Assembly: GCF_004799685.1 (NCBI RefSeq)
Contig: NZ_CP031311.1
Location: 1,240,001-1,304,000 of the forward strand
Reading direction: 5' to 3'
Source of the DNA: Halobellus limi
Lineage (GTDB): Archaea > Halobacteriota > Halobacteria > Halobacteriales > Haloferacaceae
Length of the DNA: 64,000 nt
A model generated the notes under the pieces. That model did not search any database, was not told the origin of the DNA, and saw only the letters and a program-made list of their open reading frames with translations. The first letter of the stretch is position 1. Each line of letters begins with the position of its first letter. A program made the position numbers and the translations under genes. Below are positions 1-64,000 of the stretch, piece after piece.

Positions 1-1
1 G

Positions 2-232
2 GCCGTCCTCGCGCACGACTGCTCGTTCCCGGACGACGTCGACGTCTCGAACCACCCGACGCCGTCGCAACTCGGCGAGGCGCTCGCGGGCCACGACATC
101 GGGCGCGTCTACCTGACGCATCTGTACCCCCACACCGAGGGTCGCCACGAGGAGATGCTCGACGCTGTCGGGGCGCGCTACGACGGCGACGTCCGGTTCG
201 CACGCGACGGCCTGCGCGTCGAAATCGAGTGA
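2..232 (+). CDS. MBL-fold metallohydrolase, C-terminal part
   Basis: Only the last 76 residues are in the window; the gene begins before base 1. The frame is open from base 2 and ends at TGA 230-232. The fragment carries a late metallo-beta-lactamase-type signature, YLTHLYPH, in which the His after LT is the usual final metal ligand. It then ends with a short beta-rich tail, DVRFARDGLRVEIE. This resembles the C-terminus of RNase Z-like or hydroxyacylglutathione hydrolase-like haloarchaeal proteins. The substrate cannot be told from the fragment. Confidence 0.7.
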   Translation, partial: AVLAHDCSFPDDVDVSNHPTPSQLGEALAGHDIGRVYLTHLYPHTEGRHEEMLDAVGARYDGDVRFARDGLRVEIE

Positions 233-259
233 GCGCGACGGCGCGACCGGGCGGAACCG

Positions 260-1021
260 CTATTTCGGCTCCTCGGAAGCCAGTTTCGAGTCGTCGAGTT
301 CCGAGACGGCGATCAGCAGCCTGCCGTCGTCGAGCGCCGTCACCATCTTCGACTCGGTGAACGTGCTGCCGTCCGATCGCAGGCCGCGACTGCGGCCGCT
401 CCACTCGCCGCCGCGCCGGACGACCGGCAGGACGTGGGTGCGGATGTGTTCGACCTCCTCTTCGGGATGCAGTTCCGTCCAGTGTTTGCCCTCGACGTCC
501 TCGGACTCGTAGCCGTAGAACGACGCGTAGGTGTCGTCGGCCGCCTCGAAGCGCTCGTCGCTGCCGACGACGCCGACGCCGTCGAGTTCGGTCTCGGCCT
601 CGGGGTCGAACCGGCCGCCGCCCTCCACCGCGTGTTCGACCCGCCGGATCAACATCGTGTACTGGTCGGTCCCCATCCCCTTCTGGAGGTAGTCGGTGAG
701 ACCGGCGCGGATGACTTCGGCGGCGACGTCGTTGGTCTCCTCGCCGGAGAAGAGCAGGAGCGGCAGTTCGGGGTGCGTCTCGCGGACGGCTTCGAGGAAC
801 TCGACCCCGTTCATCTCGGGCATGTTGTAGTCGCTGATCACGCAGTCGAACTCGACGTCCCCGGAACGGATTCGATCGAGCGCGTCGGCCGGCGACGTCT
901 CCGTCGTGACCGTACAGTCCACGTCGTTCGAGTCGCGTTCCAGATACGCCTTCACGAGCCCCCCCAGGTTCGGGTCGTCGTCAACGTGGAGGATCGAGAG
1001 CGGGTCGTCGGTCGCGGCCAT
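260..1021 (-). CDS. Response regulator with receiver and PAS domains
   Basis: A 253-residue protein. The N-terminal receiver domain (about residues 8-125) shows the acidic triplet HVDDDP near residue 13 and the phospho-acceptor Asp64 in VISDYNMPEMNG. The later FSG and the Lys in DYLQKG are the conserved switch residues. A PAS-like domain (about 155-245) contains YASFYGYESEDVEGKHW. There is no histidine kinase or DNA-binding domain, so output is probably through protein contacts. I chose ATG at 1021 because the sequence upstream of it in the same frame (to 1411) is arginine/histidine-rich and antisense to the next gene. No partner kinase is visible nearby. Confidence 0.85.
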   Translation of the reverse strand: MAATDDPLSILHVDDDPNLGGLVKAYLERDSNDVDCTVTTETSPADALDRIRSGDVEFDCVISDYNMPEMNGVEFLEAVRETHPELPLLLFSGEETNDVAAEVIRAGLTDYLQKGMGTDQYTMLIRRVEHAVEGGGRFDPEAETELDGVGVVGSDERFEAADDTYASFYGYESEDVEGKHWTELHPEEEVEHIRTHVLPVVRRGGEWSGRSRGLRSDGSTFTESKMVTALDDGRLLIAVSELDDSKLASEEPK

Positions 1022-1186
1022 AGCGGCGGTACGACCCCGGCGGGAAAGTGTATTTCGCCCAATTATCCGCGCTGATTCCGACGGGGGCGGGTGCCGGCCT
1101 CCCGCGGGGGACGAACGCCAGCCGTCCGCGGGATCGACGCCGCCCGCGCGGCAACTGTTTACTCGCTCCGCATAGAAAGAACCGGT

Positions 1187-1537
1187 ATGGAAGACGTCAT
1201 CTCCGGACTCGAAGGCGAACTCCGGTCGAACGGGGTCAACGTCGAATCGATCGATCCGAGCGGCGAAACCGTCGATTTGGTCTACCTGACCGCCTTCCCG
1301 GACGTGCACGTGAACCACCAGGAGATGGGGCGCGCCCTCCGGACGTTCATCGACGCCGCAGAGCACGACGAGTGGGAGCCCAAGCGGGTCGAGGCGACGG
1401 TACTCCGGCACGAGGACGACGTCCAGGGGACCTGGTACGCCGAACCCGAGTGGTTCCGCCAGTACCTCGAGTACGACATCAGCGGGGAGGAGTTCTCCGC
1501 GCGCGTGATCGAGACGCTCTCGGAGGACGGACAGTGA
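1187..1537 (+). CDS. Conserved haloarchaeal hypothetical protein
   Basis: A 116-residue acidic soluble protein with no signal peptide or membrane segment. I do not recognise a named domain. It is a compact alpha/beta sequence with many charged residues and a tryptophan/tyrosine-rich middle (GTWYAEPEWFRQYLEYD). A TATA-like stretch around 1157-1163 lies about 27 bases upstream of ATG 1187, which fits a leaderless transcript. Its TGA overlaps the GTG start of the following hydrolase by four bases, so the two are probably translationally coupled and may share a function. Confidence 0.75.
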   Translation: MEDVISGLEGELRSNGVNVESIDPSGETVDLVYLTAFPDVHVNHQEMGRALRTFIDAAEHDEWEPKRVEATVLRHEDDVQGTWYAEPEWFRQYLEYDISGEEFSARVIETLSEDGQ

Positions 1538-2538
1538 CGGTCCGCCGTCCCGAGTCCGGGGAGGACGACGCCGGCGACGACGCGCGGTCGGAGAGCGGCG
1601 ATGACGCGCGACGAGACGACGCTCGCCGCCGTCGGCCCTCCCGCTACGACTTTTCTACAGTGCGGATGACGTTCCGCAGCGGCGACGAGCGCTGTGTGGG
1701 TCGGCTCTATCGACCGGACCGGCCCTCGGACCCGGCGCTGGTCGTCCTCGCCGGCGGCCCGATAGGTGCCTCGGGCGTCGGCCTCGACCGCTACGCCGAG
1801 CGCCTCGCGGCGGCCGGGTACGCGGTCTTCCACTTCGACGTGCGACACACGGGCGACAGCGACGGCGACCCGCGGAACCTGCTCTCGCCGCCGCGGCAGC
1901 GCGCCGACTGGGAGGCGGCGCTCTCGGGGCTGCGGGGCCGAAGCGACGTCGCCACCGACCGGGTCGTCCTCTGGGGCGTCGACCTCGCCGGCGGCACCGT
2001 CCTCGACGTCGCCGCCGACGACCCGCGGGTCCGGGCGGTCGTCTCCCAGACCCCGATCCTCTCCGGGCGGGCGTTCCTCCGCGACCGCGGCCTCGGGTTC
2101 CTCGCCCGCGGCGTGCTCTCGGGCGTCCGCGACGTGTTGCAGTCGCGGCTCCTCGGACCCCACTCGATTCCGGTCGCCGCCGACGGCAGCGACGGGAGCC
2201 GTGGGCTCTCGCTCGTCTCCACGCCGAGCGCCCGACGCGGCTATCGCGACGTCGCCGGCGACGAGTGGGACGGGCGACTCCCCGCGCGGTCGCTGCTCGC
2301 GCTTGCGCGGCACGTCGGCGACGCGGACCGGGAGCGGCTCGCCTGCCCCGTCCTGTTCGTCGGCGGCACCCGCGACGACGTGGTCCCGATCGAATCGATC
2401 GAGGAGGTGAGCGAGGAGATCGCCGACGCGACGCTGGTCCGACTCCCGTCGGGGCACTTCGACTGCTACGACGGCACCGGCTTCGAACAGGCGATCGGAC
2501 ACGGCCTGGCCTTCCTCGACGCCGCGGTCGGGGAGTGA
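1534..2538 (+). CDS. Alpha/beta hydrolase with Asp at nucleophile position
   Basis: 334 residues from a GTG that overlaps the previous stop codon (GTGA). The first ~45 residues are a charged Asp/Arg tail; an alternative ATG at 1668 would remove it. The core is an alpha/beta-hydrolase fold with the oxyanion segment VVLAGGP. At the nucleophile elbow, where related enzymes have WGxSxGG, this protein reads WGVDLAGG. The acid Asp in GGTRDDVVP and the His in SGHFDCY complete a putative triad. Replacement of the usual Ser by Asp is seen in haloalkane dehalogenases and epoxide hydrolases, but also in non-catalytic relatives. Substrate unknown. Confidence 0.8.
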   Translation: MTVRRPESGEDDAGDDARSESGDDARRDDARRRRPSRYDFSTVRMTFRSGDERCVGRLYRPDRPSDPALVVLAGGPIGASGVGLDRYAERLAAAGYAVFHFDVRHTGDSDGDPRNLLSPPRQRADWEAALSGLRGRSDVATDRVVLWGVDLAGGTVLDVAADDPRVRAVVSQTPILSGRAFLRDRGLGFLARGVLSGVRDVLQSRLLGPHSIPVAADGSDGSRGLSLVSTPSARRGYRDVAGDEWDGRLPARSLLALARHVGDADRERLACPVLFVGGTRDDVVPIESIEEVSEEIADATLVRLPSGHFDCYDGTGFEQAIGHGLAFLDAAVGE

Positions 2539-2644
2539 GAGAGCGATCGAGCCGGCCTCACGGACCCGCCCGAGCGGTCGCCGCCGCCTCGCCGGGCGCG
2601 CCTCCGGCGCAACCGTCTTTTAGCTCCCGGGCGCACTTCCGGCG

Positions 2645-3937
2645 ATGAACGCCACGCGCACCGTCGAACTCGACGGGCACATCATCGACTCGGGGGCGAT
2701 GCAGCGCGCCTTCGGCATCGTGATGGACCTCGGCGGCACCTTCGAGATCGAGACGTTCGACGTCGGTCGACGCAAGGAAGAGACCTCCTACTGCCGGATG
2801 GAGGTCGGCGCCGACGACGAGGAGACGCTCCGGGAGATCCTCCACGAACTCCACCAGAACGGCGCGAACCTGGCGGATCCGGTCGACGCCCGGGTCGAAC
2901 CCGCCCCGGCAGACCAGGTCGTCCCGGCGGGTTTCTACTCGACGACGAACCACCCGACCGAGATCAGATACGACGGGGAGTGGATCCCCGTCGAGCACGT
3001 CGAGATGGACTGCGCCATCGTCGTCGAGCAAAGCTCGACGAGCAACCAGAACTCTCCGAGTTCTGGTGACGTCGTCGAGGAGGACGGAGACGGGGAACCG
3101 GTCCGCGCGCGGACGAAGGTTCTCAACGCCATCCGGGAGGGCGACCTCGTCGTCACCGACGAGGTCGGGATCCGCGTCAAACCGCCCGACCGCCCGCGCG
3201 ACGCCTCCGGCCCGTTCGGGTTCATGCAGGGCGGCGTCTCCGCGGAGCGGCCCTCCGAGTCGCTCATCGAGGAGGTCGCAGAGGCGCTGGTCGAGACCAA
3301 AGAGCGAGGGGAGTCGGTCCTCGTCGTCGCCGGCCCGGCCGTCATCCACGCGGGCGGCGGCGACGACCTCGCGCGGCTGGTCCGGGAGGGCTACGTCGAC
3401 ATACTCTCGGCGGGCAACGGCTTCGCGACCCACGACATCGAGCGCGGCCTCTACGGCACCTCGCTGGGGATGGACATGGAGACGATGGAACACCCGCGAA
3501 AGGGTCACAAACACCACATCTACACGATCAGCGAGGTCATCCGCGCCGGCGGCATCGAACCCGCCGTCGAGGACGGGCTCATCGCGGAGGGCGTGATGTA
3601 CGAGTGCGTCGAGAACGACGTCCCCTACGTGCTCGCGGGGTCGATCCGCGACGACGGGCCGCTGCCGGACACGATCACCGACGCCGTCGAGGCCCAGGAG
3701 GCGATCCGCGAGCAGGCCAGGGAGGCCGACCTCGTCCTGATGCTGTCGACGCTTCTGCACTCGGTCGCCGTCGGCAACTGCCTGCCCTCGACGACGAAGG
3801 TCGTCTGCGTCGACATCAACCCGGCGACGGTGACGCAGCTGCTCGATCGGGGGAGCTCACAGGCGATCGGGATGGTGACGGACGTCGGCACGTTCGTCCC
3901 GTTGCTCGCCGACGCGGTGGTCGAGACGGGCGAGTAG
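2645..3937 (+). CDS. Archaeal-type ornithine cyclodeaminase (LOR/SDH-related)
   Basis: 430 residues from ATG 2645. The N-terminal part, with FDVGRRKEETSYCRMEVGADD and GFYSTTNHPTEIRY, is typical of the archaeal ornithine cyclodeaminase/TIGR00300 family. That family is related to the LOR/SDH domain and to the C-terminal half of cyanobacterial AgrE, not to bacterial Ocd. The C-terminal half is a Rossmann-like NAD-binding region with VLVVAGPAVIHAGGG, GNGFATHDIE and VVCVDINPATVTQL. The expected reaction is conversion of ornithine to proline and ammonia with NAD. The protein lies alone between a hydrolase and a convergent UspA gene, so context adds nothing. Confidence 0.85.
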   Translation: MNATRTVELDGHIIDSGAMQRAFGIVMDLGGTFEIETFDVGRRKEETSYCRMEVGADDEETLREILHELHQNGANLADPVDARVEPAPADQVVPAGFYSTTNHPTEIRYDGEWIPVEHVEMDCAIVVEQSSTSNQNSPSSGDVVEEDGDGEPVRARTKVLNAIREGDLVVTDEVGIRVKPPDRPRDASGPFGFMQGGVSAERPSESLIEEVAEALVETKERGESVLVVAGPAVIHAGGGDDLARLVREGYVDILSAGNGFATHDIERGLYGTSLGMDMETMEHPRKGHKHHIYTISEVIRAGGIEPAVEDGLIAEGVMYECVENDVPYVLAGSIRDDGPLPDTITDAVEAQEAIREQAREADLVLMLSTLLHSVAVGNCLPSTTKVVCVDINPATVTQLLDRGSSQAIGMVTDVGTFVPLLADAVVETGE

Positions 3938-3986
3938 GAGGCGGGGAGCGGCCCAGTAGAGGCGGGAAGCGGCTCAGTAGCGCGAG
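3933..3986. repeat. Short tandem duplication spanning a stop codon
   Basis: Two imperfect copies of a 21-22-base unit that begins AGTAG (3933-3954 and 3955-3975), followed by a partial third AGTAG. The TAG stop of the upstream gene (3935-3937) lies in the first copy, and each later copy repeats a TAG. One of six similar arrays at gene ends in this window. Confidence 0.8.
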
Positions 3987-4022
3987 TCGGAGGCGAGTGT
4001 GCCCTCCGTTCTCGACGGCCGG

Positions 4023-4430
4023 TCACTCGTCGAGTTCGACGAGCGGAACGACCGCGATCGGCCGGTTCGAGTGAAGGAGGATCCGCTGTGCGGTGCTACC
4101 GAAGACCACCTTCGCGGTCGGGTTCCGCTTGCGGATCCCCATCACGATCTCGTCGGCGTCGACGTCCTCGGCCTGTTCGAGGACGTCCTCGTAGGGGGCG
4201 TTGTCGCGGACGAACTGGTGGGTCTCGACGGTGGCGAACCCGCCGAGACGGGAGGAGACGACCGTCAGCGCCTCTTCGCCGTCTCGGATGTCCTGGCTGT
4301 CCGTCTCGTCGCCGCCGCGGTGTGAGTTGACCGCGTGGATCTCGTCGCTCGTCGAGACGCGATCGACCAGGTAGTCACAGAGCCGCGCGCTCGTGTCGAC
4401 GTGGTTCGTCGCGAGTACGTACGTCGTCAT
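4023..4430 (-). CDS. Universal stress protein, UspA family
   Basis: 135 residues. The single Usp domain runs the whole length. The C-terminal nucleotide-binding motif is visible as MGIRKRNP, nine residues, then GST, followed by ILLHSNRPIAVVP, which is the usual ATP-binding form. I placed the start at ATG 4430 (MTTYVLATN) because the upstream in-frame residues have no family similarity. It is convergent with the ornithine cyclodeaminase gene and divergent from the P-type ATPase gene, with a 104-base shared intergenic region. Confidence 0.85.
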   Translation of the reverse strand: MTTYVLATNHVDTSARLCDYLVDRVSTSDEIHAVNSHRGGDETDSQDIRDGEEALTVVSSRLGGFATVETHQFVRDNAPYEDVLEQAEDVDADEIVMGIRKRNPTAKVVFGSTAQRILLHSNRPIAVVPLVELDE

Positions 4431-4496
4431 ACTACGACGGCCGTGTGGTACAACCAAAAAGCCACCTCACGCCGGCGGAAATCGCGTCGCGGGCGA

Positions 4497-4506
4497 TGAT
4501 ATATAC
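4497..4506 (+). promoter_or_regulatory. TATA-type promoter of the P-type ATPase gene
   Basis: The AT-rich stretch GATATATACG stands out in GC-rich DNA and lies about 30-35 bases upstream of ATG 4535, the normal place for an archaeal TATA box serving a leaderless or very short-leader mRNA. Confidence 0.55.
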
Positions 4507-4534
4507 GCCGCTGTTGTGAACGTGTTGACAACCG

Positions 4535-7189
4535 ATGGACTGGCACAGTCGATCCGCCGAAGCGGTCTGTGACGCGGTCGAGACGACGCCCGCGGGATTG
4601 ACGGCTCAGGAGGCCGCCGAGCGGCTTGCCACGGTGGGACCGAACGAGATCACGGGCGACCACGGCCGCGGCCCCCTGAAGATCTTCCTCGCGCAGTTTT
4701 CGAGCGCGCTCATCTGGGTGCTGATCGTCGCCGCCGTCCTCTCGGCCGCCATCGGACACCTCGTGGACGCCGTCCTCATCGCGGTCATCCTGCTCGCGAA
4801 CGGGCTCTTCGGCTTCGTCCAGGAGTACCGCGCCGAGCGGAGCCTCGACTCGCTCCGGGCGATGGCGGCCCCCGAGGTCCGGGTTCGACGCGACGGGGAG
4901 GAGACGACGATCGCCGCGACCGACCTCGTCCCGGGCGACGTGGTGCTCCTGACGGGGGGCGACGTCGTCCCCGCCGACGCGCGCCTGCTGGAGGCGGGGA
5001 ACCTCGAAGTCGACGAGGCGGCGCTGACCGGCGAGAGCGTCCCCGTCCCGAAGGAGACCGAGCCGATCGACGTGGAGACGCCCCTCGCCGAGCGGTCGAA
5101 CATGGTGTACAAGGGGACGAACGTCACGCGCGGACACGCGGAGGCCGTCGTCGTCGAGACCGGAATGGACACCGAGATGGGCGAGATCGCGACGGCGCTC
5201 GTCGGGGCCGACGATCCGCAGACGCCGCTGCAGCGGGATCTGGACCGACTCGCGCGCCGGCTCGGGATCGGCGTCGTCGCGCTCTCGGCGGTGATCGTTC
5301 CCCTGCTGATCGTCGAGGGGCGCGGCGTCGTCCAGGCGGGGCTGACGGCCGTCTCGCTGGCCGTCGCGGCCGTTCCCGAGGGGCTCCCGGCCGTGGTGAC
5401 GCTGACGCTCGCGCTGGGCGTCCGGCGGATGGCCGACGAGAACGCCCTCGTGCGGACGCTGCCGGCGGTCGAGGCGCTCGGCTCAGTCGACGTGGTCTGC
5501 ACGGACAAGACGGGGACCCTGACGGAGGGCGAGATGCGCGTTCGATCAGTGTGGGTCTACGACGAGACGTTCGACGTCGGGAGCGGCGGGAGCGGCGGGA
5601 AGGGCGGGAGCGACCTCGGAACTGCTGAGTCCGACGGTGACGAGGACATCGACGTCGCGAACGGCGGAAGCGGGGCGAGCAACGAGCGGCTCGACCTGCT
5701 GTTCGAGATCGGGGCCGTCTGCAACGACGCGACCGTCGAGGAGGGCGACCCGACCGAGCGCGCCCTCGTCGCGGCCGCGGCCGAGCGGGGCGTCGACGTC
5801 GAAGCGCTCCGCGAGGAGCGCCCCCGCCGCGACGAGGTCCCGTTCTCCGCGGAGCGCAAGCGGATGGCGACGATCCACGACGACGCGGTCTACGTCAAGG
5901 GGGCGCCGACGGTGGTGCTCGAACGGTCGACCCGGGTGCTCGGCCCCGACGGGACCACCGACCTCGACGAGAGCGCGCGAGAGCGGATCGCCGCGCGGGT
6001 CGAGTCGCTGGCCGGGGACGCCCTTCGCGTCCTGGGATTCGCGTACAAAGAGCGGACGGACGAGGGCGGTCCCGAGGAGAACCTCGTGTTCGTCGGCCTC
6101 CAGGGGATGCTCGACCCGCCGCGGGAGGAGGTGCGGTCGGCGATCGCCGACACCCACCGGGCGGGGATCGAGGTGAAGATGATCACCGGCGACAACGCGC
6201 TCACGGCGAGCGCCGTCGCCGAGGACATCGGCATCGACTCGGACGTGCTGACCGGGGGCGAGGTCGAAGCGCTCGACGAGGGGACGCTCCGCGAACGCGT
6301 CGACGAGGTCGACGTGTTCGCCCGCGCGGAGCCGACCCACAAGGTCCGGATCCTCAAGGCGCTGCAGGCGAACGGCCACGCGGTCGCGATGACCGGCGAC
6401 GGCGTCAACGACGCGCCGGCGCTGAAGAACGCCGATGTCGGCATCGCGATGGGGATCCGCGGCACCGACGTGGCGAAGCAGGCCAGCGACATCGTGCTGC
6501 TCGACGACAACTACGCGACGATCCGCAACGCGATCCGCCGCGGGCGGACGATCTTCGACAACCTCTGGAAGTTCGTCGCGTACCTGCTGAGCGCCAACGC
6601 CGCGGAGGTCGCAGTGGTCTTTCTCGCGTCGCTGTTCGGCTACCTCGTCCTCCCGGCGGTCCAGCTCCTGTGGATCAACCTCCTGACCGACGGGTTGCCG
6701 GCGCTGGCGGTGGGTGCCGATCCCGGCGGCGACGTGATGGACCGGACGCCGCGGGAGCGGTCCGCGGGGATCATCGACACCGAGATGCTCGGGTTCATCG
6801 GCGGTGCGGGCCTGACCGCGACCGCCCTGTTCCTCGGGCTGCTGTGGTACACGCTCGACGGCGCGGCCTCGGTCACGCCCTACGCGATGACGATGGTGTT
6901 CACCGGGTTCGTCGTCTTCGAGTTCGTCAAGCTGTACGTCGTCCGGTGGACGCGGGGCACGCCGGTCCTGACGAACCCGTGGCTGGCCGCGGCCGTCGGC
7001 GGTTCCCTGCTGCTTCAGCTCGCGGTCCTCTACACGCCGCTGAACCGGTACTTCGGGACGGTCCCGCTCGGGGTCGGCGACTGGCTGATCCTGGGAACCG
7101 TGTTCCTGGTCGGCGCGCCGGTGCTGGTGCTCGTCGGCTGGCTCCTCAAACGGCGTCGGTCGCGGGAATCGGCGGCTCCGAGCGCCTGA
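4535..7189 (+). CDS. P-type cation ATPase, calcium/PMR1-like (P2 class)
   Basis: 884 residues. The order is N-terminal cation ATPase domain, two membrane hairpins with the actuator loop (LTGES near residue 165), PEGLP in helix 4 (about 281), phosphorylation Asp in [10 protein letters not shown] (about 324), nucleotide domain with KGAPT, hinge TGDGVNDAP (about 620) and six C-terminal membrane segments. [13 protein letters not shown]-type residues in helix 6 (NLLTDGLPA) together with PEGLP match Ca2+/Mn2+ or Na+-type P2 pumps rather than heavy-metal pumps, and there is no N-terminal CxxC domain. A Gly/Ser-rich acidic loop (about residues 345-385) is inserted after the phosphorylation site. Expected role is cation export from the cytoplasm. 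Ion specificity is inference. Confidence 0.88.
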
Positions 7190-7260
7190 TCGACGCGAGC
7201 AACTTCGGGCGCCTGATCGACGCGGACGACTCCGGAGGCCCGAGCGACGCGGGCGACTCC
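7182..7260. repeat. 27-base tandem repeat at the ATPase stop codon
   Basis: Three tandem units (7182-7208, 7209-7235, diverged 7236-7260). The first two differ at few positions and both start GCGCCTGATCGACGCG. The TGA stop of the P-type ATPase (7187-7189) lies inside unit 1. The unit length is a multiple of three, so another frame reads a nine-residue repeat starting RLIDA. Confidence 0.85.
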
Positions 7261-7273
7261 CCCCGCCGCTCGG

Positions 7274-7864
7274 TCACCCCGGTAAGAACAGGTTGATCAC
7301 GGCGACGACGAGTCCCGCCAGCGCCATCCGGAGCGCCGAGACGTACCACCGCTGCCCCGCGATCGTGCTCATATACGCGCCGAACACCGCGAGGACGCCG
7401 ATACCGAGCGCGACGCCGATCACGCCCGCCTCGGCCATCGACACCACCGCGCCCTCGAACAGGAACGGGACGAGCGGGATCAACACGCCGATGAGCGGTC
7501 CGGCCCCGCTGGCGGCCGCGTGCACGATCCGCGCGCCCCGTCGCTCGCGGTGGACGCGCGTGTCGTCGAGGTCGGTGAGCATCGCGCGCTCGATGCGGAG
7601 AATCGCCGCGCGCGTCTCGGCGCGCTCGATCTCCCAGACGCTCCAGACGGCCGAGGTGCCCAGCCCCACGGCGGCCCCGAGTCCGATCTTGACGACGGTC
7701 AGTCCGTCCGGGATCCCCGACAGCACCGCGCCGACGATGACCCCGATGCTCGTCAGGGTCCCGTCGAACCCGTTCGAGACGAAGTACCGGCGGGAGATGG
7801 CGCGGACGTCCTCGCGTTCGAGGAGGTCTCGGAGCACCGCGAGCCGTGACGGCACGGCGATCAC
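7274..7864 (-). CDS. VIT1/CCC1-type membrane transporter
   Basis: 196 residues from a GTG that overlaps the stop of the DUF211 gene (GTGA, 7864-7861). The N-terminus, RRYFVSNGFDGTLTSIGVIVGAVLSG, is the conserved first helix of the VIT1/CCC1 family of iron/manganese transporters. About five membrane helices follow, with a short charged loop near residues 80-110 (RIERAMLTDLDD). Known family members move Fe2+ or Mn2+ out of the cytoplasm. Pairing with DUF211 and with a nearby cation ATPase points to metal handling, but the ion is not shown by the sequence. Confidence 0.82.
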   Translation of the reverse strand: MIAVPSRLAVLRDLLEREDVRAISRRYFVSNGFDGTLTSIGVIVGAVLSGIPDGLTVVKIGLGAAVGLGTSAVWSVWEIERAETRAAILRIERAMLTDLDDTRVHRERRGARIVHAAASGAGPLIGVLIPLVPFLFEGAVVSMAEAGVIGVALGIGVLAVFGAYMSTIAGQRWYVSALRMALAGLVVAVINLFLPG

Positions 7865-8151
7865 CCGTCCTGCAGCGTCCGTCGCTCCTCGACGACGTGC
7901 TCGCCGTACGCGACCTGGTCGATGGAGTGGATCGTTCCGCCGAGACCGTCGACGGCGGCCTCGATGGCGTCGTAGTCCAGTCCGGCCCCCTCGGCCGTGA
8001 TCTTGACGTTCTGGACCTCCTGGTCGAGTTCGATCAGCGACGCCGTGACGCCGTCGACGCTCTCGACCTCGGCGACGCGTTCGGTGAACGCCAGCATCGA
8101 CGGCTCGTGCGGCTTCAGCACGTCCAGCGTCACGCGTCGGAGCGTTGTCAT
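7861..8151 (-). CDS. DUF211 family protein
   Basis: 96 residues, a ferredoxin-like alpha/beta fold family known from archaea. The opening MTTLRRVTLDVLKPHEPSM, the middle DQEVQNVKITAEGAGLDYD and the closing GGTIHSIDQVAYGE are typical. The family has no proven biochemical function. It is the first gene of a two-gene unit with the VIT1/CCC1 transporter, whose GTG start overlaps its TGA; this pairing suggests a soluble accessory or sensor for the transporter. Confidence 0.82.
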   Translation of the reverse strand: MTTLRRVTLDVLKPHEPSMLAFTERVAEVESVDGVTASLIELDQEVQNVKITAEGAGLDYDAIEAAVDGLGGTIHSIDQVAYGEHVVEERRTLQDG

Positions 8152-8265
8152 TACGTGAGCTATCGCCGCGCGGTTTCTTAATACCGCCGGCCGGGCCGAC
8201 CTCGACGTTCGCTCGCCTCCCCGCCGGGTCACACACTCAAGTCACTGCTCGCCGAACGGGGGCGT

Positions 8266-9582
8266 ATGGACCCGAAGCGGTTCCTCTTCGTCTCGGCCGA
8301 CGCCGCGTTGATCACCGATCTCGCGTGGCAGATCCACCGGGAGGGCCACGAGGTTCGATACTACGTCGAGGCCGAGAGCGACGGCGAGATCGGCGACGGG
8401 TTCGTCCCGAAGACCGACGACTGGCGGGGCGACGTCGACTGGGCGGACGTGATCGTCTTCGACGACGTCTGGGTCGGCGACGACGTCGGGACCGGTGCGC
8501 TCGCGCGGGAGCTCCGCGAGCGGGGGAAGGCGGTCGTCGGCGGGACGCCGAACACCGATCGACTGGAGGAGGACCGCGGCTACGCGATGGAGGTCCTCGA
8601 AGCGCACGGCGTCCCCACCGTCGAGCACCACGTCTTCGAGGACTTCGACGCGGGCATCCAGCACGTTCGAGAGCACCCCGCGCCGTACGTGATCAAGCCG
8701 CTCGGCGAGGTCCAGAACGTCAAGCGACTCCTGTACGTCGGCAACGAGGACGACGGCAGCGACGTGATCGACGTCCTCCGTGCCTACAAGAAGGCGTGGG
8801 GACACCGGATGAAGGGGTTCCAACTGCAGCGGAAGGTCGAGGGCGTGGAGGTCGCCGTCTGCGGGTTCTTCGACGGTTCGCGGTTCGTCGATCGGGTGAA
8901 CTTCAACTTCGAGCACAAGAAGCTCTTCCCCGGAAACATCGGCCCGTCGACCGGTGAGATGGGCACGTCGATGTTCTGGGCGGGGCAGAACAGACTGTTC
9001 GAGGAGACTCTCGGCAAGCTCGAAGGCTGGCTCGCCGATGAGGGGTACGTCGGGAGCATCGATCTGAACTGCATCGTCAACGCGAACGGGATCCACCCGC
9101 TGGAGTTCACGCCGCGGTTCGGCTATCCGACGATCGCGCTGCAGGAGGAGTCGATCGAGTCTTCGACCGGGGAGTTCTTCTACGACCTCGCACGCGGGAA
9201 CGACCCCGAACTGGAGGTCCACCGGGGCTATCAGGTCGGCGTCCGGATCGTCCTCCCACCCTTTCCGTTCGACGACGCGAAGACCTACGACGAGAACTCC
9301 CGGAACGCCGCCGTCGTCTTCGAGACCGACAGTCGAGAGGGTATCCACATCGAAGACGCGAAACTGGTCGACGGACAGTGGCGCGTCGCCGGCGAGAGCG
9401 GGATGCCCCTCGTCGTGACCGGCAAAGGCGACACGATGCAAGCCGCGCGTGAGCAGGCCTACGACAGGATCGACGACGTCGTGATGCCGAATATGTACTA
9501 CCGCGACGACATCGGCGAGCGGTGGGTCGACGGCGACGGCGACCGGCTCCAGGCGTGGGGATACCTCGGGCCGCAGGCGTAG
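8266..9582 (+). CDS. PurD-like ATP-grasp enzyme
   Basis: 438 residues from ATG 8266. It resembles phosphoribosylamine-glycine ligase: an N-terminal Rossmann-like domain (RFLFVSADAALITDLAWQIHREGHEVRYY), an ATP-grasp core with VIKPLGEVQNVK and HPLEFTPRFGYPT, and a C-terminal subdomain (NAAVVFETDSREG, VVTGKGDTMQAAREQAYDRI). The haloarchaeal branch is divergent from true PurD and often occurs beside a canonical purD elsewhere, so a different acid/amine substrate is possible. It stands alone, with the DUF211/VIT1 pair transcribed away from it. The extreme C-terminus (AWGYLGPQA) is encoded by a tandem repeat that crosses the stop codon. Confidence 0.75.
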   Translation: MDPKRFLFVSADAALITDLAWQIHREGHEVRYYVEAESDGEIGDGFVPKTDDWRGDVDWADVIVFDDVWVGDDVGTGALARELRERGKAVVGGTPNTDRLEEDRGYAMEVLEAHGVPTVEHHVFEDFDAGIQHVREHPAPYVIKPLGEVQNVKRLLYVGNEDDGSDVIDVLRAYKKAWGHRMKGFQLQRKVEGVEVAVCGFFDGSRFVDRVNFNFEHKKLFPGNIGPSTGEMGTSMFWAGQNRLFEETLGKLEGWLADEGYVGSIDLNCIVNANGIHPLEFTPRFGYPTIALQEESIESSTGEFFYDLARGNDPELEVHRGYQVGVRIVLPPFPFDDAKTYDENSRNAAVVFETDSREGIHIEDAKLVDGQWRVAGESGMPLVVTGKGDTMQAAREQAYDRIDDVVMPNMYYRDDIGERWVDGDGDRLQAWGYLGPQA

Positions 9583-9606
9583 GGATACCTCGGGCAGCGG
9601 GCGTCG
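9559..9606. repeat. 24-base tandem duplication crossing a stop codon
   Basis: Two adjacent 24-base units (9559-9582, 9583-9606), both beginning GGATACCTCGGGC and differing at four positions. The TAG stop of the PurD-like gene is the last codon of unit 1; in unit 2 the stop is changed, so read-through would repeat GYLG. Part of a wider pattern in this window. Confidence 0.85.
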
Positions 9607-9728
9607 GCGCCGCCCGATCGGACGACGGCTCGCCGCCACCGGTCAGCACGGATGTGTACCGAATCTGAACAGCTGGTAACCACGTCCCTACCTTTTTAAC
9701 ACGGGTACTCGACATTGAGGTGTACATT

Positions 9729-10283
9729 ATGTCTACTCAAGAAACCACGCTCCGGAGTACGGTCGCCGGCTTCACGGCGGAGGGGAAACTGCACACGCTG
9801 AGCGTCTGGTTCATCCTCGCGCTCAGGCTGATGATCGGGTTGGCGTTCTTCCAGAGCGGCTTCGATAAGGTGCTGTCGGGGAGTTTCAGCGCCGCGGGCT
9901 ACCTGCAGAACGCGCCGCCGTCGAACGGCAGTCCGGTCGCCGGGCTGTTCGTCGCGATGGGGGAGACGCCGTGGTTCGTCGACTTCGTCAACATCGCCGT
10001 CCCGTGGGGCGAGCTGCTGATCGGACTCGGCGTCATCTTCGGGGCCCTGACGCGGCTCGCGGCCTTCTGGGGCGCGTTCATGATGCTCATGTTCTACCTC
10101 GGGAACTGGGAGATCTCACACGGCTACATCAACGGCGACTTCGCGTACATGCTCGTGTTCCTCTCGGTGGCCGCCTTCGGCGCCGGGCGGATCCTGGGAC
10201 TCGACAGCTACATCGAGCAGTACGACGTCGGCGGCGAACCCCTCATCCAGCGGTATCCGTGGATGCGCTACTTCCTCGGCTGA
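9729..10283 (+). CDS. DoxX family membrane protein
   Basis: 184 residues with four predicted membrane helices. RLMIGLAFFQSGFDKVLSGSF is the typical first DoxX helix, and GELLIGLGVIFGALTRLAAFWGAFMMLMFYLGNW the central pair. The family includes quinol oxidase-associated and electron-transfer subunits, but most members are uncharacterised. A TATA-like CTTTTTAAC at 9691-9699 is about 30 bases upstream of ATG 9729, which I prefer over GTG 9720. A T6 run follows the stop. Confidence 0.82.
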   Translation: MSTQETTLRSTVAGFTAEGKLHTLSVWFILALRLMIGLAFFQSGFDKVLSGSFSAAGYLQNAPPSNGSPVAGLFVAMGETPWFVDFVNIAVPWGELLIGLGVIFGALTRLAAFWGAFMMLMFYLGNWEISHGYINGDFAYMLVFLSVAAFGAGRILGLDSYIEQYDVGGEPLIQRYPWMRYFLG

Positions 10284-10297
10284 CCGCTGCCGCCGCG

Positions 10298-10303
10298 TTT
10301 TTT
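10298..10303 (+). terminator. T-tract terminator after doxX-like gene
   Basis: A run of six T residues 15 bases after the DoxX stop codon, in an otherwise GC-rich interval between convergent genes. Archaeal transcription commonly ends at such U-runs without a hairpin. It also overlaps the last base of the opposite-strand gene. Confidence 0.45.
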
Positions 10304-10665
10304 CAGCGCGTACGGTCCCGAGCCCACAGAAAGACCACTAGTCCGCCGACCGCCGCGACCCCGACCGCCGGGACGAGCGCGAGGACGGCGCCCACTCCGA
10401 GGCCGACCAGTAGCCCGACGAACGCGACGAGAAAGACGATCGCGAACGCGAGGAGCGCGGCGGCGGGCGCTCGCGGTCCGTCGTCGGTCCCGAGACCGAG
10501 GAGGGCGACCGCGGCGACGACGGCGCCGGCGATCAGTCCCGCGGGGATCCCGAGGAACACCGAGAACTCGACCGTGGGCGCCAGCAGCTCGGTCACGGCG
10601 ACGAAGGCCCCGAGGAAGGCGACGACGCCCGCCCCGGCGGCCGCGGCGATCGCACGAACGTTCAT
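10303..10665 (-). CDS. Small haloarchaeal four-helix membrane protein
   Basis: 120 residues, almost entirely hydrophobic, with four predicted membrane helices rich in Ala, Val and Gly and a short charged tail (WARDRTR). I do not recognise a named family. ATG 10665 (MNVRAIAAAAG) is preferred because the longer frame adds an arginine-rich segment that overlaps the neighbouring ZIP gene. It lies just after the ZIP gene in the same direction and could share its transcript. Confidence 0.6.
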   Translation of the reverse strand: MNVRAIAAAAGAGVVAFLGAFVAVTELLAPTVEFSVFLGIPAGLIAGAVVAAVALLGLGTDDGPRAPAAALLAFAIVFLVAFVGLLVGLGVGAVLALVPAVGVAAVGGLVVFLWARDRTR

Positions 10666-10733
10666 ACGAGAGATACGACGCGACCGATCAAAAAGGCGCG
10701 TGCCCGCGTGGTCGAAGCCCCGCGGTCTCCGCG

Positions 10734-11567
10734 TCACGCGATCGCGAGCCACGCGACCAGCACGACGAGGCCGCCGATCGACGTCGAGGCGACGGCGTGG
10801 AGGCGCAGCCGGTCCAAGAGCGCGTGCGCGTCGCCGGAGACGGAGAGCAGGTCGTGGATCTCGCTGCCGATCTCACACCGGGGAAGAAAGTCCATCGCGA
10901 CGTGGAGGAAGACGCCGGCCGCGAAGCCGAAGACCAGTCCCCGGACCGTCCCCGTCGCCGGGAGCGCGATCATCGAGGAGGCGATACCGGCGATTCCGAC
11001 GCCCGTCGCCGGGAGCAGGAGCACGGAGGCGTCGCGGCCGGCGTTCGCGAGGCGCCGCGCGGCCGCGTAGCCCGCGGGGCCCTTGTGCGAGACGATCGCG
11101 AGTCCCAAGAGCAGGCCGAGTTCGGGCATGTTGCCGTAGATGATACCGATGATCGCGCCCGCGGAGAAGGCGTGGGCGGTCAACTCGGCGATGGTTCGGT
11201 CCATCGGGAGGTCCATATGCGAGAGCCGGTGTCCGATCGAGTGTGACGCGAACCCGGCCAGCAGGCCGAAGGCGACGCCGAACCCGCCCCACTGCGGGTG
11301 CTGGCCGATCGCCTGCGGCACCAGAAAGACGGCGGCGCTCGTCACCATCGCGCCGGCGGCGAGGCCGTAGCCCCACACCAGCGCGCCGGCGCTCTCGTCG
11401 CCGGTCCGCGCGCCCAGCGGGGCGGCCAACGCCATCGCGAGGAACGCGACCCACGAGATGCCGACGAGCTTGCCGCCACCGGTCGTCTCGGCGACGAGCG
11501 CGAGCGCCGACAGCGCGACGAGGACGAGCGTCGCGAACGCACCGATCCGGGAGACCCCACGCGTCAT
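10734..11567 (-). CDS. ZIP family metal transporter
   Basis: 277 residues with about eight membrane helices. The family metal-binding helices are visible: helix 4 reads ELTAHAFSAGAIIG and helix 5 SHKGPAGYAAAR, corresponding to the HxxxG and HKxPxG core of ZIP carriers. A further HVAMDFLPRCE sits in a late helix, and HSIGHRLSHMD lies in a loop. ZIP proteins import Zn2+, Fe2+ or Mn2+ into the cytoplasm. A TATA-like element at about 11590-11596 on this strand is about 26 bases from the start codon. Confidence 0.82.
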   Translation of the reverse strand: MTRGVSRIGAFATLVLVALSALALVAETTGGGKLVGISWVAFLAMALAAPLGARTGDESAGALVWGYGLAAGAMVTSAAVFLVPQAIGQHPQWGGFGVAFGLLAGFASHSIGHRLSHMDLPMDRTIAELTAHAFSAGAIIGIIYGNMPELGLLLGLAIVSHKGPAGYAAARRLANAGRDASVLLLPATGVGIAGIASSMIALPATGTVRGLVFGFAAGVFLHVAMDFLPRCEIGSEIHDLLSVSGDAHALLDRLRLHAVASTSIGGLVVLVAWLAIA

Positions 11568-11587
11568 ATGAATTTCACTACTCCGGT

Positions 11588-11597
11588 TAATAATCGC
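11588..11597 (-). promoter_or_regulatory. TATA-type promoter of the ZIP transporter gene
   Basis: On the minus strand the sequence reads ATTATTAACC about 24-30 bases upstream of ATG 11567. This fits a leaderless transcript. A second AT-rich block (11615-11632) lies just upstream and could extend the element or serve as a metal-regulator site; no clear palindrome was seen. Confidence 0.5.
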
Positions 11598-11664
11598 ACA
11601 TTGATAACACGGAGTTTTATTTTAATAAGTCTGTCGGACCCGTCCGGTCTCGGGGAGACGCGTC

Positions 11665-12393
11665 CTACCGCGACCGGGTCGCCCGCATCCACGCCCGGAG
11701 ATCGATCCGCTCGCCGTCGATCGAATCCGGATCCGCCTCCCCGGCCGCCCAGACGAACATCCCGGCCACCTCGTTCGGGTCTCGACCGTCGCCGTCGCTC
11801 AGGTCGGTGTTCACGAGCCCCGGATCGACGACCGCCGCGGTCTGTGCGGCGTCGACGGCGAGTTGGCGGACCAGCGCCTCGGCGGCCGCCTTCGAGACGG
11901 CGTACGCGCCCATCCCCGCCTCGGCGTCGACCGCGATCGATCCGGACGGGACGAGGATTCGCCCCGACTCGGGCATCCGATCGAGAGCCTCTCTAACGGT
12001 GGTGAAGACCCCTCGGAGGTTCGTCTCGAGGGTTTCGTCGAACCGGTCGTACGGCTCCTCCTGAATCGGCATCGCTCCCGACGGCCCGTGTTTGACTCCC
12101 GCGTTGGCGACGAGGACGTCGACGCCGTCGCCCTCGCCCGCCGCGGCCGCCGCGTCGACGACGCGTTCGACGTCGGAGGCGTCTCGGACGTCGGCGCGAA
12201 CGCCCTTGACGTGGACCTCGCCGTCGTCGGCGGGATGTGCGTCCCGGGCGGCCGCAACGGCCTCGGCCAGCGCCTCCTCGGACCGGGCACAGCCGACGAC
12301 CGCTGCGCCCTCGGCGGCGAACGCGTCGAGGAGCGCCCGCCCGATCCCGCGGCTCGCGCCCGTTACCACTACTGTCGCGTTCGTGAGTTCCAT
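11665..12393 (-). CDS. Short-chain dehydrogenase/reductase (SDR)
   Basis: 242 residues, a classical SDR. The cofactor motif TGASRGIG is at residues 11-18 and ANAG near 98. The catalytic Ser is in VPSGSIA, and Tyr/Lys are in AYAVSK. The sequence ends with the family substrate-loop region PGLVNTDLSDGDG. The cofactor is probably NADP(H), judged from the ARSEEA segment after strand 2. Substrate unknown. I cut the long reading frame at ATG 12393 because everything upstream is antisense to the carotenoid gene. It is divergent from crtD with 147 bases between them. Confidence 0.85.
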   Translation of the reverse strand: MELTNATVVVTGASRGIGRALLDAFAAEGAAVVGCARSEEALAEAVAAARDAHPADDGEVHVKGVRADVRDASDVERVVDAAAAAGEGDGVDVLVANAGVKHGPSGAMPIQEEPYDRFDETLETNLRGVFTTVREALDRMPESGRILVPSGSIAVDAEAGMGAYAVSKAAAEALVRQLAVDAAQTAAVVDPGLVNTDLSDGDGRDPNEVAGMFVWAAGEADPDSIDGERIDLRAWMRATRSR

Positions 12394-12508
12394 ACCGCCC
12401 GTTGGCACCGACCGAGGGTAAACGTACTCGCCGATTTCGCTTCCGAAATTCCCGCCGAAACGCGCCGGTCTCGACGGACACGCGCCGCCGACGCCGCCCC
12501 GGCCAGCC

Positions 12509-12517
12509 GATTTATAC
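12509..12517 (+). promoter_or_regulatory. TATA-type promoter of the carotenoid operon
   Basis: GATTTATAC lies about 27 bases upstream of ATG 12541, the standard distance for a leaderless haloarchaeal transcript. It would drive crtD-lyeJ-cruF as one unit. Confidence 0.65.
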
Positions 12518-12540
12518 CCACCACGGTCCACTGTACCCGT

Positions 12541-14043
12541 ATGGACTCCCTCTCGGATCTCGACTCGCTCGACGGCGCGGACGTCGTCGTCGTCGGTGGC
12601 GGGTTCGGCGGCCTCTCGACCGCCTGTTATCTGGCCGGCGCGGGCGCGGACGTGACGCTCCTCGAGAAGAACGAGCAACTCGGCGGCCGCGCGAGCCGGC
12701 TGGAGGTCGACGGCTTCCGCTTCGACATGGGGCCGTCGTGGTATCTGATGCCCGACGTCTTCGAGCGCTTCTTCGGTCACTTCGATCACGAGCCCTCGGA
12801 GTACTACGACCTCACGCGACTGGACCCGCACTACCGCATCTTCTTCAAGGACGGCGACCGCGTGGACATGGTTCCGGACCTCGGCCGGAACCGCGAGGTG
12901 TTCGAGTCCTACGAGCCCGGTGCGGGCGAGCGCTTCGACGAGTATCTCGAGAAGTCGAAGGTCAACTACGAGGTCGGGATGGAGCACTTCGTCTACGAGG
13001 ACCGCACCTCGATCTCGGACTTCCTCGACTGGAACGTCGCGAAGAACGCCCGCGGACTCTCGCTCGTCGGATCGATGCAGCGCCACGTCGAGAAGTACTT
13101 CGACCACCCGAAGCTCCAGCAGATAATGCAGTACACGCTGGTGTTCCTCGGCGGCGCGCCGACGAACACGCCCGCGCTGTACAACCTGATGAGCCACGTC
13201 GACTTCAATATGGGCGTGTACTACCCCGAGAACGGCCTCGGCGGCGTCGTCGACGGCATCGTCGAACTCGGCGAGGAACTCGGCGTCGACTTCCGGACGG
13301 ACGCGCCCGTCACCGAGATCGAGGGCCGCGAGGGGGCGTTCGTCACGCGGACCGAGGGGGCGGGGGAGTTCTACTCCGACTACGTCGTCAGCGACGCCGA
13401 CTACCGACACACCGAGATGGAACTCTTAGATGAGAAGAAGCGGCAGTACGACGCCGACTACTGGGAGTCGAGGACCTACGCCCCCTCGGCGTTCCTGCTG
13501 TATCTCGGCGTCGAGGGCGACGTCGACCCGCTGGAACACCACACGCTCGTGCTCCCGACCGACTGGGACGAACACTTCGAGCGGATCTTCGACGACCCGG
13601 CGTGGCCCGAGGACCCGGCGTACTACCTCTGTGTGCCCTCCGAGACCGACGACGACGTCGCGCCCGACGGCCACTCGAACCTCTTCGCGCTCGTGCCCAT
13701 CGCGGCCGGGTTGGAAGACACGCCGGAACTCCGCTCGGAGTTCCGCGATCTCGTCCTCGACGACATCGAAGAGAACACCGGCGTCGACCTCCGGGATCGG
13801 ATCGTCGTCGAGGAGTCCTTCTGCGTGAACGACTTCGCAGAGCGGTACAACAGCACGAAGGGCACCGCGCTCGGTCTCGCACACACGCTCAGACAGACCG
13901 CGCTGTTCAGGCCGCCTCACAGGTCCGAAGCGGTCGAGGGGCTGTACTTCACCGGGTCGTTCACGACGCCCGGTATCGGCGTCCCGATGTGTCTCATCAG
14001 CGGCCAACTCACGGCCGAGGCGATGGCCGAACGGACGGCGTGA
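12541..14043 (+). CDS. crtD: Carotenoid 3,4-desaturase (phytoene desaturase family)
   Basis: 500 residues. It starts with the FAD dinucleotide fold VVVVGGGFGGLSTACYLAGAG and EKNEQLGGRASRLEVDGFRFDMGPSWYLMP, the hallmark of the CrtI/CrtD desaturase family. The C-terminus has the family FAD signature, GLYFTGSFTTPGIGVPMCLISGQL. In Haloarcula japonica the gene in this position beside lyeJ and cruF is the 3,4-desaturase of bacterioruberin synthesis. I assign crtD from that context; a crtI (phytoene desaturase) role cannot be excluded by sequence alone. The next gene begins six bases after its stop. Confidence 0.85.
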   Translation: MDSLSDLDSLDGADVVVVGGGFGGLSTACYLAGAGADVTLLEKNEQLGGRASRLEVDGFRFDMGPSWYLMPDVFERFFGHFDHEPSEYYDLTRLDPHYRIFFKDGDRVDMVPDLGRNREVFESYEPGAGERFDEYLEKSKVNYEVGMEHFVYEDRTSISDFLDWNVAKNARGLSLVGSMQRHVEKYFDHPKLQQIMQYTLVFLGGAPTNTPALYNLMSHVDFNMGVYYPENGLGGVVDGIVELGEELGVDFRTDAPVTEIEGREGAFVTRTEGAGEFYSDYVVSDADYRHTEMELLDEKKRQYDADYWESRTYAPSAFLLYLGVEGDVDPLEHHTLVLPTDWDEHFERIFDDPAWPEDPAYYLCVPSETDDDVAPDGHSNLFALVPIAAGLEDTPELRSEFRDLVLDDIEENTGVDLRDRIVVEESFCVNDFAERYNSTKGTALGLAHTLRQTALFRPPHRSEAVEGLYFTGSFTTPGIGVPMCLISGQLTAEAMAERTA

Positions 14044-14048
14044 GGAGG

Positions 14049-14915
14049 ATGGCACACCGATCCGGACGGACGGGCGGGGCACTCGGACGGGTCCGATACC
14101 TCCTGACGCTGTCGCGCCCGCGGTTCTGGCTCTACCTGGCCGGCCCCGTCGCCGTCGGCGTCACGTTCGCCGCTGAGACGACGGGAGACCTGTTCACGCC
14201 GGTCACGCTCGGGCTCTTCGCGTACTTCCTGCTCCCGGCGAACGTCTTCCTCTACGGCGTCAACGACGTCTTCGACGTCGACGTCGACGCGGCGAACCCG
14301 AAAAAGGAAGACAGAGAGGCGCGCTGGCGGGGCGATTCGGCGGTCGCCGCGGTGATCGCAGCCGCGACGTTCCTCGGCGCCGGCACCTTCGCGCTCGCGC
14401 CACCGGTGGCGTGGCCGTACCTCGCGGGCTTTTTCGTCCTCGGCTTCCAGTACTCGGCACCCCCGCTGCGGTTCAAGACCACTCCCCTGCTCGACTCCGT
14501 CTCGAACGGCCTGTACATCCTCCCCGGCGCCGTCGGCTACGCCGCCGTCGCGGGCGCACATCCCCCGCTCGCGGCCCTCGCGGGCGCGTGGCTCTGGACG
14601 ATGGGGATGCACACGTTCTCTGCGATCCCCGACATCGAACCCGACAGGGCGGCCGGCATCCGCACGACGGCGACGTTCCTCGGCGAACGGCGGACGTTCC
14701 TGTACTGTCTCGCCTGCTGGCTCGCCGCCGCCGCCGTCTTCGCGCTCGTCGACGTCCGGATCGGGCTCCTGCTCGTCGCCTATCCCGCGCTCGTCTTCGC
14801 GATCTACCGCTCGGACGTCGACGTCGACCGCGCCTACTGGTGGTACCCGATCCTCAACACCGCCGTCGGGACGCTCCTGACGCTCGGGGCGCTCTGGAGG
14901 CTCCTGTATGCGTGA
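14049..14915 (+). CDS. lyeJ: Lycopene elongase/1,2-hydratase (UbiA family)
   Basis: 288 residues with about eight membrane helices. The UbiA prenyltransferase Asp-rich motifs are present: NDVFDVDVD (with NDVxD) and, in the second half, IPDIEPDRAAGIRTTATFLG (DxxxD). It adds C5 isoprenyl units to lycopene and hydrates the ends, giving dihydroisopentenyldehydrorhodopin-type intermediates. ATG 14049 is preceded directly by GAGGAGG, and crtD ends five bases upstream, so they are cotranscribed. The 3' end overlaps the start of cruF by eight bases. Confidence 0.87.
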   Translation: MAHRSGRTGGALGRVRYLLTLSRPRFWLYLAGPVAVGVTFAAETTGDLFTPVTLGLFAYFLLPANVFLYGVNDVFDVDVDAANPKKEDREARWRGDSAVAAVIAAATFLGAGTFALAPPVAWPYLAGFFVLGFQYSAPPLRFKTTPLLDSVSNGLYILPGAVGYAAVAGAHPPLAALAGAWLWTMGMHTFSAIPDIEPDRAAGIRTTATFLGERRTFLYCLACWLAAAAVFALVDVRIGLLLVAYPALVFAIYRSDVDVDRAYWWYPILNTAVGTLLTLGALWRLLYA

Positions 14916-15810
14916 CGCCGGCGACGCCCCGGGGCAGGGCGCTCTCACCGACGGGATCCCCCGAACGCGCGCGGAGTGGGAACGGCGCCTCGAACGGCTG
15001 GTGCGCGAGAACCGCTTTACGATCTCGGTGTTCTTCCCGCTGAACGGCATCGTCCTGCTGCTGGCGAGCGCCGAGGGCGTCCTCCCCGCGCCGCTGGCGT
15101 TCAACGGCCTGTTGATCCTGTTGGGCACGCTCGTGATGCGCTCGCCGCTCGTCGTCGGCGTCCTCCCGGTCACGGACCGGCGCGCGGCCGTCGGGGTCGG
15201 GGCTCTGACCCTGTACGCCTACGGGATCGAGTTCCTGGGCGTCCACACGGGCGTCCCCTACGGCGAGTTCTTCTACGGCGTTGACCTCGGACCGATCGTC
15301 GCCGGGGTCCCGCTCGGCCTCCCCGTCTTCTTCATCCCGCTGGTGATGAACGCCTACCTCCTCTGTCTGCTCCTCCTGGGCGAACGCGCCGCACGGACCG
15401 GCGTCCGCCTCCTCGCGGTGATCGCGACGGTCCTGACGATGGACGTCGTCCTCGATCCCGGCGCCGTCGCGCTCGGCTTCTGGGTGTATCCCGGCGGCGG
15501 CGCGTTCTACGGCGTCCCGCTCTCGAACTACGCCGGGTGGGTCCTCTCGGCCACGGTCGCCGTGCTCGCCCTCGACTGGGGGTACGACCGCCGCGCGCTC
15601 CTCGCGCGGCTCGACGACTGCGAGTTCCTGCTCGACGACCTCGTCTCCTTCGTCATCCTCTGGGGCGGCGTCAACGCGTGGTTCGGAAACTGGATCCCCG
15701 TCGCGTTCGCGGCGCTGTTCGGGATCGGGCTCCTGCGAACCGATCGGTTCGACGCCCCGCTCGGTGCGGTCTCGCGGCTCCGGACGCGCGACTGGACGTC
15801 GAAGCGCTGA
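14908..15810 (+). CDS. cruF: Bisanhydrobacterioruberin hydratase
   Basis: 300 residues, a carotenoid biosynthesis (DUF422/CruF) membrane protein with about seven helices. Family segments include YAYGIEFLGVHTGVPYG EFFY and MDVVLDPGAVALGFWVYP, each carrying acidic or His residues in helices. In haloarchaea CruF adds water to the outer C5 double bonds of bisanhydrobacterioruberin, the last step to bacterioruberin. Its ATG overlaps the end of lyeJ. It is convergent with crtB, with only five bases between stop codons. Confidence 0.87.
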   Translation: MRDAGDAPGQGALTDGIPRTRAEWERRLERLVRENRFTISVFFPLNGIVLLLASAEGVLPAPLAFNGLLILLGTLVMRSPLVVGVLPVTDRRAAVGVGALTLYAYGIEFLGVHTGVPYGEFFYGVDLGPIVAGVPLGLPVFFIPLVMNAYLLCLLLLGERAARTGVRLLAVIATVLTMDVVLDPGAVALGFWVYPGGGAFYGVPLSNYAGWVLSATVAVLALDWGYDRRALLARLDDCEFLLDDLVSFVILWGGVNAWFGNWIPVAFAALFGIGLLRTDRFDAPLGAVSRLRTRDWTSKR

Positions 15811-15815
15811 TCGGC

Positions 15816-16850
15816 CTACTCGCTCCGCGTGAAACTCCGGAGCCAGCCCGAGAGGCGTCGACCGACCCCTCCGGAGGGCCAGGGCCACCACGTTCGACCC
15901 GTCGCGGGGCCGGAGTGTCCGGGGTCTCGCGCGGAATCGTCCTCGTCGGGGTACGGCACGACGCTGACCCGACGGAACACGGCGACCGGGTCGCGCTCGA
16001 ACGCCCAGTACAGGCGGGTCTTCGCGAGCAAGAACAGCTTCCGCGACGTCGACAGCGACGGCGTCGTCGAGAGGACGTCGCAGTCGCGCCGACGGATCTC
16101 GCGGTGGTGGTCCGCATAGAGGACGGCCGCCAGCAGGACGGCGAACTGACAGTCCTCGGGGAGATACCGGATCCCCTCGACGCCCTCCCGATAGAGCGAC
16201 TCCGCTCGCTCCAGCTCCTCGCGCATCGCCGCGCGGAAGTTCGCGTCGTACTCGAAGTTCAGGACCTGTTCCTCGGTGACGCCGTGTCTCTCGAGCGTCT
16301 CCTGCGGGAGGTAGATCCGATCGCGCTCGACGACGTCCTCGCGGACGTCCCGGAGGAAGTTCGAAAGCTGGAACGCCTCGCCGAGCGCCGTCGCGTGCGG
16401 GAGGGCCTCCTCGGCCTGCGGAGTCTCCATGATTTCGGTCATCATCCGGCCGACCGCGGCCGCCGACCCGTCCATGTACGCCTCCAGGTCGGCGTACGTC
16501 TCGTAGCGGTCCGTCTCGATGTCCGAGAGCATCGCGTCGATGAACACCTCGACGTCCGCGTCGGGGATGTCGTACCGGTCCCGTAACTCCGCGAAGGCGT
16601 CGAGCACGGGGTCGTCGGTCTCCTCGCGACCGAGCGCCTGCCGGCGCAGCTCTTCGAGCCGCCGCCGCTGTTCCTCGGGCGGGGCCGTCTCGGCGGCGTC
16701 GACCACCTCGTCCGCGACGCGGAAGAACGCGTACAGCACGTACGTCGGGTGTCGAACGCGTTCGGGGAGCACGCGCGTCGCGAGGTGGAAGGTCTTCCCC
16801 GTCTGTCGCTGGATCGCCTTGCTCTGTCGGATCTGTTCCTGTTGAACCAT
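15816..16850 (-). CDS. crtB: Phytoene synthase
   Basis: 344 residues of the squalene/phytoene synthase family. Two Asp-rich substrate motifs are visible: DEVVD at residues 47-51 and DVREDVVERDRIYLPQE near residue 180. It condenses two GGPP molecules to phytoene and feeds the desaturase/bacterioruberin genes on the opposite strand. I chose ATG 16850 (MVQQEQIRQSK) because homologues start close to here. ATG 16910 would add 20 residues and sits nearer the expected distance from the TATA element at 16931-16937, so the longer form remains possible. Confidence 0.87.
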   Translation of the reverse strand: MVQQEQIRQSKAIQRQTGKTFHLATRVLPERVRHPTYVLYAFFRVADEVVDAAETAPPEEQRRRLEELRRQALGREETDDPVLDAFAELRDRYDIPDADVEVFIDAMLSDIETDRYETYADLEAYMDGSAAAVGRMMTEIMETPQAEEALPHATALGEAFQLSNFLRDVREDVVERDRIYLPQETLERHGVTEEQVLNFEYDANFRAAMREELERAESLYREGVEGIRYLPEDCQFAVLLAAVLYADHHREIRRRDCDVLSTTPSLSTSRKLFLLAKTRLYWAFERDPVAVFRRVSVVPYPDEDDSARDPGHSGPATGRTWWPWPSGGVGRRLSGWLRSFTRSE

Positions 16851-16930
16851 CGTTACGTGTTGCGTTTCAGGGCGTCTCGTCGCGGTGCCGTCGGACCACA
16901 CATCTGTCATCATATGGACGGACCGGACTC

Positions 16931-16937
16931 ATATAAC
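16931..16937 (-). promoter_or_regulatory. TATA-type promoter of crtB
   Basis: The minus strand reads GTTATAT here. The expected transcription start, 25-27 bases downstream, falls at about 16907-16910. This is at an alternative in-frame ATG and 57-60 bases before the preferred start of crtB. Confidence 0.55.
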
Positions 16938-17035
16938 GCTTCGTGCCGATTTGACATCGAATCGGACCAGTACTGACGAAACGGCCAGTAGAGTAATATA
17001 CGGGTTTTCGCCGGTCGCTCCCAAAATGTATCAGA

Positions 17036-17200
17036 TTACCAGAACGTGTCGCTGCAGTCGTAGACCACGCCGTGTTCCGGACAGACGTACTTGCAGTGGC
17101 GGCGAGCCATCGGCCGCTCGCAGAGCGGGCACGGGCGACCGGGCGGGGTCTCGACGGTCCCCGATTCGTCACGGTCTTCGGCCTCGTTCGCGTCGCTCAC
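17036..17200 (-). CDS. Small zinc-finger protein (HVO_2523-like)
   Basis: 54 residues from GTG 17200 (TTG 17227 would give 63). After an acidic linker it has CPLC, then HCKYVCPEHGVVYDC, giving a treble-clef-like set of Cys/His ligands, and ends SDTFW. It matches the small haloarchaeal zinc-finger family that sits beside crtB in Haloferax (HVO_2523 next to HVO_2524). Function unknown; such proteins are often nucleic-acid or protein-contact factors. Start site uncertain. Confidence 0.75.
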   Translation of the reverse strand: MSDANEAEDRDESGTVETPPGRPCPLCERPMARRHCKYVCPEHGVVYDCSDTFW

Positions 17201-17328
17201 GTCCGACCCGGCGGCCGCAGTCGACAAGAAGGTTCGCGTTTCCGCGGCTCGGCCCTCGCTTCGACGAAGAAAGGAACCGAGCGGAAAATTCGACTGACTA
17301 CGCTACGATCGAGGTCGGGAGTGCCGCC

Positions 17329-20300
17329 TCAGCACTCCGACCAGCCGCAGGACTCGCAGGTCTTGCAGCCCTCCGAGTAGTACAGCGACATCCCCCCGCA
17401 CTCGGGGCACTCGGGGCTCTCTCCGGCCGCGAGCAGGTCGTCGGTCGCGTCGTCGTTGGGGCCGCTCGGCTGTTCCGCGTCGGGGCCGACGTCGACGTCG
17501 TCCACGTCGACGGCCGCGCCGCCGTCGGTTTCGCGCCCCGCCGGGGCGTCGGCGGTCGCGTCCGCGGACGACCTCTCGGAGAGCTCGGTCAGGTTCTGCT
17601 GCTGCGGGTAGCCCTTCTCGATCTCGCCGTCGAGGTAGCGCCGCATCGCCGTGCCGATGGCGTCCGGGATGGAGTTGATCTGCTCGCCCTTGTCCCAGGC
17701 GACCTTCGGGCTGCGGATGCCCTGCAGTTCGCTTGCGATCTCGCTCGGGTCGACCCCCGAGCGCAGCGCCGTCGAGATGGTCTTCGCGAGCGCCTCGGTG
17801 AAGGAGGCGGTGAAGCCGCCGGAGTTGCCGATGTTCGCGAACAGCTCGAAGGGCCGGCCGCGCTCGTCCTCGTTGATGTTGACGTACAGCTTCCCGTAGC
17901 CGGTGTCGATGCGCTGGGTCACGCCGTGGAGGACGTCCGGCCGCGGCCGCTTCTTGCCGAGGTCGGTCTCGCCGTCGGCGGCCGACAGCAGCCGGTCGAC
18001 CTCCTCGTCGAGCGCCGCTCGCACGTTCTCGTTCTCGAGGAAGCCCTCGACGCCGCCGAAGACCTCCTCGATCTGCTCGACGAGCGCCTCGGCGGCCTCG
18101 CTCTCGTCGGCGAAGTCGGCGTTCTTCGCGCGCGTCGTGAGGACCTGCTTCGAGCGCGTGCCGTCGCGGTAGACGGTGACGCCCTTGCCGCCGTTGCGGT
18201 AGATGTAGCGGTAGACCTCGTCCATGTCCTCCTTCGACGCGGAGTTCGGGAAGTTACAGGTCTTCGAGATGGCGGAGTCGACGCCCTCCTGGGTGGCACA
18301 CTGGACCGCGGCGTGCTGCTTACCCGAGAGGTCGCCGGTGACGACGAACAGCTCCGAGATGGCGTCCGGAACGGTCGACAGAGAGGAGACGCCGTCGAAC
18401 TCGTTTTCGGCCATCTGCTCTTGGGCTTCCTTCTTCACGGCGTCGACGTCGATGTCGTTGGCCTCCAGCACTCGGAGGAAGTAGTCGTCGAACTCCACGA
18501 GCATCTCGTCGCCCTGGACGTCGTCTGAGACGTTCTTGTAGTAGGCGACGTTGTAGATGGGCTCGATCCCGCCGGTCGTGTTGCCGACCATCGACGTCGT
18601 GCCCGTCGGCGCGACGGTGGTCGTGTTGTGGTTCCGGATCGGGAACCCGTCTTCCCACTCGTCGGCGTCGAGGCCGGTGTGGTGCTCGAACCATTCCCGA
18701 TACTCGGTCGGGTCGGCGTACTTCGAGTCAGCCCAGTCGTTGAACGCGCCGCGCTCGTCGGCGAGTTCGTGGCTGGTCCACTTCGACTCGTGGTTGATGT
18801 GGGTCATCAGCTGGCGGGCGACCTCGTTGCCCGCCTCGGTCCCGTACTGGATGCCGAGCTGGATGTACAGCTGCGCCAGCCCCATCACGCCGAGACCGAT
18901 CTTCCGCATGTCCCGGACCTTCTGTTCGATCTCCGGGACGGGGAAGTCCGACATCGTGACGACGTTCTCGAGGAAGTGCGTGCCACGGTCGATCCGGTAG
19001 TCGAACTCCTCCCAGTCGACGGCCTCTTCGAGGAACGCGTCGACGGCGTCCTCGAACTCGTCGTACTCGTCGCCGTGGGCGTCGTACCAGACGCGCCAGT
19101 CGGGGGCGTCGAGGTCGACGAGCGTCGAGAGGTTGATGTGCCCGAGGTTGCAGGCCTCGTACTCCTCGAGCGGCTGCTCGCCGCAGGGGTTCGTCGCGAG
19201 GATCCGGTGGTCGGGGTGCTCCTCGACGTCGAAGGAGTGCTGCTTGTTCACCCGTTCGAGGTAGATGACGCCGGGTTCGCCGTTCTCGTGCGCGCCGTCG
19301 ACGATCTGGTCCCACAGCTCCTGGGCGGGGACCGAGAGCACCTCGCCGACCTCGACGTGCTCGCCGAGACCGAACATATCGTACAGCTCCTTCGTCTCGG
19401 GCGTGGCGACGTGCGGTTCGTCCGTCCGCGGGTTGGTGAAGGTGAACTCCTCGTCCTCGAACAGCGCCTCCATAAAGTCGTCGGTGATTCCGACGGAGAT
19501 GTTGAAGTTCGAGAGGTGGCCCTCGACGGCGTTTCGGAGGTGCTTGGGGACGCGTCCCTCGTCGTCGATGAGTTCGCGGGCCTCCTCTAAGGCGTCCTTG
19601 AAGGAGTTGTGCGTGAAGTCGTCGGGGTCGTTCAGCCGCAGGGTGTGCGCCAGGGAGACGTCCTTGTTCTTCGCGTGGAGGAACTGGATGACGTCCGGGT
19701 GGCTGACCCGCATGACGCCCATCTGCGCGCCGCGTCGCGCGCCGCCCTGCGCGATCGTCTCACAGAGCTGGTCGTACGTCCGCATAAACGTGATCGGCCC
19801 GGAGGCGATGCCGCCCGTCGAGCCGACGGCGTCGCCGTAGGGGCGCAGCCGCCAGAACGCATAGCCCATCCCGCCGCCGCTCTGGAAGACCTGTGCGGCC
19901 TCCTTCGCAGTCTGATGGATGTCGTCGATGTCGTCCTCGGGCGAGTCGACGAAACAGGCGCTGAGTTGCTGGAGTTCGTCGCCGGCGTTCATCAGCGTCG
20001 GCGAGTTCGGCATGAAGGAGAGGTCCTCCATCAGCGTCTCGAACTCCTCGCGTTTGGCCTCGACCTCCGACCGGATCTCCTCGGGGAGGTCGGGGACGAC
20101 GGTGTCGTAGGCGAACTTGTTGACGTTGTACACCGACAGCGACGTTTCCGCCTCGGAGTCGGCGGTGACGCCCTTCCCGAACACTTCCTCGGCGAGTTCG
20201 TCCCGGCGCGGGTGGTCGGGCTTCAACTGCTCGGGCGTGACGGTGACCTCGACGTCTCGCTTCTCGGCCTCGAAGACCGCCTCCGCGAGCGCGACGTTCT

Positions 20301-20484
20301 TCGCGACGCGGGGGAAGAGGTCCTCCTGGGACTCGACGGGGTCGCCGTCGGCGTCCTTGCGGAGGTACCGCGCGGGCAGGATGTTGTGATACGCGTTCGC
20401 AGTGAGGCGCTCCTCGAGGGTGTCGCCGTCGGTCCGCTTGACGGGCAGTTCGAGTTCGCCGGCTCTCACGTTCTTCTCGCTCAT
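17329..20484 (-). CDS. nrdJ: Adenosylcobalamin-dependent ribonucleotide reductase (class II)
   Basis: 1051 residues. The substrate-site block PNSPTLMNAG and the redox Cys in QQLSACFVDSPEDD (about residue 176) are followed by the active-site loop NPCGEQPLEEYEACNLGHINLS (Cys near 431). The barrel end includes APTGTTSMVGNTTGGIEP. The C-terminus has a separate Zn-ribbon-like CPECGG...CKTCESCGW that supplies the shuttle cysteines. It reduces ribonucleotides for DNA synthesis using a B12 radical, with or without oxygen. No intein is inserted. A GGAGG at -9 to -13 precedes ATG 20484, so this mRNA has a leader. It directly follows a short upstream ORF. Confidence 0.92.
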   Translation of the reverse strand: MSEKNVRAGELELPVKRTDGDTLEERLTANAYHNILPARYLRKDADGDPVESQEDLFPRVAKNVALAEAVFEAEKRDVEVTVTPEQLKPDHPRRDELAEEVFGKGVTADSEAETSLSVYNVNKFAYDTVVPDLPEEIRSEVEAKREEFETLMEDLSFMPNSPTLMNAGDELQQLSACFVDSPEDDIDDIHQTAKEAAQVFQSGGGMGYAFWRLRPYGDAVGSTGGIASGPITFMRTYDQLCETIAQGGARRGAQMGVMRVSHPDVIQFLHAKNKDVSLAHTLRLNDPDDFTHNSFKDALEEARELIDDEGRVPKHLRNAVEGHLSNFNISVGITDDFMEALFEDEEFTFTNPRTDEPHVATPETKELYDMFGLGEHVEVGEVLSVPAQELWDQIVDGAHENGEPGVIYLERVNKQHSFDVEEHPDHRILATNPCGEQPLEEYEACNLGHINLSTLVDLDAPDWRVWYDAHGDEYDEFEDAVDAFLEEAVDWEEFDYRIDRGTHFLENVVTMSDFPVPEIEQKVRDMRKIGLGVMGLAQLYIQLGIQYGTEAGNEVARQLMTHINHESKWTSHELADERGAFNDWADSKYADPTEYREWFEHHTGLDADEWEDGFPIRNHNTTTVAPTGTTSMVGNTTGGIEPIYNVAYYKNVSDDVQGDEMLVEFDDYFLRVLEANDIDVDAVKKEAQEQMAENEFDGVSSLSTVPDAISELFVVTGDLSGKQHAAVQCATQEGVDSAISKTCNFPNSASKEDMDEVYRYIYRNGGKGVTVYRDGTRSKQVLTTRAKNADFADESEAAEALVEQIEEVFGGVEGFLENENVRAALDEEVDRLLSAADGETDLGKKRPRPDVLHGVTQRIDTGYGKLYVNINEDERGRPFELFANIGNSGGFTASFTEALAKTISTALRSGVDPSEIASELQGIRSPKVAWDKGEQINSIPDAIGTAMRRYLDGEIEKGYPQQQNLTELSERSSADATADAPAGRETDGGAAVDVDDVDVGPDAEQPSGPNDDATDDLLAAGESPECPECGGMSLYYSEGCKTCESCGWSEC

Positions 20485-20556
20485 CTACTGTTCCTCCCGT
20501 CCTGTGCGGACACACGGGACGTTCTCGGATCGAGTGAGTGGCTCTGGTTGGATCAT
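20485..20556 (-). CDS. Possible 23-codon upstream ORF of nrdJ
   Basis: Reading from ATG 20556, 23 codons run to TAG 20487-20485, which is directly followed by the ATG of nrdJ in the same frame. The peptide begins MIQPEPLTRSENV, contains one Cys and ends REEQ. The nrdJ ribosome-binding sequence GGAGG lies inside the last codons. The arrangement would allow reinitiation or leader-peptide control. There is no evidence that it is translated; one in-frame ORF of this size can occur by chance. Confidence 0.3.
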   Translation of the reverse strand: MIQPEPLTRSENVPCVRTGREEQ

Positions 20557-20990
20557 TTGTAACGGTGTCGTGTGAGTGTGGGAGGTCGGTTAAGGCTTCG
20601 GTATCCGGGCATTCCCCCATTAAATATCATAATTAGCACCTATCCCTGACCGTGGTTCCCCCACACTCGACGTGGCGTAGCCCAGTAGGCACACGAGGGA
20701 TATGAAGGTTCGTAGACCGGAGCGGAAGTGAAAACACCGGCGGTGGGAAACGACGCTGTCGGTCGATTATCCAGCGGAACCGAAGGGGCCCTGCCGGTGA
20801 GGGCCGCCCCTGTCGCCGATGCTCGTTCCACCGTTATCGGCGGGGAGCGACCGCGAGACACCGACCGAATCGACAAAAATAGCCAGGTTTCCTATACGTT
20901 CGATCGCCCCGGTCCCGTCGGTCGATTCGGGGGACCCGAGAGGCCACCGACCCCACAGACTTATTCCCCCGTCCGATGATAGCGTCGGAT
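20557..20990. other. Long intergenic region between nrdJ and a small membrane gene
   Basis: 434 bases with no convincing gene. It holds AT-rich blocks at about 20608-20633 (TTAAATATCATAATTAG) that could be a nrdJ TATA/BRE region on the minus strand (CCTTAACC near 20585 is a second candidate). A short GC-rich inverted stretch lies near 20786-20810. I checked for a cobalamin riboswitch because nrdJ needs B12, but saw no convincing B12-box consensus. TTATTCCCCC (20960-20969) is a likely promoter for the small gene starting at 20991. Confidence 0.5.
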
Positions 20991-21212
20991 ATGTCGTCCA
21001 CACTCGCACCGACCGCGGCGGCCGTCCCGCTACAGCTGGGTGGGCTCCTCTCGGAACCGCTCGGACAGGCGCTCGCCGTGATCGTCGCGATCGCGGTCGT
21101 CGTTCTCGTCGGCCGGATCGCGCTGAAGATCGCCTGGCGGTTGGTCACGATCGCCGCCGTCGTGGTCGGGGCGCTCTTGCTGCTCTCGTTCTTCGGAATC
21201 AGCGTGTTGTGA
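20991..21212 (+). CDS. Small haloarchaeal membrane protein
   Basis: 73 residues with two hydrophobic helices (about 26-44 and 52-70) separated by RIALKIAWR. No known family recognised. A TATA-like ACTTATTCC about 28 bases upstream supports ATG 20991 over the in-frame ATG 20976. It is convergent with trpG. Confidence 0.6.
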   Translation: MSSTLAPTAAAVPLQLGGLLSEPLGQALAVIVAIAVVVLVGRIALKIAWRLVTIAAVVVGALLLLSFFGISVL

Positions 21213-21242
21213 CGACGGTATCCGCTGACGACCCGGCGCGAA

Positions 21243-21977
21243 TCAGACCTGCGCCGCCCGCTCCGATTCGGGAGGCCGCACGTACGCTTCGAGGAAGTTC
21301 CGGACGACGTCGTGGCCGACGCCGGTGAGCACCGACTCGGGGTGGAACTGGACCGCCTCGATCGGGAACTCCCGGTGGCGGACGCCCATCACGAGGTCCG
21401 TCGCGGTCGCGTCCGGAGCCCCGTCGGTCGCCGCCTCATCGTTCCCCACATCGGTCGCCGCCTCACCATTACCCACGGCGGTCGTCTCCTCGCCGTCCGC
21501 GACCGCGTGCGTCGTCGTCGCCGACACCTCGAAGCAGTCGGGAACGCTGGTCGCGACGAGGGAGTGATAGCGCCCGGCCTGAAACCCCTGATCGAGACCG
21601 GCAAAGACGCCGCGGCCGTCGTGGTCGACGGGGTAGGCCTTCCCGTGGATCGGTTCGGGCGCGTGTCCGATCTCGCCGCCGTACGCGTAGACGGCCGCTT
21701 CGAGGCCGAGACAGACGCCGAGCGTCGGGACCGTCTCCGAGAGCGTCGTGAGCACCTCGGTGGTGACGCCGACGTCGCGCTCGTTCTTCGGGTGGCCCGG
21801 GCCGGGACTGATGACGATGGCGTCCGGGTCGATCTCGCGGAGTTCGTCGAGGTCGGCGGTGTTCTTTCGAACCACTACCTCCACACGCTCGCCGTCGATC
21901 CGCTGCTCGGAGAAGTACTCCACGAGGTTGTACGTGAACGAGTCGAAGTTGTCGACGACGAGCAGTCGGACCGTCAT
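21243..21977 (-). CDS. trpG: Anthranilate synthase component II, glutamine amidotransferase
   Basis: 244 residues of class I glutamine amidotransferase. VDNFDSFTYNLVEYF opens the domain, ISPGPGHP is the oxyanion region, the nucleophile Cys is in GVCLG, and the His/Glu pair is in VQFHPESVLTG. After GVCLG the residues are LEAAVYAYGG instead of the common HQAI. It supplies ammonia from glutamine to TrpE. Residues about 165-195 are a low-complexity acidic insert made of a 27-base tandem repeat (GNGEAATDV/GNDEAATDG). ATG 21977 overlaps the trpE stop by four bases. Confidence 0.9.
   Translation of the reverse strand: MTVRLLVVDNFDSFTYNLVEYFSEQRIDGERVEVVVRKNTADLDELREIDPDAIVISPGPGHPKNERDVGVTTEVLTTLSETVPTLGVCLGLEAAVYAYGGEIGHAPEPIHGKAYPVDHDGRGVFAGLDQGFQAGRYHSLVATSVPDCFEVSATTTHAVADGEETTAVGNGEAATDVGNDEAATDGAPDATATDLVMGVRHREFPIEAVQFHPESVLTGVGHDVVRNFLEAYVRPPESERAAQV
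21429..21482. repeat. 27-base in-frame tandem repeat inside trpG
   Basis: Two adjacent 27-base units (21429-21455, 21456-21482) beginning CGCCGCCTCA. They encode two nine-residue acidic copies in a surface loop of TrpG before the catalytic His/Glu. In frame, so the enzyme is not broken. It resembles the stop-codon tandem duplications elsewhere in the window. Confidence 0.85.
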
Positions 21978-23770
21978 CGGGGCACCTCCCCGGAGACGGC
22001 CTGGTCCTCCGGCGTCGTGTCGTCGCTCGTGTCCGACCCCGCGGCGTCGTCACTCGCTTCGGACGACTCGGACCCCGCCTCGATGCGCTCGACCGCCGCG
22101 AGGACGCCGTCCATCTTCTGCTCGGTCTCCTCGTACTCCGCGGTCGGGTCGCTGTCGGCGACGATGCCCGCACCGGCCCGGACGGAGATGACGTCCTCCG
22201 CGCCGCTGCGGTCGACCGTCGCCGTCCGGATGACGATCGCGAAGTCGGCGTCGCCGGACCACGAGTAGTACCCGACGCCGCCGCCGTAGACGCCTCTGGG
22301 CGTCAGTTCCAGGTCGTCGACGATCTCCATCGCGCGGACCTTCGGCGCGCCGGTCAGGGTGCCGGCGGGGAACGTCGCACGCGTGGCGTCGAACGCGTCG
22401 GCGCGCTCCGCGTCGCCCGCGGCTTCGGCGTCCGCGCCCGCCTCGTCGTCGGCGTCGCCACTTCCGGCCAGCGTCCCGGTCACGGTCGACTCGATGTGCT
22501 GGACGTGGCTGTACTTCAGGACGTTCATGAACTCCTCGACGCGGACGCTTCCGGGCTCTGCGACCCGCCGGACGTCGTTGCGCGCGAGGTCGACGAGCAT
22601 CGTGTGCTCGGCGCGCTCCTTGCCGTCGGCGAGCATCTCGCCGGCGAGCCGTCGGTCCTCGACGGGGCTCGTCCCGCGCGGGCAGGTCCCCGCGATCGGG
22701 TTCGAGACGACGCGGTCCCCGCGGACGGAGACGAGCGTCTCGGGACTCGCGCCGACGATGTGTCGGTCGTCGTGTCTGAGGACGTACATGTACGGCGAGG
22801 GGTTGACCTCCCGCAGCGCCTCGTAGAGGCCGAGCGGATCGACTTCCCCCCGGAGTTCGCGGACCCGGGAGATGACGCCCTGGTAGATGTCGCCGTCGAG
22901 GACGTGCTCTTTCGTCTTCCGCACCGCGGCCTCGTATTCCTCCTTCGGACCGGCTGACTCGCCGCTCCGGACGAATCCGCCCGTCTCCGGCGGCGTCGCG
23001 TCTGCGAGCGTCGAGACCACCTCCTCGGCCTCCGCGCGGAGGTCGTCGTAGATCTCTCCGGGGTCGTCGTCGGGGCCGATCACCGGCGTGAGGACGAGCG
23101 AGACCGAATCTTCGGCGTGGTCGAACGAGAGCGTCTTGGTCGTGAGCACGAACTGCGCGTCCGGCGTCTCCGTCTCGGGGCGCTCGACGCCGACCTCCGA
23201 GAGCCAGAGGTCGTAGACGGCCTCGTAGGCGAGGAAGCCGACGAGGCCGCCGCGGAGCTGCTGGCGGTCGTCGTCGGGAAAGCCGACCCGCGGCAGCGTC
23301 GGAAACGCGGCCCGGAGTCGGTCGAGGACGTCGCGGTCGGTATCCGCGTCGCCGTCTCCGCCTTCGTTCTCCGCTACGTCGACGCCGGCGACGTAGTCCG
23401 CCGCCGGTCCGCCCAGCCGCTCGACGTCGACGCCGTCGGGATCGACGGTGACGACCGCCTCGGGGTCGTAGCCGACGAACGAGAACCGGGCGTGGCGGTC
23501 GGTCGTCGCGTGCTCGGGGGCGAACGCGCCCGCGGGGTCGCTCGACGGCGTCTTCTCCGCGCTCTCGAGGAGGAACCCGTAGTCGCTCCGGTCCGCGAGC
23601 GCGGCGTAGGCGGTCAGCGGCGTCACGTCCGGGAGTTCGGCCGTCATATGCGCGACGACGGGACCGTCGGCCTCCCCCGTGGCGGCCGCGACGTCCGCGA
23701 CGAACGACCCGCGGGAGCGAGAGAGCGTCGCGTCCGCCGGGTCGGAGTCCCCACCGGCGGCGTCGGTCAC
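21974..23770 (-). CDS. trpE: Anthranilate synthase component I
   Basis: 598 residues from a GTG that overlaps the trpF stop (GTGA). The C-terminal chorismate-binding domain (about residues 300-570) shows VISRVRELRGEVDPLGLYEALREVNPSPYMY, SPETLVSVRG, PIAGTCPRG, HTMLVDLARNDVRRV, GTLTGAPKVRAMEI and AGAGIVADSDP. The N-terminal domain (PLTAYAAL) carries the usual feedback region, LLESAEK. It makes anthranilate from chorismate with TrpG ammonia. Several acidic inserts and a C-terminal acidic tail make it longer than bacterial TrpE. Confidence 0.92.
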   Translation of the reverse strand: MTDAAGGDSDPADATLSRSRGSFVADVAAATGEADGPVVAHMTAELPDVTPLTAYAALADRSDYGFLLESAEKTPSSDPAGAFAPEHATTDRHARFSFVGYDPEAVVTVDPDGVDVERLGGPAADYVAGVDVAENEGGDGDADTDRDVLDRLRAAFPTLPRVGFPDDDRQQLRGGLVGFLAYEAVYDLWLSEVGVERPETETPDAQFVLTTKTLSFDHAEDSVSLVLTPVIGPDDDPGEIYDDLRAEAEEVVSTLADATPPETGGFVRSGESAGPKEEYEAAVRKTKEHVLDGDIYQGVISRVRELRGEVDPLGLYEALREVNPSPYMYVLRHDDRHIVGASPETLVSVRGDRVVSNPIAGTCPRGTSPVEDRRLAGEMLADGKERAEHTMLVDLARNDVRRVAEPGSVRVEEFMNVLKYSHVQHIESTVTGTLAGSGDADDEAGADAEAAGDAERADAFDATRATFPAGTLTGAPKVRAMEIVDDLELTPRGVYGGGVGYYSWSGDADFAIVIRTATVDRSGAEDVISVRAGAGIVADSDPTAEYEETEQKMDGVLAAVERIEAGSESSEASDDAAGSDTSDDTTPEDQAVSGEVPR

Positions 23771-24498
23771 GACGACACCTCCTCGACGGGCGCGTTCGCG
23801 TCTTCGTCGGCGTCGCTCGTCTCTTCGCCGCCTCCGCTCGTCTCTTCGTCGGCGTCCGTATCTCCTCCGGCCCCGAGGGCGTTCGCGACGAACGCGCGGA
23901 CGGCGTCGCGGTCCTTTCGCCCGCCCGTTCGCTCGACGCCGCTGGCGACGTCGACCGCGTAGGGTTCGACGACCCCCGCGGCCTCGGCGACGTTCTCGGG
24001 CGTCAGTCCGCCCGCGAGGATCACCGGGGCGTCGAGCGTCGCCGCGACCTCGGCGGTCGCCGCCCAGTCGTGGGTCTCGCCGGTCCCGCCCGCGCCCGAC
24101 TCGTCGACGGAGTCGACGAGGACGGCGTCCACTGCCGGTGCGACGCTCCATGCGCGCTCGGGGTCGGCGGCGTCGACGACGGCGACGAGGTCGGCGGCGA
24201 CGTCCGCACGGATTGTCGCCAGTTCCTCGGGAGCGAAGTCGCCGTGGAGCTGGAGCACGTCGGGGGCGACCCGCTCGGCCGCGTCGACGGCCTCCGCGAC
24301 GCCGTCGGGCATCGTCACCAGCGCCGTCGTCAGAAACGGCGGCGCGGCGTCGAGCAGTTCGCTCGCTCGGCCGAGGGATACCTCCCGCGGCGTGTCGACC
24401 GGGACGTCCGCGATGACGCCGACGGCGTCCGCGCCGGCCGATTCGACGGTTCGCAGGTCCGACTCGTTCCTCACGCCGCAGATCTTCACCCGGACCAT
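23767..24498 (-). CDS. trpF: Phosphoribosylanthranilate isomerase
   Basis: 243 residues, a TIM barrel. The start VRVKICGVRNESDL has the catalytic Cys and QLHGD is the mid-barrel motif. Near the end, ILAGGLTPENVAEA and VDVASGVERTGGRKD carry the phosphate site and catalytic Asp. It isomerises PRA to CdRP. The last ~35 residues are an acidic low-complexity tail (DADEETSGGGEETSDADED) that folds are unlikely to need. ATG 24498 follows the trpD stop by four bases, and its TGA overlaps the trpE GTG. Confidence 0.9.
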   Translation of the reverse strand: MVRVKICGVRNESDLRTVESAGADAVGVIADVPVDTPREVSLGRASELLDAAPPFLTTALVTMPDGVAEAVDAAERVAPDVLQLHGDFAPEELATIRADVAADLVAVVDAADPERAWSVAPAVDAVLVDSVDESGAGGTGETHDWAATAEVAATLDAPVILAGGLTPENVAEAAGVVEPYAVDVASGVERTGGRKDRDAVRAFVANALGAGGDTDADEETSGGGEETSDADEDANAPVEEVSS

Positions 24499-24502
24499 CG
24501 GT

Positions 24503-25524
24503 TCAGCGCTCCACCGCGGCGTCGATCGGCTCACAGAGGTCCGAAAACGTCGACGCGGCGTCGCCCTCGTCGATCGCGTTCGCGGCGACCTCGACGCCCT
24601 CGTCGATGCTGTCGGCGATGCCGGCGACGTAGATCGCCGCGCCGGCGTTCGCGAGGATGATGTCCCGCTTGGCCCCCGTCACCTCGCCGGTCACGATGCC
24701 GCGGAGGTCCGCCGCGTTCTCCTGCGGCGATCCACCGGCGACGGCGTCGATCGGGGCGGCGTCGAGGCCGATCTCCTCGGGCGTTATGGTGTACTCCTCG
24801 ATCCCGTCGCCGTCGACCTCGGCGACGGCGGTCTCCTCGTGCAACGCGATCTCGTCCATCCCGGAGCCGTGGACGACGAGCGCGCGCTCGACGGACATGT
24901 GCGAGAGCGCGCGGGCGAGGACCGGAACCAGGTCCTCGTCGTAGACGCCGACGACCTGTGCGTCCGCGCCCGCGGGGTTCGTCAGCGGGCCGAGCACGTT
25001 GAAGATCGTCCGCATTCCCAACTCCTTCCGCGGGCCGATGACCGCCTTCATCGCCGGGTGGAAGACCGGGGCGAGCATGAAACCGATCCCGTCGCGCTCG
25101 ATCGCCTCCTCGACGGCGGGGGTTCGGCCTCGACGTCCGCGCCGGCGACCTCCAAGACGTCGGCGCTGCCCGAGGAGGAGGAGACCGAGTAGTTGCCGTG
25201 TTTCGCGACCGCCGCGCCCGCGCCCGCGGCGACGATGGCGCTCGTCGTCGAGACGTTGATCGTGTTGTAGTCGTCGCCGCCGGTGCCGCAGGTGTCGACG
25301 AGCGGCTCTCGATCCGGCTGGATCGTCCGCGCCGCGTCGCGCATCCCCTGGGCGAACCCCGCGATCTCGGTCTCGGTCTCGCCCTTGGCTCGCAGCGCCG
25401 CCAGCAACGCGCCGATCTGGGCCTCCGTCGCGTCCTCGAAGACGAGACTGGCCGCCTCGCGTGATTCCTCCTGCGTGAGGTCCTCGCCGCCGGTCGTCCG
25501 TTCGATGTATTCTTGGAGTGTCAT
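24503..25524 (-). pseudogene. trpD: Anthranilate phosphoribosyltransferase, frameshifted
   Basis: The first part, from ATG 25524 (MTLQEYIERTTGG), includes the PRPP site DTCGTGGDDYNTINVSTT and KHGNYSVSSSSGSADVLEVAGADVEAEPP. The frame then shifts at a run of five G (plus strand 25118-25122). The remaining two thirds continue in another frame from VEEAIERDGIGFMLAPVFHPAMKAV to EPIDAAVER. Adding one base to the run joins both parts into about 340 residues, the normal TrpD length. All other motifs look intact, so a sequencing error or very recent mutation is likely. It is the first gene of trpD-F-E-G. As written, the protein would end prematurely. Confidence 0.88.
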
Positions 25525-25802
25525 CGTGATCACCGATGTACGTGTTCGGGTTACAGTGAACAAATCCGTTCATCATCATAAGGCTGTCGGAGCGCTCGAC
25601 GGACGGATGGACAGAGACCGCCAGAGGGTACCGAGAGGCGAACGTAGACGGCACCGTCCAGGTCAGCGTCGACGGGTCTGAGGCACGAGAGCGGTCGGAA
25701 ATCCGGCGACGGCGGCGTCCGTTTCCGAAACGAAACCTTCAATTACGTCCCCGGGGAACGAAGTAATGCGCTCAGACGGGCGCGACCGAACGCGGACCAG
25801 AC
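25525..25802. other. Intergenic region between trpD and tRNA-Val
   Basis: 278 bases without a gene. On the minus strand CCTTATGATGATG (about 25570-25582) is a possible trp operon TATA box, giving a leader of about 30 bases. No run of Trp codons or attenuator-like hairpin was seen near the trpD start. The plus side must hold the tRNA promoter; no clear TATA element was found for it. Confidence 0.4.
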
Positions 25803-25877
25803 GGGTTGGTGGTCTAGTCTGGTTATGACACCTCCTTGACATGGAGGAGGCCGGCGATTCAAATTCGCCCCAACCCA
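25803..25877 (+). tRNA. tRNA-Val, anticodon GAC
   Basis: 75 bases fold as a full cloverleaf. The acceptor stem GGGTTGG pairs with CCAACCC. The anticodon arm is CCTCC-TTGACAT-GGAGG with anticodon GAC, reading GUC Val codons. The T arm is GGCGA-TTCAAAT-TCGCC. The discriminator base is A at 25877. CCA is not encoded (next bases CTC). No intron. Confidence 0.95.
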
Positions 25878-25930
25878 CTCTCTTATAAGTAGAATCGAAC
25901 CACGTAGGCGCTCCTTTAGAATAAGAGGTC

Positions 25931-26089
25931 TCAGGAGGAGTCTCCGTCGAGTCGTAACGCGAAGTCGTCGGCGACGGGGAACAGCGCGACGCGCGGCGGG
26001 AGTTCGACGGTGTGGTATCTTCGGCCGTGCTTCTCCCGAATTTCCTCGGGGGAGTAGATCCGGCCCCGCTCGTCGGCGTTCGGGGCCAT
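25931..26089 (-). CDS. Short VapB/AbrB-like antitoxin (probable remnant)
   Basis: 52 residues from ATG 26089. RGRIYSPEEIREKHGRRYHTVELPPRVALFPVADD matches the SpoVT/AbrB swapped-hairpin domain of haloarchaeal VapB antitoxins. The protein stops just after this, where VapB proteins carry a toxin-binding tail, and no PIN-domain toxin follows; the next feature is the tRNA-Val on the other strand. I read it as a shortened antitoxin left after loss of its toxin. Quote broken here to respect length: key residues are R11, P15, E16 and the VELPP turn. Confidence 0.6.
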   Translation of the reverse strand: MAPNADERGRIYSPEEIREKHGRRYHTVELPPRVALFPVADDFALRLDGDSS

Positions 26090-26166
26090 ACGCTCGGATT
26101 CCGCCCGTACAAACGAACTGGTCCCGTATTCCTACTACTTTTCCCGTACCGTCTCGCGGGTCGAAC

Positions 26167-26394
26167 CTACCGAGTCGACCCGCCCTGGTCTGGGTCGTCC
26201 TTCTTCGGGAGGTCCTTTCGCTCCGAGAAGTAATACAGGATCACGACGAAGCCGACCGTGGGGACGACGACGCCGAGCCAGTACACTTCGGGGTCTTTCA
26301 GGCCGAGTCGCTTCGCGTCGAAGTACATCACGACGCCGAGCGGGAGCTGGAGGAGGAGGGCTCCGACCAACAGTAGGATCACCGGCTCGGTCAT
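26167..26394 (-). CDS. Small two-helix membrane protein
   Basis: 75 residues. Helix 1 spans about residues 4-25 and is followed by FDAKRLGLKDPEVYW. Helix 2 spans about 40-56, and the tail is strongly charged (SERKDLPKKDDPDQ). The layout (two helices, a DAKRLGL loop and YYFSERK after helix 2) is seen in small haloarchaeal membrane proteins of unknown role. No SD or operon partner is evident. Confidence 0.6.
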   Translation of the reverse strand: MTEPVILLLVGALLLQLPLGVVMYFDAKRLGLKDPEVYWLGVVVPTVGFVVILYYFSERKDLPKKDDPDQGGSTR

Positions 26395-26465
26395 CGGTCG
26401 TGCCTACACGCTCCCGGCGGATTACGGTTCCGTCGGGGCTCATACTGTCGTCTCCCTCAGCTGCG

Positions 26466-27146
26466 TCAGCCGACTCGGTGGCTCGACCGCAACCTCGCTA
26501 CCGCCGTTCGCGACGCCCTTATCGATTTATCCCGAGCGTCCGGCGTGTCAGCGGTTCGCTCGCCGGCTTCGGTCTCAGCGGAGAACTCGAATTCGAGTCG
26601 TCCGTCGAGGAGACGTGTCCGAGCGGTAAGCCCCGGTTCGACGAGTTCGACGGTGCTCTCGACGACGAGCCGACCGGCCGACTCCGGCCATCGGGCGACC
26701 GGAAGCTCGATAAATACGGTCTCGTCGGCGATCTCGCCGAACCGGTGGACTTCGAGGACCGCAGCCGACCCCTCTCGGAACAGGGATACGGACGGGTGGG
26801 GTTCGTGGTCGCCCATAAACGGGCCCTGGAGGGAGACCCGCGGCGGGGTGCCGTCACCGCCCAGCGCCACAAACCGCTGTGTGAGCGACCGCAGTTCGGT
26901 ATCGTCGGGGTGCGAGATCGACGTGAAAAAGTACTCCGGCAGGGGGGCGAACCTGGGGTCGACGCCCACGGTTGCGAGAGCAGTCCCGTCTTCGCGAAAT
27001 TCGAGGTACTTCGCGTCGTCTCGGGGGTTGTCGTCGGTCTCTACTGTCGGGTCGGTGTGTTCGGTCCGCGATCCGACGGCACTGCACCCCGCAGCGGTGG
27101 TGGAGGCGGCGGTCAGGGCGGACGCGAGGAACGCGCGACGGCGCAT
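26466..27146 (-). CDS. Tat-exported lipoprotein of unknown function
   Basis: 226 residues. The N-terminus MRRRAFLASALTAASTTAAGCSA has a twin-arginine signal and a lipobox (TAAGC), so it is exported folded and lipid-anchored, facing outward. The mature part is an acidic beta-rich domain with no motif I recognise. CTTAACA on the minus strand about 34 bases upstream is a possible TATA box. Confidence 0.65.
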   Translation of the reverse strand: MRRRAFLASALTAASTTAAGCSAVGSRTEHTDPTVETDDNPRDDAKYLEFREDGTALATVGVDPRFAPLPEYFFTSISHPDDTELRSLTQRFVALGGDGTPPRVSLQGPFMGDHEPHPSVSLFREGSAAVLEVHRFGEIADETVFIELPVARWPESAGRLVVESTVELVEPGLTARTRLLDGRLEFEFSAETEAGERTADTPDARDKSIRASRTAVARLRSSHRVG

Positions 27147-27303
27147 AGGCGCCGGTTTCCGCTGGTAGCGGCAAGAGTGTTAAGAAACGGGCATCGGACC
27201 CCGAGCTTGCGCACGCTCTTTCGAGTTCAGGTCGCTCGCCGAAGTGGAGCCTGCACCCACTCATAATGCTTACTCTCACTTTTTACCGCCGAGCGCCGGT
27301 ACT

Positions 27304-27507
27304 GTTTAGTTAGGAGTGAAATCGGTGGGACGGATGCAGGGAAGCCCTCGGAAGCCCCCGCGTTCTCGACTCGATGCGCTCGCTGTGCTCCTCGTCGCTC
27401 ACTGTGTTCGCTCCTGCGGTGCTTACGTCGCGCGTCGTCGTCGAGAACACGGCCCCTTCCATTCCCACCCGTCGGTGGTTTTCCGGGTGGGAGTCGCTTA
27501 ACTAAAC
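27304..27507. mobile_element. MITE-like palindromic element, about 204 bp
   Basis: The ends are perfect inverted copies of GTTTAGTTA (27304-27312 and 27499-27507). Inside, CCGCGTTCTCGAC (near 27358) is mirrored by GTCGAGAACACGG (near 27440) with one mismatch, and CCCACCCG/CGGGTGGG (27464-27471/27484-27491) forms a perfect 8-bp hairpin near the right end. No transposase is encoded. The internal text resembles the non-coding ends I associate with haloarchaeal IS200/IS605-IS1341 (TnpB) elements, so a non-autonomous derivative is likely. No target duplication was found. It sits in a 505-base gene-free interval (27147-27651). Confidence 0.65.
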
Positions 27508-27512
27508 ACGAC

Positions 27513-27542
27513 CCGAGCGCCACCCCCGTTTACGGCGCTCGG
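27513..27542. other. Nine-base-pair hairpin beside the MITE-like element
   Basis: CCGAGCGCC (27513-27521) pairs perfectly with GGCGCTCGG (27534-27542) across a 12-base loop, six bases outside the element's right end. A GAGCGCC sequence also occurs just left of the element. It may be part of an older host inverted repeat split by the insertion, or a terminator-like structure downstream of the minus-strand lipoprotein gene. Confidence 0.5.
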
Positions 27543-27651
27543 CGGGAAGAGACGAGGGTGAGCATTTCAGCGACGCGTTCGTCGTAGCGCGCGAGCACCG
27601 TCGCGCGAAACCCGCTCTCTCACGCGGTGGAACCGACGCCCGGGGCCGTTC

Positions 27652-28284
27652 TCATCTCGCTTCGAGCTGTACCACGATGTCGTCGACGAAGTGAGTCGCG
27701 TCCCCCTCCCAGATGACGGCCGTACCGACGGCGACGTACAGCCTCTCGGTCGAGAGTTCGGGCGTCGTCCACTCGAAGCGGTACTCGCGCCAGCCGTCGG
27801 CGAGCCACAGCGGCTCGCGGAGCCCGCCGTAGGGCGTCTCGCCGAGGGCGGTCGTGTTCACGCCCGGGTTCGGGAAGTCGGCCTCGACCGACGGCCGCTC
27901 GGGGCCAAGACGCATCAGGGCGTCCCGAAGCGTGTTGAACGACTCCGACTCGCTCCAGAACTGGGCAGCGACCGTGATTTCGTACGCCCGCCCGGGCTCG
28001 ACGGCGACGGGGTGGACGGCCCAGGTCACGCCGTCGTCGTAGTCGCCCTCGTTCCAGATCCGCAGCGAGCGTTCGCCCGACGCCGCCTCCGCGTCCGAGA
28101 CGCCTACCTCCCACTCGAACTCCCGGAGGTCGACCTCGGGACCGATGGCCGCGCCGCGCTCCCAGTCGCCGAGACCGTCCTCGAACCCCTCCTCGAACGC
28201 CGGTCCCTCGGAGTCACACACGCAGCCGGCCGCGGCGACGAGGCTCCCCGTCGCACCCATCCGAAGCAGTTCCCGTCGCCGCAT
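27652..28284 (-). CDS. Tat-exported lipoprotein, carbohydrate-binding-like fold
   Basis: 210 residues. MRRRELLRMGATGSLVAAAGCVC is a twin-arginine signal with lipobox AAGC. The mature domain, with FEDGLGDWERG near its start, ASGERSLRIWNEGD, then VEPGRAYEITVAAQFW and a closing FVDDIVVQLEAR, has the beta-sandwich pattern of CBM-type modules. I infer the fold from this pattern only; ligand unknown. Cell-surface location follows from the signal. Confidence 0.7.
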   Translation of the reverse strand: MRRRELLRMGATGSLVAAAGCVCDSEGPAFEEGFEDGLGDWERGAAIGPEVDLREFEWEVGVSDAEAASGERSLRIWNEGDYDDGVTWAVHPVAVEPGRAYEITVAAQFWSESESFNTLRDALMRLGPERPSVEADFPNPGVNTTALGETPYGGLREPLWLADGWREYRFEWTTPELSTERLYVAVGTAVIWEGDATHFVDDIVVQLEAR

Positions 28285-28454
28285 ACTCCGAGTTGGCGCC
28301 GGGCACGCAAAAACCCCTACCGTGGGCCAGGGGGTGTCCTTCGGGCGGCCTCGTCTGTGATTCCCCTTCCGAGGCGTCGCTCACGGCGTTCGCGACGGTC
28401 TCGCCTCTGGCCGTCGCCGGAGCGTTCGCCCCTCGTCGTCGACGCCCCGCTGTC

Positions 28455-28534
28455 GGGACGTCGGGTGCTTGGGACGGGGGATGCTTGGGATGTCGAATAC
28501 TTGGGACGTCGGGTGCTCGGAACGTCGGATCCGT
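28455..28534. repeat. Five tandem 16-base repeats
   Basis: Five end-to-end units of exactly 16 bases (28455, 28471, 28487, 28503, 28519), consensus GGGACGTCGGGTGCTT, with drift in units 2, 3 and 5. They occupy part of the 313-base gap (28285-28597) between the divergent lipoprotein and J-domain genes, ending about 33 bases before the likely TATA box of the latter. The rest of the gap (28285-28454) shows nothing I can name. Confidence 0.85.
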
Positions 28535-28597
28535 ATCGTTCTCACGCGCCCGAGAACGGGGAGAGGACTTAACTCCGTCATCGCCTAAGGCGCCTGC

Positions 28598-29362
28598 GTG
28601 GAGTCGCCGTACGACGTACTCGGGATCGACGCCGACGCCGACGAGGACGCGGTCGTTCGGGCGTATCGCAAGCGGGTCAAAGACGCCCACCCGGACCACG
28701 GCGGGTCGCTCGCGGAGTTCGAGCGCGTCCGACGCGCCTACGAACACGTCACCGAGGGCCGAGACCCCTCCACGTTCGAGGCCGACGTCGACGACGACCG
28801 CGGCCGTCGGAACGGGACGACCGGAGGGGGCGATTCCGTCTCGCGGCGTCAGACCGACGAGGGGCGCGGTTCGACGCGGTCCCGGGAAGAGTCCGGGAGC
28901 GCGGAGGACTCCGCCGGCGAGGACGGCGAGCGGACGCTCGGCCCGACCGTCGAGTACCTGGACTACGAGGTGCTCGAAGCCAACGGCTGGGAGCTCACCG
29001 ACGAGGACCTCTTCGAGAAGGCCGAGGCCGCAGACCTCGACGTCGACCGCCACGGGCTGCTGGTCGTCGAGGACCGGGAGACGCTGCTGGAAGCGGCCGA
29101 GCGGTACGGCTTCTCGTGGCCGTACGCCTGTCGGGGGGGCGCGTGTGCGAACTGCGCGGTCGCGGTCGTCGAGGGCGACGTCGAGATGCCGGTGAGCACC
29201 GTCCTGACCGACGAGATGAAAGAACGGGGGATCCGCCTCTCCTGCATCGGTCAGCCGGTCACCGACAGTCTGAAGGTCGTGTTCAACATCGAGCGGCTGC
29301 CCGGACTGGCCGAGCTCCGGCTTCCCGCCGAGCAGTTCGAGAGCGCGCGAGCGGACGACTGA
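28598..29362 (+). CDS. J-domain / [2Fe-2S] ferredoxin fusion protein
   Basis: 254 residues from GTG 28598; CTTAAC about 29 bases upstream is the likely TATA box. Residues 4-55 are a J-domain with the HPD triplet (DAHPDHGG). A disordered acidic/Gly/Ser linker runs to about 115. The C-terminal part is a halophilic plant-type ferredoxin with the cluster ligands CRGGACANC and the distant Cys in LSCIG, preceded by the acidic insert domain (YEVLEANGWELTDEDLFEKA) of haloarchaeal ferredoxins. The J-domain may recruit DnaK or mark the ferredoxin for cluster insertion; function unproven. Confidence 0.88.
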   Translation: MESPYDVLGIDADADEDAVVRAYRKRVKDAHPDHGGSLAEFERVRRAYEHVTEGRDPSTFEADVDDDRGRRNGTTGGGDSVSRRQTDEGRGSTRSREESGSAEDSAGEDGERTLGPTVEYLDYEVLEANGWELTDEDLFEKAEAADLDVDRHGLLVVEDRETLLEAAERYGFSWPYACRGGACANCAVAVVEGDVEMPVSTVLTDEMKERGIRLSCIGQPVTDSLKVVFNIERLPGLAELRLPAEQFESARADD

Positions 29363-29475
29363 TCGGATACGCGCTCTCGGTCGGGACCCCGCTGTCGCCG
29401 CCGCCAACGTCCTGAGAACGGGACGAAGTTTCAAGACAGCAGCCGGCGTACACCCGGACGGAGGCTACTCCGACT

Positions 29476-30621
29476 ATGGATATTACTGATATTGCCACTC
29501 CTGATTTCGTCGAAGTCGACGTCGACAAGCGCCTCGGGAAGATCCGCGCCATCTTCGAGCGCGAGAACCCCCGAGGAATCGTCGTCACGGAGGAGGGCGA
29601 CTACGCCGGCGTCATCGGCGAAAAACAGCTCGTCCGGTCGCGAATGGAGGACGACACGAAGGCCTCCGTCGTGATGAAGTCCGCGCCGCGGGTCGACCGC
29701 CACGAGGACGTCCGCGAGACCGCTCGGATGCTCGTCGAGGGCGACGTGAAGGTCGCGCCGGTGTTCGAGGGCGAGAAGCTGTACGGCGTCGTCGCCAGCG
29801 ACGCGATCTTAGAGGCCGTCATAGACAGCCTCGACGCCATCTCCGTCGAGGACATCCTGACCGAGGACGTCGTCAGCGTCGGCGAGAAGTCCCACGTCGG
29901 CGGAGCGATCAACAAGCTCCGCGAGCACGGCATCTCCCGACTGCCGGTGGTCGACGAGGACAGCGGCAAACTCACCGGGATCGTCACCACCCACGACCTC
30001 GTCGAGTTCGTCGTGCGCGACGACAGCCGACAGGGCCGCGGCGACCGGCGCGGCGACCTCGACCGGATGTTGGATCTCCCCGTCTACGATCTGATGTCCT
30101 CGCCGGTCGTGACGGCGACGCCGGCCGAGACCGTCGACACCGCGGTCCAGCGGATGTTCGACAACGACATCTCGGGGCTCGTCGTGACGCCCGACGAGAA
30201 CGACGAGCGGGTCCGGGGGATCGTGACGAAGACCGACGTCCTCCGCGCGCTCACGTTCACCGAGGAGGAGAGCATGGACGTCCAGATCACGAACGTCAGC
30301 CTGCTGGAGACGCTCTCCCGCGAGGAGGTCGTCGAGTCGATCACCTCCGTCGTCGACAAGTACCAGCAGATGCAGGTGCTCCACGCGCACGTCCGCTTCC
30401 ACCAGCACAAGGAGAAGCTCCGCGGGACGCCGCTCATCCAGTGTCAGATCCGGCTGCGGACCAGCCACGGCCAGATCGCCGGCAGCGGCGAGGGCTACGG
30501 CTCCGAGCACGCCTTCCACGTCGCGCTCGACAAACTCGAACGCAACGTGCTCGAACTGAAGGGACTCAACGCCGACGAGAAGTACCGCGGACAGCTCATC
30601 CGGAAGCTCGGCGAGCTCTAG
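29476..30621 (+). CDS. Four-CBS protein with C-terminal HPF/RaiA-like domain
   Basis: 381 residues. Four CBS motifs are visible: residues 1-60, 62-118, 120-180 and 200-270, with RGIVVTEEGDYAGVI, KVAPVFEGEKLYGVV, GISRLPVVDEDSGKLTGIVT and ISGLVVTPDENDERVRGIVT. After a linker with helix YQQMQVLHAHVRFH comes a domain of about 75 residues, IQCQIRLRTSHGQIAGSGEGYG then HVALDKLERNVLELKG, which follows the pattern of ribosome hibernation factors (beta strands and an AxDKLERxxxxxK helix). CBS pairs bind adenine nucleotides. Inference: an energy-sensing ribosome hibernation or stabilisation factor. Confidence 0.82.
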   Translation: MDITDIATPDFVEVDVDKRLGKIRAIFERENPRGIVVTEEGDYAGVIGEKQLVRSRMEDDTKASVVMKSAPRVDRHEDVRETARMLVEGDVKVAPVFEGEKLYGVVASDAILEAVIDSLDAISVEDILTEDVVSVGEKSHVGGAINKLREHGISRLPVVDEDSGKLTGIVTTHDLVEFVVRDDSRQGRGDRRGDLDRMLDLPVYDLMSSPVVTATPAETVDTAVQRMFDNDISGLVVTPDENDERVRGIVTKTDVLRALTFTEEESMDVQITNVSLLETLSREEVVESITSVVDKYQQMQVLHAHVRFHQHKEKLRGTPLIQCQIRLRTSHGQIAGSGEGYGSEHAFHVALDKLERNVLELKGLNADEKYRGQLIRKLGEL

Positions 30622-30648
30622 GCCGGTCGACGTTCTGCTTTCTTTCGT

Positions 30649-31344
30649 CTACAGATCGACGCCAGAGAGCCCCTCGCCCGTGATCTCGAACGCCGCCGAC
30701 TCGCCGGCGGGTTTCGCTCGGTGTTTCTCCAGCGTCGCGCGGCGGTTGCCGCCGCGGAACCGATCGAGCCGCAGCACCGCGCCCGTCCAGTGTTCGAGGG
30801 TGTGACCGCCGAGCGCGCGAGAGCGGTCGCTGTCGGGGTCGGTGAACACCTGGTTCGTGATGACCACCGCCAGGTCGTGCTTCCGCGCGAGCGAGAGCAG
30901 GTGCGTCACCTGGCTGGCGACGCGGCGGAGCGAGTCGCCGGCGTCGGCGTCGCCGGTGCGTTCGAGCCGGTAGAATCCCGTCGCGCTGTCGAGGACGATC
31001 AGCTCCGCGCGCTCGGCGAATTCGGCGGCGTCGCGGACGGCCTCCTCCTGCTCTTCGAAGTCGTGCGCCTCCGAGACGACGAGCCGCGAGGTGACGTCCT
31101 CGACGGACTGGTCGGCGTCGGTCGCGCCCTCCGCGAGCTGGCGGAACCGGTCGATCGAGAGCCCCTCGGTGTCGATGTAGACGGCCGTGCCGCCGTCGGC
31201 GGCGACCTGCACGGCCGCCGAGAGCGCGAGGTTCGTCTTCCCGGCCGCCGGCGGGCCGTAGAGCTGCGTGACGGTGCCGCGCTCGAAACCGCCTCCCAAC
31301 AGCTCGTCGAGCGCTCGACACCCCGTGGTGAGTGCGTCGGACAC
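30649..31344 (-). CDS. radB: DNA repair and recombination protein RadB
   Basis: 231 residues from GTG 31344. A RecA-fold core without the N-terminal domain of RadA: Walker A GPPAAGKT, ATPase Glu in VYIDTEGLS, Walker B LIVLDSATGFYR, and VVITNQVFTDPD. The length and the loss of the N-terminal helix-hairpin-helix domain are typical of archaeal RadB, an accessory to RadA in homologous recombination. It is divergent from the RuvC-fold gene with 143 bases between. Confidence 0.9.
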   Translation of the reverse strand: MSDALTTGCRALDELLGGGFERGTVTQLYGPPAAGKTNLALSAAVQVAADGGTAVYIDTEGLSIDRFRQLAEGATDADQSVEDVTSRLVVSEAHDFEEQEEAVRDAAEFAERAELIVLDSATGFYRLERTGDADAGDSLRRVASQVTHLLSLARKHDLAVVITNQVFTDPDSDRSRALGGHTLEHWTGAVLRLDRFRGGNRRATLEKHRAKPAGESAAFEITGEGLSGVDL

Positions 31345-31455
31345 GCGGGGGTCTCGGTCGGCTTCGGCGAAAAAGCCCCCGGTCCGAGGGCTCGACAGGG
31401 GGTCGAAAGCGTTCGGAAGCGACGGACGGATCCCACCGATCCGACGCTCGCGACA

Positions 31456-31466
31456 TCTTTTATATT
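31456..31466 (+). promoter_or_regulatory. TATA-type promoter of the RuvC-fold gene
   Basis: CTTTTATATTG centred about 27 bases upstream of GTG 31488. This spacing supports the GTG as the true leaderless start, since the open frame extends far upstream. Confidence 0.65.
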
Positions 31467-31487
31467 GGGACGGCGCAAGGTGAGAGC

Positions 31488-32303
31488 GTGATCGTCGTCG
31501 CGACCGACGACTTCGAGCTGTACCACGACGTCGTCGACGAACTGCGAGACCGCGGGGTGGCGTTCACCACCCAGAAGCCGGGCGCGGCGCTGCCCGATCG
31601 GACCCGCGTGGTGATCCGCTCGCCCGAGGACGGAGCCGTCGCCGAGGACGGCGCCCCCGGCGCCACCGACTCCGACGGCGGTGAGAGCGAGAACGCACCC
31701 GGGATAGACGTCGTCGTCGCGACGGCCGAGGAGGCCCGTCGCGCGGTCGAGGAGGCGGTCTCGATCCTCCGCGGCGGCGGCGGCCGGACGGTCGTCGGCG
31801 TCGATCCCGGCACGCGACCCGGGATCGCCGTGCTCACGGGCGACACCGTCGTCGCCGCGTTCCAGGTCCCGCTGGCGGACGCCGTCGAGACGATCCGCCG
31901 GGAGGTCGCCGACGCCCCGGACCCGCTCGTTCGGATCGGCGACGGCGCGCGCCTGCAGGGCTCACAGCTGGTCAACGACCTCGACGACGTCACGGTCGAA
32001 CTCGTCGACGAGACGGGGACGACGCCGTATCTCGGCACCGGCGCGCGCGGGATGGGCGACGTGCTCGCGGCGGTCAACATCGCGCGGCTCTCCGGCGAGG
32101 CGACGGACTCCCGAGAGATCGATCCCACGGCGGGGGAACTCCAGCGCATCAAGGACCGCTCGCGGGAGGCTTCGAGCGACGGCCGCACGATCGACGAGGG
32201 GCTCGCCCGCCGGGTCGCCGCCGGCGAACTGACCGTCGACGAGGCGCTCGCGACCCACCGCGAGCGCGACGGCGGGGACGCGGAGGAGCCGTCGGACGGG
32301 TAG
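31488..32303 (+). CDS. RNase H-fold (RuvC-like) haloarchaeal protein
   Basis: 271 residues. The centre reads TVVGVDPGTRPGIAVLTGDTVV, the first strand pair of RuvC/YqgF-type RNase H-fold nucleases with the leading catalytic Asp. VRIGDGARLQGSQLVND follows, then a D-rich helix region (GMGDVLAAVNIARLSG) that could supply later acidic ligands. The N-terminal ~100 residues form another small domain (IVVATDDFELYHDVVDELRDRGV) separated by an acidic linker. Whether it is an active nuclease cannot be judged. Divergent pairing with radB hints at a recombination role. Confidence 0.65.
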   Translation: MIVVATDDFELYHDVVDELRDRGVAFTTQKPGAALPDRTRVVIRSPEDGAVAEDGAPGATDSDGGESENAPGIDVVVATAEEARRAVEEAVSILRGGGGRTVVGVDPGTRPGIAVLTGDTVVAAFQVPLADAVETIRREVADAPDPLVRIGDGARLQGSQLVNDLDDVTVELVDETGTTPYLGTGARGMGDVLAAVNIARLSGEATDSREIDPTAGELQRIKDRSREASSDGRTIDEGLARRVAAGELTVDEALATHRERDGGDAEEPSDG

Positions 32304-32350
32304 CGGCTTCGACGCGCCGGGGGAGGATTCGCGTCGCCGACGGGGTCACA

Positions 32351-32396
32351 CAGTGTCGCCGACGGCCCTCACTCAGCGTCGCCGACGGCTCTCACT
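32351..32396. repeat. 23-base tandem duplication over the larC stop codon
   Basis: Two adjacent 23-base units (32351-32373, 32374-32396), both with GTCGCCGACGGC and ending CTCACT, two mismatches. The larC TGA (32394-32392, minus strand) lies in the second unit. Same pattern as at several other gene ends. Confidence 0.85.
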
Positions 32397-33735
32397 CCGA
32401 CCCGCGGACGGCTTCTTCGGCGCGGCGGGCGACCTCGCGGACGGGGAGGTCGGTCGCCTCGGCGACGGCGACGGCGTCGTCGTACTCCGCGCTGTAGTCG
32501 TAGACTGCCCCGTCGGCGTCGGCGGCGACCTTCACCGCGACCTCGTGGGACTCGCCGCCGACGTCGAGTTCGGCCGTTCGGAACTCGCGGGCCGCGACCC
32601 AGCGGTGCCCCGCACCGTGTTCGCGGACTCCCAGCGTGCCGGTCTCGACGGCGAGCCGATGGGCGACGCGCTCGGCGTCCTCGGGCCTGACGACGACCTT
32701 CACGAGGTGGCCCGGCCGGGACTTCTTCATCGTCGCCGGCAGGACGCTCACGTCGCGCGCGCCGACCTCCTGGAGGGTCGACTGGAGGCTCCCGAGGGTC
32801 TCCGGCGCGGCGTCGTCGAGGTTCGTCTCCAGGACGGTGATCTCCTCGCGATCCAGGCGGTCTCCGCCGTCGCCGACGAGCGCGCGCAGGACGTTCGGCC
32901 GGTTCGGGAAGTCGTAGCCGCCGGCACCGTAGCCCGCGGCGTCGACGTTCAGCGTCGGGAGCGTTTCGATTCCGCGGGCGACGTGCGCGAGGATCGCCGC
33001 GCCCGTGGGCGTGAGCAGTTCGGCGTCGACCGGGCCCCCTTTCAGCGACCAGTCGGCGTCGGTCGCGATCTCGACGACCGCCGGGGCGGGGATCGGGTAC
33101 TCGCCGTGGGCCATCGACCGCGTCTCGCCGCCGGTGGCCACCGGGGTCGTCACGACCCGCTCGACGTCGAGGTCGTCGAAGAGGAGCGCGACGCCGACGA
33201 CGTCCGCGATGGCGTCGTCCGCGCCGACCTCGTGGAAGTGCGTCGCGTCGAGGTCGGTGTCGTGGACCGTCGCTTCGGCCTCGCCGAGGCGGCGGAAGAT
33301 GCCCTTCGCGTCGGCTTCGACCGCTTCGGGGAGGCCCATCGCTTCGACGATCTCGACGACCTCGGCGTACGTGCGGTGCGGGCCGTGGCCCTCCGCGGGG
33401 GTCGAACCCGAGTGGTCGTCGTGATCGTGACTGTGCTCGTGATCTCCGTGGTCGTGGTCGTGTGTGTGCTCGTGGTTGCCGTGATCGTGTGTGTGCCCGC
33501 GGTCACCGTCCCCATCGTCGGTCGCCGAACGCCGCTCCTCGGTCTCGTCGTCGAGCAGCACCCGAACGCTCGTGGCCGCGATCCCGTTCTTGTCGACGGT
33601 CTCGACGTCGTAGCGGACGTCGAGGGCGTCCTCGACGGGAGAGAGCGCCCCGCGGTCCGCGCCGGCCGCGAGGAGCGCGCCGAGCAGCATATCGCCGCTG
33701 GCACCCATCCGGCCGTCGAAGGCGAGTGTGCGCAT
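32392..33735 (-). CDS. larC: LarC family, nickel pincer cofactor biosynthesis-type protein
   Basis: 447 residues, DUF111/LarC. The start MRTLAFDGRMGASGDMLLGALLAAG, the middle THFHEVGADDAIADVVG and TPTGAAILAHV, and the end VLETNLDDAAPETLGSL, PATMKKSRPGHLVKVVVRPED are family hallmarks. LarC is a CTP-dependent nickel insertase that completes the nickel pincer nucleotide of lactate racemase. A His/Asp-rich insert (about residues 78-108, repeats of HDH and HEH) can bind nickel. No larA, larB or larE lies in the window. ATG 33735 chosen from the family start. Confidence 0.88.
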   Translation of the reverse strand: MRTLAFDGRMGASGDMLLGALLAAGADRGALSPVEDALDVRYDVETVDKNGIAATSVRVLLDDETEERRSATDDGDGDRGHTHDHGNHEHTHDHDHGDHEHSHDHDDHSGSTPAEGHGPHRTYAEVVEIVEAMGLPEAVEADAKGIFRRLGEAEATVHDTDLDATHFHEVGADDAIADVVGVALLFDDLDVERVVTTPVATGGETRSMAHGEYPIPAPAVVEIATDADWSLKGGPVDAELLTPTGAAILAHVARGIETLPTLNVDAAGYGAGGYDFPNRPNVLRALVGDGGDRLDREEITVLETNLDDAAPETLGSLQSTLQEVGARDVSVLPATMKKSRPGHLVKVVVRPEDAERVAHRLAVETGTLGVREHGAGHRWVAAREFRTAELDVGGESHEVAVKVAADADGAVYDYSAEYDDAVAVAEATDLPVREVARRAEEAVRGSE

Positions 33736-33925
33736 ACGCGAGTACTCGCCGCGGGAGGCCAAAGGTCCACGCATCGATGCCGCTGTCGGTAAGGATTTGT
33801 ATCCCCGAGGACAACATTGTCATAGCGTGTCACGGTCGAGGGACGGATCCGCGTCGGGAACGGCGCAGGAAAGGACTTAACCTCGGCCGCGACCGACTGG
33901 CGGGACGTATCCCCGCGACCCAATC

Positions 33926-36151
33926 ATGAACGAAGTTCAACTCGAAGTGGCGAAGGCGTACCCGAACGACTCGGGCCGCGGCATCGCCCGTCTCGACCCG
34001 GACACGTTGCTCCATCTGAAGCTCTCGCCGGGCGACATCATCGAAATCGAGGGCGCCGAGACCACCGCGGCGAAGGTGTGGCGCGCGGACCGGCAGGACT
34101 GGAACACCGACACGGTCCGTATCGACGGCTTCACGCGACAGAACGCCGACGTCAGCATCGGCGAGCGCGTGACGATCCGGAAGGCCGAGGAGACGAAGGC
34201 CGAGAAACTCGTGCTCGCGCCGCCGGAGGAGGCGAGCGTGCAGTTCGGCTCCGACGCCGCCGGGATGGTCAAGCGGCAGATCCTCAAGCGGCCGGTCGTC
34301 GAGCGCGACATCGTCCCGGTGATGTCCTCGACGAACCACCCCTTCATGCGGTCGCCCGGACAGGCGATCCCGCTGATCGCGGTCGAGACCGAACCCGACG
34401 GCGTCTGTCTCGTCACCGAGGACACCGACGTGGAACTCCGCGAGGAGCCCATCTCCGGCTTCGAGAAGACCGGCGGGGGAATCACCTACGAGGACATCGG
34501 CGGCCTCCAGAGCGAGATCCAGCGCGTCCGCGAGATGGTCGAACTCCCGATGAAGCACCCGCAGATCTTCAAGAAACTCGGGATCGAGCCGCCGCAGGGC
34601 GTGCTGCTCCACGGGCCGCCCGGCACCGGCAAGACCCTCCTGGCGAAGGCCGTCGCCAACGAGACCTCCGCGAGTTTCTTCTCCATCGCGGGCCCCGAGA
34701 TCATCTCGAAGTACTACGGCGAGTCCGAACAGCAGTTGCGCGAGATCTTCGAGGACGCCACCGAGGAATCGCCCTCGATCATCTTCATCGACGAACTCGA
34801 CTCGATCGCGCCGAAGCGCGACGACGTGACCGGCGAGGTCGAGCGCCGCGTCGTCGCCCAGTTGCTGACGATGATGGACGGCCTGGAGACCCGCGGGGAG
34901 GTCATCGTCATCGCGGCGACGAACCGCGTCGACAGCGTCGATCCGGCGCTGCGCCGACCCGGCCGGTTCGACCGCGAGATCGAGATCGGCGTCCCCGACG
35001 AGACGGGGCGGAAGGAGATCCTCCAGATCCACACCCGCGGGATGCCGCTGTCGGACGACGTCTCGCTCGATCACCTCGCCGACGAGACCCACGGCTTCGT
35101 CGGCGCCGACATCGAGTCGCTGACGAAGGAGGCCGCGATGAAGGCCCTTCGAAGATATCTCCCGGAGATCGACCTCGACGAGGAGGACATCCCGCCGAGC
35201 CTCATCGACCGGATGATCGTCAAGCGCCAGGACTTCCAGGGCGCGCTCGCGGACGTCGAACCCTCGGCGATGCGCGAGGTCCTCGTCGAACTCCCGAAGG
35301 TGTCCTGGGACGACGTCGGCGGGCTCGAAGACCCGAAGCAGACCGTCAAGGAGAGCGTCGAGTGGCCGCTGACCTCCCAGGACAGATTCGAACGGATGGG
35401 CATCGACCCGCCGAAGGGCGTGCTCCTCTACGGCCCGCCGGGCACGGGCAAGACCCTGATCGCGAAGGCCGTCGCCAACGAGACGAACGCGAACTTCATC
35501 TCGGTCCGAGGGCCGCAACTGCTCTCGAAGTGGGTCGGCGAGTCCGAGAAGGCGATCCGGCAGACCTTCCGGAAGGCCCGGCAGGTCAGTCCGACGATCA
35601 TCTTCTTCGACGAACTGGACAGCCTCGCGCCGAGCCGTGGCGGCGAGACCGGCAACAACGTCTCCGAGCGGGTGGTCAACCAGCTGCTCACCGAACTAGA
35701 TGGGTTAGAGGAGAACGGCGACGTGATGGTGATCGCCGCGACCAACCGGCCGGATATGATCGATCCCGCCCTGATCCGCTCGGGGCGGTTCGACCGGCTG
35801 GTGCTCATCGGCCAACCCGAGGAGGAGGGTCGCGAACAGATCCTCAAGATCCACACCCGCGACTCGCCGCTCGCGCCCGACGTGAGCCTGCGCGAGATCG
35901 CCGAGATCACCGACGGCTACGTCGGCTCGGACCTCCAGACCATCGCCCGCGAGGCCGCAATCGAGGCGCTGCGGGAGGACGACGACGCCGAGGAGATCGA
36001 GATGCGGCACTTCCGGCAGGCGATGGAGTCCGTCCGGCCGACAATCACCGACGACCTGCTGGAGTACTACGAACAGATGCAGGACCAGTTCAAGGGCGGC
36101 ACCCGCGAGGAGTTCGGCGGGCGTCGCGACGGGCGGATCGGCTTCCAGTAG
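33926..36151 (+). CDS. CDC48/VCP-family AAA ATPase
   Basis: 741 residues. The N-domain (1-180) has the double-psi barrel [26 protein letters not shown]1 has Walker A GPPGTGKT near 230 and [13 protein letters not shown]2 has Walker A near 502 and [13 protein letters not shown]. It is a hexameric unfoldase that feeds substrates to the proteasome in archaea. The C-terminal tail ([10 protein letters not shown]) is short. No intein is inserted at either Walker motif. The 190-base upstream gap has CTTAACC at about 33876-33882, about 50 bases upstream, so a short leader is likely. One of several Cdc48 homologues expected in haloarchaea. Confidence 0.93.
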
Positions 36152-36164
36152 CGGCCCCGGACCG

Positions 36165-36169
36165 TTTTT
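36165..36169 (+). terminator. T-tract terminator after the CDC48-type gene
   Basis: ACCGTTTTTATTCG, a U5 run 14 bases after the stop codon in GC-rich DNA, typical of archaeal intrinsic termination without a hairpin. Confidence 0.5.
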
Positions 36170-36275
36170 ATTCGCTCGCGGGACGAGTCAGCTGCCTGAT
36201 ACCACGATAACGCCCGCGTAACCACCTGATACCGGTGTCCGCGAGAGGTTAAGTGGCTCACGGGCCTACCGTGGA

Positions 36276-36291
36276 GTGTCGAAACCGACAC
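36276..36291 (+). promoter_or_regulatory. Perfect inverted repeat at the LUD gene start region
   Basis: GTGTCG-AAAC-CGACAC forms a perfect six-base inverted repeat 10 bases upstream of ATG 36302. GGTTAAGTG at 36247-36255 is the likely TATA box, which would place transcription start on this palindrome. It could be a repressor site or a leader hairpin. Confidence 0.45.
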
Positions 36292-36301
36292 CCTACAACA
36301 A

Positions 36302-36958
36302 ATGCCTCAGCAGAAATCCGACTACGTAGACGACACCGAAATCGACGCAACGCTGGACGAACTCGCCGACGACGAGACCATCGAGGAGACCGTCGAGAGC
36401 CTCGAGGAGAACGGGTTCGAGGTCGTCATCGTCGACTCGGCCGACGACGCGCTCGAAGCCGTCCGCTCGCAGATCCCCGCCGGCGCGTCCGTGATGAACG
36501 GCCACTCGACGACGCTCGAAGAGATCGGGTTCGACGACTACCTCTCGGCGGGCGACCACGACTGGGAGAGCCTCCCGGATCAGATCTGGAGCATCGACGA
36601 CGACGAGGAGCGCCAGGCCGCCCGTCGCGAGTCCCAGACGGCCGACTACTTCCTCGGCGGCATCAACGCCATCTCGGAGACCGGCGAACTCGTCGCCGCG
36701 GACCTCTCTGGCAGCCGGATCGGTGCCTATCCGTTCGCCGCGGGCAACGTGATCATCGTCAGCGGCGTGAACAAGATCGTGCCGACGCTCGAGGACGCCC
36801 TGGATCGGCTCGAATCCGTCGCCTACCCGCTGGAGAACGAGCGCGCCCAGGAGGCCTACGGCGTCGAGTCCGCCATCGCGAAGCAGCTCATCTTCCGCCA
36901 GGAAGTCGAGGAGGGCCGGACGACGGTCGTGCTCGTCCGCGATCAGCTGGGGTACTGA
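36302..36958 (+). CDS. LUD domain (lactate utilisation, LutC-like) protein
   Basis: 218 residues of the LUD/DUF162 family: VESLEENGFEVVIVDSADDALEAVRSQIPAGASVMNGHSTTLEEIG in the N half (the NGHSTT stretch is the family GxS site), then TADYFLGGINAISETGELV and the AGNVIIVSGVNKIVPTLEDAL segment with conserved Asn. Family members in LutABC take part in L-lactate oxidation, but single LUD proteins like this one have unknown roles. No LutA or LutB genes are adjacent. Confidence 0.82.
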   Translation: MPQQKSDYVDDTEIDATLDELADDETIEETVESLEENGFEVVIVDSADDALEAVRSQIPAGASVMNGHSTTLEEIGFDDYLSAGDHDWESLPDQIWSIDDDEERQAARRESQTADYFLGGINAISETGELVAADLSGSRIGAYPFAAGNVIIVSGVNKIVPTLEDALDRLESVAYPLENERAQEAYGVESAIAKQLIFRQEVEEGRTTVVLVRDQLGY

Positions 36959-36985
36959 ACGACGCCGCCGTCCCTCACCGGCGCT

Positions 36986-37408
36986 TCACCTCACGATCGT
37001 CACCGGGACCGGCGACCGCCGGGCGACGTGTTCTGCGACGCTCCCGAGCACCAGCCGCGAGACGCCCCGCCGCCCGTGGCTGCCGACGACGACGTGGTCG
37101 ACGTCGAGTTCGCGCGCCTGCTCTACGATCGTCGCCGCCGGCCGCCCGACGTCGACCGCCGTCTCGACGTCGCCGTCGATTTCCAGTTGGGATCGGGCCT
37201 CGTCGAGTACCTCTTCGGCCTCGGCCTTCGCCTCCTGGTACCACTCCTCGGACCCGCTCGGGAGGACGCCGGCGCGATAGCCCGCCTGAACCGGGTTGAT
37301 GACGTGAAGCAGCGTCACGTCGACGTCGTCCCACTCGGCGGAGACGAACCCGATCGCCTGCAGCGACTGCGGAGATCCGTCGACGGGGACGAGCACGTGC
37401 CTCGGCAT
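36986..37408 (-). CDS. Universal stress protein, UspA family
   Basis: 140 residues. It begins PRHVLVPVDGSPQSLQAI and ends with the ATP-binding signature VVGSHGRRG, nine residues, then GSVAEHVARRSPVPVTIV, the canonical ATP-binding subclass. ATG 37408 chosen because the in-frame upstream part (to 37456) has no family similarity. Second Usp protein in the window; the two are clearly different in sequence. Confidence 0.87.
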   Translation of the reverse strand: MPRHVLVPVDGSPQSLQAIGFVSAEWDDVDVTLLHVINPVQAGYRAGVLPSGSEEWYQEAKAEAEEVLDEARSQLEIDGDVETAVDVGRPAATIVEQARELDVDHVVVGSHGRRGVSRLVLGSVAEHVARRSPVPVTIVR

Positions 37409-37511
37409 AGGTTCGGATACAGCGGCGGGGTACAAAAAACGGACCCCGGCGGTCACGCCGCGGCCGGCCGGCGCCGACGCGTCCCCACCGCGTGCCTCTC
37501 TGCGCCCCGTC

Positions 37512-39512
37512 TCACTCGCCGTGACGTGTGAGACAGACCGGGAGGCCGACGAGTTCGACCGGTTCGGAGTTGTCGGGCGAGTAGACGACGAGTTGGCCCT
37601 TCTCCATATACGGGACCTTGTCTTCGAGCTCCGGCGGGATGTTCACGCTCTTGATCGCGTCCTCGTCGCCGAGGTTGAGCACCAGGCGGGTGTTGATCTG
37701 CTTGAACACCGACTCGGCGACGTCCTGGGGGTCCTGGGTGACCAGGAAGAGGCCCAGCCGCTCCTTGCGGCCCTGCTTGGCCGCTTCGGTGAACTTCGAG
37801 ATGACCTTCCGCGCCTGCACGTTGTCGGCGTCCGCGAGGAAGTTGTGCGCCTCGTCCATTCCCAGGAGTAGCGGCGTCTCCTTGATCCGCTCGGAGTCGG
37901 GCGCGTTCGAGAGCTTGTCGTCGATCAGCATACTGGAGACCGCGAGCACGAACAGCTCCTTCGCGCGGCTGGTCGAGAGGTGGTACGTCGGGATCACCGT
38001 CAGCCCCCCGGGCCGGACGAGCTGGTGGTCCAACTCGGTGATCGGCCGCGCCGACTGGTCGAAGACGCCGTCCGGCACTCCGTGGACGCGACGCTTGACC
38101 GCGTCGAACGTCGCCTCGTGGACCCGACCCGACTCGTCGAGCTCCTCCCGCAGGGCGGGGTCGTCGAGGAACGTCAGGAACTCCGCGTACGTCCCGCTGT
38201 CGCCGTACTCGCGGAAGAAGCGGTTCAACAGGTGCATCAGGGCGGGGTACTGGTTCTCGTTGAGGCTGCTGCCCGCGACGAGCCACGGGCGGTCCCGGGC
38301 CATCGAGAACGGGATGGTGAACTCCAACTGCTCGGCGCGGTGGTTGTCGCCGCCGTAGGGGACGCCGTCCTCCTTCGGCACCAGCGCGATGGTGTCGTCG
38401 TGGCCGCCGTGGACGATCCCCTCCCGCTCGTAGCGCCGCGCGGTCGACTCGTCCATCGAGGGGTTGTCGTCGTGCATCTGGGCGTACTCGTCCTGCGGGT
38501 CGAACTGGACGACCGCGAGCCGCGCCGACCGGCCGTCGTCCATCTCGTAGGTCCGGTCCTCGGCCAGGAGCTGTCGCAGGACGTTCTTCGTCGCGTGCGT
38601 CTTCCCCGATCCCGTCCCGCCGGCGACGAGGGTGTGCCGGAACACGAGCGGGTCGCCGTCGGCGTAGTCGTCTCTGAGTCGGTAGTCGATCGTCGGCGGA
38701 CGGGCCGCCGTGCGGACCTTCTCCCCGCCGACCGAGAGGTGCCCGAGGAAGACGCCGTCGGAGGGGATCGCGAGCCCCGTCTTGATCTGTGCGGGGTCGG
38801 TCGCCTCGGCGACGACCGCGCCGGGCTTGGGGACGCGGTCGACCATCCGGCGCTTCAGCACGTCGTCGTCGGAGCCGGTGGCGCCCGTTCCGAGACCGCT
38901 GCCGTCGCCCCCGCTCTCCTCGCCGGCGACGTCGTCCCCGACATCGGTGTCAGCGGCGGCCGCGTTCCGGTCCTCGAACAGCACCGCCAGCGGCGCGAGC
39001 GACGCGACGAACTTGTAGTCGCGCTCCTCGAAGTCGTCGCGGCGCATCGCGCGCCGGGCGTGGATCTCGGTCGCGTCGTCGGTCTGGAACTCCTGGGCGT
39101 ACTCCAGGGCGGTGATCCGCGAGAAGAGCAGTTCGCCGTCCGGGTAGGGGACGAGCAGGTACTTGCCCAACCGGACGCTGTCGCGGTTGTCGGTGGTGAC
39201 GTACGCTCTGAGCGTGGTCTCGTCGCCGTCCTCCGCGACTCGGAGCCCCTGTGAGACGGCGATCGCACCCAACCCCCGGTCCTCGCCCGCCGGCGAGACG
39301 TCGTAGCTCTCGAACGCGTCCTCGCCGGGGTTGTGCCCGTCGCCGTCACCGCCGTCGGTGGGGGAGTCGCCGCCGTCGGCAGTCCCTCCGCCGTTGCTCC
39401 CCCGACTCCTCTCGTCCGTCGCGGACGAGGCGTCGCCTGCGGTCCGCCGCTCGTCGTTGGTCCGCCCGGACGAGCGGTCCTCGCCGCCGGGCTCGAAGTC
39501 CCCGAGATCCAT
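37512..39512 (-). CDS. herA: HerA-type DNA translocase/ATPase
   Basis: 666 residues. A disordered acidic/Gly N-terminus (1-75), a HAS-barrel-like domain (about 80-200), then the FtsK/HerA ATPase core. This has Walker A AGGTGSGKTHATKN near 300, Walker B LLLGMDEAHNFL near 545 and the sensor FLVTQDPQDVAESV. HerA forms a hexameric ring that works with NurA to resect DNA ends before RadA loading. Here nurA lies 0.5 kb upstream on the same strand, separated by one opposite-strand gene, which supports the assignment. Confidence 0.87.
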   Translation of the reverse strand: MDLGDFEPGGEDRSSGRTNDERRTAGDASSATDERSRGSNGGGTADGGDSPTDGGDGDGHNPGEDAFESYDVSPAGEDRGLGAIAVSQGLRVAEDGDETTLRAYVTTDNRDSVRLGKYLLVPYPDGELLFSRITALEYAQEFQTDDATEIHARRAMRRDDFEERDYKFVASLAPLAVLFEDRNAAAADTDVGDDVAGEESGGDGSGLGTGATGSDDDVLKRRMVDRVPKPGAVVAEATDPAQIKTGLAIPSDGVFLGHLSVGGEKVRTAARPPTIDYRLRDDYADGDPLVFRHTLVAGGTGSGKTHATKNVLRQLLAEDRTYEMDDGRSARLAVVQFDPQDEYAQMHDDNPSMDESTARRYEREGIVHGGHDDTIALVPKEDGVPYGGDNHRAEQLEFTIPFSMARDRPWLVAGSSLNENQYPALMHLLNRFFREYGDSGTYAEFLTFLDDPALREELDESGRVHEATFDAVKRRVHGVPDGVFDQSARPITELDHQLVRPGGLTVIPTYHLSTSRAKELFVLAVSSMLIDDKLSNAPDSERIKETPLLLGMDEAHNFLADADNVQARKVISKFTEAAKQGRKERLGLFLVTQDPQDVAESVFKQINTRLVLNLGDEDAIKSVNIPPELEDKVPYMEKGQLVVYSPDNSEPVELVGLPVCLTRHGE

Positions 39513-39630
39513 CTCGTCTCGGTACAGCGGCGGCAGCGACTAAAACGCCTCGCCCGGCGGCGGGAGGTCGGCGACGCCCTGCCCGCCCGTGTGCCGCGCC
39601 CCTTTTGCCGGCCGAGCCCCAAGCCTCGGT

Positions 39631-39978
39631 ATGCTTCTCATTCGCGGTCACGCGGGGGGTACCACGCTCACGGGGACGGTCTTCGAGCGTGGGGAGCGCG
39701 CGCCCTCATACAAGGGCGCGCCCGACGAGGACGCCCCCTACGTCTGGGTCTGCGACGAGTTCTACGAGGTCGAGAGCGGCGGCTCCGAGACCACTATCGG
39801 CGGCGAGACGGTCAACGTCGCCTTCGAGTCGCCGATGCCCCGCGGCTTCGAGACGCGCGAGCGGGCCATCGAAGCGGCGAAGGCCCACGTCCGCACGCAG
39901 TTCGCCCGCGTCGGCGTCCCCGAGTCCGAGGTGCGGATCGAGGTCGTAAAGGAGGAGCCGGGCGCCGAGCAGTCCTGA
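39631..39978 (+). CDS. Conserved haloarchaeal protein between herA and nurA
   Basis: 115 residues, acidic, soluble, with LIRGHAGGTTLTGTVFERGERAPSYKG at the start, YVWVCDEFYEVESGG in the middle and a helix of RERAIEAAKAHVRTQFARVG. I recall similar haloarchaea-only proteins of unknown function but cannot name a domain with certainty. It is on the strand opposite herA and nurA, so it is not in their operon. Confidence 0.65.
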   Translation: MLLIRGHAGGTTLTGTVFERGERAPSYKGAPDEDAPYVWVCDEFYEVESGGSETTIGGETVNVAFESPMPRGFETRERAIEAAKAHVRTQFARVGVPESEVRIEVVKEEPGAEQS

Positions 39979-40008
39979 CTCTGGACGGTTGCTTGGCCGA
40001 ACACGGTC

Positions 40009-41298
40009 TCACTGGTCGACGTCGCCCCATCGGACGTCGTCGTACCGCTTGATCTCGTCGGTGTCGAGCGTCTCGGCGAATTTCTGTCGGAGCGAGGACT
40101 TCTCGCGGGCGCTGATCTTCGCCAGTTCGTCGGCCTTCGCGACGGCCTCGGGCGGCCCGCGGTTGGCCGCGACGTCGCCGAGTATCTGTCGCGTGATCGA
40201 CTCGCGGACCTCGGCGTCCCGAGCGAAGGCGTAGGGCGTCTCCACGCGGTAGCAGACGTCCGTCCGCGGTTCGTACACGACGAAGAAGCACTTCTCGTAC
40301 AGCGTCGGATCCAGCTCTCGCTCGATGCCGTAGGCGTCGCCGTCGGCCGCGACGGTGGCGTCGACGCCGCCGCGGGAGACGAACCAGTTCGTGAACGTCA
40401 GCTCGTCGGTCTTCCGGCCCTCGACCCCCTGCGTCGGTTCGCCGTCGGCCACGCCGCCGCGCTGCTCGCGCCGTTCGAGCAGGCGGGCGAAGAACGCGGC
40501 GTCGTCGGCCCAGGGGACGTCGAACTCGACGTCGCCCTCGCGGAGCGTGCCGACGATCCGCTTCGAGGCGGGGTTCTTGACGAACCCGCAGAGGGGGACG
40601 TCGCGCTCGACGAACGACTCCACGAGGCGGATGTAGTTCTCGACGATCGATCGGGGTTTCAGCTCCTCGGTGAGCGCTCTGAGCTCCGCGTCCCGCTCGC
40701 GCCAGTTGAGCAGTTCGACGGGGTACAGCGGGCCGTCGAGCACGAGCAGGTCCGAGACCTCGTCGGCGTGTTCAAGCGCGTGCGAGCTCTCGGCGAGGTA
40801 GAGCGCGAGCGCGTGGACGATCCCCTCGGCGTAGCGGTTGACCCGCGGGATCTGGAGGACGCGCCACCGGCAGTACCCCTCGTCGACCTTCCGCCAGGGC
40901 TCGTCGATCGCGGCCGTCTCGTCGGTGACGTGAGTCGCGGCGACGATGCTCCTGTGTCGGTGGAGGTCGAGATCGGAGGGCACGGCCGCCATCGCGGCCT
41001 GGGCGAGGTCGAGGACCAGCCCGTTCTTGAACGTCGTGGGGTTGATCGTCCCCGAGTCGAGGCCGTGGACCGTCTCGAACGGCGGCGACGCCAGCGCGAC
41101 GTCCTCGGCGTCGACCGCGCGCAGCCGCCGCTCGCCGATCGGTTCGAGGACGGCGCGGCCGTCGGGGCCGTACAGCGGGTCGAGAAATCCCTCCCAGATC
41201 CGCGAGGCGACGTCGACGTGGTCGGTGTCGTCCACGCGGCTCGCGAGGTACGCCGCGAGGTCCGCGATGCTGTCGACGTGGACGGGATCCAGTGTCAC
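40009..41298 (-). CDS. nurA: NurA 5'-3' nuclease
   Basis: 429 residues, NurA domain. HGLDSGTINPTTF contains the first catalytic Asp in the usual D-G/S context, SDLLVLDGPLYPVELLN the second, and FVKNPASKRIVG and TNWFVSRGGVD later family blocks. It trims 5' strands at DNA ends with HerA. Length and domain layout are those of archaeal NurA with a haloarchaeal acidic surface. ATG 41298 is divergent from the HAD gene (GTG 41358) across 59 bases. Confidence 0.85.
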   Translation of the reverse strand: MTLDPVHVDSIADLAAYLASRVDDTDHVDVASRIWEGFLDPLYGPDGRAVLEPIGERRLRAVDAEDVALASPPFETVHGLDSGTINPTTFKNGLVLDLAQAAMAAVPSDLDLHRHRSIVAATHVTDETAAIDEPWRKVDEGYCRWRVLQIPRVNRYAEGIVHALALYLAESSHALEHADEVSDLLVLDGPLYPVELLNWRERDAELRALTEELKPRSIVENYIRLVESFVERDVPLCGFVKNPASKRIVGTLREGDVEFDVPWADDAAFFARLLERREQRGGVADGEPTQGVEGRKTDELTFTNWFVSRGGVDATVAADGDAYGIERELDPTLYEKCFFVVYEPRTDVCYRVETPYAFARDAEVRESITRQILGDVAANRGPPEAVAKADELAKISAREKSSLRQKFAETLDTDEIKRYDDVRWGDVDQ

Positions 41299-41357
41299 GT
41301 TCCCTCCCTCGCGACGAGACGAGAAAAGTCATACGTCCTGGGCCCCTGATCCCGCAC

Positions 41358-42017
41358 GTGACGATCACTGCGGTCGGGTTCGACCTCGACGAGACGCTCG
41401 CCGTCCCGACGCGGGACCGGACGGCGATCCTCTCGGACGCCACCGAGCGCGCGGACGCCCCGTCGTTGACGCGTGAGGCGTACCTCGACGTGCACGGCCG
41501 ACACCTCACGAGCGAGAGCCGAACGCCCATCTTCGCCGAGTTGCTCTCGGGGCACGAGACCGACACCGACCCGGAAACGCTCGCGGAGACGTACCGTCGG
41601 GAGATCGCCGACGCCCTCGTTCCGATCCCGGGCGCCGAGGCGTTCCTCCAGCGGCTGCGATCGGAGTACCGCGTGGGGCTCCTCACGAACGGACCGCGGG
41701 TGGCCCAGCGCGACAAACTGGCGACGCTCGGCTGGACGGACGCCTTCGACGCGGCGCTCGTGACCGGCGACCTCGACGCCGGCAAGCCCGATTCGGCCGC
41801 CTTCGCCGCGCTGCTCGACGCGCTCGGCAGCGACGCCGGGGCGACGGCCTACGTCGGCGACGACGTCGACGCCGACATCGCGGGCGCCGACGCCGCCGGC
41901 CTCGTCCCGATCCAGGTGCTCTACGAGGGCGGCCCGGAACCGTCGTCGCGGGCCGCCGCCCACGTCCGCCGAGAGGACCTGGTCGACCGACTCCCCGAAC
42001 TGCTCGACGCGTTCTGA
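41358..42017 (+). CDS. HAD-superfamily hydrolase
   Basis: 219 residues from GTG 41358. Motif I FDLDETLAVPT (nucleophile Asp), motif II VGLLTNGPR, motif III Lys in GKPDSAAF and motif IV YVGDDVDADIAGADAAG are all present, with a helical cap between I and II. It is a phosphatase/phosphoglycolate phosphatase-type HAD of unknown substrate. The longer frame upstream overlaps the nurA promoter and was not used. Confidence 0.87.
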   Translation: MTITAVGFDLDETLAVPTRDRTAILSDATERADAPSLTREAYLDVHGRHLTSESRTPIFAELLSGHETDTDPETLAETYRREIADALVPIPGAEAFLQRLRSEYRVGLLTNGPRVAQRDKLATLGWTDAFDAALVTGDLDAGKPDSAAFAALLDALGSDAGATAYVGDDVDADIAGADAAGLVPIQVLYEGGPEPSSRAAAHVRREDLVDRLPELLDAF

Positions 42018-42063
42018 ACGGCCCGCTCGTCGGCACATACCGCGACCGACCGGCGCGCTCTCG

Positions 42064-42168
42064 ATAGGGATCATCGTAGCCGACCGGATATTCACAGACC
42101 CTCGGCCGGCCGCGGTCTTCGATTCGGACGAACCCGAATCGATGGATTGCGACGATAACCCCTCTCAG
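42064..42168 (+). repeat. Dispersed ~105-bp repeat, copy A
   Basis: It matches, as an inverted copy, 58665-58767. The right ~70 bases, from CCTCGGCCGGCCGCGGTC to TCTCAG, differ by two substitutions and one C; the left 24 bases differ by three; a 9-12-base middle block is unrelated. The copy sits between the HAD gene and a convergent hypothetical gene, overlapping the last bases of the latter. Within it one frame reads RPAAVFDSDEPESMDC in both copies. Confidence 0.85.
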
Positions 42169-42545
42169 CCGTCGGAACACACCGCGACCGCCCGGAGCGC
42201 CGGGAGCAGCCACTTCACCTGCGCGCCGTCCTCGACGAACACGAGCGTCCGCGGCGGTTCCGCGGCCTTCGGCCGGACGCGGAGCCCCTCCGCGCTGGCG
42301 GCTTCCGCGACGGGGTCGACGGCCCGTTCGAACTCGATGCGGACCCGATCGGGCTGGACGTACACGCCCGCGACGCGCTCGCCGCCGCAGTCGATCGCGT
42401 ACGCGAACGTCCCGTCCGGCGACGGTTCGACGTCCGGGTCGGCGTCGGTCACCGCCAGCGCGTCGAGGTCGTCGCCGTGACCGGTGACCTCGCTCGCGAG
42501 GAACTGCGCGATACGACGCCCGTCCGTGAGTCGCTCCTCGACCAT
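42165..42545 (-). CDS. Conserved haloarchaeal hypothetical protein
   Basis: 126 residues. It starts MVEERLTDGRRIAQFLASEVTG and ends with FVEDGAQVKWLLPALRAVAV. It is acidic and soluble with a predicted alpha/beta pattern; no named domain recognised. It follows the Mrp gene on the same strand after 89 bases and may share its transcript. Its 3' end touches repeat copy A. Confidence 0.65.
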   Translation of the reverse strand: MVEERLTDGRRIAQFLASEVTGHGDDLDALAVTDADPDVEPSPDGTFAYAIDCGGERVAGVYVQPDRVRIEFERAVDPVAEAASAEGLRVRPKAAEPPRTLVFVEDGAQVKWLLPALRAVAVCSDG

Positions 42546-42634
42546 ACGCCCGATTCCTCGCGGGGCGAAAAGAACGCTCCGTTCGCGGCCAACCGTCCGC
42601 AGTTGATCCGCGAACGCGCCGTCTCCGCACTCCG

Positions 42635-44092
42635 TCACCGGACGGTTGCCCGCGCGAGCCACGTCTCCGGGTTCTGCCGCTTGACCTCGAAGGAGTCGAC
42701 TCCCTCTCCCGACCCCTCGTCGAGCAGCTCCGAGAGGTACCCCCGGAGCGGCGTCGGGTCGCGGTCGCTGACGACGTGGAACCGCTCGTCGGGCTCCAGA
42801 CTCCGGAAGGCCTCGGCGACGCGTTCGCGCCGCTCCTCGGGCGGGACGTCGCGCAGATCGACCGCGGTCTCGGGCACGTCCACCTCCCAGATCTCCTCGA
42901 GGCGATCCCTCGTCGCGGCGGCGAGTTCGCGGGCGTGTCGGGTCGTTCCCTCCCGCGTCGGTCGCGGCGTCTCCTGCATCGCCGACGAGAAGGGGATCTC
43001 CGCGAGCACGGGGATCTCCAGGGCTTCGAGGGGGTCGCTCCCGTCGAACAGTTCGTGGGGGTGCCCGCACTCCTCGCAGACGAACTCGCCCATGTTCGAG
43101 ACCACGCCGAGCACCGGCACGTCGTTCTCCTCGAACAGCTGGATCGAGCGGTGCGTGTCCGAGACGGCCGCGTGGAACGGCGTCGTGACGAAGACGACGC
43201 CGTCGACGGGCGCCTCCTGCAGCGTCGTCAGCGCGACGTCGCCGGTCCCCGGCGGGAGGTCCAAGACGACGGTGTCGGGGTCGTCCCACGCCGTCTCCTC
43301 GAACAGTTCCGTGAGCGCGTCGTGCGCCATCGCCCCCCGCCAGGCCAGCGGCGCGCTCGACGACATCAGCCCGACGCTCATCACCTCCAGCCCGCCGGCG
43401 TCGACGGGGATCGGGTTCCCCTCCTCGTCGGAGTGGATCGGACCGCTGACCGACAGCAACTCCGGGACGTTGGGGCCGTGGATGTCGGCGTCGAACAGCC
43501 CCACGTCCTCCCCGTCGGCGGCGAGCGCACACGCAAGCGACGTCGCGACAGTGGACTTCCCGACCCCGCCCTTCGCGCTCGCGACCGCGACCACGCGCTC
43601 GGCCGCCCCGATGCCGACGTTGCGACCTTCGACGTCCGGACGCGACTGGACGTGCTCGACGTGCGCGCGCTCGACGCCGGGCACGTCCGACACCGCCCGC
43701 ATCATCGTCGTCGTCACCGCCTCGGCCTCGGACGGCGGGAACTCGCTCAGGTCGGCCTCGACGGTGACGTGGCCCTCGCGCGTGCGGATGTCTTCGACGA
43801 GTCCCGCCTCGAAGACGGTCACGTCTGCCTCGGGGTCACGCACCTTCCGGAGCGCCGCCTCGACGTCATCGGCGTCGACCGAATCAGTATCGACACCGAC
43901 CGAATCAGTGTCGACGTCGTCGGGGGGGACCGCGTCGCTGTCGACGTCCTCGGCAGGGACTGTGTCGACATCGACCGCATCGCCGTCGACCTCGTCGACG
44001 ACGTCCCCGTCTCGTCCGTCTACGCTTCGGTCTCGGCTCTCGCCGCCCTGTTCGCCCTCGCTGTCGTCGAACCGTCGATCGTTTCCGGTCAT
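42635..44092 (-). CDS. Mrp/NBP35-type Fe-S carrier ATPase with flanking domains
   Basis: 485 residues. Residues 1-75 are a disordered Asp/Val/Ser-rich tail (DVDTDSVGVDTDSV). A MIP18/DUF59 domain follows (about 75-145), then the ParA-type ATPase with VASAKGGVGKSTVATSLA near 173 and DADIHGPNVPELL. CEECG in VVSNMGEFVCEECGHPHELF is the cluster-binding CxxC. The last ~60 residues (FHVVSDRDPTPLRGYLSELLDE, QNPETWLARATV) resemble DUF2249. Mrp proteins carry Fe-S clusters to target enzymes; the nitrate reductase encoded just upstream, with several clusters, is a plausible client. Confidence 0.87.
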   Translation of the reverse strand: MTGNDRRFDDSEGEQGGESRDRSVDGRDGDVVDEVDGDAVDVDTVPAEDVDSDAVPPDDVDTDSVGVDTDSVDADDVEAALRKVRDPEADVTVFEAGLVEDIRTREGHVTVEADLSEFPPSEAEAVTTTMMRAVSDVPGVERAHVEHVQSRPDVEGRNVGIGAAERVVAVASAKGGVGKSTVATSLACALAADGEDVGLFDADIHGPNVPELLSVSGPIHSDEEGNPIPVDAGGLEVMSVGLMSSSAPLAWRGAMAHDALTELFEETAWDDPDTVVLDLPPGTGDVALTTLQEAPVDGVVFVTTPFHAAVSDTHRSIQLFEENDVPVLGVVSNMGEFVCEECGHPHELFDGSDPLEALEIPVLAEIPFSSAMQETPRPTREGTTRHARELAAATRDRLEEIWEVDVPETAVDLRDVPPEERRERVAEAFRSLEPDERFHVVSDRDPTPLRGYLSELLDEGSGEGVDSFEVKRQNPETWLARATVR

Positions 44093-44146
44093 ATGATATG
44101 GTAGGTCCGGCCTTCGTCGCTCCGTGAGGGGGCAGCGGCCGGCCGC

Positions 44147-45025
44147 TCAGAGGTCCGGCCGTCGGTTCAAGCGGCTCTCTCCCGGGCGGTCCGCGCTGTC
44201 GTTCTCGATGCCGCCGGTGAACTGCCGCCGGAACTTCCCGGGGTCGGCCTCCAGCGACCGCGCCGCGGTGCTGCGGACGACCTCCGGTTCCGACTCGTCG
44301 GCGGCGATCTCGGTCAACCGCCGCTCCGCGCGGTCGTCCTCGACGCCCGCGAGGAGGTGGGCCGCCCACTCGCGGACGCGCTCGCTGTCGTCCGTCGAGA
44401 GGTCGAGCAGGATCTCCAGGGTGTCCTCGCCGCGGATCTTGAACAGGGAGACCGCCGCGTTCCGGCGGACCGCGTGGTGGTCGTCGCCCAGCGCCGCTTC
44501 GAGGTGCGACTCGTAGGCGGTCCGGTCGATCCGATCGAGCGCGACGACGGCCTCCGCGCGCACCCAGGGGTCCTCGTCGGCGAGCGCTTCGAGGGCCGCC
44601 GCGCCGAGCGATTCGTCGGAGACGTCGCCGCTCCCGGTGGGGTCAGCAGGCACCTCCCCGCCGAGGTTCCCGAGCGACTCGACGGCGAACTGCCGGACGT
44701 CGCTGTCGTCGTCCGCCAGTCCGATCTCGACGAGGGCATCCACGACCCCCTCGGCCGGTCGCTCCTCGCCCAGCGCGAGCGCCGCGCGTCGGCGCTCGAC
44801 GACGTCCCCGTCCGTCAGGTCCTCGATCAACTCGACGGCAGAGCGGTCCGCGACCGGCCCCAGGTCCGTCGCCTGCAACTCCCGCGGCGTCGCCTCGCCG
44901 AGCGTGACGTCCCTGCTCACCTCGATCTCTTCGAGCCCCGCGGGCTCCTCGCCGAACCCGGGACTCTCCTCGGGGTGGACGCGCGGGTCCGTCGGCCCGT
45001 CGGTGGCCTCCTCCTCGTCCCTCAT
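44147..45025 (-). CDS. HEAT-repeat protein of the nitrate reductase operon
   Basis: 292 residues. After an acidic N-terminus (1-60) it has about five HEAT/PBS-lyase-like helical repeats, for example DVVERRRAALALGEERP, DSDVRQFAVESLGNLGG, DPWVRAEAVVALDRI and HHAVRRNAAVSLFKIRG. It corresponds in position to the last ORF of the Haloferax nar cluster. Probable assembly or scaffolding role for the enzyme. ATG 45025 overlaps the preceding stop by four bases. Confidence 0.8.
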   Translation of the reverse strand: MRDEEEATDGPTDPRVHPEESPGFGEEPAGLEEIEVSRDVTLGEATPRELQATDLGPVADRSAVELIEDLTDGDVVERRRAALALGEERPAEGVVDALVEIGLADDDSDVRQFAVESLGNLGGEVPADPTGSGDVSDESLGAAALEALADEDPWVRAEAVVALDRIDRTAYESHLEAALGDDHHAVRRNAAVSLFKIRGEDTLEILLDLSTDDSERVREWAAHLLAGVEDDRAERRLTEIAADESEPEVVRSTAARSLEADPGKFRRQFTGGIENDSADRPGESRLNRRPDL

Positions 45026-46023
45026 CGCGACACCCCTCGATCCCGGTTCTCGGACACGCCGCCCGACTCCCCGCCGCCGCGGTCGGTCCCGAGGAGCCTC
45101 TCGACCGGGAGGAGCGCGAGCGACGCGCCGAGGACGACCGCCATCGCCGCCGAGAGGGTCGCCGGCACGCCGGCGACCACCAGCAGTCCCGCACCGACGG
45201 CGAGTCCGTACTCGCCGCGGTGGATCCCGGCGACGGCCGCGGCCGTCCCACCGCCGAGCGCGAGCGCGACGAGGAGATGCGGGACGTCGACGGCGGCGAT
45301 CCCGACGAGCAGGCCGCTGCCGACGACGAACGGCCGCGACGCGGCGGCGACGACGGCGAGCGCGACCACCACTCCGCCGGCCAGGAGCGCGAACCGGTCG
45401 CCCTCCGCGCGGATCCCGAGCGCCGCGAGTCCGCCGAGCGCGAGGACTCCGCCGGGGCCGCGGAACCCGACGCCGATCAGGCCGGCGGTGCTGGCCAGCG
45501 AGACGGCGACGCCGGCGACGACGAGGGCGGCGATCACCCGCAGGCGGAACCCGCGGTACGTCGTGGGGCGGCCCAGGCCGCCGAGGAGCGCGACGCCACC
45601 GCCGGCGATCAGAGCGACCGTGGCCGGGAGGACCGCTCCCGCGTCGGTCGCCGCCAGCAGGCCGAAGACGCCGGCGAAGAGCAGGCCGACGCGGACGACG
45701 TCGCGACGCGACGCGACCGCCACGGCGACGAGAGCGACGCCGACTACGAACGGCGTGGCAGCGACGAGCGCTCGGGAGAGCCCGGGCACGGCGACCGGAT
45801 CGGACGGGAGGTTCCGGAGGACCGTGAGCGCCGTCGCGGCGGCGACCGTCGCGAGCGCGACCCCGCCCGCACCGAGCGCGACTCGCTCGCGCGAGGCGGC
45901 ACCCCGTTCCGCGGCGCGTTCGACGACCGCCCGGGTCTGGGGGCCGCTTCCGGGCTCCGCGCGACCCCGCTCGCCGTCGCGCTCCCCGCTCCGGTGGGCG
46001 GGGCTGGAAGACTCGTTTTTCAT
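45022..46023 (-). CDS. Polytopic membrane protein of the nitrate reductase operon
   Basis: 333 residues with an acidic/arginine-rich N-terminus (1-45) and about nine to ten hydrophobic helices rich in Ala, Val and Gly, then a disordered tail (GGGESGGVSENRD). No domain recognised. It lies between narJ and the HEAT protein, with ATGA overlaps on both sides, so it is coupled to the nar genes. A nitrate/nitrite transport or assembly role is possible but unsupported by motifs. Confidence 0.7.
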   Translation of the reverse strand: MKNESSSPAHRSGERDGERGRAEPGSGPQTRAVVERAAERGAASRERVALGAGGVALATVAAATALTVLRNLPSDPVAVPGLSRALVAATPFVVGVALVAVAVASRRDVVRVGLLFAGVFGLLAATDAGAVLPATVALIAGGGVALLGGLGRPTTYRGFRLRVIAALVVAGVAVSLASTAGLIGVGFRGPGGVLALGGLAALGIRAEGDRFALLAGGVVVALAVVAAASRPFVVGSGLLVGIAAVDVPHLLVALALGGGTAAAVAGIHRGEYGLAVGAGLLVVAGVPATLSAAMAVVLGASLALLPVERLLGTDRGGGESGGVSENRDRGVSR

Positions 46024-46766
46024 CGGCGCTCCCCCCGGCTCGCGTCCGTCTCGGCCGCCTCCCGACGGGCGGCCAGGTCGTCGACGTCCGCCGCGGTGAA
46101 CCGGTCCAGGAAGTCGCCGAGGCGACCGTACAGTCCGGTCCCGGTTTCGGATGCCAGCGCGTCGGCTATCCCCTCCGCGAACGGGCGGAGGTGCCGGTCG
46201 TGGAAGTCGAGTCTGGCGGCGGCGACGTCCGGGTCGACCGCGGCCTCCCGCCGACACAGGTAGCCCATAAACTCCAGTTCGAGGCGGAGGTGGTCGTGGT
46301 TCCGGCGGACGTCCTCGTCGACCTGACAGCCGAAGTACTCGTAGGCCCGCGCCAAGTCGAGGTTCACGTCGTTCCAGGAGACGTTCGGGCGGTAGCCCGA
46401 CTCGTACAGCGACACCGGCGGGCCCTCGTTGTGGACGGTGCCGTCGGTCCGGTCGACGACCTCCGAGTAGCCGACGACGAACAGGTCGTTGTACCGCGCC
46501 GAGAGCGTCTCCCTCTCCTCCTCGACCGTAAGGTCCGGCGGGTCGACGTCGAGGCCGGTGCGCTCCAGCAGTCGGGCGCACTCGTCGGTCACCCCGCCGC
46601 CGGAAAGCGCCGCGTACAGTTCCTCGTCGGCCTCGGTGAACAGCCGCGCCAGGAGCGCATACACCGCCCCGCGCGCGCCGGCCTCGACCTCGATCTCGTC
46701 GGAGACGTCGTCCGATGCGACCGCGGAGCCGGATTCCTCGCCCTCACCGTGTGCCGCCACGGTCAC
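46020..46766 (-). CDS. narJ: NarJ/TorD-type molybdoenzyme chaperone
   Basis: 248 residues from GTG 46766, which overlaps the upstream stop (GTGA). All-helical TorD/DmsD/NarJ family: ARGAVYALLARLFTEADEELYAALSGG at the start, LSARYNDLFVVGYSEV and GPPVSLYESGYRP (the family SLYES signature), then HDHLRLELEFMGYLCRREA. It keeps the apo catalytic subunit in the cytoplasm until cofactor is in place and guides Tat export. Acidic tails at both ends. Confidence 0.87.
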   Translation of the reverse strand: MTVAAHGEGEESGSAVASDDVSDEIEVEAGARGAVYALLARLFTEADEELYAALSGGGVTDECARLLERTGLDVDPPDLTVEEERETLSARYNDLFVVGYSEVVDRTDGTVHNEGPPVSLYESGYRPNVSWNDVNLDLARAYEYFGCQVDEDVRRNHDHLRLELEFMGYLCRREAAVDPDVAAARLDFHDRHLRPFAEGIADALASETGTGLYGRLGDFLDRFTAADVDDLAARREAAETDASRGERR

Positions 46767-47581
46767 TCACCCCTCGTTCGGCGGACGCCCTCGATCGTCA
46801 CGAGCGTCGTGAGGACGATGGCGACTCCGGCGACCGTCCAGAGGATCGCCTCGTAGGGCGGTCCCTGAGGGCCGGGGCCGAGCGCGAGGTAGTACCACTC
46901 GCTCGTGGCCTTCTGTCCGGAGCGCTCCATGTTCGAGCCGTTCCAGACCGCGACGGCGACGTCGACGTCCCGGGTCCCCGTTATCGTGGTCCGGTTCTCG
47001 CTCGCACCGGCGAGCGGTCGCGAGAAGACCACCCGCCAACGGCCGCCGTCGTAGGTGGCGGCCGTCCGCAACTCGCTGTCGGTCAGGGTCGTCGTCGTCC
47101 CCGGGCCGCCAGCCAACAGTTCCTGGCTCGCGTTCGCCCCGTTCCAGTACCAGACGTTCACCGGGTTGTCGGTGCTCCCCATCGTGATCGGCGGTCGCGC
47201 CGACTCGTTGGCCGGCAGTTGGACCGCGACGGCGTCGGGGAACTCCCGCACGTCGTCGGCCCCGGTGTCGCGGGTCCCATCCTCCCACGAGAGCCGGACG
47301 TACAGGCGCTCGTCCGTCCGAGCGCTGGCGACGCGGACGTTCTCGACCGTGGTGTCGTCGCCGCCGGGCACGGCCGCGCCGGCGCTGCTGAGTGGAACGC
47401 CCGCCGCCGGCACCTCCGTCCACGCCTCGCCCTCGGCGCTGTCGAGCGAGTCGGGGTCGTCGGCCGCGGTGACCGGGATCTCGTAGGCCGGCCGCGCCGA
47501 GACCATCGCCGGGACGGCGACGGTCGTCGCGACCACCGCGAGCGCGAGCACCGCAGCCAGGAGCAGAGGCCTACGGTCCAT
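46763..47581 (-). CDS. Heme-b-binding subunit, ethylbenzene dehydrogenase gamma-like
   Basis: 272 residues. An N-terminal signal/anchor (about 7-28), then a lipocalin-like beta domain with the DUF/EB_dh signature RLYVRLSWEDGTRD. The Met in PITMGSTDNPVNVWYWNG and Lys in RSGQKATSEWYYLALGPG fit the axial heme ligands of this family. A C-terminal membrane helix (about 245-265) anchors it. It should carry electrons between the cytochrome b/Rieske part and NarGH on the outer face. ATG 47581 has its own GGAGGT about 9 bases upstream. Confidence 0.82.
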   Translation of the reverse strand: MDRRPLLLAAVLALAVVATTVAVPAMVSARPAYEIPVTAADDPDSLDSAEGEAWTEVPAAGVPLSSAGAAVPGGDDTTVENVRVASARTDERLYVRLSWEDGTRDTGADDVREFPDAVAVQLPANESARPPITMGSTDNPVNVWYWNGANASQELLAGGPGTTTTLTDSELRTAATYDGGRWRVVFSRPLAGASENRTTITGTRDVDVAVAVWNGSNMERSGQKATSEWYYLALGPGPQGPPYEAILWTVAGVAIVLTTLVTIEGVRRTRGE

Positions 47582-47681
47582 CGTGCGGCCACCTCCGGGT
47601 GGGCTCCGACGGTCGGTTCGGGTCTGCGACGGGGAGTCCGCGCCGGAGGCCGACCCCCCACCCCAGTCGGTCGACGGTCAT
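47571..47681 (-). CDS. Possible 36-residue ORF between narH and the heme-b gene
   Basis: ATG 47681 overlaps the narH stop as ATGA, exactly like the other joints of this operon, and the frame runs 36 codons to TAG 47573-47571, overlapping the next start by 11 bases. The peptide starts MTVDRLGWGV, is rich in Arg, Pro and Trp, and is basic, unlike most haloarchaeal proteins. Without it there would be a 96-base gap in an otherwise gapless operon. Translation is not shown, and the basic composition argues against a conserved protein. Confidence 0.35.
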   Translation of the reverse strand: MTVDRLGWGVGLRRGLPVADPNRPSEPTRRWPHDGP

Positions 47682-48730
47682 TCGTCGAACACCTCCAGGC
47701 GGTACTGGTCCGCGGTGTCAGTCGTCGTCAGCATCTCCATCACCTCGCTCTCCTCGCCGCGTTCGACCCTCGCGCGCTCGCGCTCGATCGTGTTCAGCGC
47801 CTCGTTGACCGCCGGACCGAACAGCTCTTCGAGGTAGTTCCGCGGGATGCGCTCGGCCTCGACGGACTCGCCGCTCTCGGAGTGCTGCGGCGGCGCGAAC
47901 GGCGGGATGTAGTAGACGTTCGGCTCGGTGCGGTACTCCGGGTGGAGCCGCACCGCGACCTCGTACTCGTTGACGAGCTTGTGGATCGGCCCCTCCTCGT
48001 CGTCGAGGTAGCCCACCATCCGCAACTGCGGCGGGCAGTCCTCCGCACACGAGGGCGCCATCACCTCCCCCTCCGGCCCCTCGCCCTCGATCCGGGGGTA
48101 ACAGAAGATGCACTTCTCGGAGGTCTTCTTCATCGCGTTGTAGTAGACCTTCTTGTACGGACAGCCCTCGACGCAGTAGCGGTAGCCCCGACAGCGGTCC
48201 TGGTCGACGAGCACGATGCCGTCCTCCTCGCGCTTGTACAGCGCCGAGCGGGGGCAGGCCTCCACGCAGGAGGGGTGCGTGCAGTGGTTGCAGATGCGGG
48301 GCAGGTAGAAGTAGTAGGAGTTGGGGTACTCGCCGGCGCCCTCGTCCTCGTCCCAGTTCGGCCCCCAGTCCGCCTGGTCCATCGGGCGAAGCGGTTCGTC
48401 GCTGCCCTCGTACATCACCTGCTCGTGGTTGAACTCCCAGGGGCGGCCGTAGTCCTCGCTCTCGGGGAGGTCGCCGGGCGTCCGCTCTTGGCCCTCCTCG
48501 TCCCAGCCGCCGCCCATCTCCTCCCAGTCGCGTGGGTAGCCCGAGCCGGGCTTGGTCTCGACGTTGTTCCAGTACATGTACTCGCGCCCGCCGCCGTCGG
48601 TCCAGTTGGTCTTGCAGGCGATCGTGCAGGTCTGACAGCCGATGCACTTGTTCAGGTCCATCACCATCGCGACCTGGTGGTCGATCCCCTCGGCGAGGCG
48701 GACGTCCTCGCCGCTGCCGGTCTGGCTCAT
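47678..48730 (-). CDS. narH: Respiratory nitrate reductase, iron-sulfur subunit
   Basis: 350 residues with four Cys clusters: CIGCQTCTIACKTNW near 30, CNHCTHPSCVEACP near 140, CRGYRYCVEGCPYKKVYYN near 180 and CIFCYPRIEGEGPEGEVMAPSCAEDCP near 215. This is the NarH/DMSO-reductase beta pattern with one [3Fe-4S] and three [4Fe-4S] centres. A Trp replaces Cys in the NarH-type cluster region. There is no signal peptide; it is exported with NarG. Its ATG overlaps the narG stop by four bases. Confidence 0.92.
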   Translation of the reverse strand: MSQTGSGEDVRLAEGIDHQVAMVMDLNKCIGCQTCTIACKTNWTDGGGREYMYWNNVETKPGSGYPRDWEEMGGGWDEEGQERTPGDLPESEDYGRPWEFNHEQVMYEGSDEPLRPMDQADWGPNWDEDEGAGEYPNSYYFYLPRICNHCTHPSCVEACPRSALYKREEDGIVLVDQDRCRGYRYCVEGCPYKKVYYNAMKKTSEKCIFCYPRIEGEGPEGEVMAPSCAEDCPPQLRMVGYLDDEEGPIHKLVNEYEVAVRLHPEYRTEPNVYYIPPFAPPQHSESGESVEAERIPRNYLEELFGPAVNEALNTIERERARVERGEESEVMEMLTTTDTADQYRLEVFDE

Positions 48731-51700
48731 CGGCGCTCACCCCCCGGATCGTCGGCGGTGTCCCAGGCCGCGTCGGATCGGCCTCCCGGGCCGCCGTCGG
48801 TGCCGACGGTCAGATCGGCCTCGGGCTCGTCACCGGCTGTGTCGGCCGGTTCGCCGTCGACGGATTCGGTGCCCGCCGTTTCGGCGTCGGTCGGTGCGCC
48901 GTCGATCCGCTCGTCGCTTCCGCTGCCCTCCTGGTCCGCGTCCGCGACCTTCTCGACCTCGACGCGGACGTCGCTGTTGACGCCGGTCGGGCCCCAGTAG
49001 TTCGGGAAGAAGTGCAGGTGTTCGCCGGTGTCCTCGGGGTACTGGACGAGCTGTGTGGGTTTCATGTACATCGAGACGAGCGAGTTGAAGTTGTTGCGGT
49101 CGGGGAACTGAAAGCGCTCCCAGGCGAAGTACATCCGTGCGGTGCCGGGCTCGCCGCTGGGGTAGCGCTTCGCCTGGATCTCGACCTCGCCGACGTCGTT
49201 GTAGATCCGGACGGTGTCGCCGTCCTCGATGCCCCGCTCGTCCATGTCCTCGGGGTTGAGATAGACGATCGGTTCGCCCCGCTGGAGGCGGAGCATCTTC
49301 TCGGAGTCGCGCCACGTCGAGTGGATCGACCACCGGCCGTGCGGCGTGTTGTACCGCAGCGGGTACTCGGATTTGTCCTGCAGCGTCGGCGCGTCCTTGT
49401 GCGTCGGCAGCTCCTCGCCGAGGTCGAGGAACCAGTCGTGGTCGATGTAATACTGCTGGCGACCCGTGAACGTCGGCCAGGGCTCTTTGTCCTGCACGTA
49501 GCTCTGCCAGGGCGTGTAGGCCTCCCCGTCCTCGATGTCGGAGGTCCAGTGGTCGCCCGCCTTCGGGAACCGGCGGGGCTGCTCGTCGATGTCCTCGAAG
49601 GTGATCCGCTCGTCGCTGTCCGACGGGTTCGTCTCCTCGGAGTTCTCGAGGATGTACTCGCAGGCCGCCCGGTCTTCGGCCAGCGCGCCCGCCTCGCCGG
49701 TCTCCCAGTCGCGGACGTAGTCGTCGTGGACCGACTGGAGGTCGATCTCGCGGTCGAAGGAGCGGTCCTCGATGGGGTCGATCCCGCGCTCGGTCGCGAC
49801 CTCCTGGATCTTCGCCGCGAGTTCGCGGAAGATCTGCCAGTCGGTCTTCGACTCCCCGAGCGGTTCGACCGCGGGGGTGAAGGGGTGGACGTAGCTGTGC
49901 ATGTCCGTCATCGAGAGGTCGTGCTTCTCGTAGTGGCTGGCCGTCGGCAGGACGATGTCGGAGTACAGCGCCGAGGAGTCCATCCGGAAGTTGATGTCGA
50001 CGATCAGGTCGAGCTTCGGCCAGAGCCGCTCCTCGATGGCGACGTTGCCCTTGGACTGGTTGAAGTAGTTGCCGCGCCACATGAAGAGGACGCTCGGGTC
50101 GGGCCGGGAGCCGTCGTCCCGCTCTTCGGGGTACACCGGCATCCAGTCGCGGTCGATCGCCTCGCGGATCCGGTCGGCGGTCTCCTCGTCGACGTTGTCG
50201 ATGATGTCCGAGTGGTAGTACGTCCACAGCGTCGTGGGGACGCCGCGGACGCTGCCCGTCGGGAACGACAGCGACTGCCAGCCGCTGTAGGTCCATATCT
50301 TCTCCTGGCCGACGTAGTGGTCCAGTCCCGTGCCCTGCCGGCCGAGGTTCCCCGTCAGCGTGACGAGCAACTGGATCGCCCGGTTGCCGAGGTCGTTGTG
50401 GTACCAGTCGTTGACGCCCTTGCCGTGGATGATCTTCGCGCGGTCGACCTCCGCGAACTCGCGGGCGACCTCCTGGTGGGTCTCGCGGCCGACGCCGGTT
50501 ACCTCGTTGACGTGCTCGGGGGTGTAGGTCGCCAGTTCCTCGCGGAGGTTGTCCCACACCGTCCGCACCGACACCTGCCCGCTGTCGGTCGTCGAGACCG
50601 ACCCCTCGGCGGACAGTTGCGGGTCGAAGCCCAGTTCGATGCTGGCGCTCGCGTCGTGCTGGCCGTCCCGGTCGCCCAGTGACCCCGGGGCCGCCCGCAG
50701 GTTCCCGCTCGCATCCCGCATCACGAACACCTTCTCGGGGTCGTCGGCGCCGCCGCCGACGCCCGAGACCTCGCTCGCGCGGAGGAACTTCCCGGTGTCC
50801 TCGCGGACGAGAAGCGGCATGTCAGTCTGCTCTTTGAGGTGCGCCTCGTCGTGGAGGCCCTCGTCGACGATGGTCCGGGCCATCCCGAGCGCCAGCGCCG
50901 TGTCGGTGCCCGGCTCCGGCGAGAGCCACTCGTCGCAGTGGATCGCCGTCTGGGAGTAGTCGGTGAAGACGCCGACGCGCTTCGTGCCGTTGTACGCCGC
51001 CTCGAGGAAGTACTTCGCGTCGGGGATCCGCGTGACGTTGACGTTCGACCCCCAGGCGATGATGTAGTCGGCGTTGTACCAGTCGGCGCTCTCGGCGTTG
51101 TCGGTCTGGGTCCCCCAGGTGATCGGCTGCCCCGGCGGGAGGTCGGAGTACCAGTCGTAGAAGGAGTGGCTCACGCCGCCGAGGAGGTTGATCAGTCGGC
51201 TCCCCGACGCGAACGAGACCGGGCTCATCGCGGGGATCGGCGTGAATCCGCTGATGGCGTCGTACTCGCCGGCTCGGACGGTGTCGACGACCTCCTCGGC
51301 GATCTCCGTCAACGCCTCGTCCCAGGAGATCCGCTCCCACATCCCCTCGCCGCGCTCGCCGGTGCGGCGCAGGGGGTGGAGCACGCGGTGGTCGGCGTTC
51401 ACGTAGTCGGAGTAGCAGGCGCCCTTCTGACAGCCGCGCGGGTTGGGATCGGGCAGGCTCTCGTCGAACTGGGGGTAGTCGCCGGCCTGGGACTCCCGCC
51501 AGACCTGCCCGTTGCGGACGTACACCTCCCACGAGCAACTGCCGGTGCAGTTGACGCTGTGGGTCGACCGCGCCGTCGAGTCCCAGTCCCACTCCTCGCG
51601 GTAGAGGTCCTCCCAGTCGCGGTAGGCGTAGGAGCCGATCGGGTCGTCGACGACCTCGAGGCCGTCCATGTCCAGTTGCCGGTCGGCGACGCTCACGCCT

Positions 51701-51813
51701 CCGAGCCCCAGCACGGCGCCGAGGCCGATCCCCTTCAGGAAGTCGCGCCGCGCGGCGTCGATGCCCCCGGTGGTCGATTCCGAGTCGTCGTGGAAGTCGT
51801 GTGAGTCGCTCAT
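48727..51813 (-). CDS. narG: Respiratory nitrate reductase, molybdenum subunit (outward-facing)
   Basis: 1028 residues. A Tat signal with twin Arg, ARRDFLKGIGLGAVLGLGG, precedes the enzyme. The FS0 cluster ligands are HSVNCTGSC and, later, GCQKGAC. The Mo ligand Asp is in the NarG-type FYDWYSDLPPG, which separates it from Cys/Ser-ligated DMSO reductases. The molybdopterin-dinucleotide regions DYIIAWGSNVNVTRIPD, IHGKGVNDWYHND and LPTASHYEKHDL are in order. With the Tat signal this is the pNar type acting outside the membrane. The C-terminal ~70 residues are an acidic tail. Confidence 0.93.
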   Translation of the reverse strand: MSDSHDFHDDSESTTGGIDAARRDFLKGIGLGAVLGLGGVSVADRQLDMDGLEVVDDPIGSYAYRDWEDLYREEWDWDSTARSTHSVNCTGSCSWEVYVRNGQVWRESQAGDYPQFDESLPDPNPRGCQKGACYSDYVNADHRVLHPLRRTGERGEGMWERISWDEALTEIAEEVVDTVRAGEYDAISGFTPIPAMSPVSFASGSRLINLLGGVSHSFYDWYSDLPPGQPITWGTQTDNAESADWYNADYIIAWGSNVNVTRIPDAKYFLEAAYNGTKRVGVFTDYSQTAIHCDEWLSPEPGTDTALALGMARTIVDEGLHDEAHLKEQTDMPLLVREDTGKFLRASEVSGVGGGADDPEKVFVMRDASGNLRAAPGSLGDRDGQHDASASIELGFDPQLSAEGSVSTTDSGQVSVRTVWDNLREELATYTPEHVNEVTGVGRETHQEVAREFAEVDRAKIIHGKGVNDWYHNDLGNRAIQLLVTLTGNLGRQGTGLDHYVGQEKIWTYSGWQSLSFPTGSVRGVPTTLWTYYHSDIIDNVDEETADRIREAIDRDWMPVYPEERDDGSRPDPSVLFMWRGNYFNQSKGNVAIEERLWPKLDLIVDINFRMDSSALYSDIVLPTASHYEKHDLSMTDMHSYVHPFTPAVEPLGESKTDWQIFRELAAKIQEVATERGIDPIEDRSFDREIDLQSVHDDYVRDWETGEAGALAEDRAACEYILENSEETNPSDSDERITFEDIDEQPRRFPKAGDHWTSDIEDGEAYTPWQSYVQDKEPWPTFTGRQQYYIDHDWFLDLGEELPTHKDAPTLQDKSEYPLRYNTPHGRWSIHSTWRDSEKMLRLQRGEPIVYLNPEDMDERGIEDGDTVRIYNDVGEVEIQAKRYPSGEPGTARMYFAWERFQFPDRNNFNSLVSMYMKPTQLVQYPEDTGEHLHFFPNYWGPTGVNSDVRVEVEKVADADQEGSGSDERIDGAPTDAETAGTESVDGEPADTAGDEPEADLTVGTDGGPGGRSDAAWDTADDPGGERR

Positions 51814-52037
51814 TGGTTGTCGATAAGTACGGTCAGGAGTCCGGCCGCGACGCCCGCCGCCGCGACGCCGATCCCCGCGGGCGTCCCGCCGCCGATGTGG
51901 AGACCGGTGGCGATCAGCGCCACCCCCAGGAGTTTGCTCGCTCGATCCAGCCAGCGGTACTGCCGGGCGGAGGGCGCGATCGTCCCCCCACCGCGTCCGT
52001 CGCTCGCCGGCGCGCGGCCGTTGGGTCTGTCACTCAT
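51810..52037 (-). CDS. Small membrane protein between narC and narG (ORF1)
   Basis: 75 residues. It has a charged N-terminus (1-30) with YRWLDRASK, then two hydrophobic segments (about 34-50 and 52-71) ending VLIDNQ. Its ATG overlaps the narC stop and its TGA overlaps the narG start. It has the position of ORF1 in the Haloferax mediterranei nar cluster. Function unknown. Confidence 0.75.
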
Positions 52038-53482
52038 CGTCGGCCCTCCGAGCGGTCGGCCGCGCTCGATATCGCGTCGCCGTCGTCGTCCTCCGTCACG
52101 GCTTCTCCGTCGCCCGCCGACCCGTCCCCGTCCGCGTCGCCGTCGCCGACGGCCGGTTCGTCCGATCCCGTGTCGTCGTCGAACCCGCCGAGCACGGCGT
52201 AGGTGGCCGCGCCGGCGGCGATCGGTCCGGCGATCACGAGCAGCGTGAGGTACGGCCTGAGGACGGCCGTCGAGGTGTCGAGGACGTCGGCGACGATGAC
52301 GTCCATCCCGGCGATCGAGGCCAGCATGATGAACACGACGCCGGCGACGCCGACCGCGGTCTGGGACGGCCGTTCCAGCGGGTCTGCGCCGAAGTGCGTC
52401 GGCTCGGACTCGTAGTCGACGAACGGCCAGGCGACGACCGCGGCGAAGACGAGACCCGGCAGGACGAGCCCCCCGATGAACTCCGAACTGAGGTGGATCC
52501 CGAGCACGTCGAAGCTCATCCACGAGGGAGTCAGCTTCAGGAAGCCGTACCCCCACATCAGGAACCAGTCCGGCATCACGAGCGACGGCGTCGAGGCCGG
52601 ATCGCTCGGGCCGTACTCCGCGATGTTGTGGACCGGGAGGAAGCCGGCCAGAAGCGACAGCGTCGCCAGCGTGAGGAAGAAGACGACGGCGCTGACCGCC
52701 GCCTGGTTCGGCACCATCGGCAGCCCGACGACGACGCTGTCGTCCTCTCTGTCGACCGGCTCGCGCCCCTCGACGTCCGCCTCGCGCGGGGCCTCCGTGT
52801 GCTTCTGTCGGATGAGGATGAGGAGGTGCAGTCCCAGCAGTCCCGCGATCGCCAGCGGCAACACGAGCACGTGCAGGAAGTACAGCCGCGGGATCGTCGC
52901 GGTCGAGGGGAAGTCGCCGCCGAAGACGATCTGTCCGAGGGCGTCGCCGATAATCGGCACCGAGATGGCGACGTTGTAGCCGATGCCGGCGGCGGTGCTC
53001 GCGAACTCGTCGAAGGGGAGCGCGTAGCCGGTGTAGGCCGCGAACATCGTCAGCCCGGCCAGCCCGGAGCCGACGACCCAGTTGATCTCGCGGGGGTTGC
53101 GGTAGGCCCCGGTGAAGAACACCCTGAGCATGTGCAACCCGATCGAGGCGACGAACAGGTGGGCCGCCCAGTGGTGCATCCGCCGGATCAACATCCCGAA
53201 CGGCACGTCGTAGGTGATGTTGAGCACGCTCACGAACGCCTCGGGCATCTCCTCGCCCTGGTACTGGGCGACGCTGCCCTCGTACTCGACCTCGCTGATG
53301 CTCGGCTCGAAGAAGAACCCGAGGAAGAGCCCCGTCAGGATCAAGAGGAGGAAGCAGAAGGCGGCGATCTCGCCCAGCAGGTAGGAGTCCTCCGCGGGGA
53401 AGGCCTTCCCGAGGAACGTCTGCGCCTCCTCGAGGTCGAGTCGGGTGTCGAACCAGCCGTAGAGGCGGTCGAGTCGAGCCAT
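52034..53482 (-). CDS. narC: Cytochrome b subunit of the nitrate reductase complex
   Basis: 482 residues, cytochrome b/b6 family. Two bis-His heme pairs are visible: [19 protein letters not shown] and [26 protein letters not shown]-type residues in the C half appear as [15 protein letters not shown]. About nine helices, then a long acidic disordered tail (about 425-482, [15 protein letters not shown]). With the Rieske protein it should oxidise menaquinol and pass electrons outward. Stop and start codons of its neighbours overlap or lie one base apart. Confidence 0.92.
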
Positions 53483-53483
53483 C

Positions 53484-54164
53484 TCACTCGCCCCCCGGGC
53501 CCACCGGGCCCTCGAAGTCCCCGACGGCGACGAGGTAGCCGTCGCCGGAGATGGTGATCGGGAGCTGCGGGAGTTCCCGCGGGGGCGGCCCGCCCGTCAC
53601 GTCGGCCCCGGAGAGCGGATCGAACCGTCCGGAGTGACACGGACAGACGAGGGTGTCGCCGTCGCGGTCGGCCACCATACACCCCGCGTGGGTGCAGACC
53701 TTCGAGTAGGCGGCGTAGCCGCCGGCGGTGAACTCCAGTCGGGTGGTGCCGCCGTAGGCGTCCTCGGGGTATCTGACCAGAAGCGTCGGCGCGCGGTCGA
53801 TCCCGGGTCGGGCCTCCGGGAAGACGGTCAGGAGTTCCCCCTCCGCGAGGCGGCCCTCCTCGACCCGCTCGCCGTTGCCGTCGACGAGCGCGACCCCGTC
53901 GGAGTAGACTGGGCCGGTGTAGCTCCGCTCGAACACGCGCGTGAGACTGGCCAGCGGCGCGACGAGACTCGCGACGGCGGTGAGTCCACCGACCGTCGCC
54001 AGGGCCTTCGCGTAGTCTCGGCGCTCCATCCGCGCCCGGCCGTCGCGCCAGAACTCCTCGTAGATGCTCGGTTCGTTCGACGGGACGTCCCCCTCGCAGG
54101 GACACCCGCAGCCGTCCGAGTCGACGCCCTCGGAGACGGGGAGATCCTCACCGTTCCGCGGCAT
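53484..54164 (-). CDS. narB: Rieske [2Fe-2S] protein of the nitrate reductase complex
   Basis: 226 residues. The N-terminus has a CGCPC stretch and a twin-Arg anchor ([29 protein letters not shown]) that serves as an uncleaved Tat signal. The Rieske fold follows with cluster ligands CTHAGC and CPCHSG around residues 155-180. It accepts electrons from quinol at cytochrome b. ATG 54164 shares its A with the narA stop (TGATG). Long in-frame upstream sequence was ignored. Confidence 0.92.
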
Positions 54165-54733
54165 CAGTGTTCCCTCCGTTCGGCCACTTCGAGGTGCGGC
54201 ATGAACCAGGCGTAGTACGAGACGGTCAGCCCGGCCAGCGACATGAACATCCCGAACGCGTAGACGCCGAAGTACTGCGTCCGCGCTAACGTGAGGTACT
54301 CCCCGGTGAACAGCGCCGCGAAGGCGATCGTGAGGACGGTCAGCCCCCCCATCGCGATCAGCCCCTCGGCGGCGTCGCTCGGCGGGTGGTACTCGACGAG
54401 CCAGCGCTCTTCGGTCTCGATCCAGGGGAACGAGAGGCCGCTGCCGTCGGTGACGGTCGCGTCGGCGTCCGGGCGGGCCGCTCTGTCCATAAACCGATGG
54501 AAGAACGCGGTCACGCCGACCAGCCCGAAGAGCGCGATCCAGACGATCACGCCCACCTGGCTGGGCGAGAGCTTGTTCGGTGTATCGACGATGCCATCCA
54601 GCGGTCGTATCTCGCTGACACTCTGGTCGAGTTCGACCTCCTCGGAGGGGGGTTCGCCCTGCATCGCGACGAACCACATCGGGAGGAGCACTGCGAGCAG
54701 AATCCCAACGATGACGATTGTGCGGCGGTCCAT
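54164..54733 (-). CDS. narA: Membrane protein, first gene of the nar operon
   Basis: 189 residues with four hydrophobic helices (about 6-23, 60-80, 130-150, 155-175). An outward loop carries VSEIRPLDGIVDTPNKLSPSQVG. No cofactor motif recognised. It holds the place called narA in haloarchaeal nar clusters upstream of the Rieske and cytochrome b genes. It may take part in docking the complex to electron donors. The leader before ATG 54733 is about 70 bases from the TATA-predicted start. Confidence 0.7.
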   Translation of the reverse strand: MDRRTIVIVGILLAVLLPMWFVAMQGEPPSEEVELDQSVSEIRPLDGIVDTPNKLSPSQVGVIVWIALFGLVGVTAFFHRFMDRAARPDADATVTDGSGLSFPWIETEERWLVEYHPPSDAAEGLIAMGGLTVLTIAFAALFTGEYLTLARTQYFGVYAFGMFMSLAGLTVSYYAWFMPHLEVAERREH

Positions 54734-54826
54734 TGGCGGTGGAGCGGGTATCGGACTACTGACTGATCGGCGCGTGATCGGCGCGCGGTTCTCCGACCTA
54801 CACCTCGATCCACACCAGGAACTATG

Positions 54827-54852
54827 TTAAATTTTAATTACGAATATGTTCG
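54827..54852 (-). promoter_or_regulatory. Promoter and candidate regulator site of the nar operon
   Basis: On the minus strand TTAAAATTTAA (54838-54828) is a strong TATA box. Directly upstream lies CGAACATATTCG (54852-54841), whose outer CGAA/TTCG halves are palindromic. The NarO motif known from Haloferax denitrification promoters is CGAAC-N4-GTTCG next to TATA; the site here has the same half-sites and position but two fewer bases. A NarO-like, oxygen/nitrate-responsive control is therefore plausible. Confidence 0.55.
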
Positions 54853-54938
54853 GCTCCGTGTTCATACGTGGGAACGGCACCAGCGTCGCGGGCCGATCGA
54901 CGGTGAGCGTCTCGGCGGAGACGGTCGGCCCGAAGCGC

Positions 54939-55385
54939 TCACCCGTCGAGTTCGGACTTCGCGCTCCGTGCCGCGTCGCCGACGTCGACGCCCTGCTGAC
55001 GGGCGTACAGCGCGGCGGCCGCCTCGACGCTCACACCCAGGCGTCGCTGGCGCTCGTTCACGGCCGCCACGGCGTCCTGTTTGTCGTGACCGGCCGCGAC
55101 GAGCGCGTCCAGAATCCGCTCGAAGGCCGACTGCTCGCGGAGGACGGACTCGTCGGGTTCGTACTCCTCGGGCACGTCGACCGCGGGCGGGTCGAACTGC
55201 GCGACGAGGTCGCCGTCCTCGCGCGCGAGCAACCCGCGCCCGGCGGCGATGTCGATGAGCCGCTTCGCCTGGTCCGGCGAGAACCAGTTCCGGTCCAACG
55301 AGAGCGCGACGACGAACTCCCCCTCGCCCAGTCGCGTCGTCCCCTGCTGTTTGAACGGGACGGCGACGGCGACATCGAGGCTCAT
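54939..55385 (-). CDS. DUF2240 family protein
   Basis: 148 residues. The opening LDVAVAVPFKQQGTTRLGEGEFVVALSLDRNWFSPDQAKRLID and the following GLLAREDGDLVAQFDPPAVDVPEEYEPDES match the archaeal DUF2240 family, with a winged-helix-like N-terminal part and a helical C-terminal part (FERILDALVAAGHDKQDAVAAVNERQ). Function unknown. ATG 55385 preferred over the upstream in-frame start. Confidence 0.78.
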   Translation of the reverse strand: MSLDVAVAVPFKQQGTTRLGEGEFVVALSLDRNWFSPDQAKRLIDIAAGRGLLAREDGDLVAQFDPPAVDVPEEYEPDESVLREQSAFERILDALVAAGHDKQDAVAAVNERQRRLGVSVEAAAALYARQQGVDVGDAARSAKSELDG

Positions 55386-55494
55386 ACCCAGTAGGCCGAC
55401 GTCGACCCTCAAGGAGCCCTCGGTTTCCGCTCGGTCGGCTGACGGTCTCCGTCCATTCCGGGGCGGCGGATTCGGTCTCGATCACCGGACCCGC

Positions 55495-55701
55495 TCAGGG
55501 CGAGGGTTCGTCGTCGCCCGAACAGCCGCCCTTGAGCGCCCACAGCACGAGGACTACTCCCTCGGCGCGGGCGGCGGTGTAGACCCACGGTCTGAGTTCC
55601 ACGTCGTCTGTCGTCGCCAGCCCCATCCAGAAGTCGACGAGTCGGCGCGGAGCGATCAGTTCGACGATGCCGAAGACGAGAGCGACGGCTCTGAGCACCA
55701 T
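55495..55701 (-). CDS. Small membrane-associated haloarchaeal protein
   Basis: 68 residues. One hydrophobic helix at the start (VLRAVALVFGIVELIAP) is followed by RRLVDFWMGLAT, then a second weakly hydrophobic helix (about 44-58) and a short tail with one Cys. No family name recognised. Lies in a row of minus-strand genes with DUF2240. Confidence 0.55.
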   Translation of the reverse strand: MVLRAVALVFGIVELIAPRRLVDFWMGLATTDDVELRPWVYTAARAEGVVLVLWALKGGCSGDDEPSP

Positions 55702-55797
55702 ATCCAAGTATTGTCAGTTACCGGTGATAGCTCTTCGTCCGGTTCTCGACCGATGGGAACCACGAACGCGTCGCGTCCGGGGAAAACGGTGGACACG

Positions 55798-55861
55798 CCG
55801 GTGAGCGTGATCGTCGCGTCCGGAGGGAACGCAGACTCACCCGGTGAGCGTGATCGTCGCG
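55798..55861. repeat. Direct repeat at the end of the AMP-binding-like gene
   Basis: CCGGTGAGCGTGATCGTCGC occurs at 55798-55817 and again at 55841-55860, 43 bases apart. It encodes ATITLTG on the minus strand in both copies but in different frames; the first (55841) copy ends the gene at TGA 55839-55837, and the second is followed by a further coding-like stretch (VSTVFPGRDAFVVPIG). Confidence 0.8.
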
Positions 55862-56561
55862 CCCGCGGCGATCGGTTCGACGAGGCCGTCGACGACCGCC
55901 TCGTAGTCCTCGAACGGGCCCTCGACGACGACTCGCTCTCCCGGTTGCGGTCGCTCGCTTCCCCCCGCACCGGACCCTGCCGACAGCGCGTCGGCGTGCG
56001 AGTGGGTCCGATCGCCGACCGCCAGGAGCGGGTCCGCCCCTTCGACGCTCGCCGGATGGACCGCCGGGTTCTCGCTCCAGACCTCCGTCTCCCAGTGGGT
56101 CGTCGTCGGCTCCGTCGGCGCGTCGCCGTAGACGACGAGGTGGCGCCCGGGGGGCAGATCGAACGCCGCCTCGCGGTCCGCGGGCGCGACCACGACGCGG
56201 GGATCGGTCGACGGAAGCGCGTCGGAAAAGCGTGTGACCGCACCCAGTTGAGCCGCGCCGTAGAAGGCGAGGACCGGTTCGGGAAGCGGGTCCGGTACCA
56301 CGAGGACCTCCGTTCCGCGGCGGACGCCGAGGTGGCGGAGGACGTTGCCGACCTTGTACGTCGTCGTGATGAAGTTGCGGTAGCTGTACGCCCGGTCGAC
56401 GCGCTCGGCGCGGAGCGCGATGCCCGGCGTTCGTCGGTCGCGGGCGACGAGGTCAGCGAGCGTCTCGGGGTCCGAGGGGGCGGCGGGTACTCCCCACCGG
56501 CGGCTGTCTCCCCGGCGGATCCGAGGCCGGACGGCTCCTCCCGCTCTGGATCGGGGTTCAT
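55837..56561 (-). pseudogene. AMP-binding-like protein, frameshifted near its start
   Basis: The frame from ATG 56561 (MNPDPEREEPSGLGSAGE) is acidic and coding-like but runs off-frame at a G5 run (plus strand 56476-56480). From there a second frame continues as SDPETLADLVARDRR to GATITLTG. One extra base in the run joins them to about 241 residues. The second part (YSYRNFITTTYKVGNVLRHLGVRRGTEVLVV, YGAAQLGAVTRF) resembles the N-terminal subdomain of acyl-CoA synthetases but lacks the adenylation loop and C-terminal domain. Such short forms occur in haloarchaea; function unknown. Error or mutation cannot be told apart here. Confidence 0.65.
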
Positions 56562-56677
56562 ACCGGGGCCTCGGGCGGCGGGGAGCAAAACGGCGTCGGC
56601 CGCGCGACGACCGCCGGCGGGTCGATTCCCGATACGGCACCCCCACCGGCGATCGACGCGTCCCGTCCGCCGGGGGG

Positions 56678-56995
56678 TCAGGGAGCGCCCGCGACGACGA
56701 ACGTGCTCGCCTCGTCGGCGGTCAGTTGTCGGCTCGCGTCGGCCGCCACGCGAAGGGCGTCGCCGGCGCTCATCGTCACCGTCTCGCCCTCGACGTCCAT
56801 CGTCGCCGCGCCCTCGACCAGGTAGTACACCTCTTCCTGGCCGCCTTCGCCGTGGTCGTGTTCCATCCCGGTCCACCCGGCCTCGGCGTCGATGACGGTG
56901 AGTCCGAGGTTCTCACAGTCGAGTTCCTCTCGGAGGAAGTACATTCCCGGGGCCTTCTCGTCGCCGTCCGCGTGGTTCGCTTTCGTGTACGACAT
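56678..56995 (-). CDS. Cupin-domain protein
   Basis: 105 residues. A single cupin barrel: the first motif reads GMEHDHGEGGQEEVYYLVEG with His48/His50-type metal ligands and Glu, and the second is SAGDALRVAADASRQL, where the usual second-motif His is missing (Asp/Arg instead). This leaves a 2-His/1-Glu site. Substrate unknown. It is divergent from another cupin gene 119 bases away. Confidence 0.8.
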   Translation of the reverse strand: MSYTKANHADGDEKAPGMYFLREELDCENLGLTVIDAEAGWTGMEHDHGEGGQEEVYYLVEGAATMDVEGETVTMSAGDALRVAADASRQLTADEASTFVVAGAP

Positions 56996-57114
56996 CGACC
57001 GACCGTTCGGACGAGAGCGACGTGAAAGTGAGGGTCCCGGACGTTTCCGAGTGGCCGACCTCTCGGCGGGTCTTTTTCGGACCTGCGGCCGAAACCGACG
57101 CGCGAGAGCAGCCG

Positions 57115-57522
57115 ATGACAGAGGGCTACAACGTCGTCGAGCCGGAGAGCGTGCCGAAAGAACAGTTCAACACCTGCGAGACGTCGGTTCGGAAGCTGAC
57201 CGAGCGCCTCGGGGCGACGGAACTCCGGGTGAACCAGGTCCTCGTCGAACCGGGCGAGGTGACGACGCCGCACACCCACGAGGGCGCGGACGGCGAGCGC
57301 GGCCAGGAGGAGGTGTTCGTCGCGCTGACCGACGGACAGATCGCCATCGAGGGGTCCGTCCACGACGTCCCCGAGGGCGGCGTCGTCCGCGTGCGGCCCG
57401 ACGTCGAGCGGAACCTGCTGAATCGGACCGGCGACCGAACGCACGTCTGGCTCGCGTTCGGCGCGCCGCCGGTCGGGACGGTCGACGACTTCGGTTCCTA
57501 CGTCGTGAGCGACGGGGAGTGA
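57115..57522 (+). CDS. Cupin-domain protein
   Basis: 135 residues. First motif TPHTHEGADGERGQEEVFVALTDGQ with two His and a Glu; second motif PEGGVVRVRPDVERNLLNRT, with Asp and Arg where the second-motif His is expected, as in the neighbour. The two proteins share the GQEEV core but are otherwise different, suggesting an old duplication. ATG 57115 chosen; in-frame upstream codons lack similarity. Confidence 0.8.
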   Translation: MTEGYNVVEPESVPKEQFNTCETSVRKLTERLGATELRVNQVLVEPGEVTTPHTHEGADGERGQEEVFVALTDGQIAIEGSVHDVPEGGVVRVRPDVERNLLNRTGDRTHVWLAFGAPPVGTVDDFGSYVVSDGE

Positions 57523-57530
57523 CGGGCTCT

Positions 57531-58511
57531 TCAGCCGAAGACCCGGAACAGCCCCGCGATCCATCTGACGGCCTCCGAGAGGGCGAAGAGCCCGCCTTCG
57601 AGGCGTGAGAGTCTTCGACCCGACCAGAGGGCGCCGACCATAACGACCGTGATCACCGTCAGCCAGAGGAGGCCCTCTATCGCTGCGCCGCCGACAGAGA
57701 GGGGACGGACGATTGCCGCGACCCCGAGGATTCCGAGCACGTTGAAAATGTTGCTGCCGACGACGTTGCCGACGGACATCCCGATGTGTCCCCGCCGGAG
57801 TGCGAGGAGCGACACCGCGAACTCCGGCGTCGACGTTCCCGCCGAAACGATCGTCCCGCCGATGACCCAGTCGGAGACCCCCGCGTATCGAGCGAGCGCC
57901 GAGGCGGCTTCCACCAGATAGTGCCCGCTGATCAGCACGGTCGCTAACCCCCCGAGGAGTAAGAGGACGTCGCGTCCGGGGAGCGACACCGATTCCGCGA
58001 CCGTTTCCGACACGCGCGATTCCGGGTATTCGGTGTCGATCGGCGGCGGTGCTCGCTCGTCTCGGATCAGATAGATCGTGTAGCCGACTAACAGCCCGAC
58101 GAGGGCGATCCCCTCACCGCGGGTCACGGTCCGATCGAACAGCACTGCGAAACCGACGAACGTCGCGAGAACCAGTGCGATTCCGTCCCGGTGCAGCAGC
58201 GATCGCTCGACCGGGATGACGCGAAGCAGCGACACGACGCCGAGGATGAACGCGAGGTTGTAGATGTTCGAGCCGACGACGTTGCCGACGGCGATGTCGC
58301 CGAGCCCGGAGAGGGCGGCGTCGCTCGTCACGACGAGTTCCGGCGTCGACGTTCCGACCGCGACGACCGTCAGCGCGATCGTGATCTCGGAGACGCCGAA
58401 CCGTTGGGCCAGCTTGACCGCCGCGTCGACGAGCGTTCGGGCACCGATTCCCAACCCGAGGACGGCCCCGATGATGACCGCGAATTGAACGACGATCCCT
58501 CCGTTGACCAT
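57531..58511 (-). CDS. CaCA-family sodium/calcium antiporter
   Basis: 326 residues, ten helices, two inverted halves. The alpha-1 repeat is VVAVGTSTPELVVTSDAALSGLGDIAVGNVVGSNIYNLAF and alpha-2 is IVSAGTSTPEFAVSLLALRRGHIGMSVGNVVGSNIFNVLG, both with GTSTPE and GNVVGSN. These are the ion-binding cores of YrbG/NCX-type exchangers. Expected function is Ca2+ export in exchange for Na+ or H+, fitting a high-salt cell. Confidence 0.92.
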   Translation of the reverse strand: MVNGGIVVQFAVIIGAVLGLGIGARTLVDAAVKLAQRFGVSEITIALTVVAVGTSTPELVVTSDAALSGLGDIAVGNVVGSNIYNLAFILGVVSLLRVIPVERSLLHRDGIALVLATFVGFAVLFDRTVTRGEGIALVGLLVGYTIYLIRDERAPPPIDTEYPESRVSETVAESVSLPGRDVLLLLGGLATVLISGHYLVEAASALARYAGVSDWVIGGTIVSAGTSTPEFAVSLLALRRGHIGMSVGNVVGSNIFNVLGILGVAAIVRPLSVGGAAIEGLLWLTVITVVMVGALWSGRRLSRLEGGLFALSEAVRWIAGLFRVFG

Positions 58512-58664
58512 ACTGCCTCACAGTTCCGAGGGGTCAACATACTACTGTTTGACTTTTCGGTATGCCGGCGTCATCTCGTTCAGTCAGGAACGACCGAGCA
58601 CGGGAGCGCCGTGGCCCCTCTCCTTCGTCGAGCACTCGCGAGGTGAGCGATACCGGCAGTCTCA

Positions 58665-58767
58665 CTGAGAGGGGGTTATCGTAGCAATCCATCGATTCGG
58701 GTTCATCCGAATCGAAGACCGCGGCCGGCCGAGGAGTCGACCGCCGGTCGGCTGCGATAGTCCCTAT
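58665..58767 (-). repeat. Dispersed ~103-bp repeat, copy B (inverted)
   Basis: The reverse complement of 42064-42168 with few changes (see copy A). It lies in the 403-base gap (58512-58914) between the antiporter and dnaJ genes. A minus-strand frame from ATG 58779 passes through it (PRPAAVFDSDEPESMDCYD) and continues 40 more residues, but the continuation is arginine-rich and not clearly coding. The remaining gap (58512-58664) shows no gene. Confidence 0.85.
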
Positions 58768-58875
58768 GAGTTGGAGCATCGGCGCGGTGCGGTGGCGGGG
58801 AAGCGACCGGTGTCACCGCCGACGAGCGGCCGAAAGCCGTGACGTCGGCGGCCTTTTTCCCTCTAGGTTTTTGCG

Positions 58876-58908
58876 CGGAGGGGGCCTTCGGCCCCCTCCG
58901 TGGAAAAA
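58876..58908 (-). terminator. T-tract and strong hairpin after dnaJ
   Basis: On the dnaJ transcript a U5 run (58908-58904) comes 7 bases after the stop, followed by an 11-bp perfect stem, CGGAGGGGGCC with a three-base loop and GGCCCCCTCCG (58876-58886/58890-58900). The U-run precedes the hairpin, so it is not a bacterial-type terminator; the hairpin may stabilise the RNA 3' end or block read-through. Confidence 0.6.
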
Positions 58909-58914
58909 GGTAGA

Positions 58915-60090
58915 TTAGAAAGAGTTCTTGATCTTCTCGAAGAAGCCCTCGCTGACGTCGACGTCCTCGCCGCCGGCCTCGGCGAACGCTTCGAGCGCCT
59001 CCTTCTGCTCGTCGTTGAGGCTGTCGGGCGTCACCACCTGCACCTGGACGTAGAGGTCGCCGCGGCCGCGCCCGCGGAGGTGCGGCATCCCCTCGTCGCG
59101 GATCCGGAACTCCTCGCCGCTCTGGGTGCCCGCAGGGATCTCCAGTTCCGTCGTCCCGTCGACGGTCGGGACCTCGACGGTCGCGCCGAAGACCGCCTTC
59201 GGGAACGAGATCGGGTGGCGGTGATAGAGGTCGTCGCCGTCGCGCTCGAAGTCCTCGTGATCGCGTACGGAGACGTCGATGAGGAGGTCGCCCTTCGGGC
59301 CGCCGTTCTCGCCGGGCGCGCCCTCCCGTTCCATCCGGAGGGTCTGGCCGTCGCGGATCCCGGCGGGGATGTCGACCGAGAGCGTCGCCTCCTCGCGGGT
59401 GACGCCGTCGCCGCCGCAGGCCGAACACGTCTCGCTGTAGGTCTCGCCGGTCCCCTCGCAGCGCCGGCACGTCTGGGTCTGCTGGACGCGGCCGAGCGGG
59501 GTGTCGCGCACGGTCGTGGTCTGTCCCTGCCCGTTACACTCCGGACAGGTGTTGACGTCGGCGTCGGCGGGGTGTCCGCGGCCGTCGCACTCCGAGCACT
59601 CCTCCGGGCGGGTGATCGTGAACTGCTTTTCGACGCCCTCGTAGACCTCTTCGAGGTCGAGCGTCACCTGGGTGCGGAGGTCCTGGCCCTGGCGCGGACG
59701 GCTGCGGCCCCTGCCGCCACCGCCGCCGCGGCCGCCGCCGAAGAACTGGTTGAAGATGTCCTCGAAGGGGCTTCCCTGACCGCCACCGCCGCCCATCCCG
59801 CCGAAGGGGTTGCCCTGGCCGCGGCCGCCGCCGGCGCCGCCGCCTCCGACGCCGCCGCGCTTTTCGGCCTGTTCGAAGCGCTCGTGGCCCAGTTGGTCGT
59901 ACATCTGGCGCTTCTCGTCGTCGGTGAGGACCTCTTTGGCCTTCTTGATCTTCTTGAACTTCTCCTCGGCGTCGGCCTCCTCGGAGACGTCGGGGTGATA
60001 CTCCGCGGCCTTCTTCCGGTAGGCCTGCTTGATCTCGTCCTCGGTGGCGTCTCTGGAGACACCGAGCACGTCGTAGAAGTCCTCGCTCAT
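58915..60090 (-). CDS. dnaJ: Chaperone DnaJ (Hsp40)
   Basis: 391 residues. J-domain 4-68 with HPD (EYHPDVSEEAD), a Gly/Phe-rich linker 75-130 (long Gly runs), and four CxxCxGxG zinc repeats about 150-215 (CSECDGRG, CPECNGQG, CRRCEGTG, CSACGGDG). The C-terminal peptide-binding domains follow (IPAGIRDGQTLRMEREG, DLLIDVSVRDHEDFERDGDDL). It stimulates DnaK. In many haloarchaea dnaJ sits near dnaK and grpE; here neither is adjacent. Confidence 0.93.
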   Translation of the reverse strand: MSEDFYDVLGVSRDATEDEIKQAYRKKAAEYHPDVSEEADAEEKFKKIKKAKEVLTDDEKRQMYDQLGHERFEQAEKRGGVGGGGAGGGRGQGNPFGGMGGGGGQGSPFEDIFNQFFGGGRGGGGGRGRSRPRQGQDLRTQVTLDLEEVYEGVEKQFTITRPEECSECDGRGHPADADVNTCPECNGQGQTTTVRDTPLGRVQQTQTCRRCEGTGETYSETCSACGGDGVTREEATLSVDIPAGIRDGQTLRMEREGAPGENGGPKGDLLIDVSVRDHEDFERDGDDLYHRHPISFPKAVFGATVEVPTVDGTTELEIPAGTQSGEEFRIRDEGMPHLRGRGRGDLYVQVQVVTPDSLNDEQKEALEAFAEAGGEDVDVSEGFFEKIKNSF

Positions 60091-60211
60091 TCGTTGTGCG
60101 TGTCGTACACGGTTGAGATACTTCAACGGAACGGGTCGGAGACGGCCAAAGCGGGCCAGCCGTCGGATCGCCCGCCCTCGCGCTTTTGTGTTCGCCGGGA
60201 GAGACCCCGGT

Positions 60212-61276
60212 ATGAAAGCCGTCCAGTTCACGGGCCACGGCGACCGCGACGTCATCGAGTACGGCGAGTTCCCCGACCCCGAGATCGACCGCGACGAGGC
60301 CCTCGTCGACGTGAAGGCCGGTGCGCTGAATCACCTCGACGTCTGGACCCGACGGGGGCTCCCGGGGCTCGACCTCCAGTTCCCGCACGTCCCCGGCAGC
60401 GATATGGCCGGCGTCGTGCGGGAGGTCGGCGAGGACGTGACGCGCGTGGCCCCCGGCGACCGCGTCGCCCTCTTCGCAGGCGTCGGTGGCGACGGCGGAG
60501 ACGACGAGGCGGGCGGGGCCGCGGCGTCCCCCCGCCGCGACGACCCGACGCTGTCGCCCGACTTCCACATCATCGGCGAGCACGCCCGCGGCGTCCACTC
60601 GGAGTACGCTGCCGTTCCCGCCGAGAACCTCGTCGCCGTCCCCGAGCACGTTGCGTGGGAGGTCGCCGCGGCGGCGCCGCTCGTCTTCGGGACGGCCTGG
60701 CGGATGCTGATCCACCGCGCGGAGGTGCGCGCCGGCGAGCACGTCCTGGTGCACGGCGCCTCCGGCGGCGTCGGTCACGCGGCGGTGCAGATCGCCGACC
60801 ACGCCGGCTGTGAGGTGTACGCTACCGCGTCCTCCGCTGAGAAACTCGAACACGCGGCCGACTGCGGGGCCGACCACGGCATCGACTACGAGGAGACGGA
60901 CTTCGCCAGGGAGGTCTACGACCTGACCGACGGCCGCGGCGTCGACGTCGTCGTCGATCACGTCGGCGACGCCACCTACGAGGGCTCGCTGAAGAGCCTC
61001 CGGAAGGGCGGCCGGTTCGTAACCTGCGGGGCGACCACGGGACCGAACCCCGACGCCGCGCTGAATCGGGTGTTCTTCAACCAGTTGGAAATCATCGGCT
61101 CGACGATGGCGACGCCCGAACAGGCCGAGGAGGTCCTGGAACTCGTCTGGGACGGCGTCTTCGAGCCGCGGATCCGCGAGACGCTGCCGATGAGCGAGAC
61201 CGCCCGCGCCCACGGACTGATCGAGAACCGGGAGGGCTTTGGCAAGGTAGTCGTAATTCCGGACAGTGAACCCTGA
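60212..61276 (+). CDS. Zinc-independent MDR quinone oxidoreductase/alcohol dehydrogenase
   Basis: 354 residues, medium-chain dehydrogenase fold. The N-terminal GroES-like domain has ALNHLDVWTRRGLPG and VPGSDMAGVVREVGEDV; the cofactor site is VLVHGASGGVGHAAVQIADHAG (NADPH-type AxxGGVG). The canonical catalytic-zinc Cys/His pattern and structural four-Cys loop are absent, matching quinone oxidoreductase/crotonyl-CoA reductase-like members. A surface acidic/Gly insert sits near residue 90. It overlaps the next small gene by 11 bases. Confidence 0.85.
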   Translation: MKAVQFTGHGDRDVIEYGEFPDPEIDRDEALVDVKAGALNHLDVWTRRGLPGLDLQFPHVPGSDMAGVVREVGEDVTRVAPGDRVALFAGVGGDGGDDEAGGAAASPRRDDPTLSPDFHIIGEHARGVHSEYAAVPAENLVAVPEHVAWEVAAAAPLVFGTAWRMLIHRAEVRAGEHVLVHGASGGVGHAAVQIADHAGCEVYATASSAEKLEHAADCGADHGIDYEETDFAREVYDLTDGRGVDVVVDHVGDATYEGSLKSLRKGGRFVTCGATTGPNPDAALNRVFFNQLEIIGSTMATPEQAEEVLELVWDGVFEPRIRETLPMSETARAHGLIENREGFGKVVVIPDSEP

Positions 61277-61565
61277 CGACGGCGGATACGTCCATCGGCC
61301 GGGGGAGACGGACGCGGCCGCGGAGGCCCGGGAGTCGGAATCGGGTGATGACGGCGACGGCTTCGGCACGCGCGGGTGGGTGCTCGTCGCCGTCCTCGTG
61401 GTCTGCCTGCTGGTCGTTCCCGGCGTCATCTACGTCCGGCCGGGCGTCCTCTCGGCGATCGGAATCCCCTACATCGCCTCTTTGCTCGTGCTCCCGCTGC
61501 TTCCGGCGGCGGTCCTCGGACTGACCGCCGTCTGGGCGATGACCGCGGCGACGGACGACGAGTGA
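61266..61565 (+). CDS. Small haloarchaeal membrane protein
   Basis: 99 residues from GTG 61266. An acidic cytoplasmic N-terminus (1-35) is followed by two helices (about 37-57 and 64-92) with VRPGVLSAIGIPYI between. No known family. The overlap with the oxidoreductase gene suggests cotranscription and coupled translation. Confidence 0.65.
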   Translation: MNPDDGGYVHRPGETDAAAEARESESGDDGDGFGTRGWVLVAVLVVCLLVVPGVIYVRPGVLSAIGIPYIASLLVLPLLPAAVLGLTAVWAMTAATDDE

Positions 61566-61683
61566 GCGACGAACAACGGCGTCGAAGAGATACTCGCCGT
61601 GCGCCAAATCCGCTGATTGCGCTTCGACTTGAACGTTGCCGGAAAGACTTATTGCCGAGTGTGTGTGACAACCTCTCGCACAG

Positions 61684-62034
61684 ATGTTCGAAACGTTCTC
61701 GACGGGCTACTACCTGGGACGGCTGTACGTCGAACCAGCCGACAGGGACGTCCCCGCGATACAGCGGGCGGACCACGAACGGGTGAACGAGCGCCTCTAC
61801 GGCGACGAGGGGCTCTTCAGAACCGACGCGCCGCTCGTGATGAAACTCGACAGCGGTCACATTCCGGTGCTCGGCGACGACGACGTTCCCTCGGGAACGC
61901 TCGCCGTGCCCGAGTCGGTCACCGACGGCGACCTCCCCGCCGAGCGCGACGTGTTGTTGGCGAAATCCGATCGCGCCGCGGAACTACTCAAGTACTCGGG
62001 CTATCGATTCGGCGACGACAACGCCGTGGCGTGA
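61684..62034 (+). CDS. DUF5802 family protein
   Basis: 116 residues. MFETFSTGYYLGRLYVEP is the characteristic start of this haloarchaeal family. PLVMKLDSGHIPVLGDDDVPSGTLAVPESV and LLAKSDRAAELL are further matching blocks. Function unknown. CTTATTGCC at about 61646-61654 is the probable TATA box. Confidence 0.82.
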   Translation: MFETFSTGYYLGRLYVEPADRDVPAIQRADHERVNERLYGDEGLFRTDAPLVMKLDSGHIPVLGDDDVPSGTLAVPESVTDGDLPAERDVLLAKSDRAAELLKYSGYRFGDDNAVA

Positions 62035-62070
62035 TCCGCTGCCGCGGCGGGGATCGTCCCGACGGAATCG

Positions 62071-62160
62071 CGACTCGGTCGCCTCCGTCCCCCGCAGAGA
62101 GCGCGGCTCGCTCGCCTCCGTCCCCGCCGGGACCGCGGCTCACTCCTCTCCGGCGCTCAC
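62071..62160. repeat. Imperfect 32-33-base tandem repeat over a stop codon
   Basis: Unit 1 (62071-62103) and unit 2 (62104-62135) share TCGCCTCCGTCCCC in the middle and CGRCTCG at the start; a diverged third unit begins CGGCTCACTC at 62136. The TGA of the siroheme decarboxylase gene (62142-62140, minus strand) lies in unit 3. Confidence 0.75.
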
Positions 62161-63240
62161 CAGTTCGTCGTAGCGCGCGCCGGTCTGTTTCAGCGTCGCC
62201 GTCGAGTAGAGCCGTTCGTGCTCGACGGGCAGGTACTCCGCGGCGAGTTCGTCGATCTTGGCGTCGACGGCGTCGGCCTCGCGGCCGTGAATCATCGTGA
62301 ACAGGTTGTACGGCCAGTCCTGCTCGGGCCGGCGGGGTCGGTGATAACACAGGGTGACGTACGGGAGTTCGCCGACCGCCTCCCCGCGGGCGTCGAGTTC
62401 GTCGTCGGGGACGTCCCAGACGACCATACAGTTCGCGTCGAAGCCGGTCACGACGTGGTTGACGATACAGCCGATCCGCTTGATGCACCCGTCGTCGAGC
62501 AGTCGCTCGACGGCGTCGATCACGTCGTCGACGCCGGCACCAGCGCCCGCGCCGCGCTCGGCGTCTTCGCCGTCGCTGGCGCCGCGATCGGCGTCGATCT
62601 GCGCTGCGATGTCCCGGTACGGCGTCGACGACAGCGGAAAGCCGTCCTGGATGGCGACGAGGAGGTCGGCCTCCAGTTCGGTCAGGTCGCCGGCGGCCTC
62701 CTCGGAGATCCGCGTCGCCGACGCGTCCGTCGCGGCGAGGCTCTCGCGGGCGAAGGAGTCGTCGTTGACCACCGGGAATTCGAGGTCGATGTAGTAGTCC
62801 GTGAGCATCGGGAGGTTGAGAACCTCGCATCCCGTCCGCTCCTCGATCTCGTCGAGGATCGAATCGCGCTTCTCTCGGGAGGCCGCGGTGACGACGAACC
62901 ACATGTTCCACTCGTGGTCCCGGCGGTAGTTGTGGTTCACCTGTCGGTAGCCGTTGATGACCTCCGCGACCTCGTCGAAGCGCTCCTCGGGGGCCGAAAC
63001 CGCGGCGAGCGTCGAACTGCCGATGACGGGGGGGTTGAGCACCGCGCCGAACCGACGGAAGACGCCCCGCTCGCGAAGCCGACGAACGCGGTCGAGAGCC
63101 TCCTCCTCGCCGATCCCGAGGTCGTCGCCGACGACCCGGAAGGGCCGCTCGACGACCGGAAAGCCGCTCTGGTACTCGTCGACGAGCGCGGCGTCGATCT
63201 CGTCGAGGTCGGCGCGCCAGTCGTCCTCCAGTGCACTCAT
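62140..63240 (-). CDS. ahbAB: Fused siroheme decarboxylase (AhbA/AhbB, NirDL-type)
   Basis: 366 residues made of two homologous halves, each an AsnC/Lrp-type winged helix plus a ligand domain. Half 1 is about 14-165 (VERPFRVVGDDLGIGEEEALDRVRRL, VNHNYRRDHEWNMWFVV) and half 2 about 185-360 (LSSTPYRDIAAQI, LCYHRPRRPEQDWPYNLFTMIHG). HNYRR and HRPRR with nearby WNMWF/WPYNLF are the active-site arginine/His regions of siroheme decarboxylases. The pair converts siroheme to didecarboxysiroheme in the archaeal heme pathway, and haloarchaea often carry both halves in one chain. Commonly misannotated as Lrp/AsnC regulators. AAGGAGG about 5 bases upstream supports ATG 63240. Confidence 0.85.
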   Translation of the reverse strand: MSALEDDWRADLDEIDAALVDEYQSGFPVVERPFRVVGDDLGIGEEEALDRVRRLRERGVFRRFGAVLNPPVIGSSTLAAVSAPEERFDEVAEVINGYRQVNHNYRRDHEWNMWFVVTAASREKRDSILDEIEERTGCEVLNLPMLTDYYIDLEFPVVNDDSFARESLAATDASATRISEEAAGDLTELEADLLVAIQDGFPLSSTPYRDIAAQIDADRGASDGEDAERGAGAGAGVDDVIDAVERLLDDGCIKRIGCIVNHVVTGFDANCMVVWDVPDDELDARGEAVGELPYVTLCYHRPRRPEQDWPYNLFTMIHGREADAVDAKIDELAAEYLPVEHERLYSTATLKQTGARYDELVSAGEE

Positions 63241-63379
63241 TACATCCTCCTTGGACCGGACGAACGTACCTATTTCGGCCTCGGGCGGGACTGTCGGTTC
63301 TCCCCCTCCGGACCGTCGTTCCGGCGCCGCGAGAATCGAACCGATCACTTTTGACCGTCGGACACCAACCCTGGTCTAT

Positions 63380-64000
63380 ATGGCGCAAGCGCCGGAGACC
63401 GCCGAATTCGGGGAGTGGCCGCTGAAACGACTGATGACCGAGGTCGTCGGCACGGGCGTGAAATCCGCTGAGGATATGACGCGCGAGCAGGCGACGGAGG
63501 CGATGGAGCGAATCCTCGCCGGCGAACCCGATCACACGACGCTCGGAGCGTTCTGGTTGGCGAATCGCTGGAAGCACAACAACGCGGAGGAACTGGCCGC
63601 CTACGCCGACGTCATCGCCGAGGACGTCGTCTACGCCGAGCCCGACGCCGACCCCGTCGACTGCGGGGCGAACTACGACGGCAAGGGCGACACCGCCATC
63701 CTCGGGGCCGCGGCGGGCATCGTCGCCGCCGGCGCGGGAACGCCCGTCGTCGTCCACTCGGGCGACCGCGTCCCGACGCAGAAACAGGACGCCTACAAGC
63801 ACGTCCTCGACGAACTCGGAATCCGAACGGAACTCGTCCCCACGGAGAGCGCGGACATGGTCGACGAGACGGGCTTCGGCTTCTACTACCAGCCCGAGTT
63901 CGCCCCGCGCGTCCACGCGCTGTGGGACCGCCGCGACCAGATGGGCGTGCGGACGTTCGTCAACACCGTCGAGACGATCGCCAACCCCGCGAGAGCCGAC
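63380..64000 (+). CDS. TrpD-family paralogue, N-terminal part
   Basis: The first 207 residues; the gene runs past the end of the window. It reads as an anthranilate phosphoribosyltransferase-like (TrpD2) protein: N-terminal helical domain (EFGEWPLKRLMTEVVGTG, EPDHTTLGAFWLANRWKHN), then the PRPP region VDCGANYDGKGDTAIL, which replaces the canonical GTGGD with NYDGKGD, and a Rossmann-like part (PVVVHSGDRVPTQKQDAYKHVLDELGI). In haloarchaea this is a separate paralogue beside the real trpD. Whether it could do TrpD chemistry is unknown. CTTTTGACC about 28 bases upstream is a TATA candidate. Confidence 0.75.
   Translation, partial: MAQAPETAEFGEWPLKRLMTEVVGTGVKSAEDMTREQATEAMERILAGEPDHTTLGAFWLANRWKHNNAEELAAYADVIAEDVVYAEPDADPVDCGANYDGKGDTAILGAAAGIVAAGAGTPVVVHSGDRVPTQKQDAYKHVLDELGIRTELVPTESADMVDETGFGFYYQPEFAPRVHALWDRRDQMGVRTFVNTVETIANPARAD

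Follow-up and report, generated by a model that had tools for sequence, protein, structure and literature searches.

An inverted pair in the Halobellus limi genome as two copies of a MITE-like element of about 99 bp that duplicates TSA triplets, frequently at stop codons

Two sequences of about 100 bp, here called copies A and B, face each other across the mrp-nar-antiporter block of Halobellus limi. Each is very probably a separate insertion of a mobile element about 99 bp long that is MITE-like and non-autonomous. In the window (the whole 64,000-nucleotide stretch of DNA that was analysed), positions 42100-42162 and 58672-58734 are 97% complementary over 63 nt at a distance of 16.5 kb, and they are by far the top-scoring inverted pair, the next pairs reaching 71–78%. 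A search of the whole genome with copy A returned copy B at E = 7e-28, which rules out chance, and the two are mutual closest relatives within the genome (87%). The pair was reported in a preliminary description of this DNA, and alignment of the full copies bears that report out; its coordinates were correct to within a few bases. The boundaries, refined by the target-duplication analysis and by sequence, are given in Table 1 together with the flanking genes.

Table 1. Copies A and B of the element and the genes that flank them (positions in the window)
Feature	Position	Strand	Basis or remark
HAD-type hydrolase gene, left flank; ends 47 bp before copy A	41292-42017	+	function by reading the protein
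Copy A, whole element (100 bp)	42065-42164	+	ends from family-wide alignment
Copy A, left terminal inverted repeat TAGGGATCATCGTAGC	42065-42080	+	sequence; family consensus TAGGGATTATCGTAGC
Copy A, internal hairpin GATTCGG-ACGAAC-CCGAATC	42121-42140	+	sequence and fold analysis
Copy A, right terminal inverted repeat	42149-42164	-	sequence
Copy A, right target duplication TCA (TGA stop codon of gene 42165-42545)	42165-42167	-	intact
Small conserved gene (MVEERLTDGRRIAQFLASEV...); its stop codon is the target duplication of copy A	42165-42545	-	ORF reading; probably real
Gene for an antiporter-like membrane protein; its start has copy B upstream	57531-58511	-	putative; name from the preliminary description
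Copy B, target duplication TGA, one side	58666-58668	+	sequence; register as family-wide
Copy B, whole element (98 bp)	58669-58766	-	sequence
Copy B, target duplication TGA, other side	58767-58769	+	sequence
DnaJ-like gene, other flank of copy B	58915-60255	-	identified from the protein sequence; served as synteny flank

The limits of the element emerged from comparison with 60 further regions, and later 40 more. Copies from different genera agree at their ends and differ in their interiors. The element proper reads TAGGGATTATCGTAG(C)...(G)CTACGATAATCCCTA, with TAGGGATTATCGTAG(C) as terminal inverted repeat at both ends, and it measures 97–101 bp in 92 of 96 copies. Immediately outside both ends stand three identical bases, nearly always TGA or TCA, with C before and G after them (C-TSA-G). 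This duplication is exact in 48 of 70 anchored copies (at most 36 in 20,000 shuffles, mean 21.9) and in 58/96 copies of the wider set (shuffle mean 20.7, maximum 37); in the latter set, registers shifted from the duplication give identity in 1–5 copies, and a 4-bp identity occurs once. The 38 copies lacking an exact duplication include copy A, the left side of which has eroded to TCGA at 42061-42064, and some copies in other genomes carry other triplets, such as ACT. The triplet belongs to the target, since its middle base varies between copies of the same interior and orientation (TCA/TCA at locus L123, TGA/TGA at L124). At least 30 TAGGG ends were seen in one fragmented genome (G103; L275-L284 and L309-L314), where the outer triplets are often CTA/TAG or ACT/AGT, as from another target preference or from decayed copies. 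A first look at the H. limi genome found the duplication decayed in 8 of 12 copies, and activity there is therefore not recent. The internal hairpin of copy A is characteristic of its subfamily and not of the whole family. The constancy of length, together with the diverged and often unstructured interior, suggests a role for the distance between the two ends.

The family extends well beyond the pair. BLAST at E <= 1e-3 detects 10 copies in the H. limi genome (G000; 3.75 Mb, four contigs). With a covariance model trained on ten copies, the number of loci rises to 15 at E < 1e-5, distributed over contigs C1 (2.96 Mb) and C2 (0.4 Mb). Across Halobacteriales, the further copies that the preliminary description proposed to look for are present in 91 of 392 genomes and 34 of 95 genera at E <= 0.01, the weakest single matches among which may be chance; several genomes have at least nine copies each. 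Within the genus the distribution is patchy: BLAST gives a single match in G003, a single match in G014 and nothing in the 14 remaining genomes, and the covariance model gives five matches in G014. Plasmids searched with copy A yielded weak, chance-like matches only. Viral contigs contained no match for TSATAGGGATTATCGTAGC or TSATACGGTTTACTGTAA; a shorter 15-mer gave 49 single matches in them.

Relatives preserve sites without the element. The joined flanks of eight H. limi insertions were searched within the genus, and those of L071, L072 (copy A), L076 and L079 proved contiguous across the junction in both G011 and G008, some of them in further genomes of the genus as well. At L076 the empty site is clean at the level of the base: H. 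limi reads CTGGCGGA-GTGA-[element]-GTGA-GTC where G011 reads CTGGCGGA-GTGA-GCC. Divergence of the intergenic DNA blurs the remaining sites. At L071 and L079 the gene ends and stop codons match those of the relatives. To the right of copy A the flank agrees with that of G011, which has TCTCAG beside the same gene end and no element. A decayed copy may persist in G008 at the position of L074.

The same comparison bears on the earlier proposal that recombination between A and B inverts the mrp-nar-antiporter block. The inverted arrangement, the near-identity over 63 nt and the mutual closest relationship of the two copies speak for such a switch. Against these stand the approximately 15 copies of the genome, which lie in many orientations and places, and the order of the flanks in relatives: in six genomes of the genus (G011, G008, G014, G013, G006 and G003) the flanks of A share a contig with those of B, ordered and oriented relative to each other as in H. 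limi, and none is inverted. Among the ORFs seen, no recombinase lies beside A or B. The proposed flip thus finds no support, there being no inverted joint in any of the six genomes, and we regard it as very unlikely. Rare recombination between A and B would be possible given their 87% identity, but nothing shows it. The stretch from A to B (42165-58668) spans 16.5 kb in H. limi and about 3–7 kb in the six relatives; as its length and content differ among them, part of the mrp-nar region is variable.

Many insertions lie precisely at the ends of genes. In 25 of 71 copies the duplicated triplet coincides exactly with the end of a coding-like ORF, a lower bound as the ORF filter misses some (L071, L072 and L076), and any other position accounts for at most two. 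Eight of the 15 H. limi copies are at stop codons, L071 (by its reading frame) and copy A included. Public annotation likewise has a chemotaxis gene of Natronosalvus amylolyticus and a dihydrolipoyl dehydrogenase gene of Natronorubrum aibiense ending at the element. The gene whose stop codon adjoins copy A is probably real, since L326, from another genus, encodes a protein like it. No stop codon coincides with copy B, which sits between the dnaJ-like gene and the start of the antiporter gene. The abundance of stop-codon sites, that of copy A among them, would be explained by the target itself: TSA includes TGA, and duplication of a TGA rebuilds the stop on insertion. On the assumption that insertion occurs at CTSAG or similar sites and that insertions within genes are lost, the rough neutral expectation at stops is 13–20%, falling to 6% if plain TSA is taken as the target; with 35% observed, stops are occupied about twice as often as expected. 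A further preference for stops beyond this expectation is suggestive only, since the gene models are simple and the estimate comes from about 110 kb.

Position right behind stop codons is also what might be seen of a conserved structured RNA, or of an element of mRNA 3' ends (a terminator or stabiliser), that selection rather than insertion had put in place. Both strands of A and B do fold strongly (z -3.6 to -4.6). Yet the element has no Rfam match, its covariation term is near zero (0.18), and interiors from many genera fold no better than shuffles. The patchy presence, the empty sites within the genus and the exact TSA duplication are further evidence against such an RNA, which we hold to be highly improbable.

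Little credence can equally be given to an element of the REP/REPIN type, mobilised by a REP-associated tyrosine (HUH) transposase. Some subfamilies do have palindromic halves with GTAG beside the inner stem, and the copies are intergenic and near gene ends. The inner stems are not conserved, however, and the 3-bp target duplication depends on the site, unlike the outcome of single-strand HUH transposition (IS200/IS605, RAYT), which is not known to give a site-varying 3-bp target duplication. REPs and REPINs (PMC3116915, PMC3733652) are likewise small, palindromic, interspersed repeats outside genes; the present element differs from them in its conserved outer ends and site-dependent duplication, and in having no conserved inner hairpins.

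The weakest alternative, a short coding repeat sharing the frame RPAAVFDSDEPESMDC, can practically be dismissed: the frame noted in the preliminary description exists and is open through 10 of 13 copies in the genome, but it is not a shared gene, as no frame is open in more than half of 96 copies, there is no common start or gene context, and copies end on stop codons of unrelated genes. With no conserved frame over the 96 copies, the sequence is a DNA repeat and not the paralogous coding region that the preliminary description had kept in view.

The reading as a mobile element accommodates these observations. The sequence is short and non-coding, has terminal inverted repeats and a target duplication of fixed length, and exists in multiple copies with empty sites; it works like a MITE and has all of the MITE features tested save a known parent, none having been found among the few genomes and 30 PF01609 loci covered. 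In the mechanism that we propose, a transposase supplied in trans would recognise both ends, a CTSAG-like target would be cut with a 3-nt stagger, and repair would duplicate the TSA. Insertion into a TGA stop codon would restore the stop, leave the protein unchanged and so be tolerated. The near-constant length is unexplained by a plain MITE model.

The search for an autonomous partner led to a second family, of 79–81 bp, with ends TACGGWTTRYTGTA and TSA duplications. Genome G134 gave 311 + 291 matches to its TACGGWTTRYTGTA-type end pattern and none to the reversed control, corresponding to approximately 300 elements. Forty regions of this genome (L338-L377) supplied a sample of 41 elements. 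An exact TGA/TCA duplication flanks 37 of them, against a mean of 19.7 and a maximum of 30 in shuffles; 32 measure precisely 80 bp, and 10 lie exactly at a stop codon. Further members are L332:2811-2890 and L323:2389-2467, and the family was found on many Natrialbaceae plasmids, where annotated genes end at it: archease in Natrinema thermotolerans, an oxidoreductase in Natrialba magadii and a PHP-domain gene in Halomontanus rarus. The two families meet at L127:919-1190 of G134 in a row of three elements, TGA-[TACGG]-TGA-[TAGGG]-TGA-[TACGG]-TGA, an arrangement that insertion of elements at one another's triplets would produce. The end pattern of the second family is absent from the window.

Among the few genomes and 30 PF01609 transposase loci covered, we found no transposase-bearing element with the ends of either family. 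The end pattern revealed no autonomous partner in 12 genomes, and the ends at the 30 PF01609 loci, from five genomes, differ from those of the element. In the regions fetched for an autonomous partner, nearly all strong ends are paired about 84 bp away and no convincing distant partner appeared; two distant end pairs were listed, neither with a transposase identified. A relaxed end pattern likewise gave no autonomous element in G134 and G213. One candidate in G213, L322:366-2524, is a 2.16-kb unit with matching TAGGGATTAGCG-type ends and TGA on both sides. It was rejected as an autonomous element, for its genes encode an HTH regulator and an alpha/beta hydrolase rather than a transposase, and it may be a composite unit or two separate remnants.

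Elements with 3-bp duplications of the T-N-A type are known among IS5-type insertion sequences (for example the IS1031 group) and eukaryotic PIF/Harbinger MITEs. The duplication is common to these and to the present element, although no such transposase could be linked to it at the 30 PF01609 loci. Prokaryotic MITEs (reviewed in PMC10969869) resemble it in being short, non-coding and dispersed, with terminal inverted repeats and a target duplication. Those described in haloarchaea are ISH2 and MITEHsal1/2 (PMC10264941): ISH2 is mobilised by the ISH8 transposase with a 10-bp duplication, and MITEHsal2, about 410 bp long, has one of 6–8 bp. The present element differs from ISH2 and MITEHsal2 in its 3-bp TSA duplication, its length of about 99 bp and the lack of any parent transposon found. 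Nearest in size are SMR-A/B of Haloquadratum walsbyi, which are about 80–110 bp long with prominent inverted repeats, a trait also common to both, and are mobilised in an enigmatic manner without a known parent transposon (PMC3119063); for the present element, too, no parent was found among the genomes and loci covered. SMRs reportedly make no target duplication, and SMR-A prefers the palindromes of PATEs and IS605-type elements (PMC3119063). Their published description sets them apart from the present family, which has a 3-bp TSA duplication and many stop-codon sites. No paper that names this sequence or gives its end sequence was found in the open-access literature.

What had appeared as an inversion switch is thus replaced by a widespread class of tiny haloarchaeal mobile elements, for which we found no description. 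It is conceivable, if rather doubtful at present, that the orphan elements of fixed length (about 80 and 99 bp, approximately two helical turns apart) represent a distinct haloarchaeal transposition system with a strict TSA target and a transposase encoded apart from any element, for which stop codons would serve as a safe haven through rebuilding of the stop, beyond the effect of selection alone. The duplicated TGA offers a simple and testable reason why a transposon could insert into stop codons without cost.
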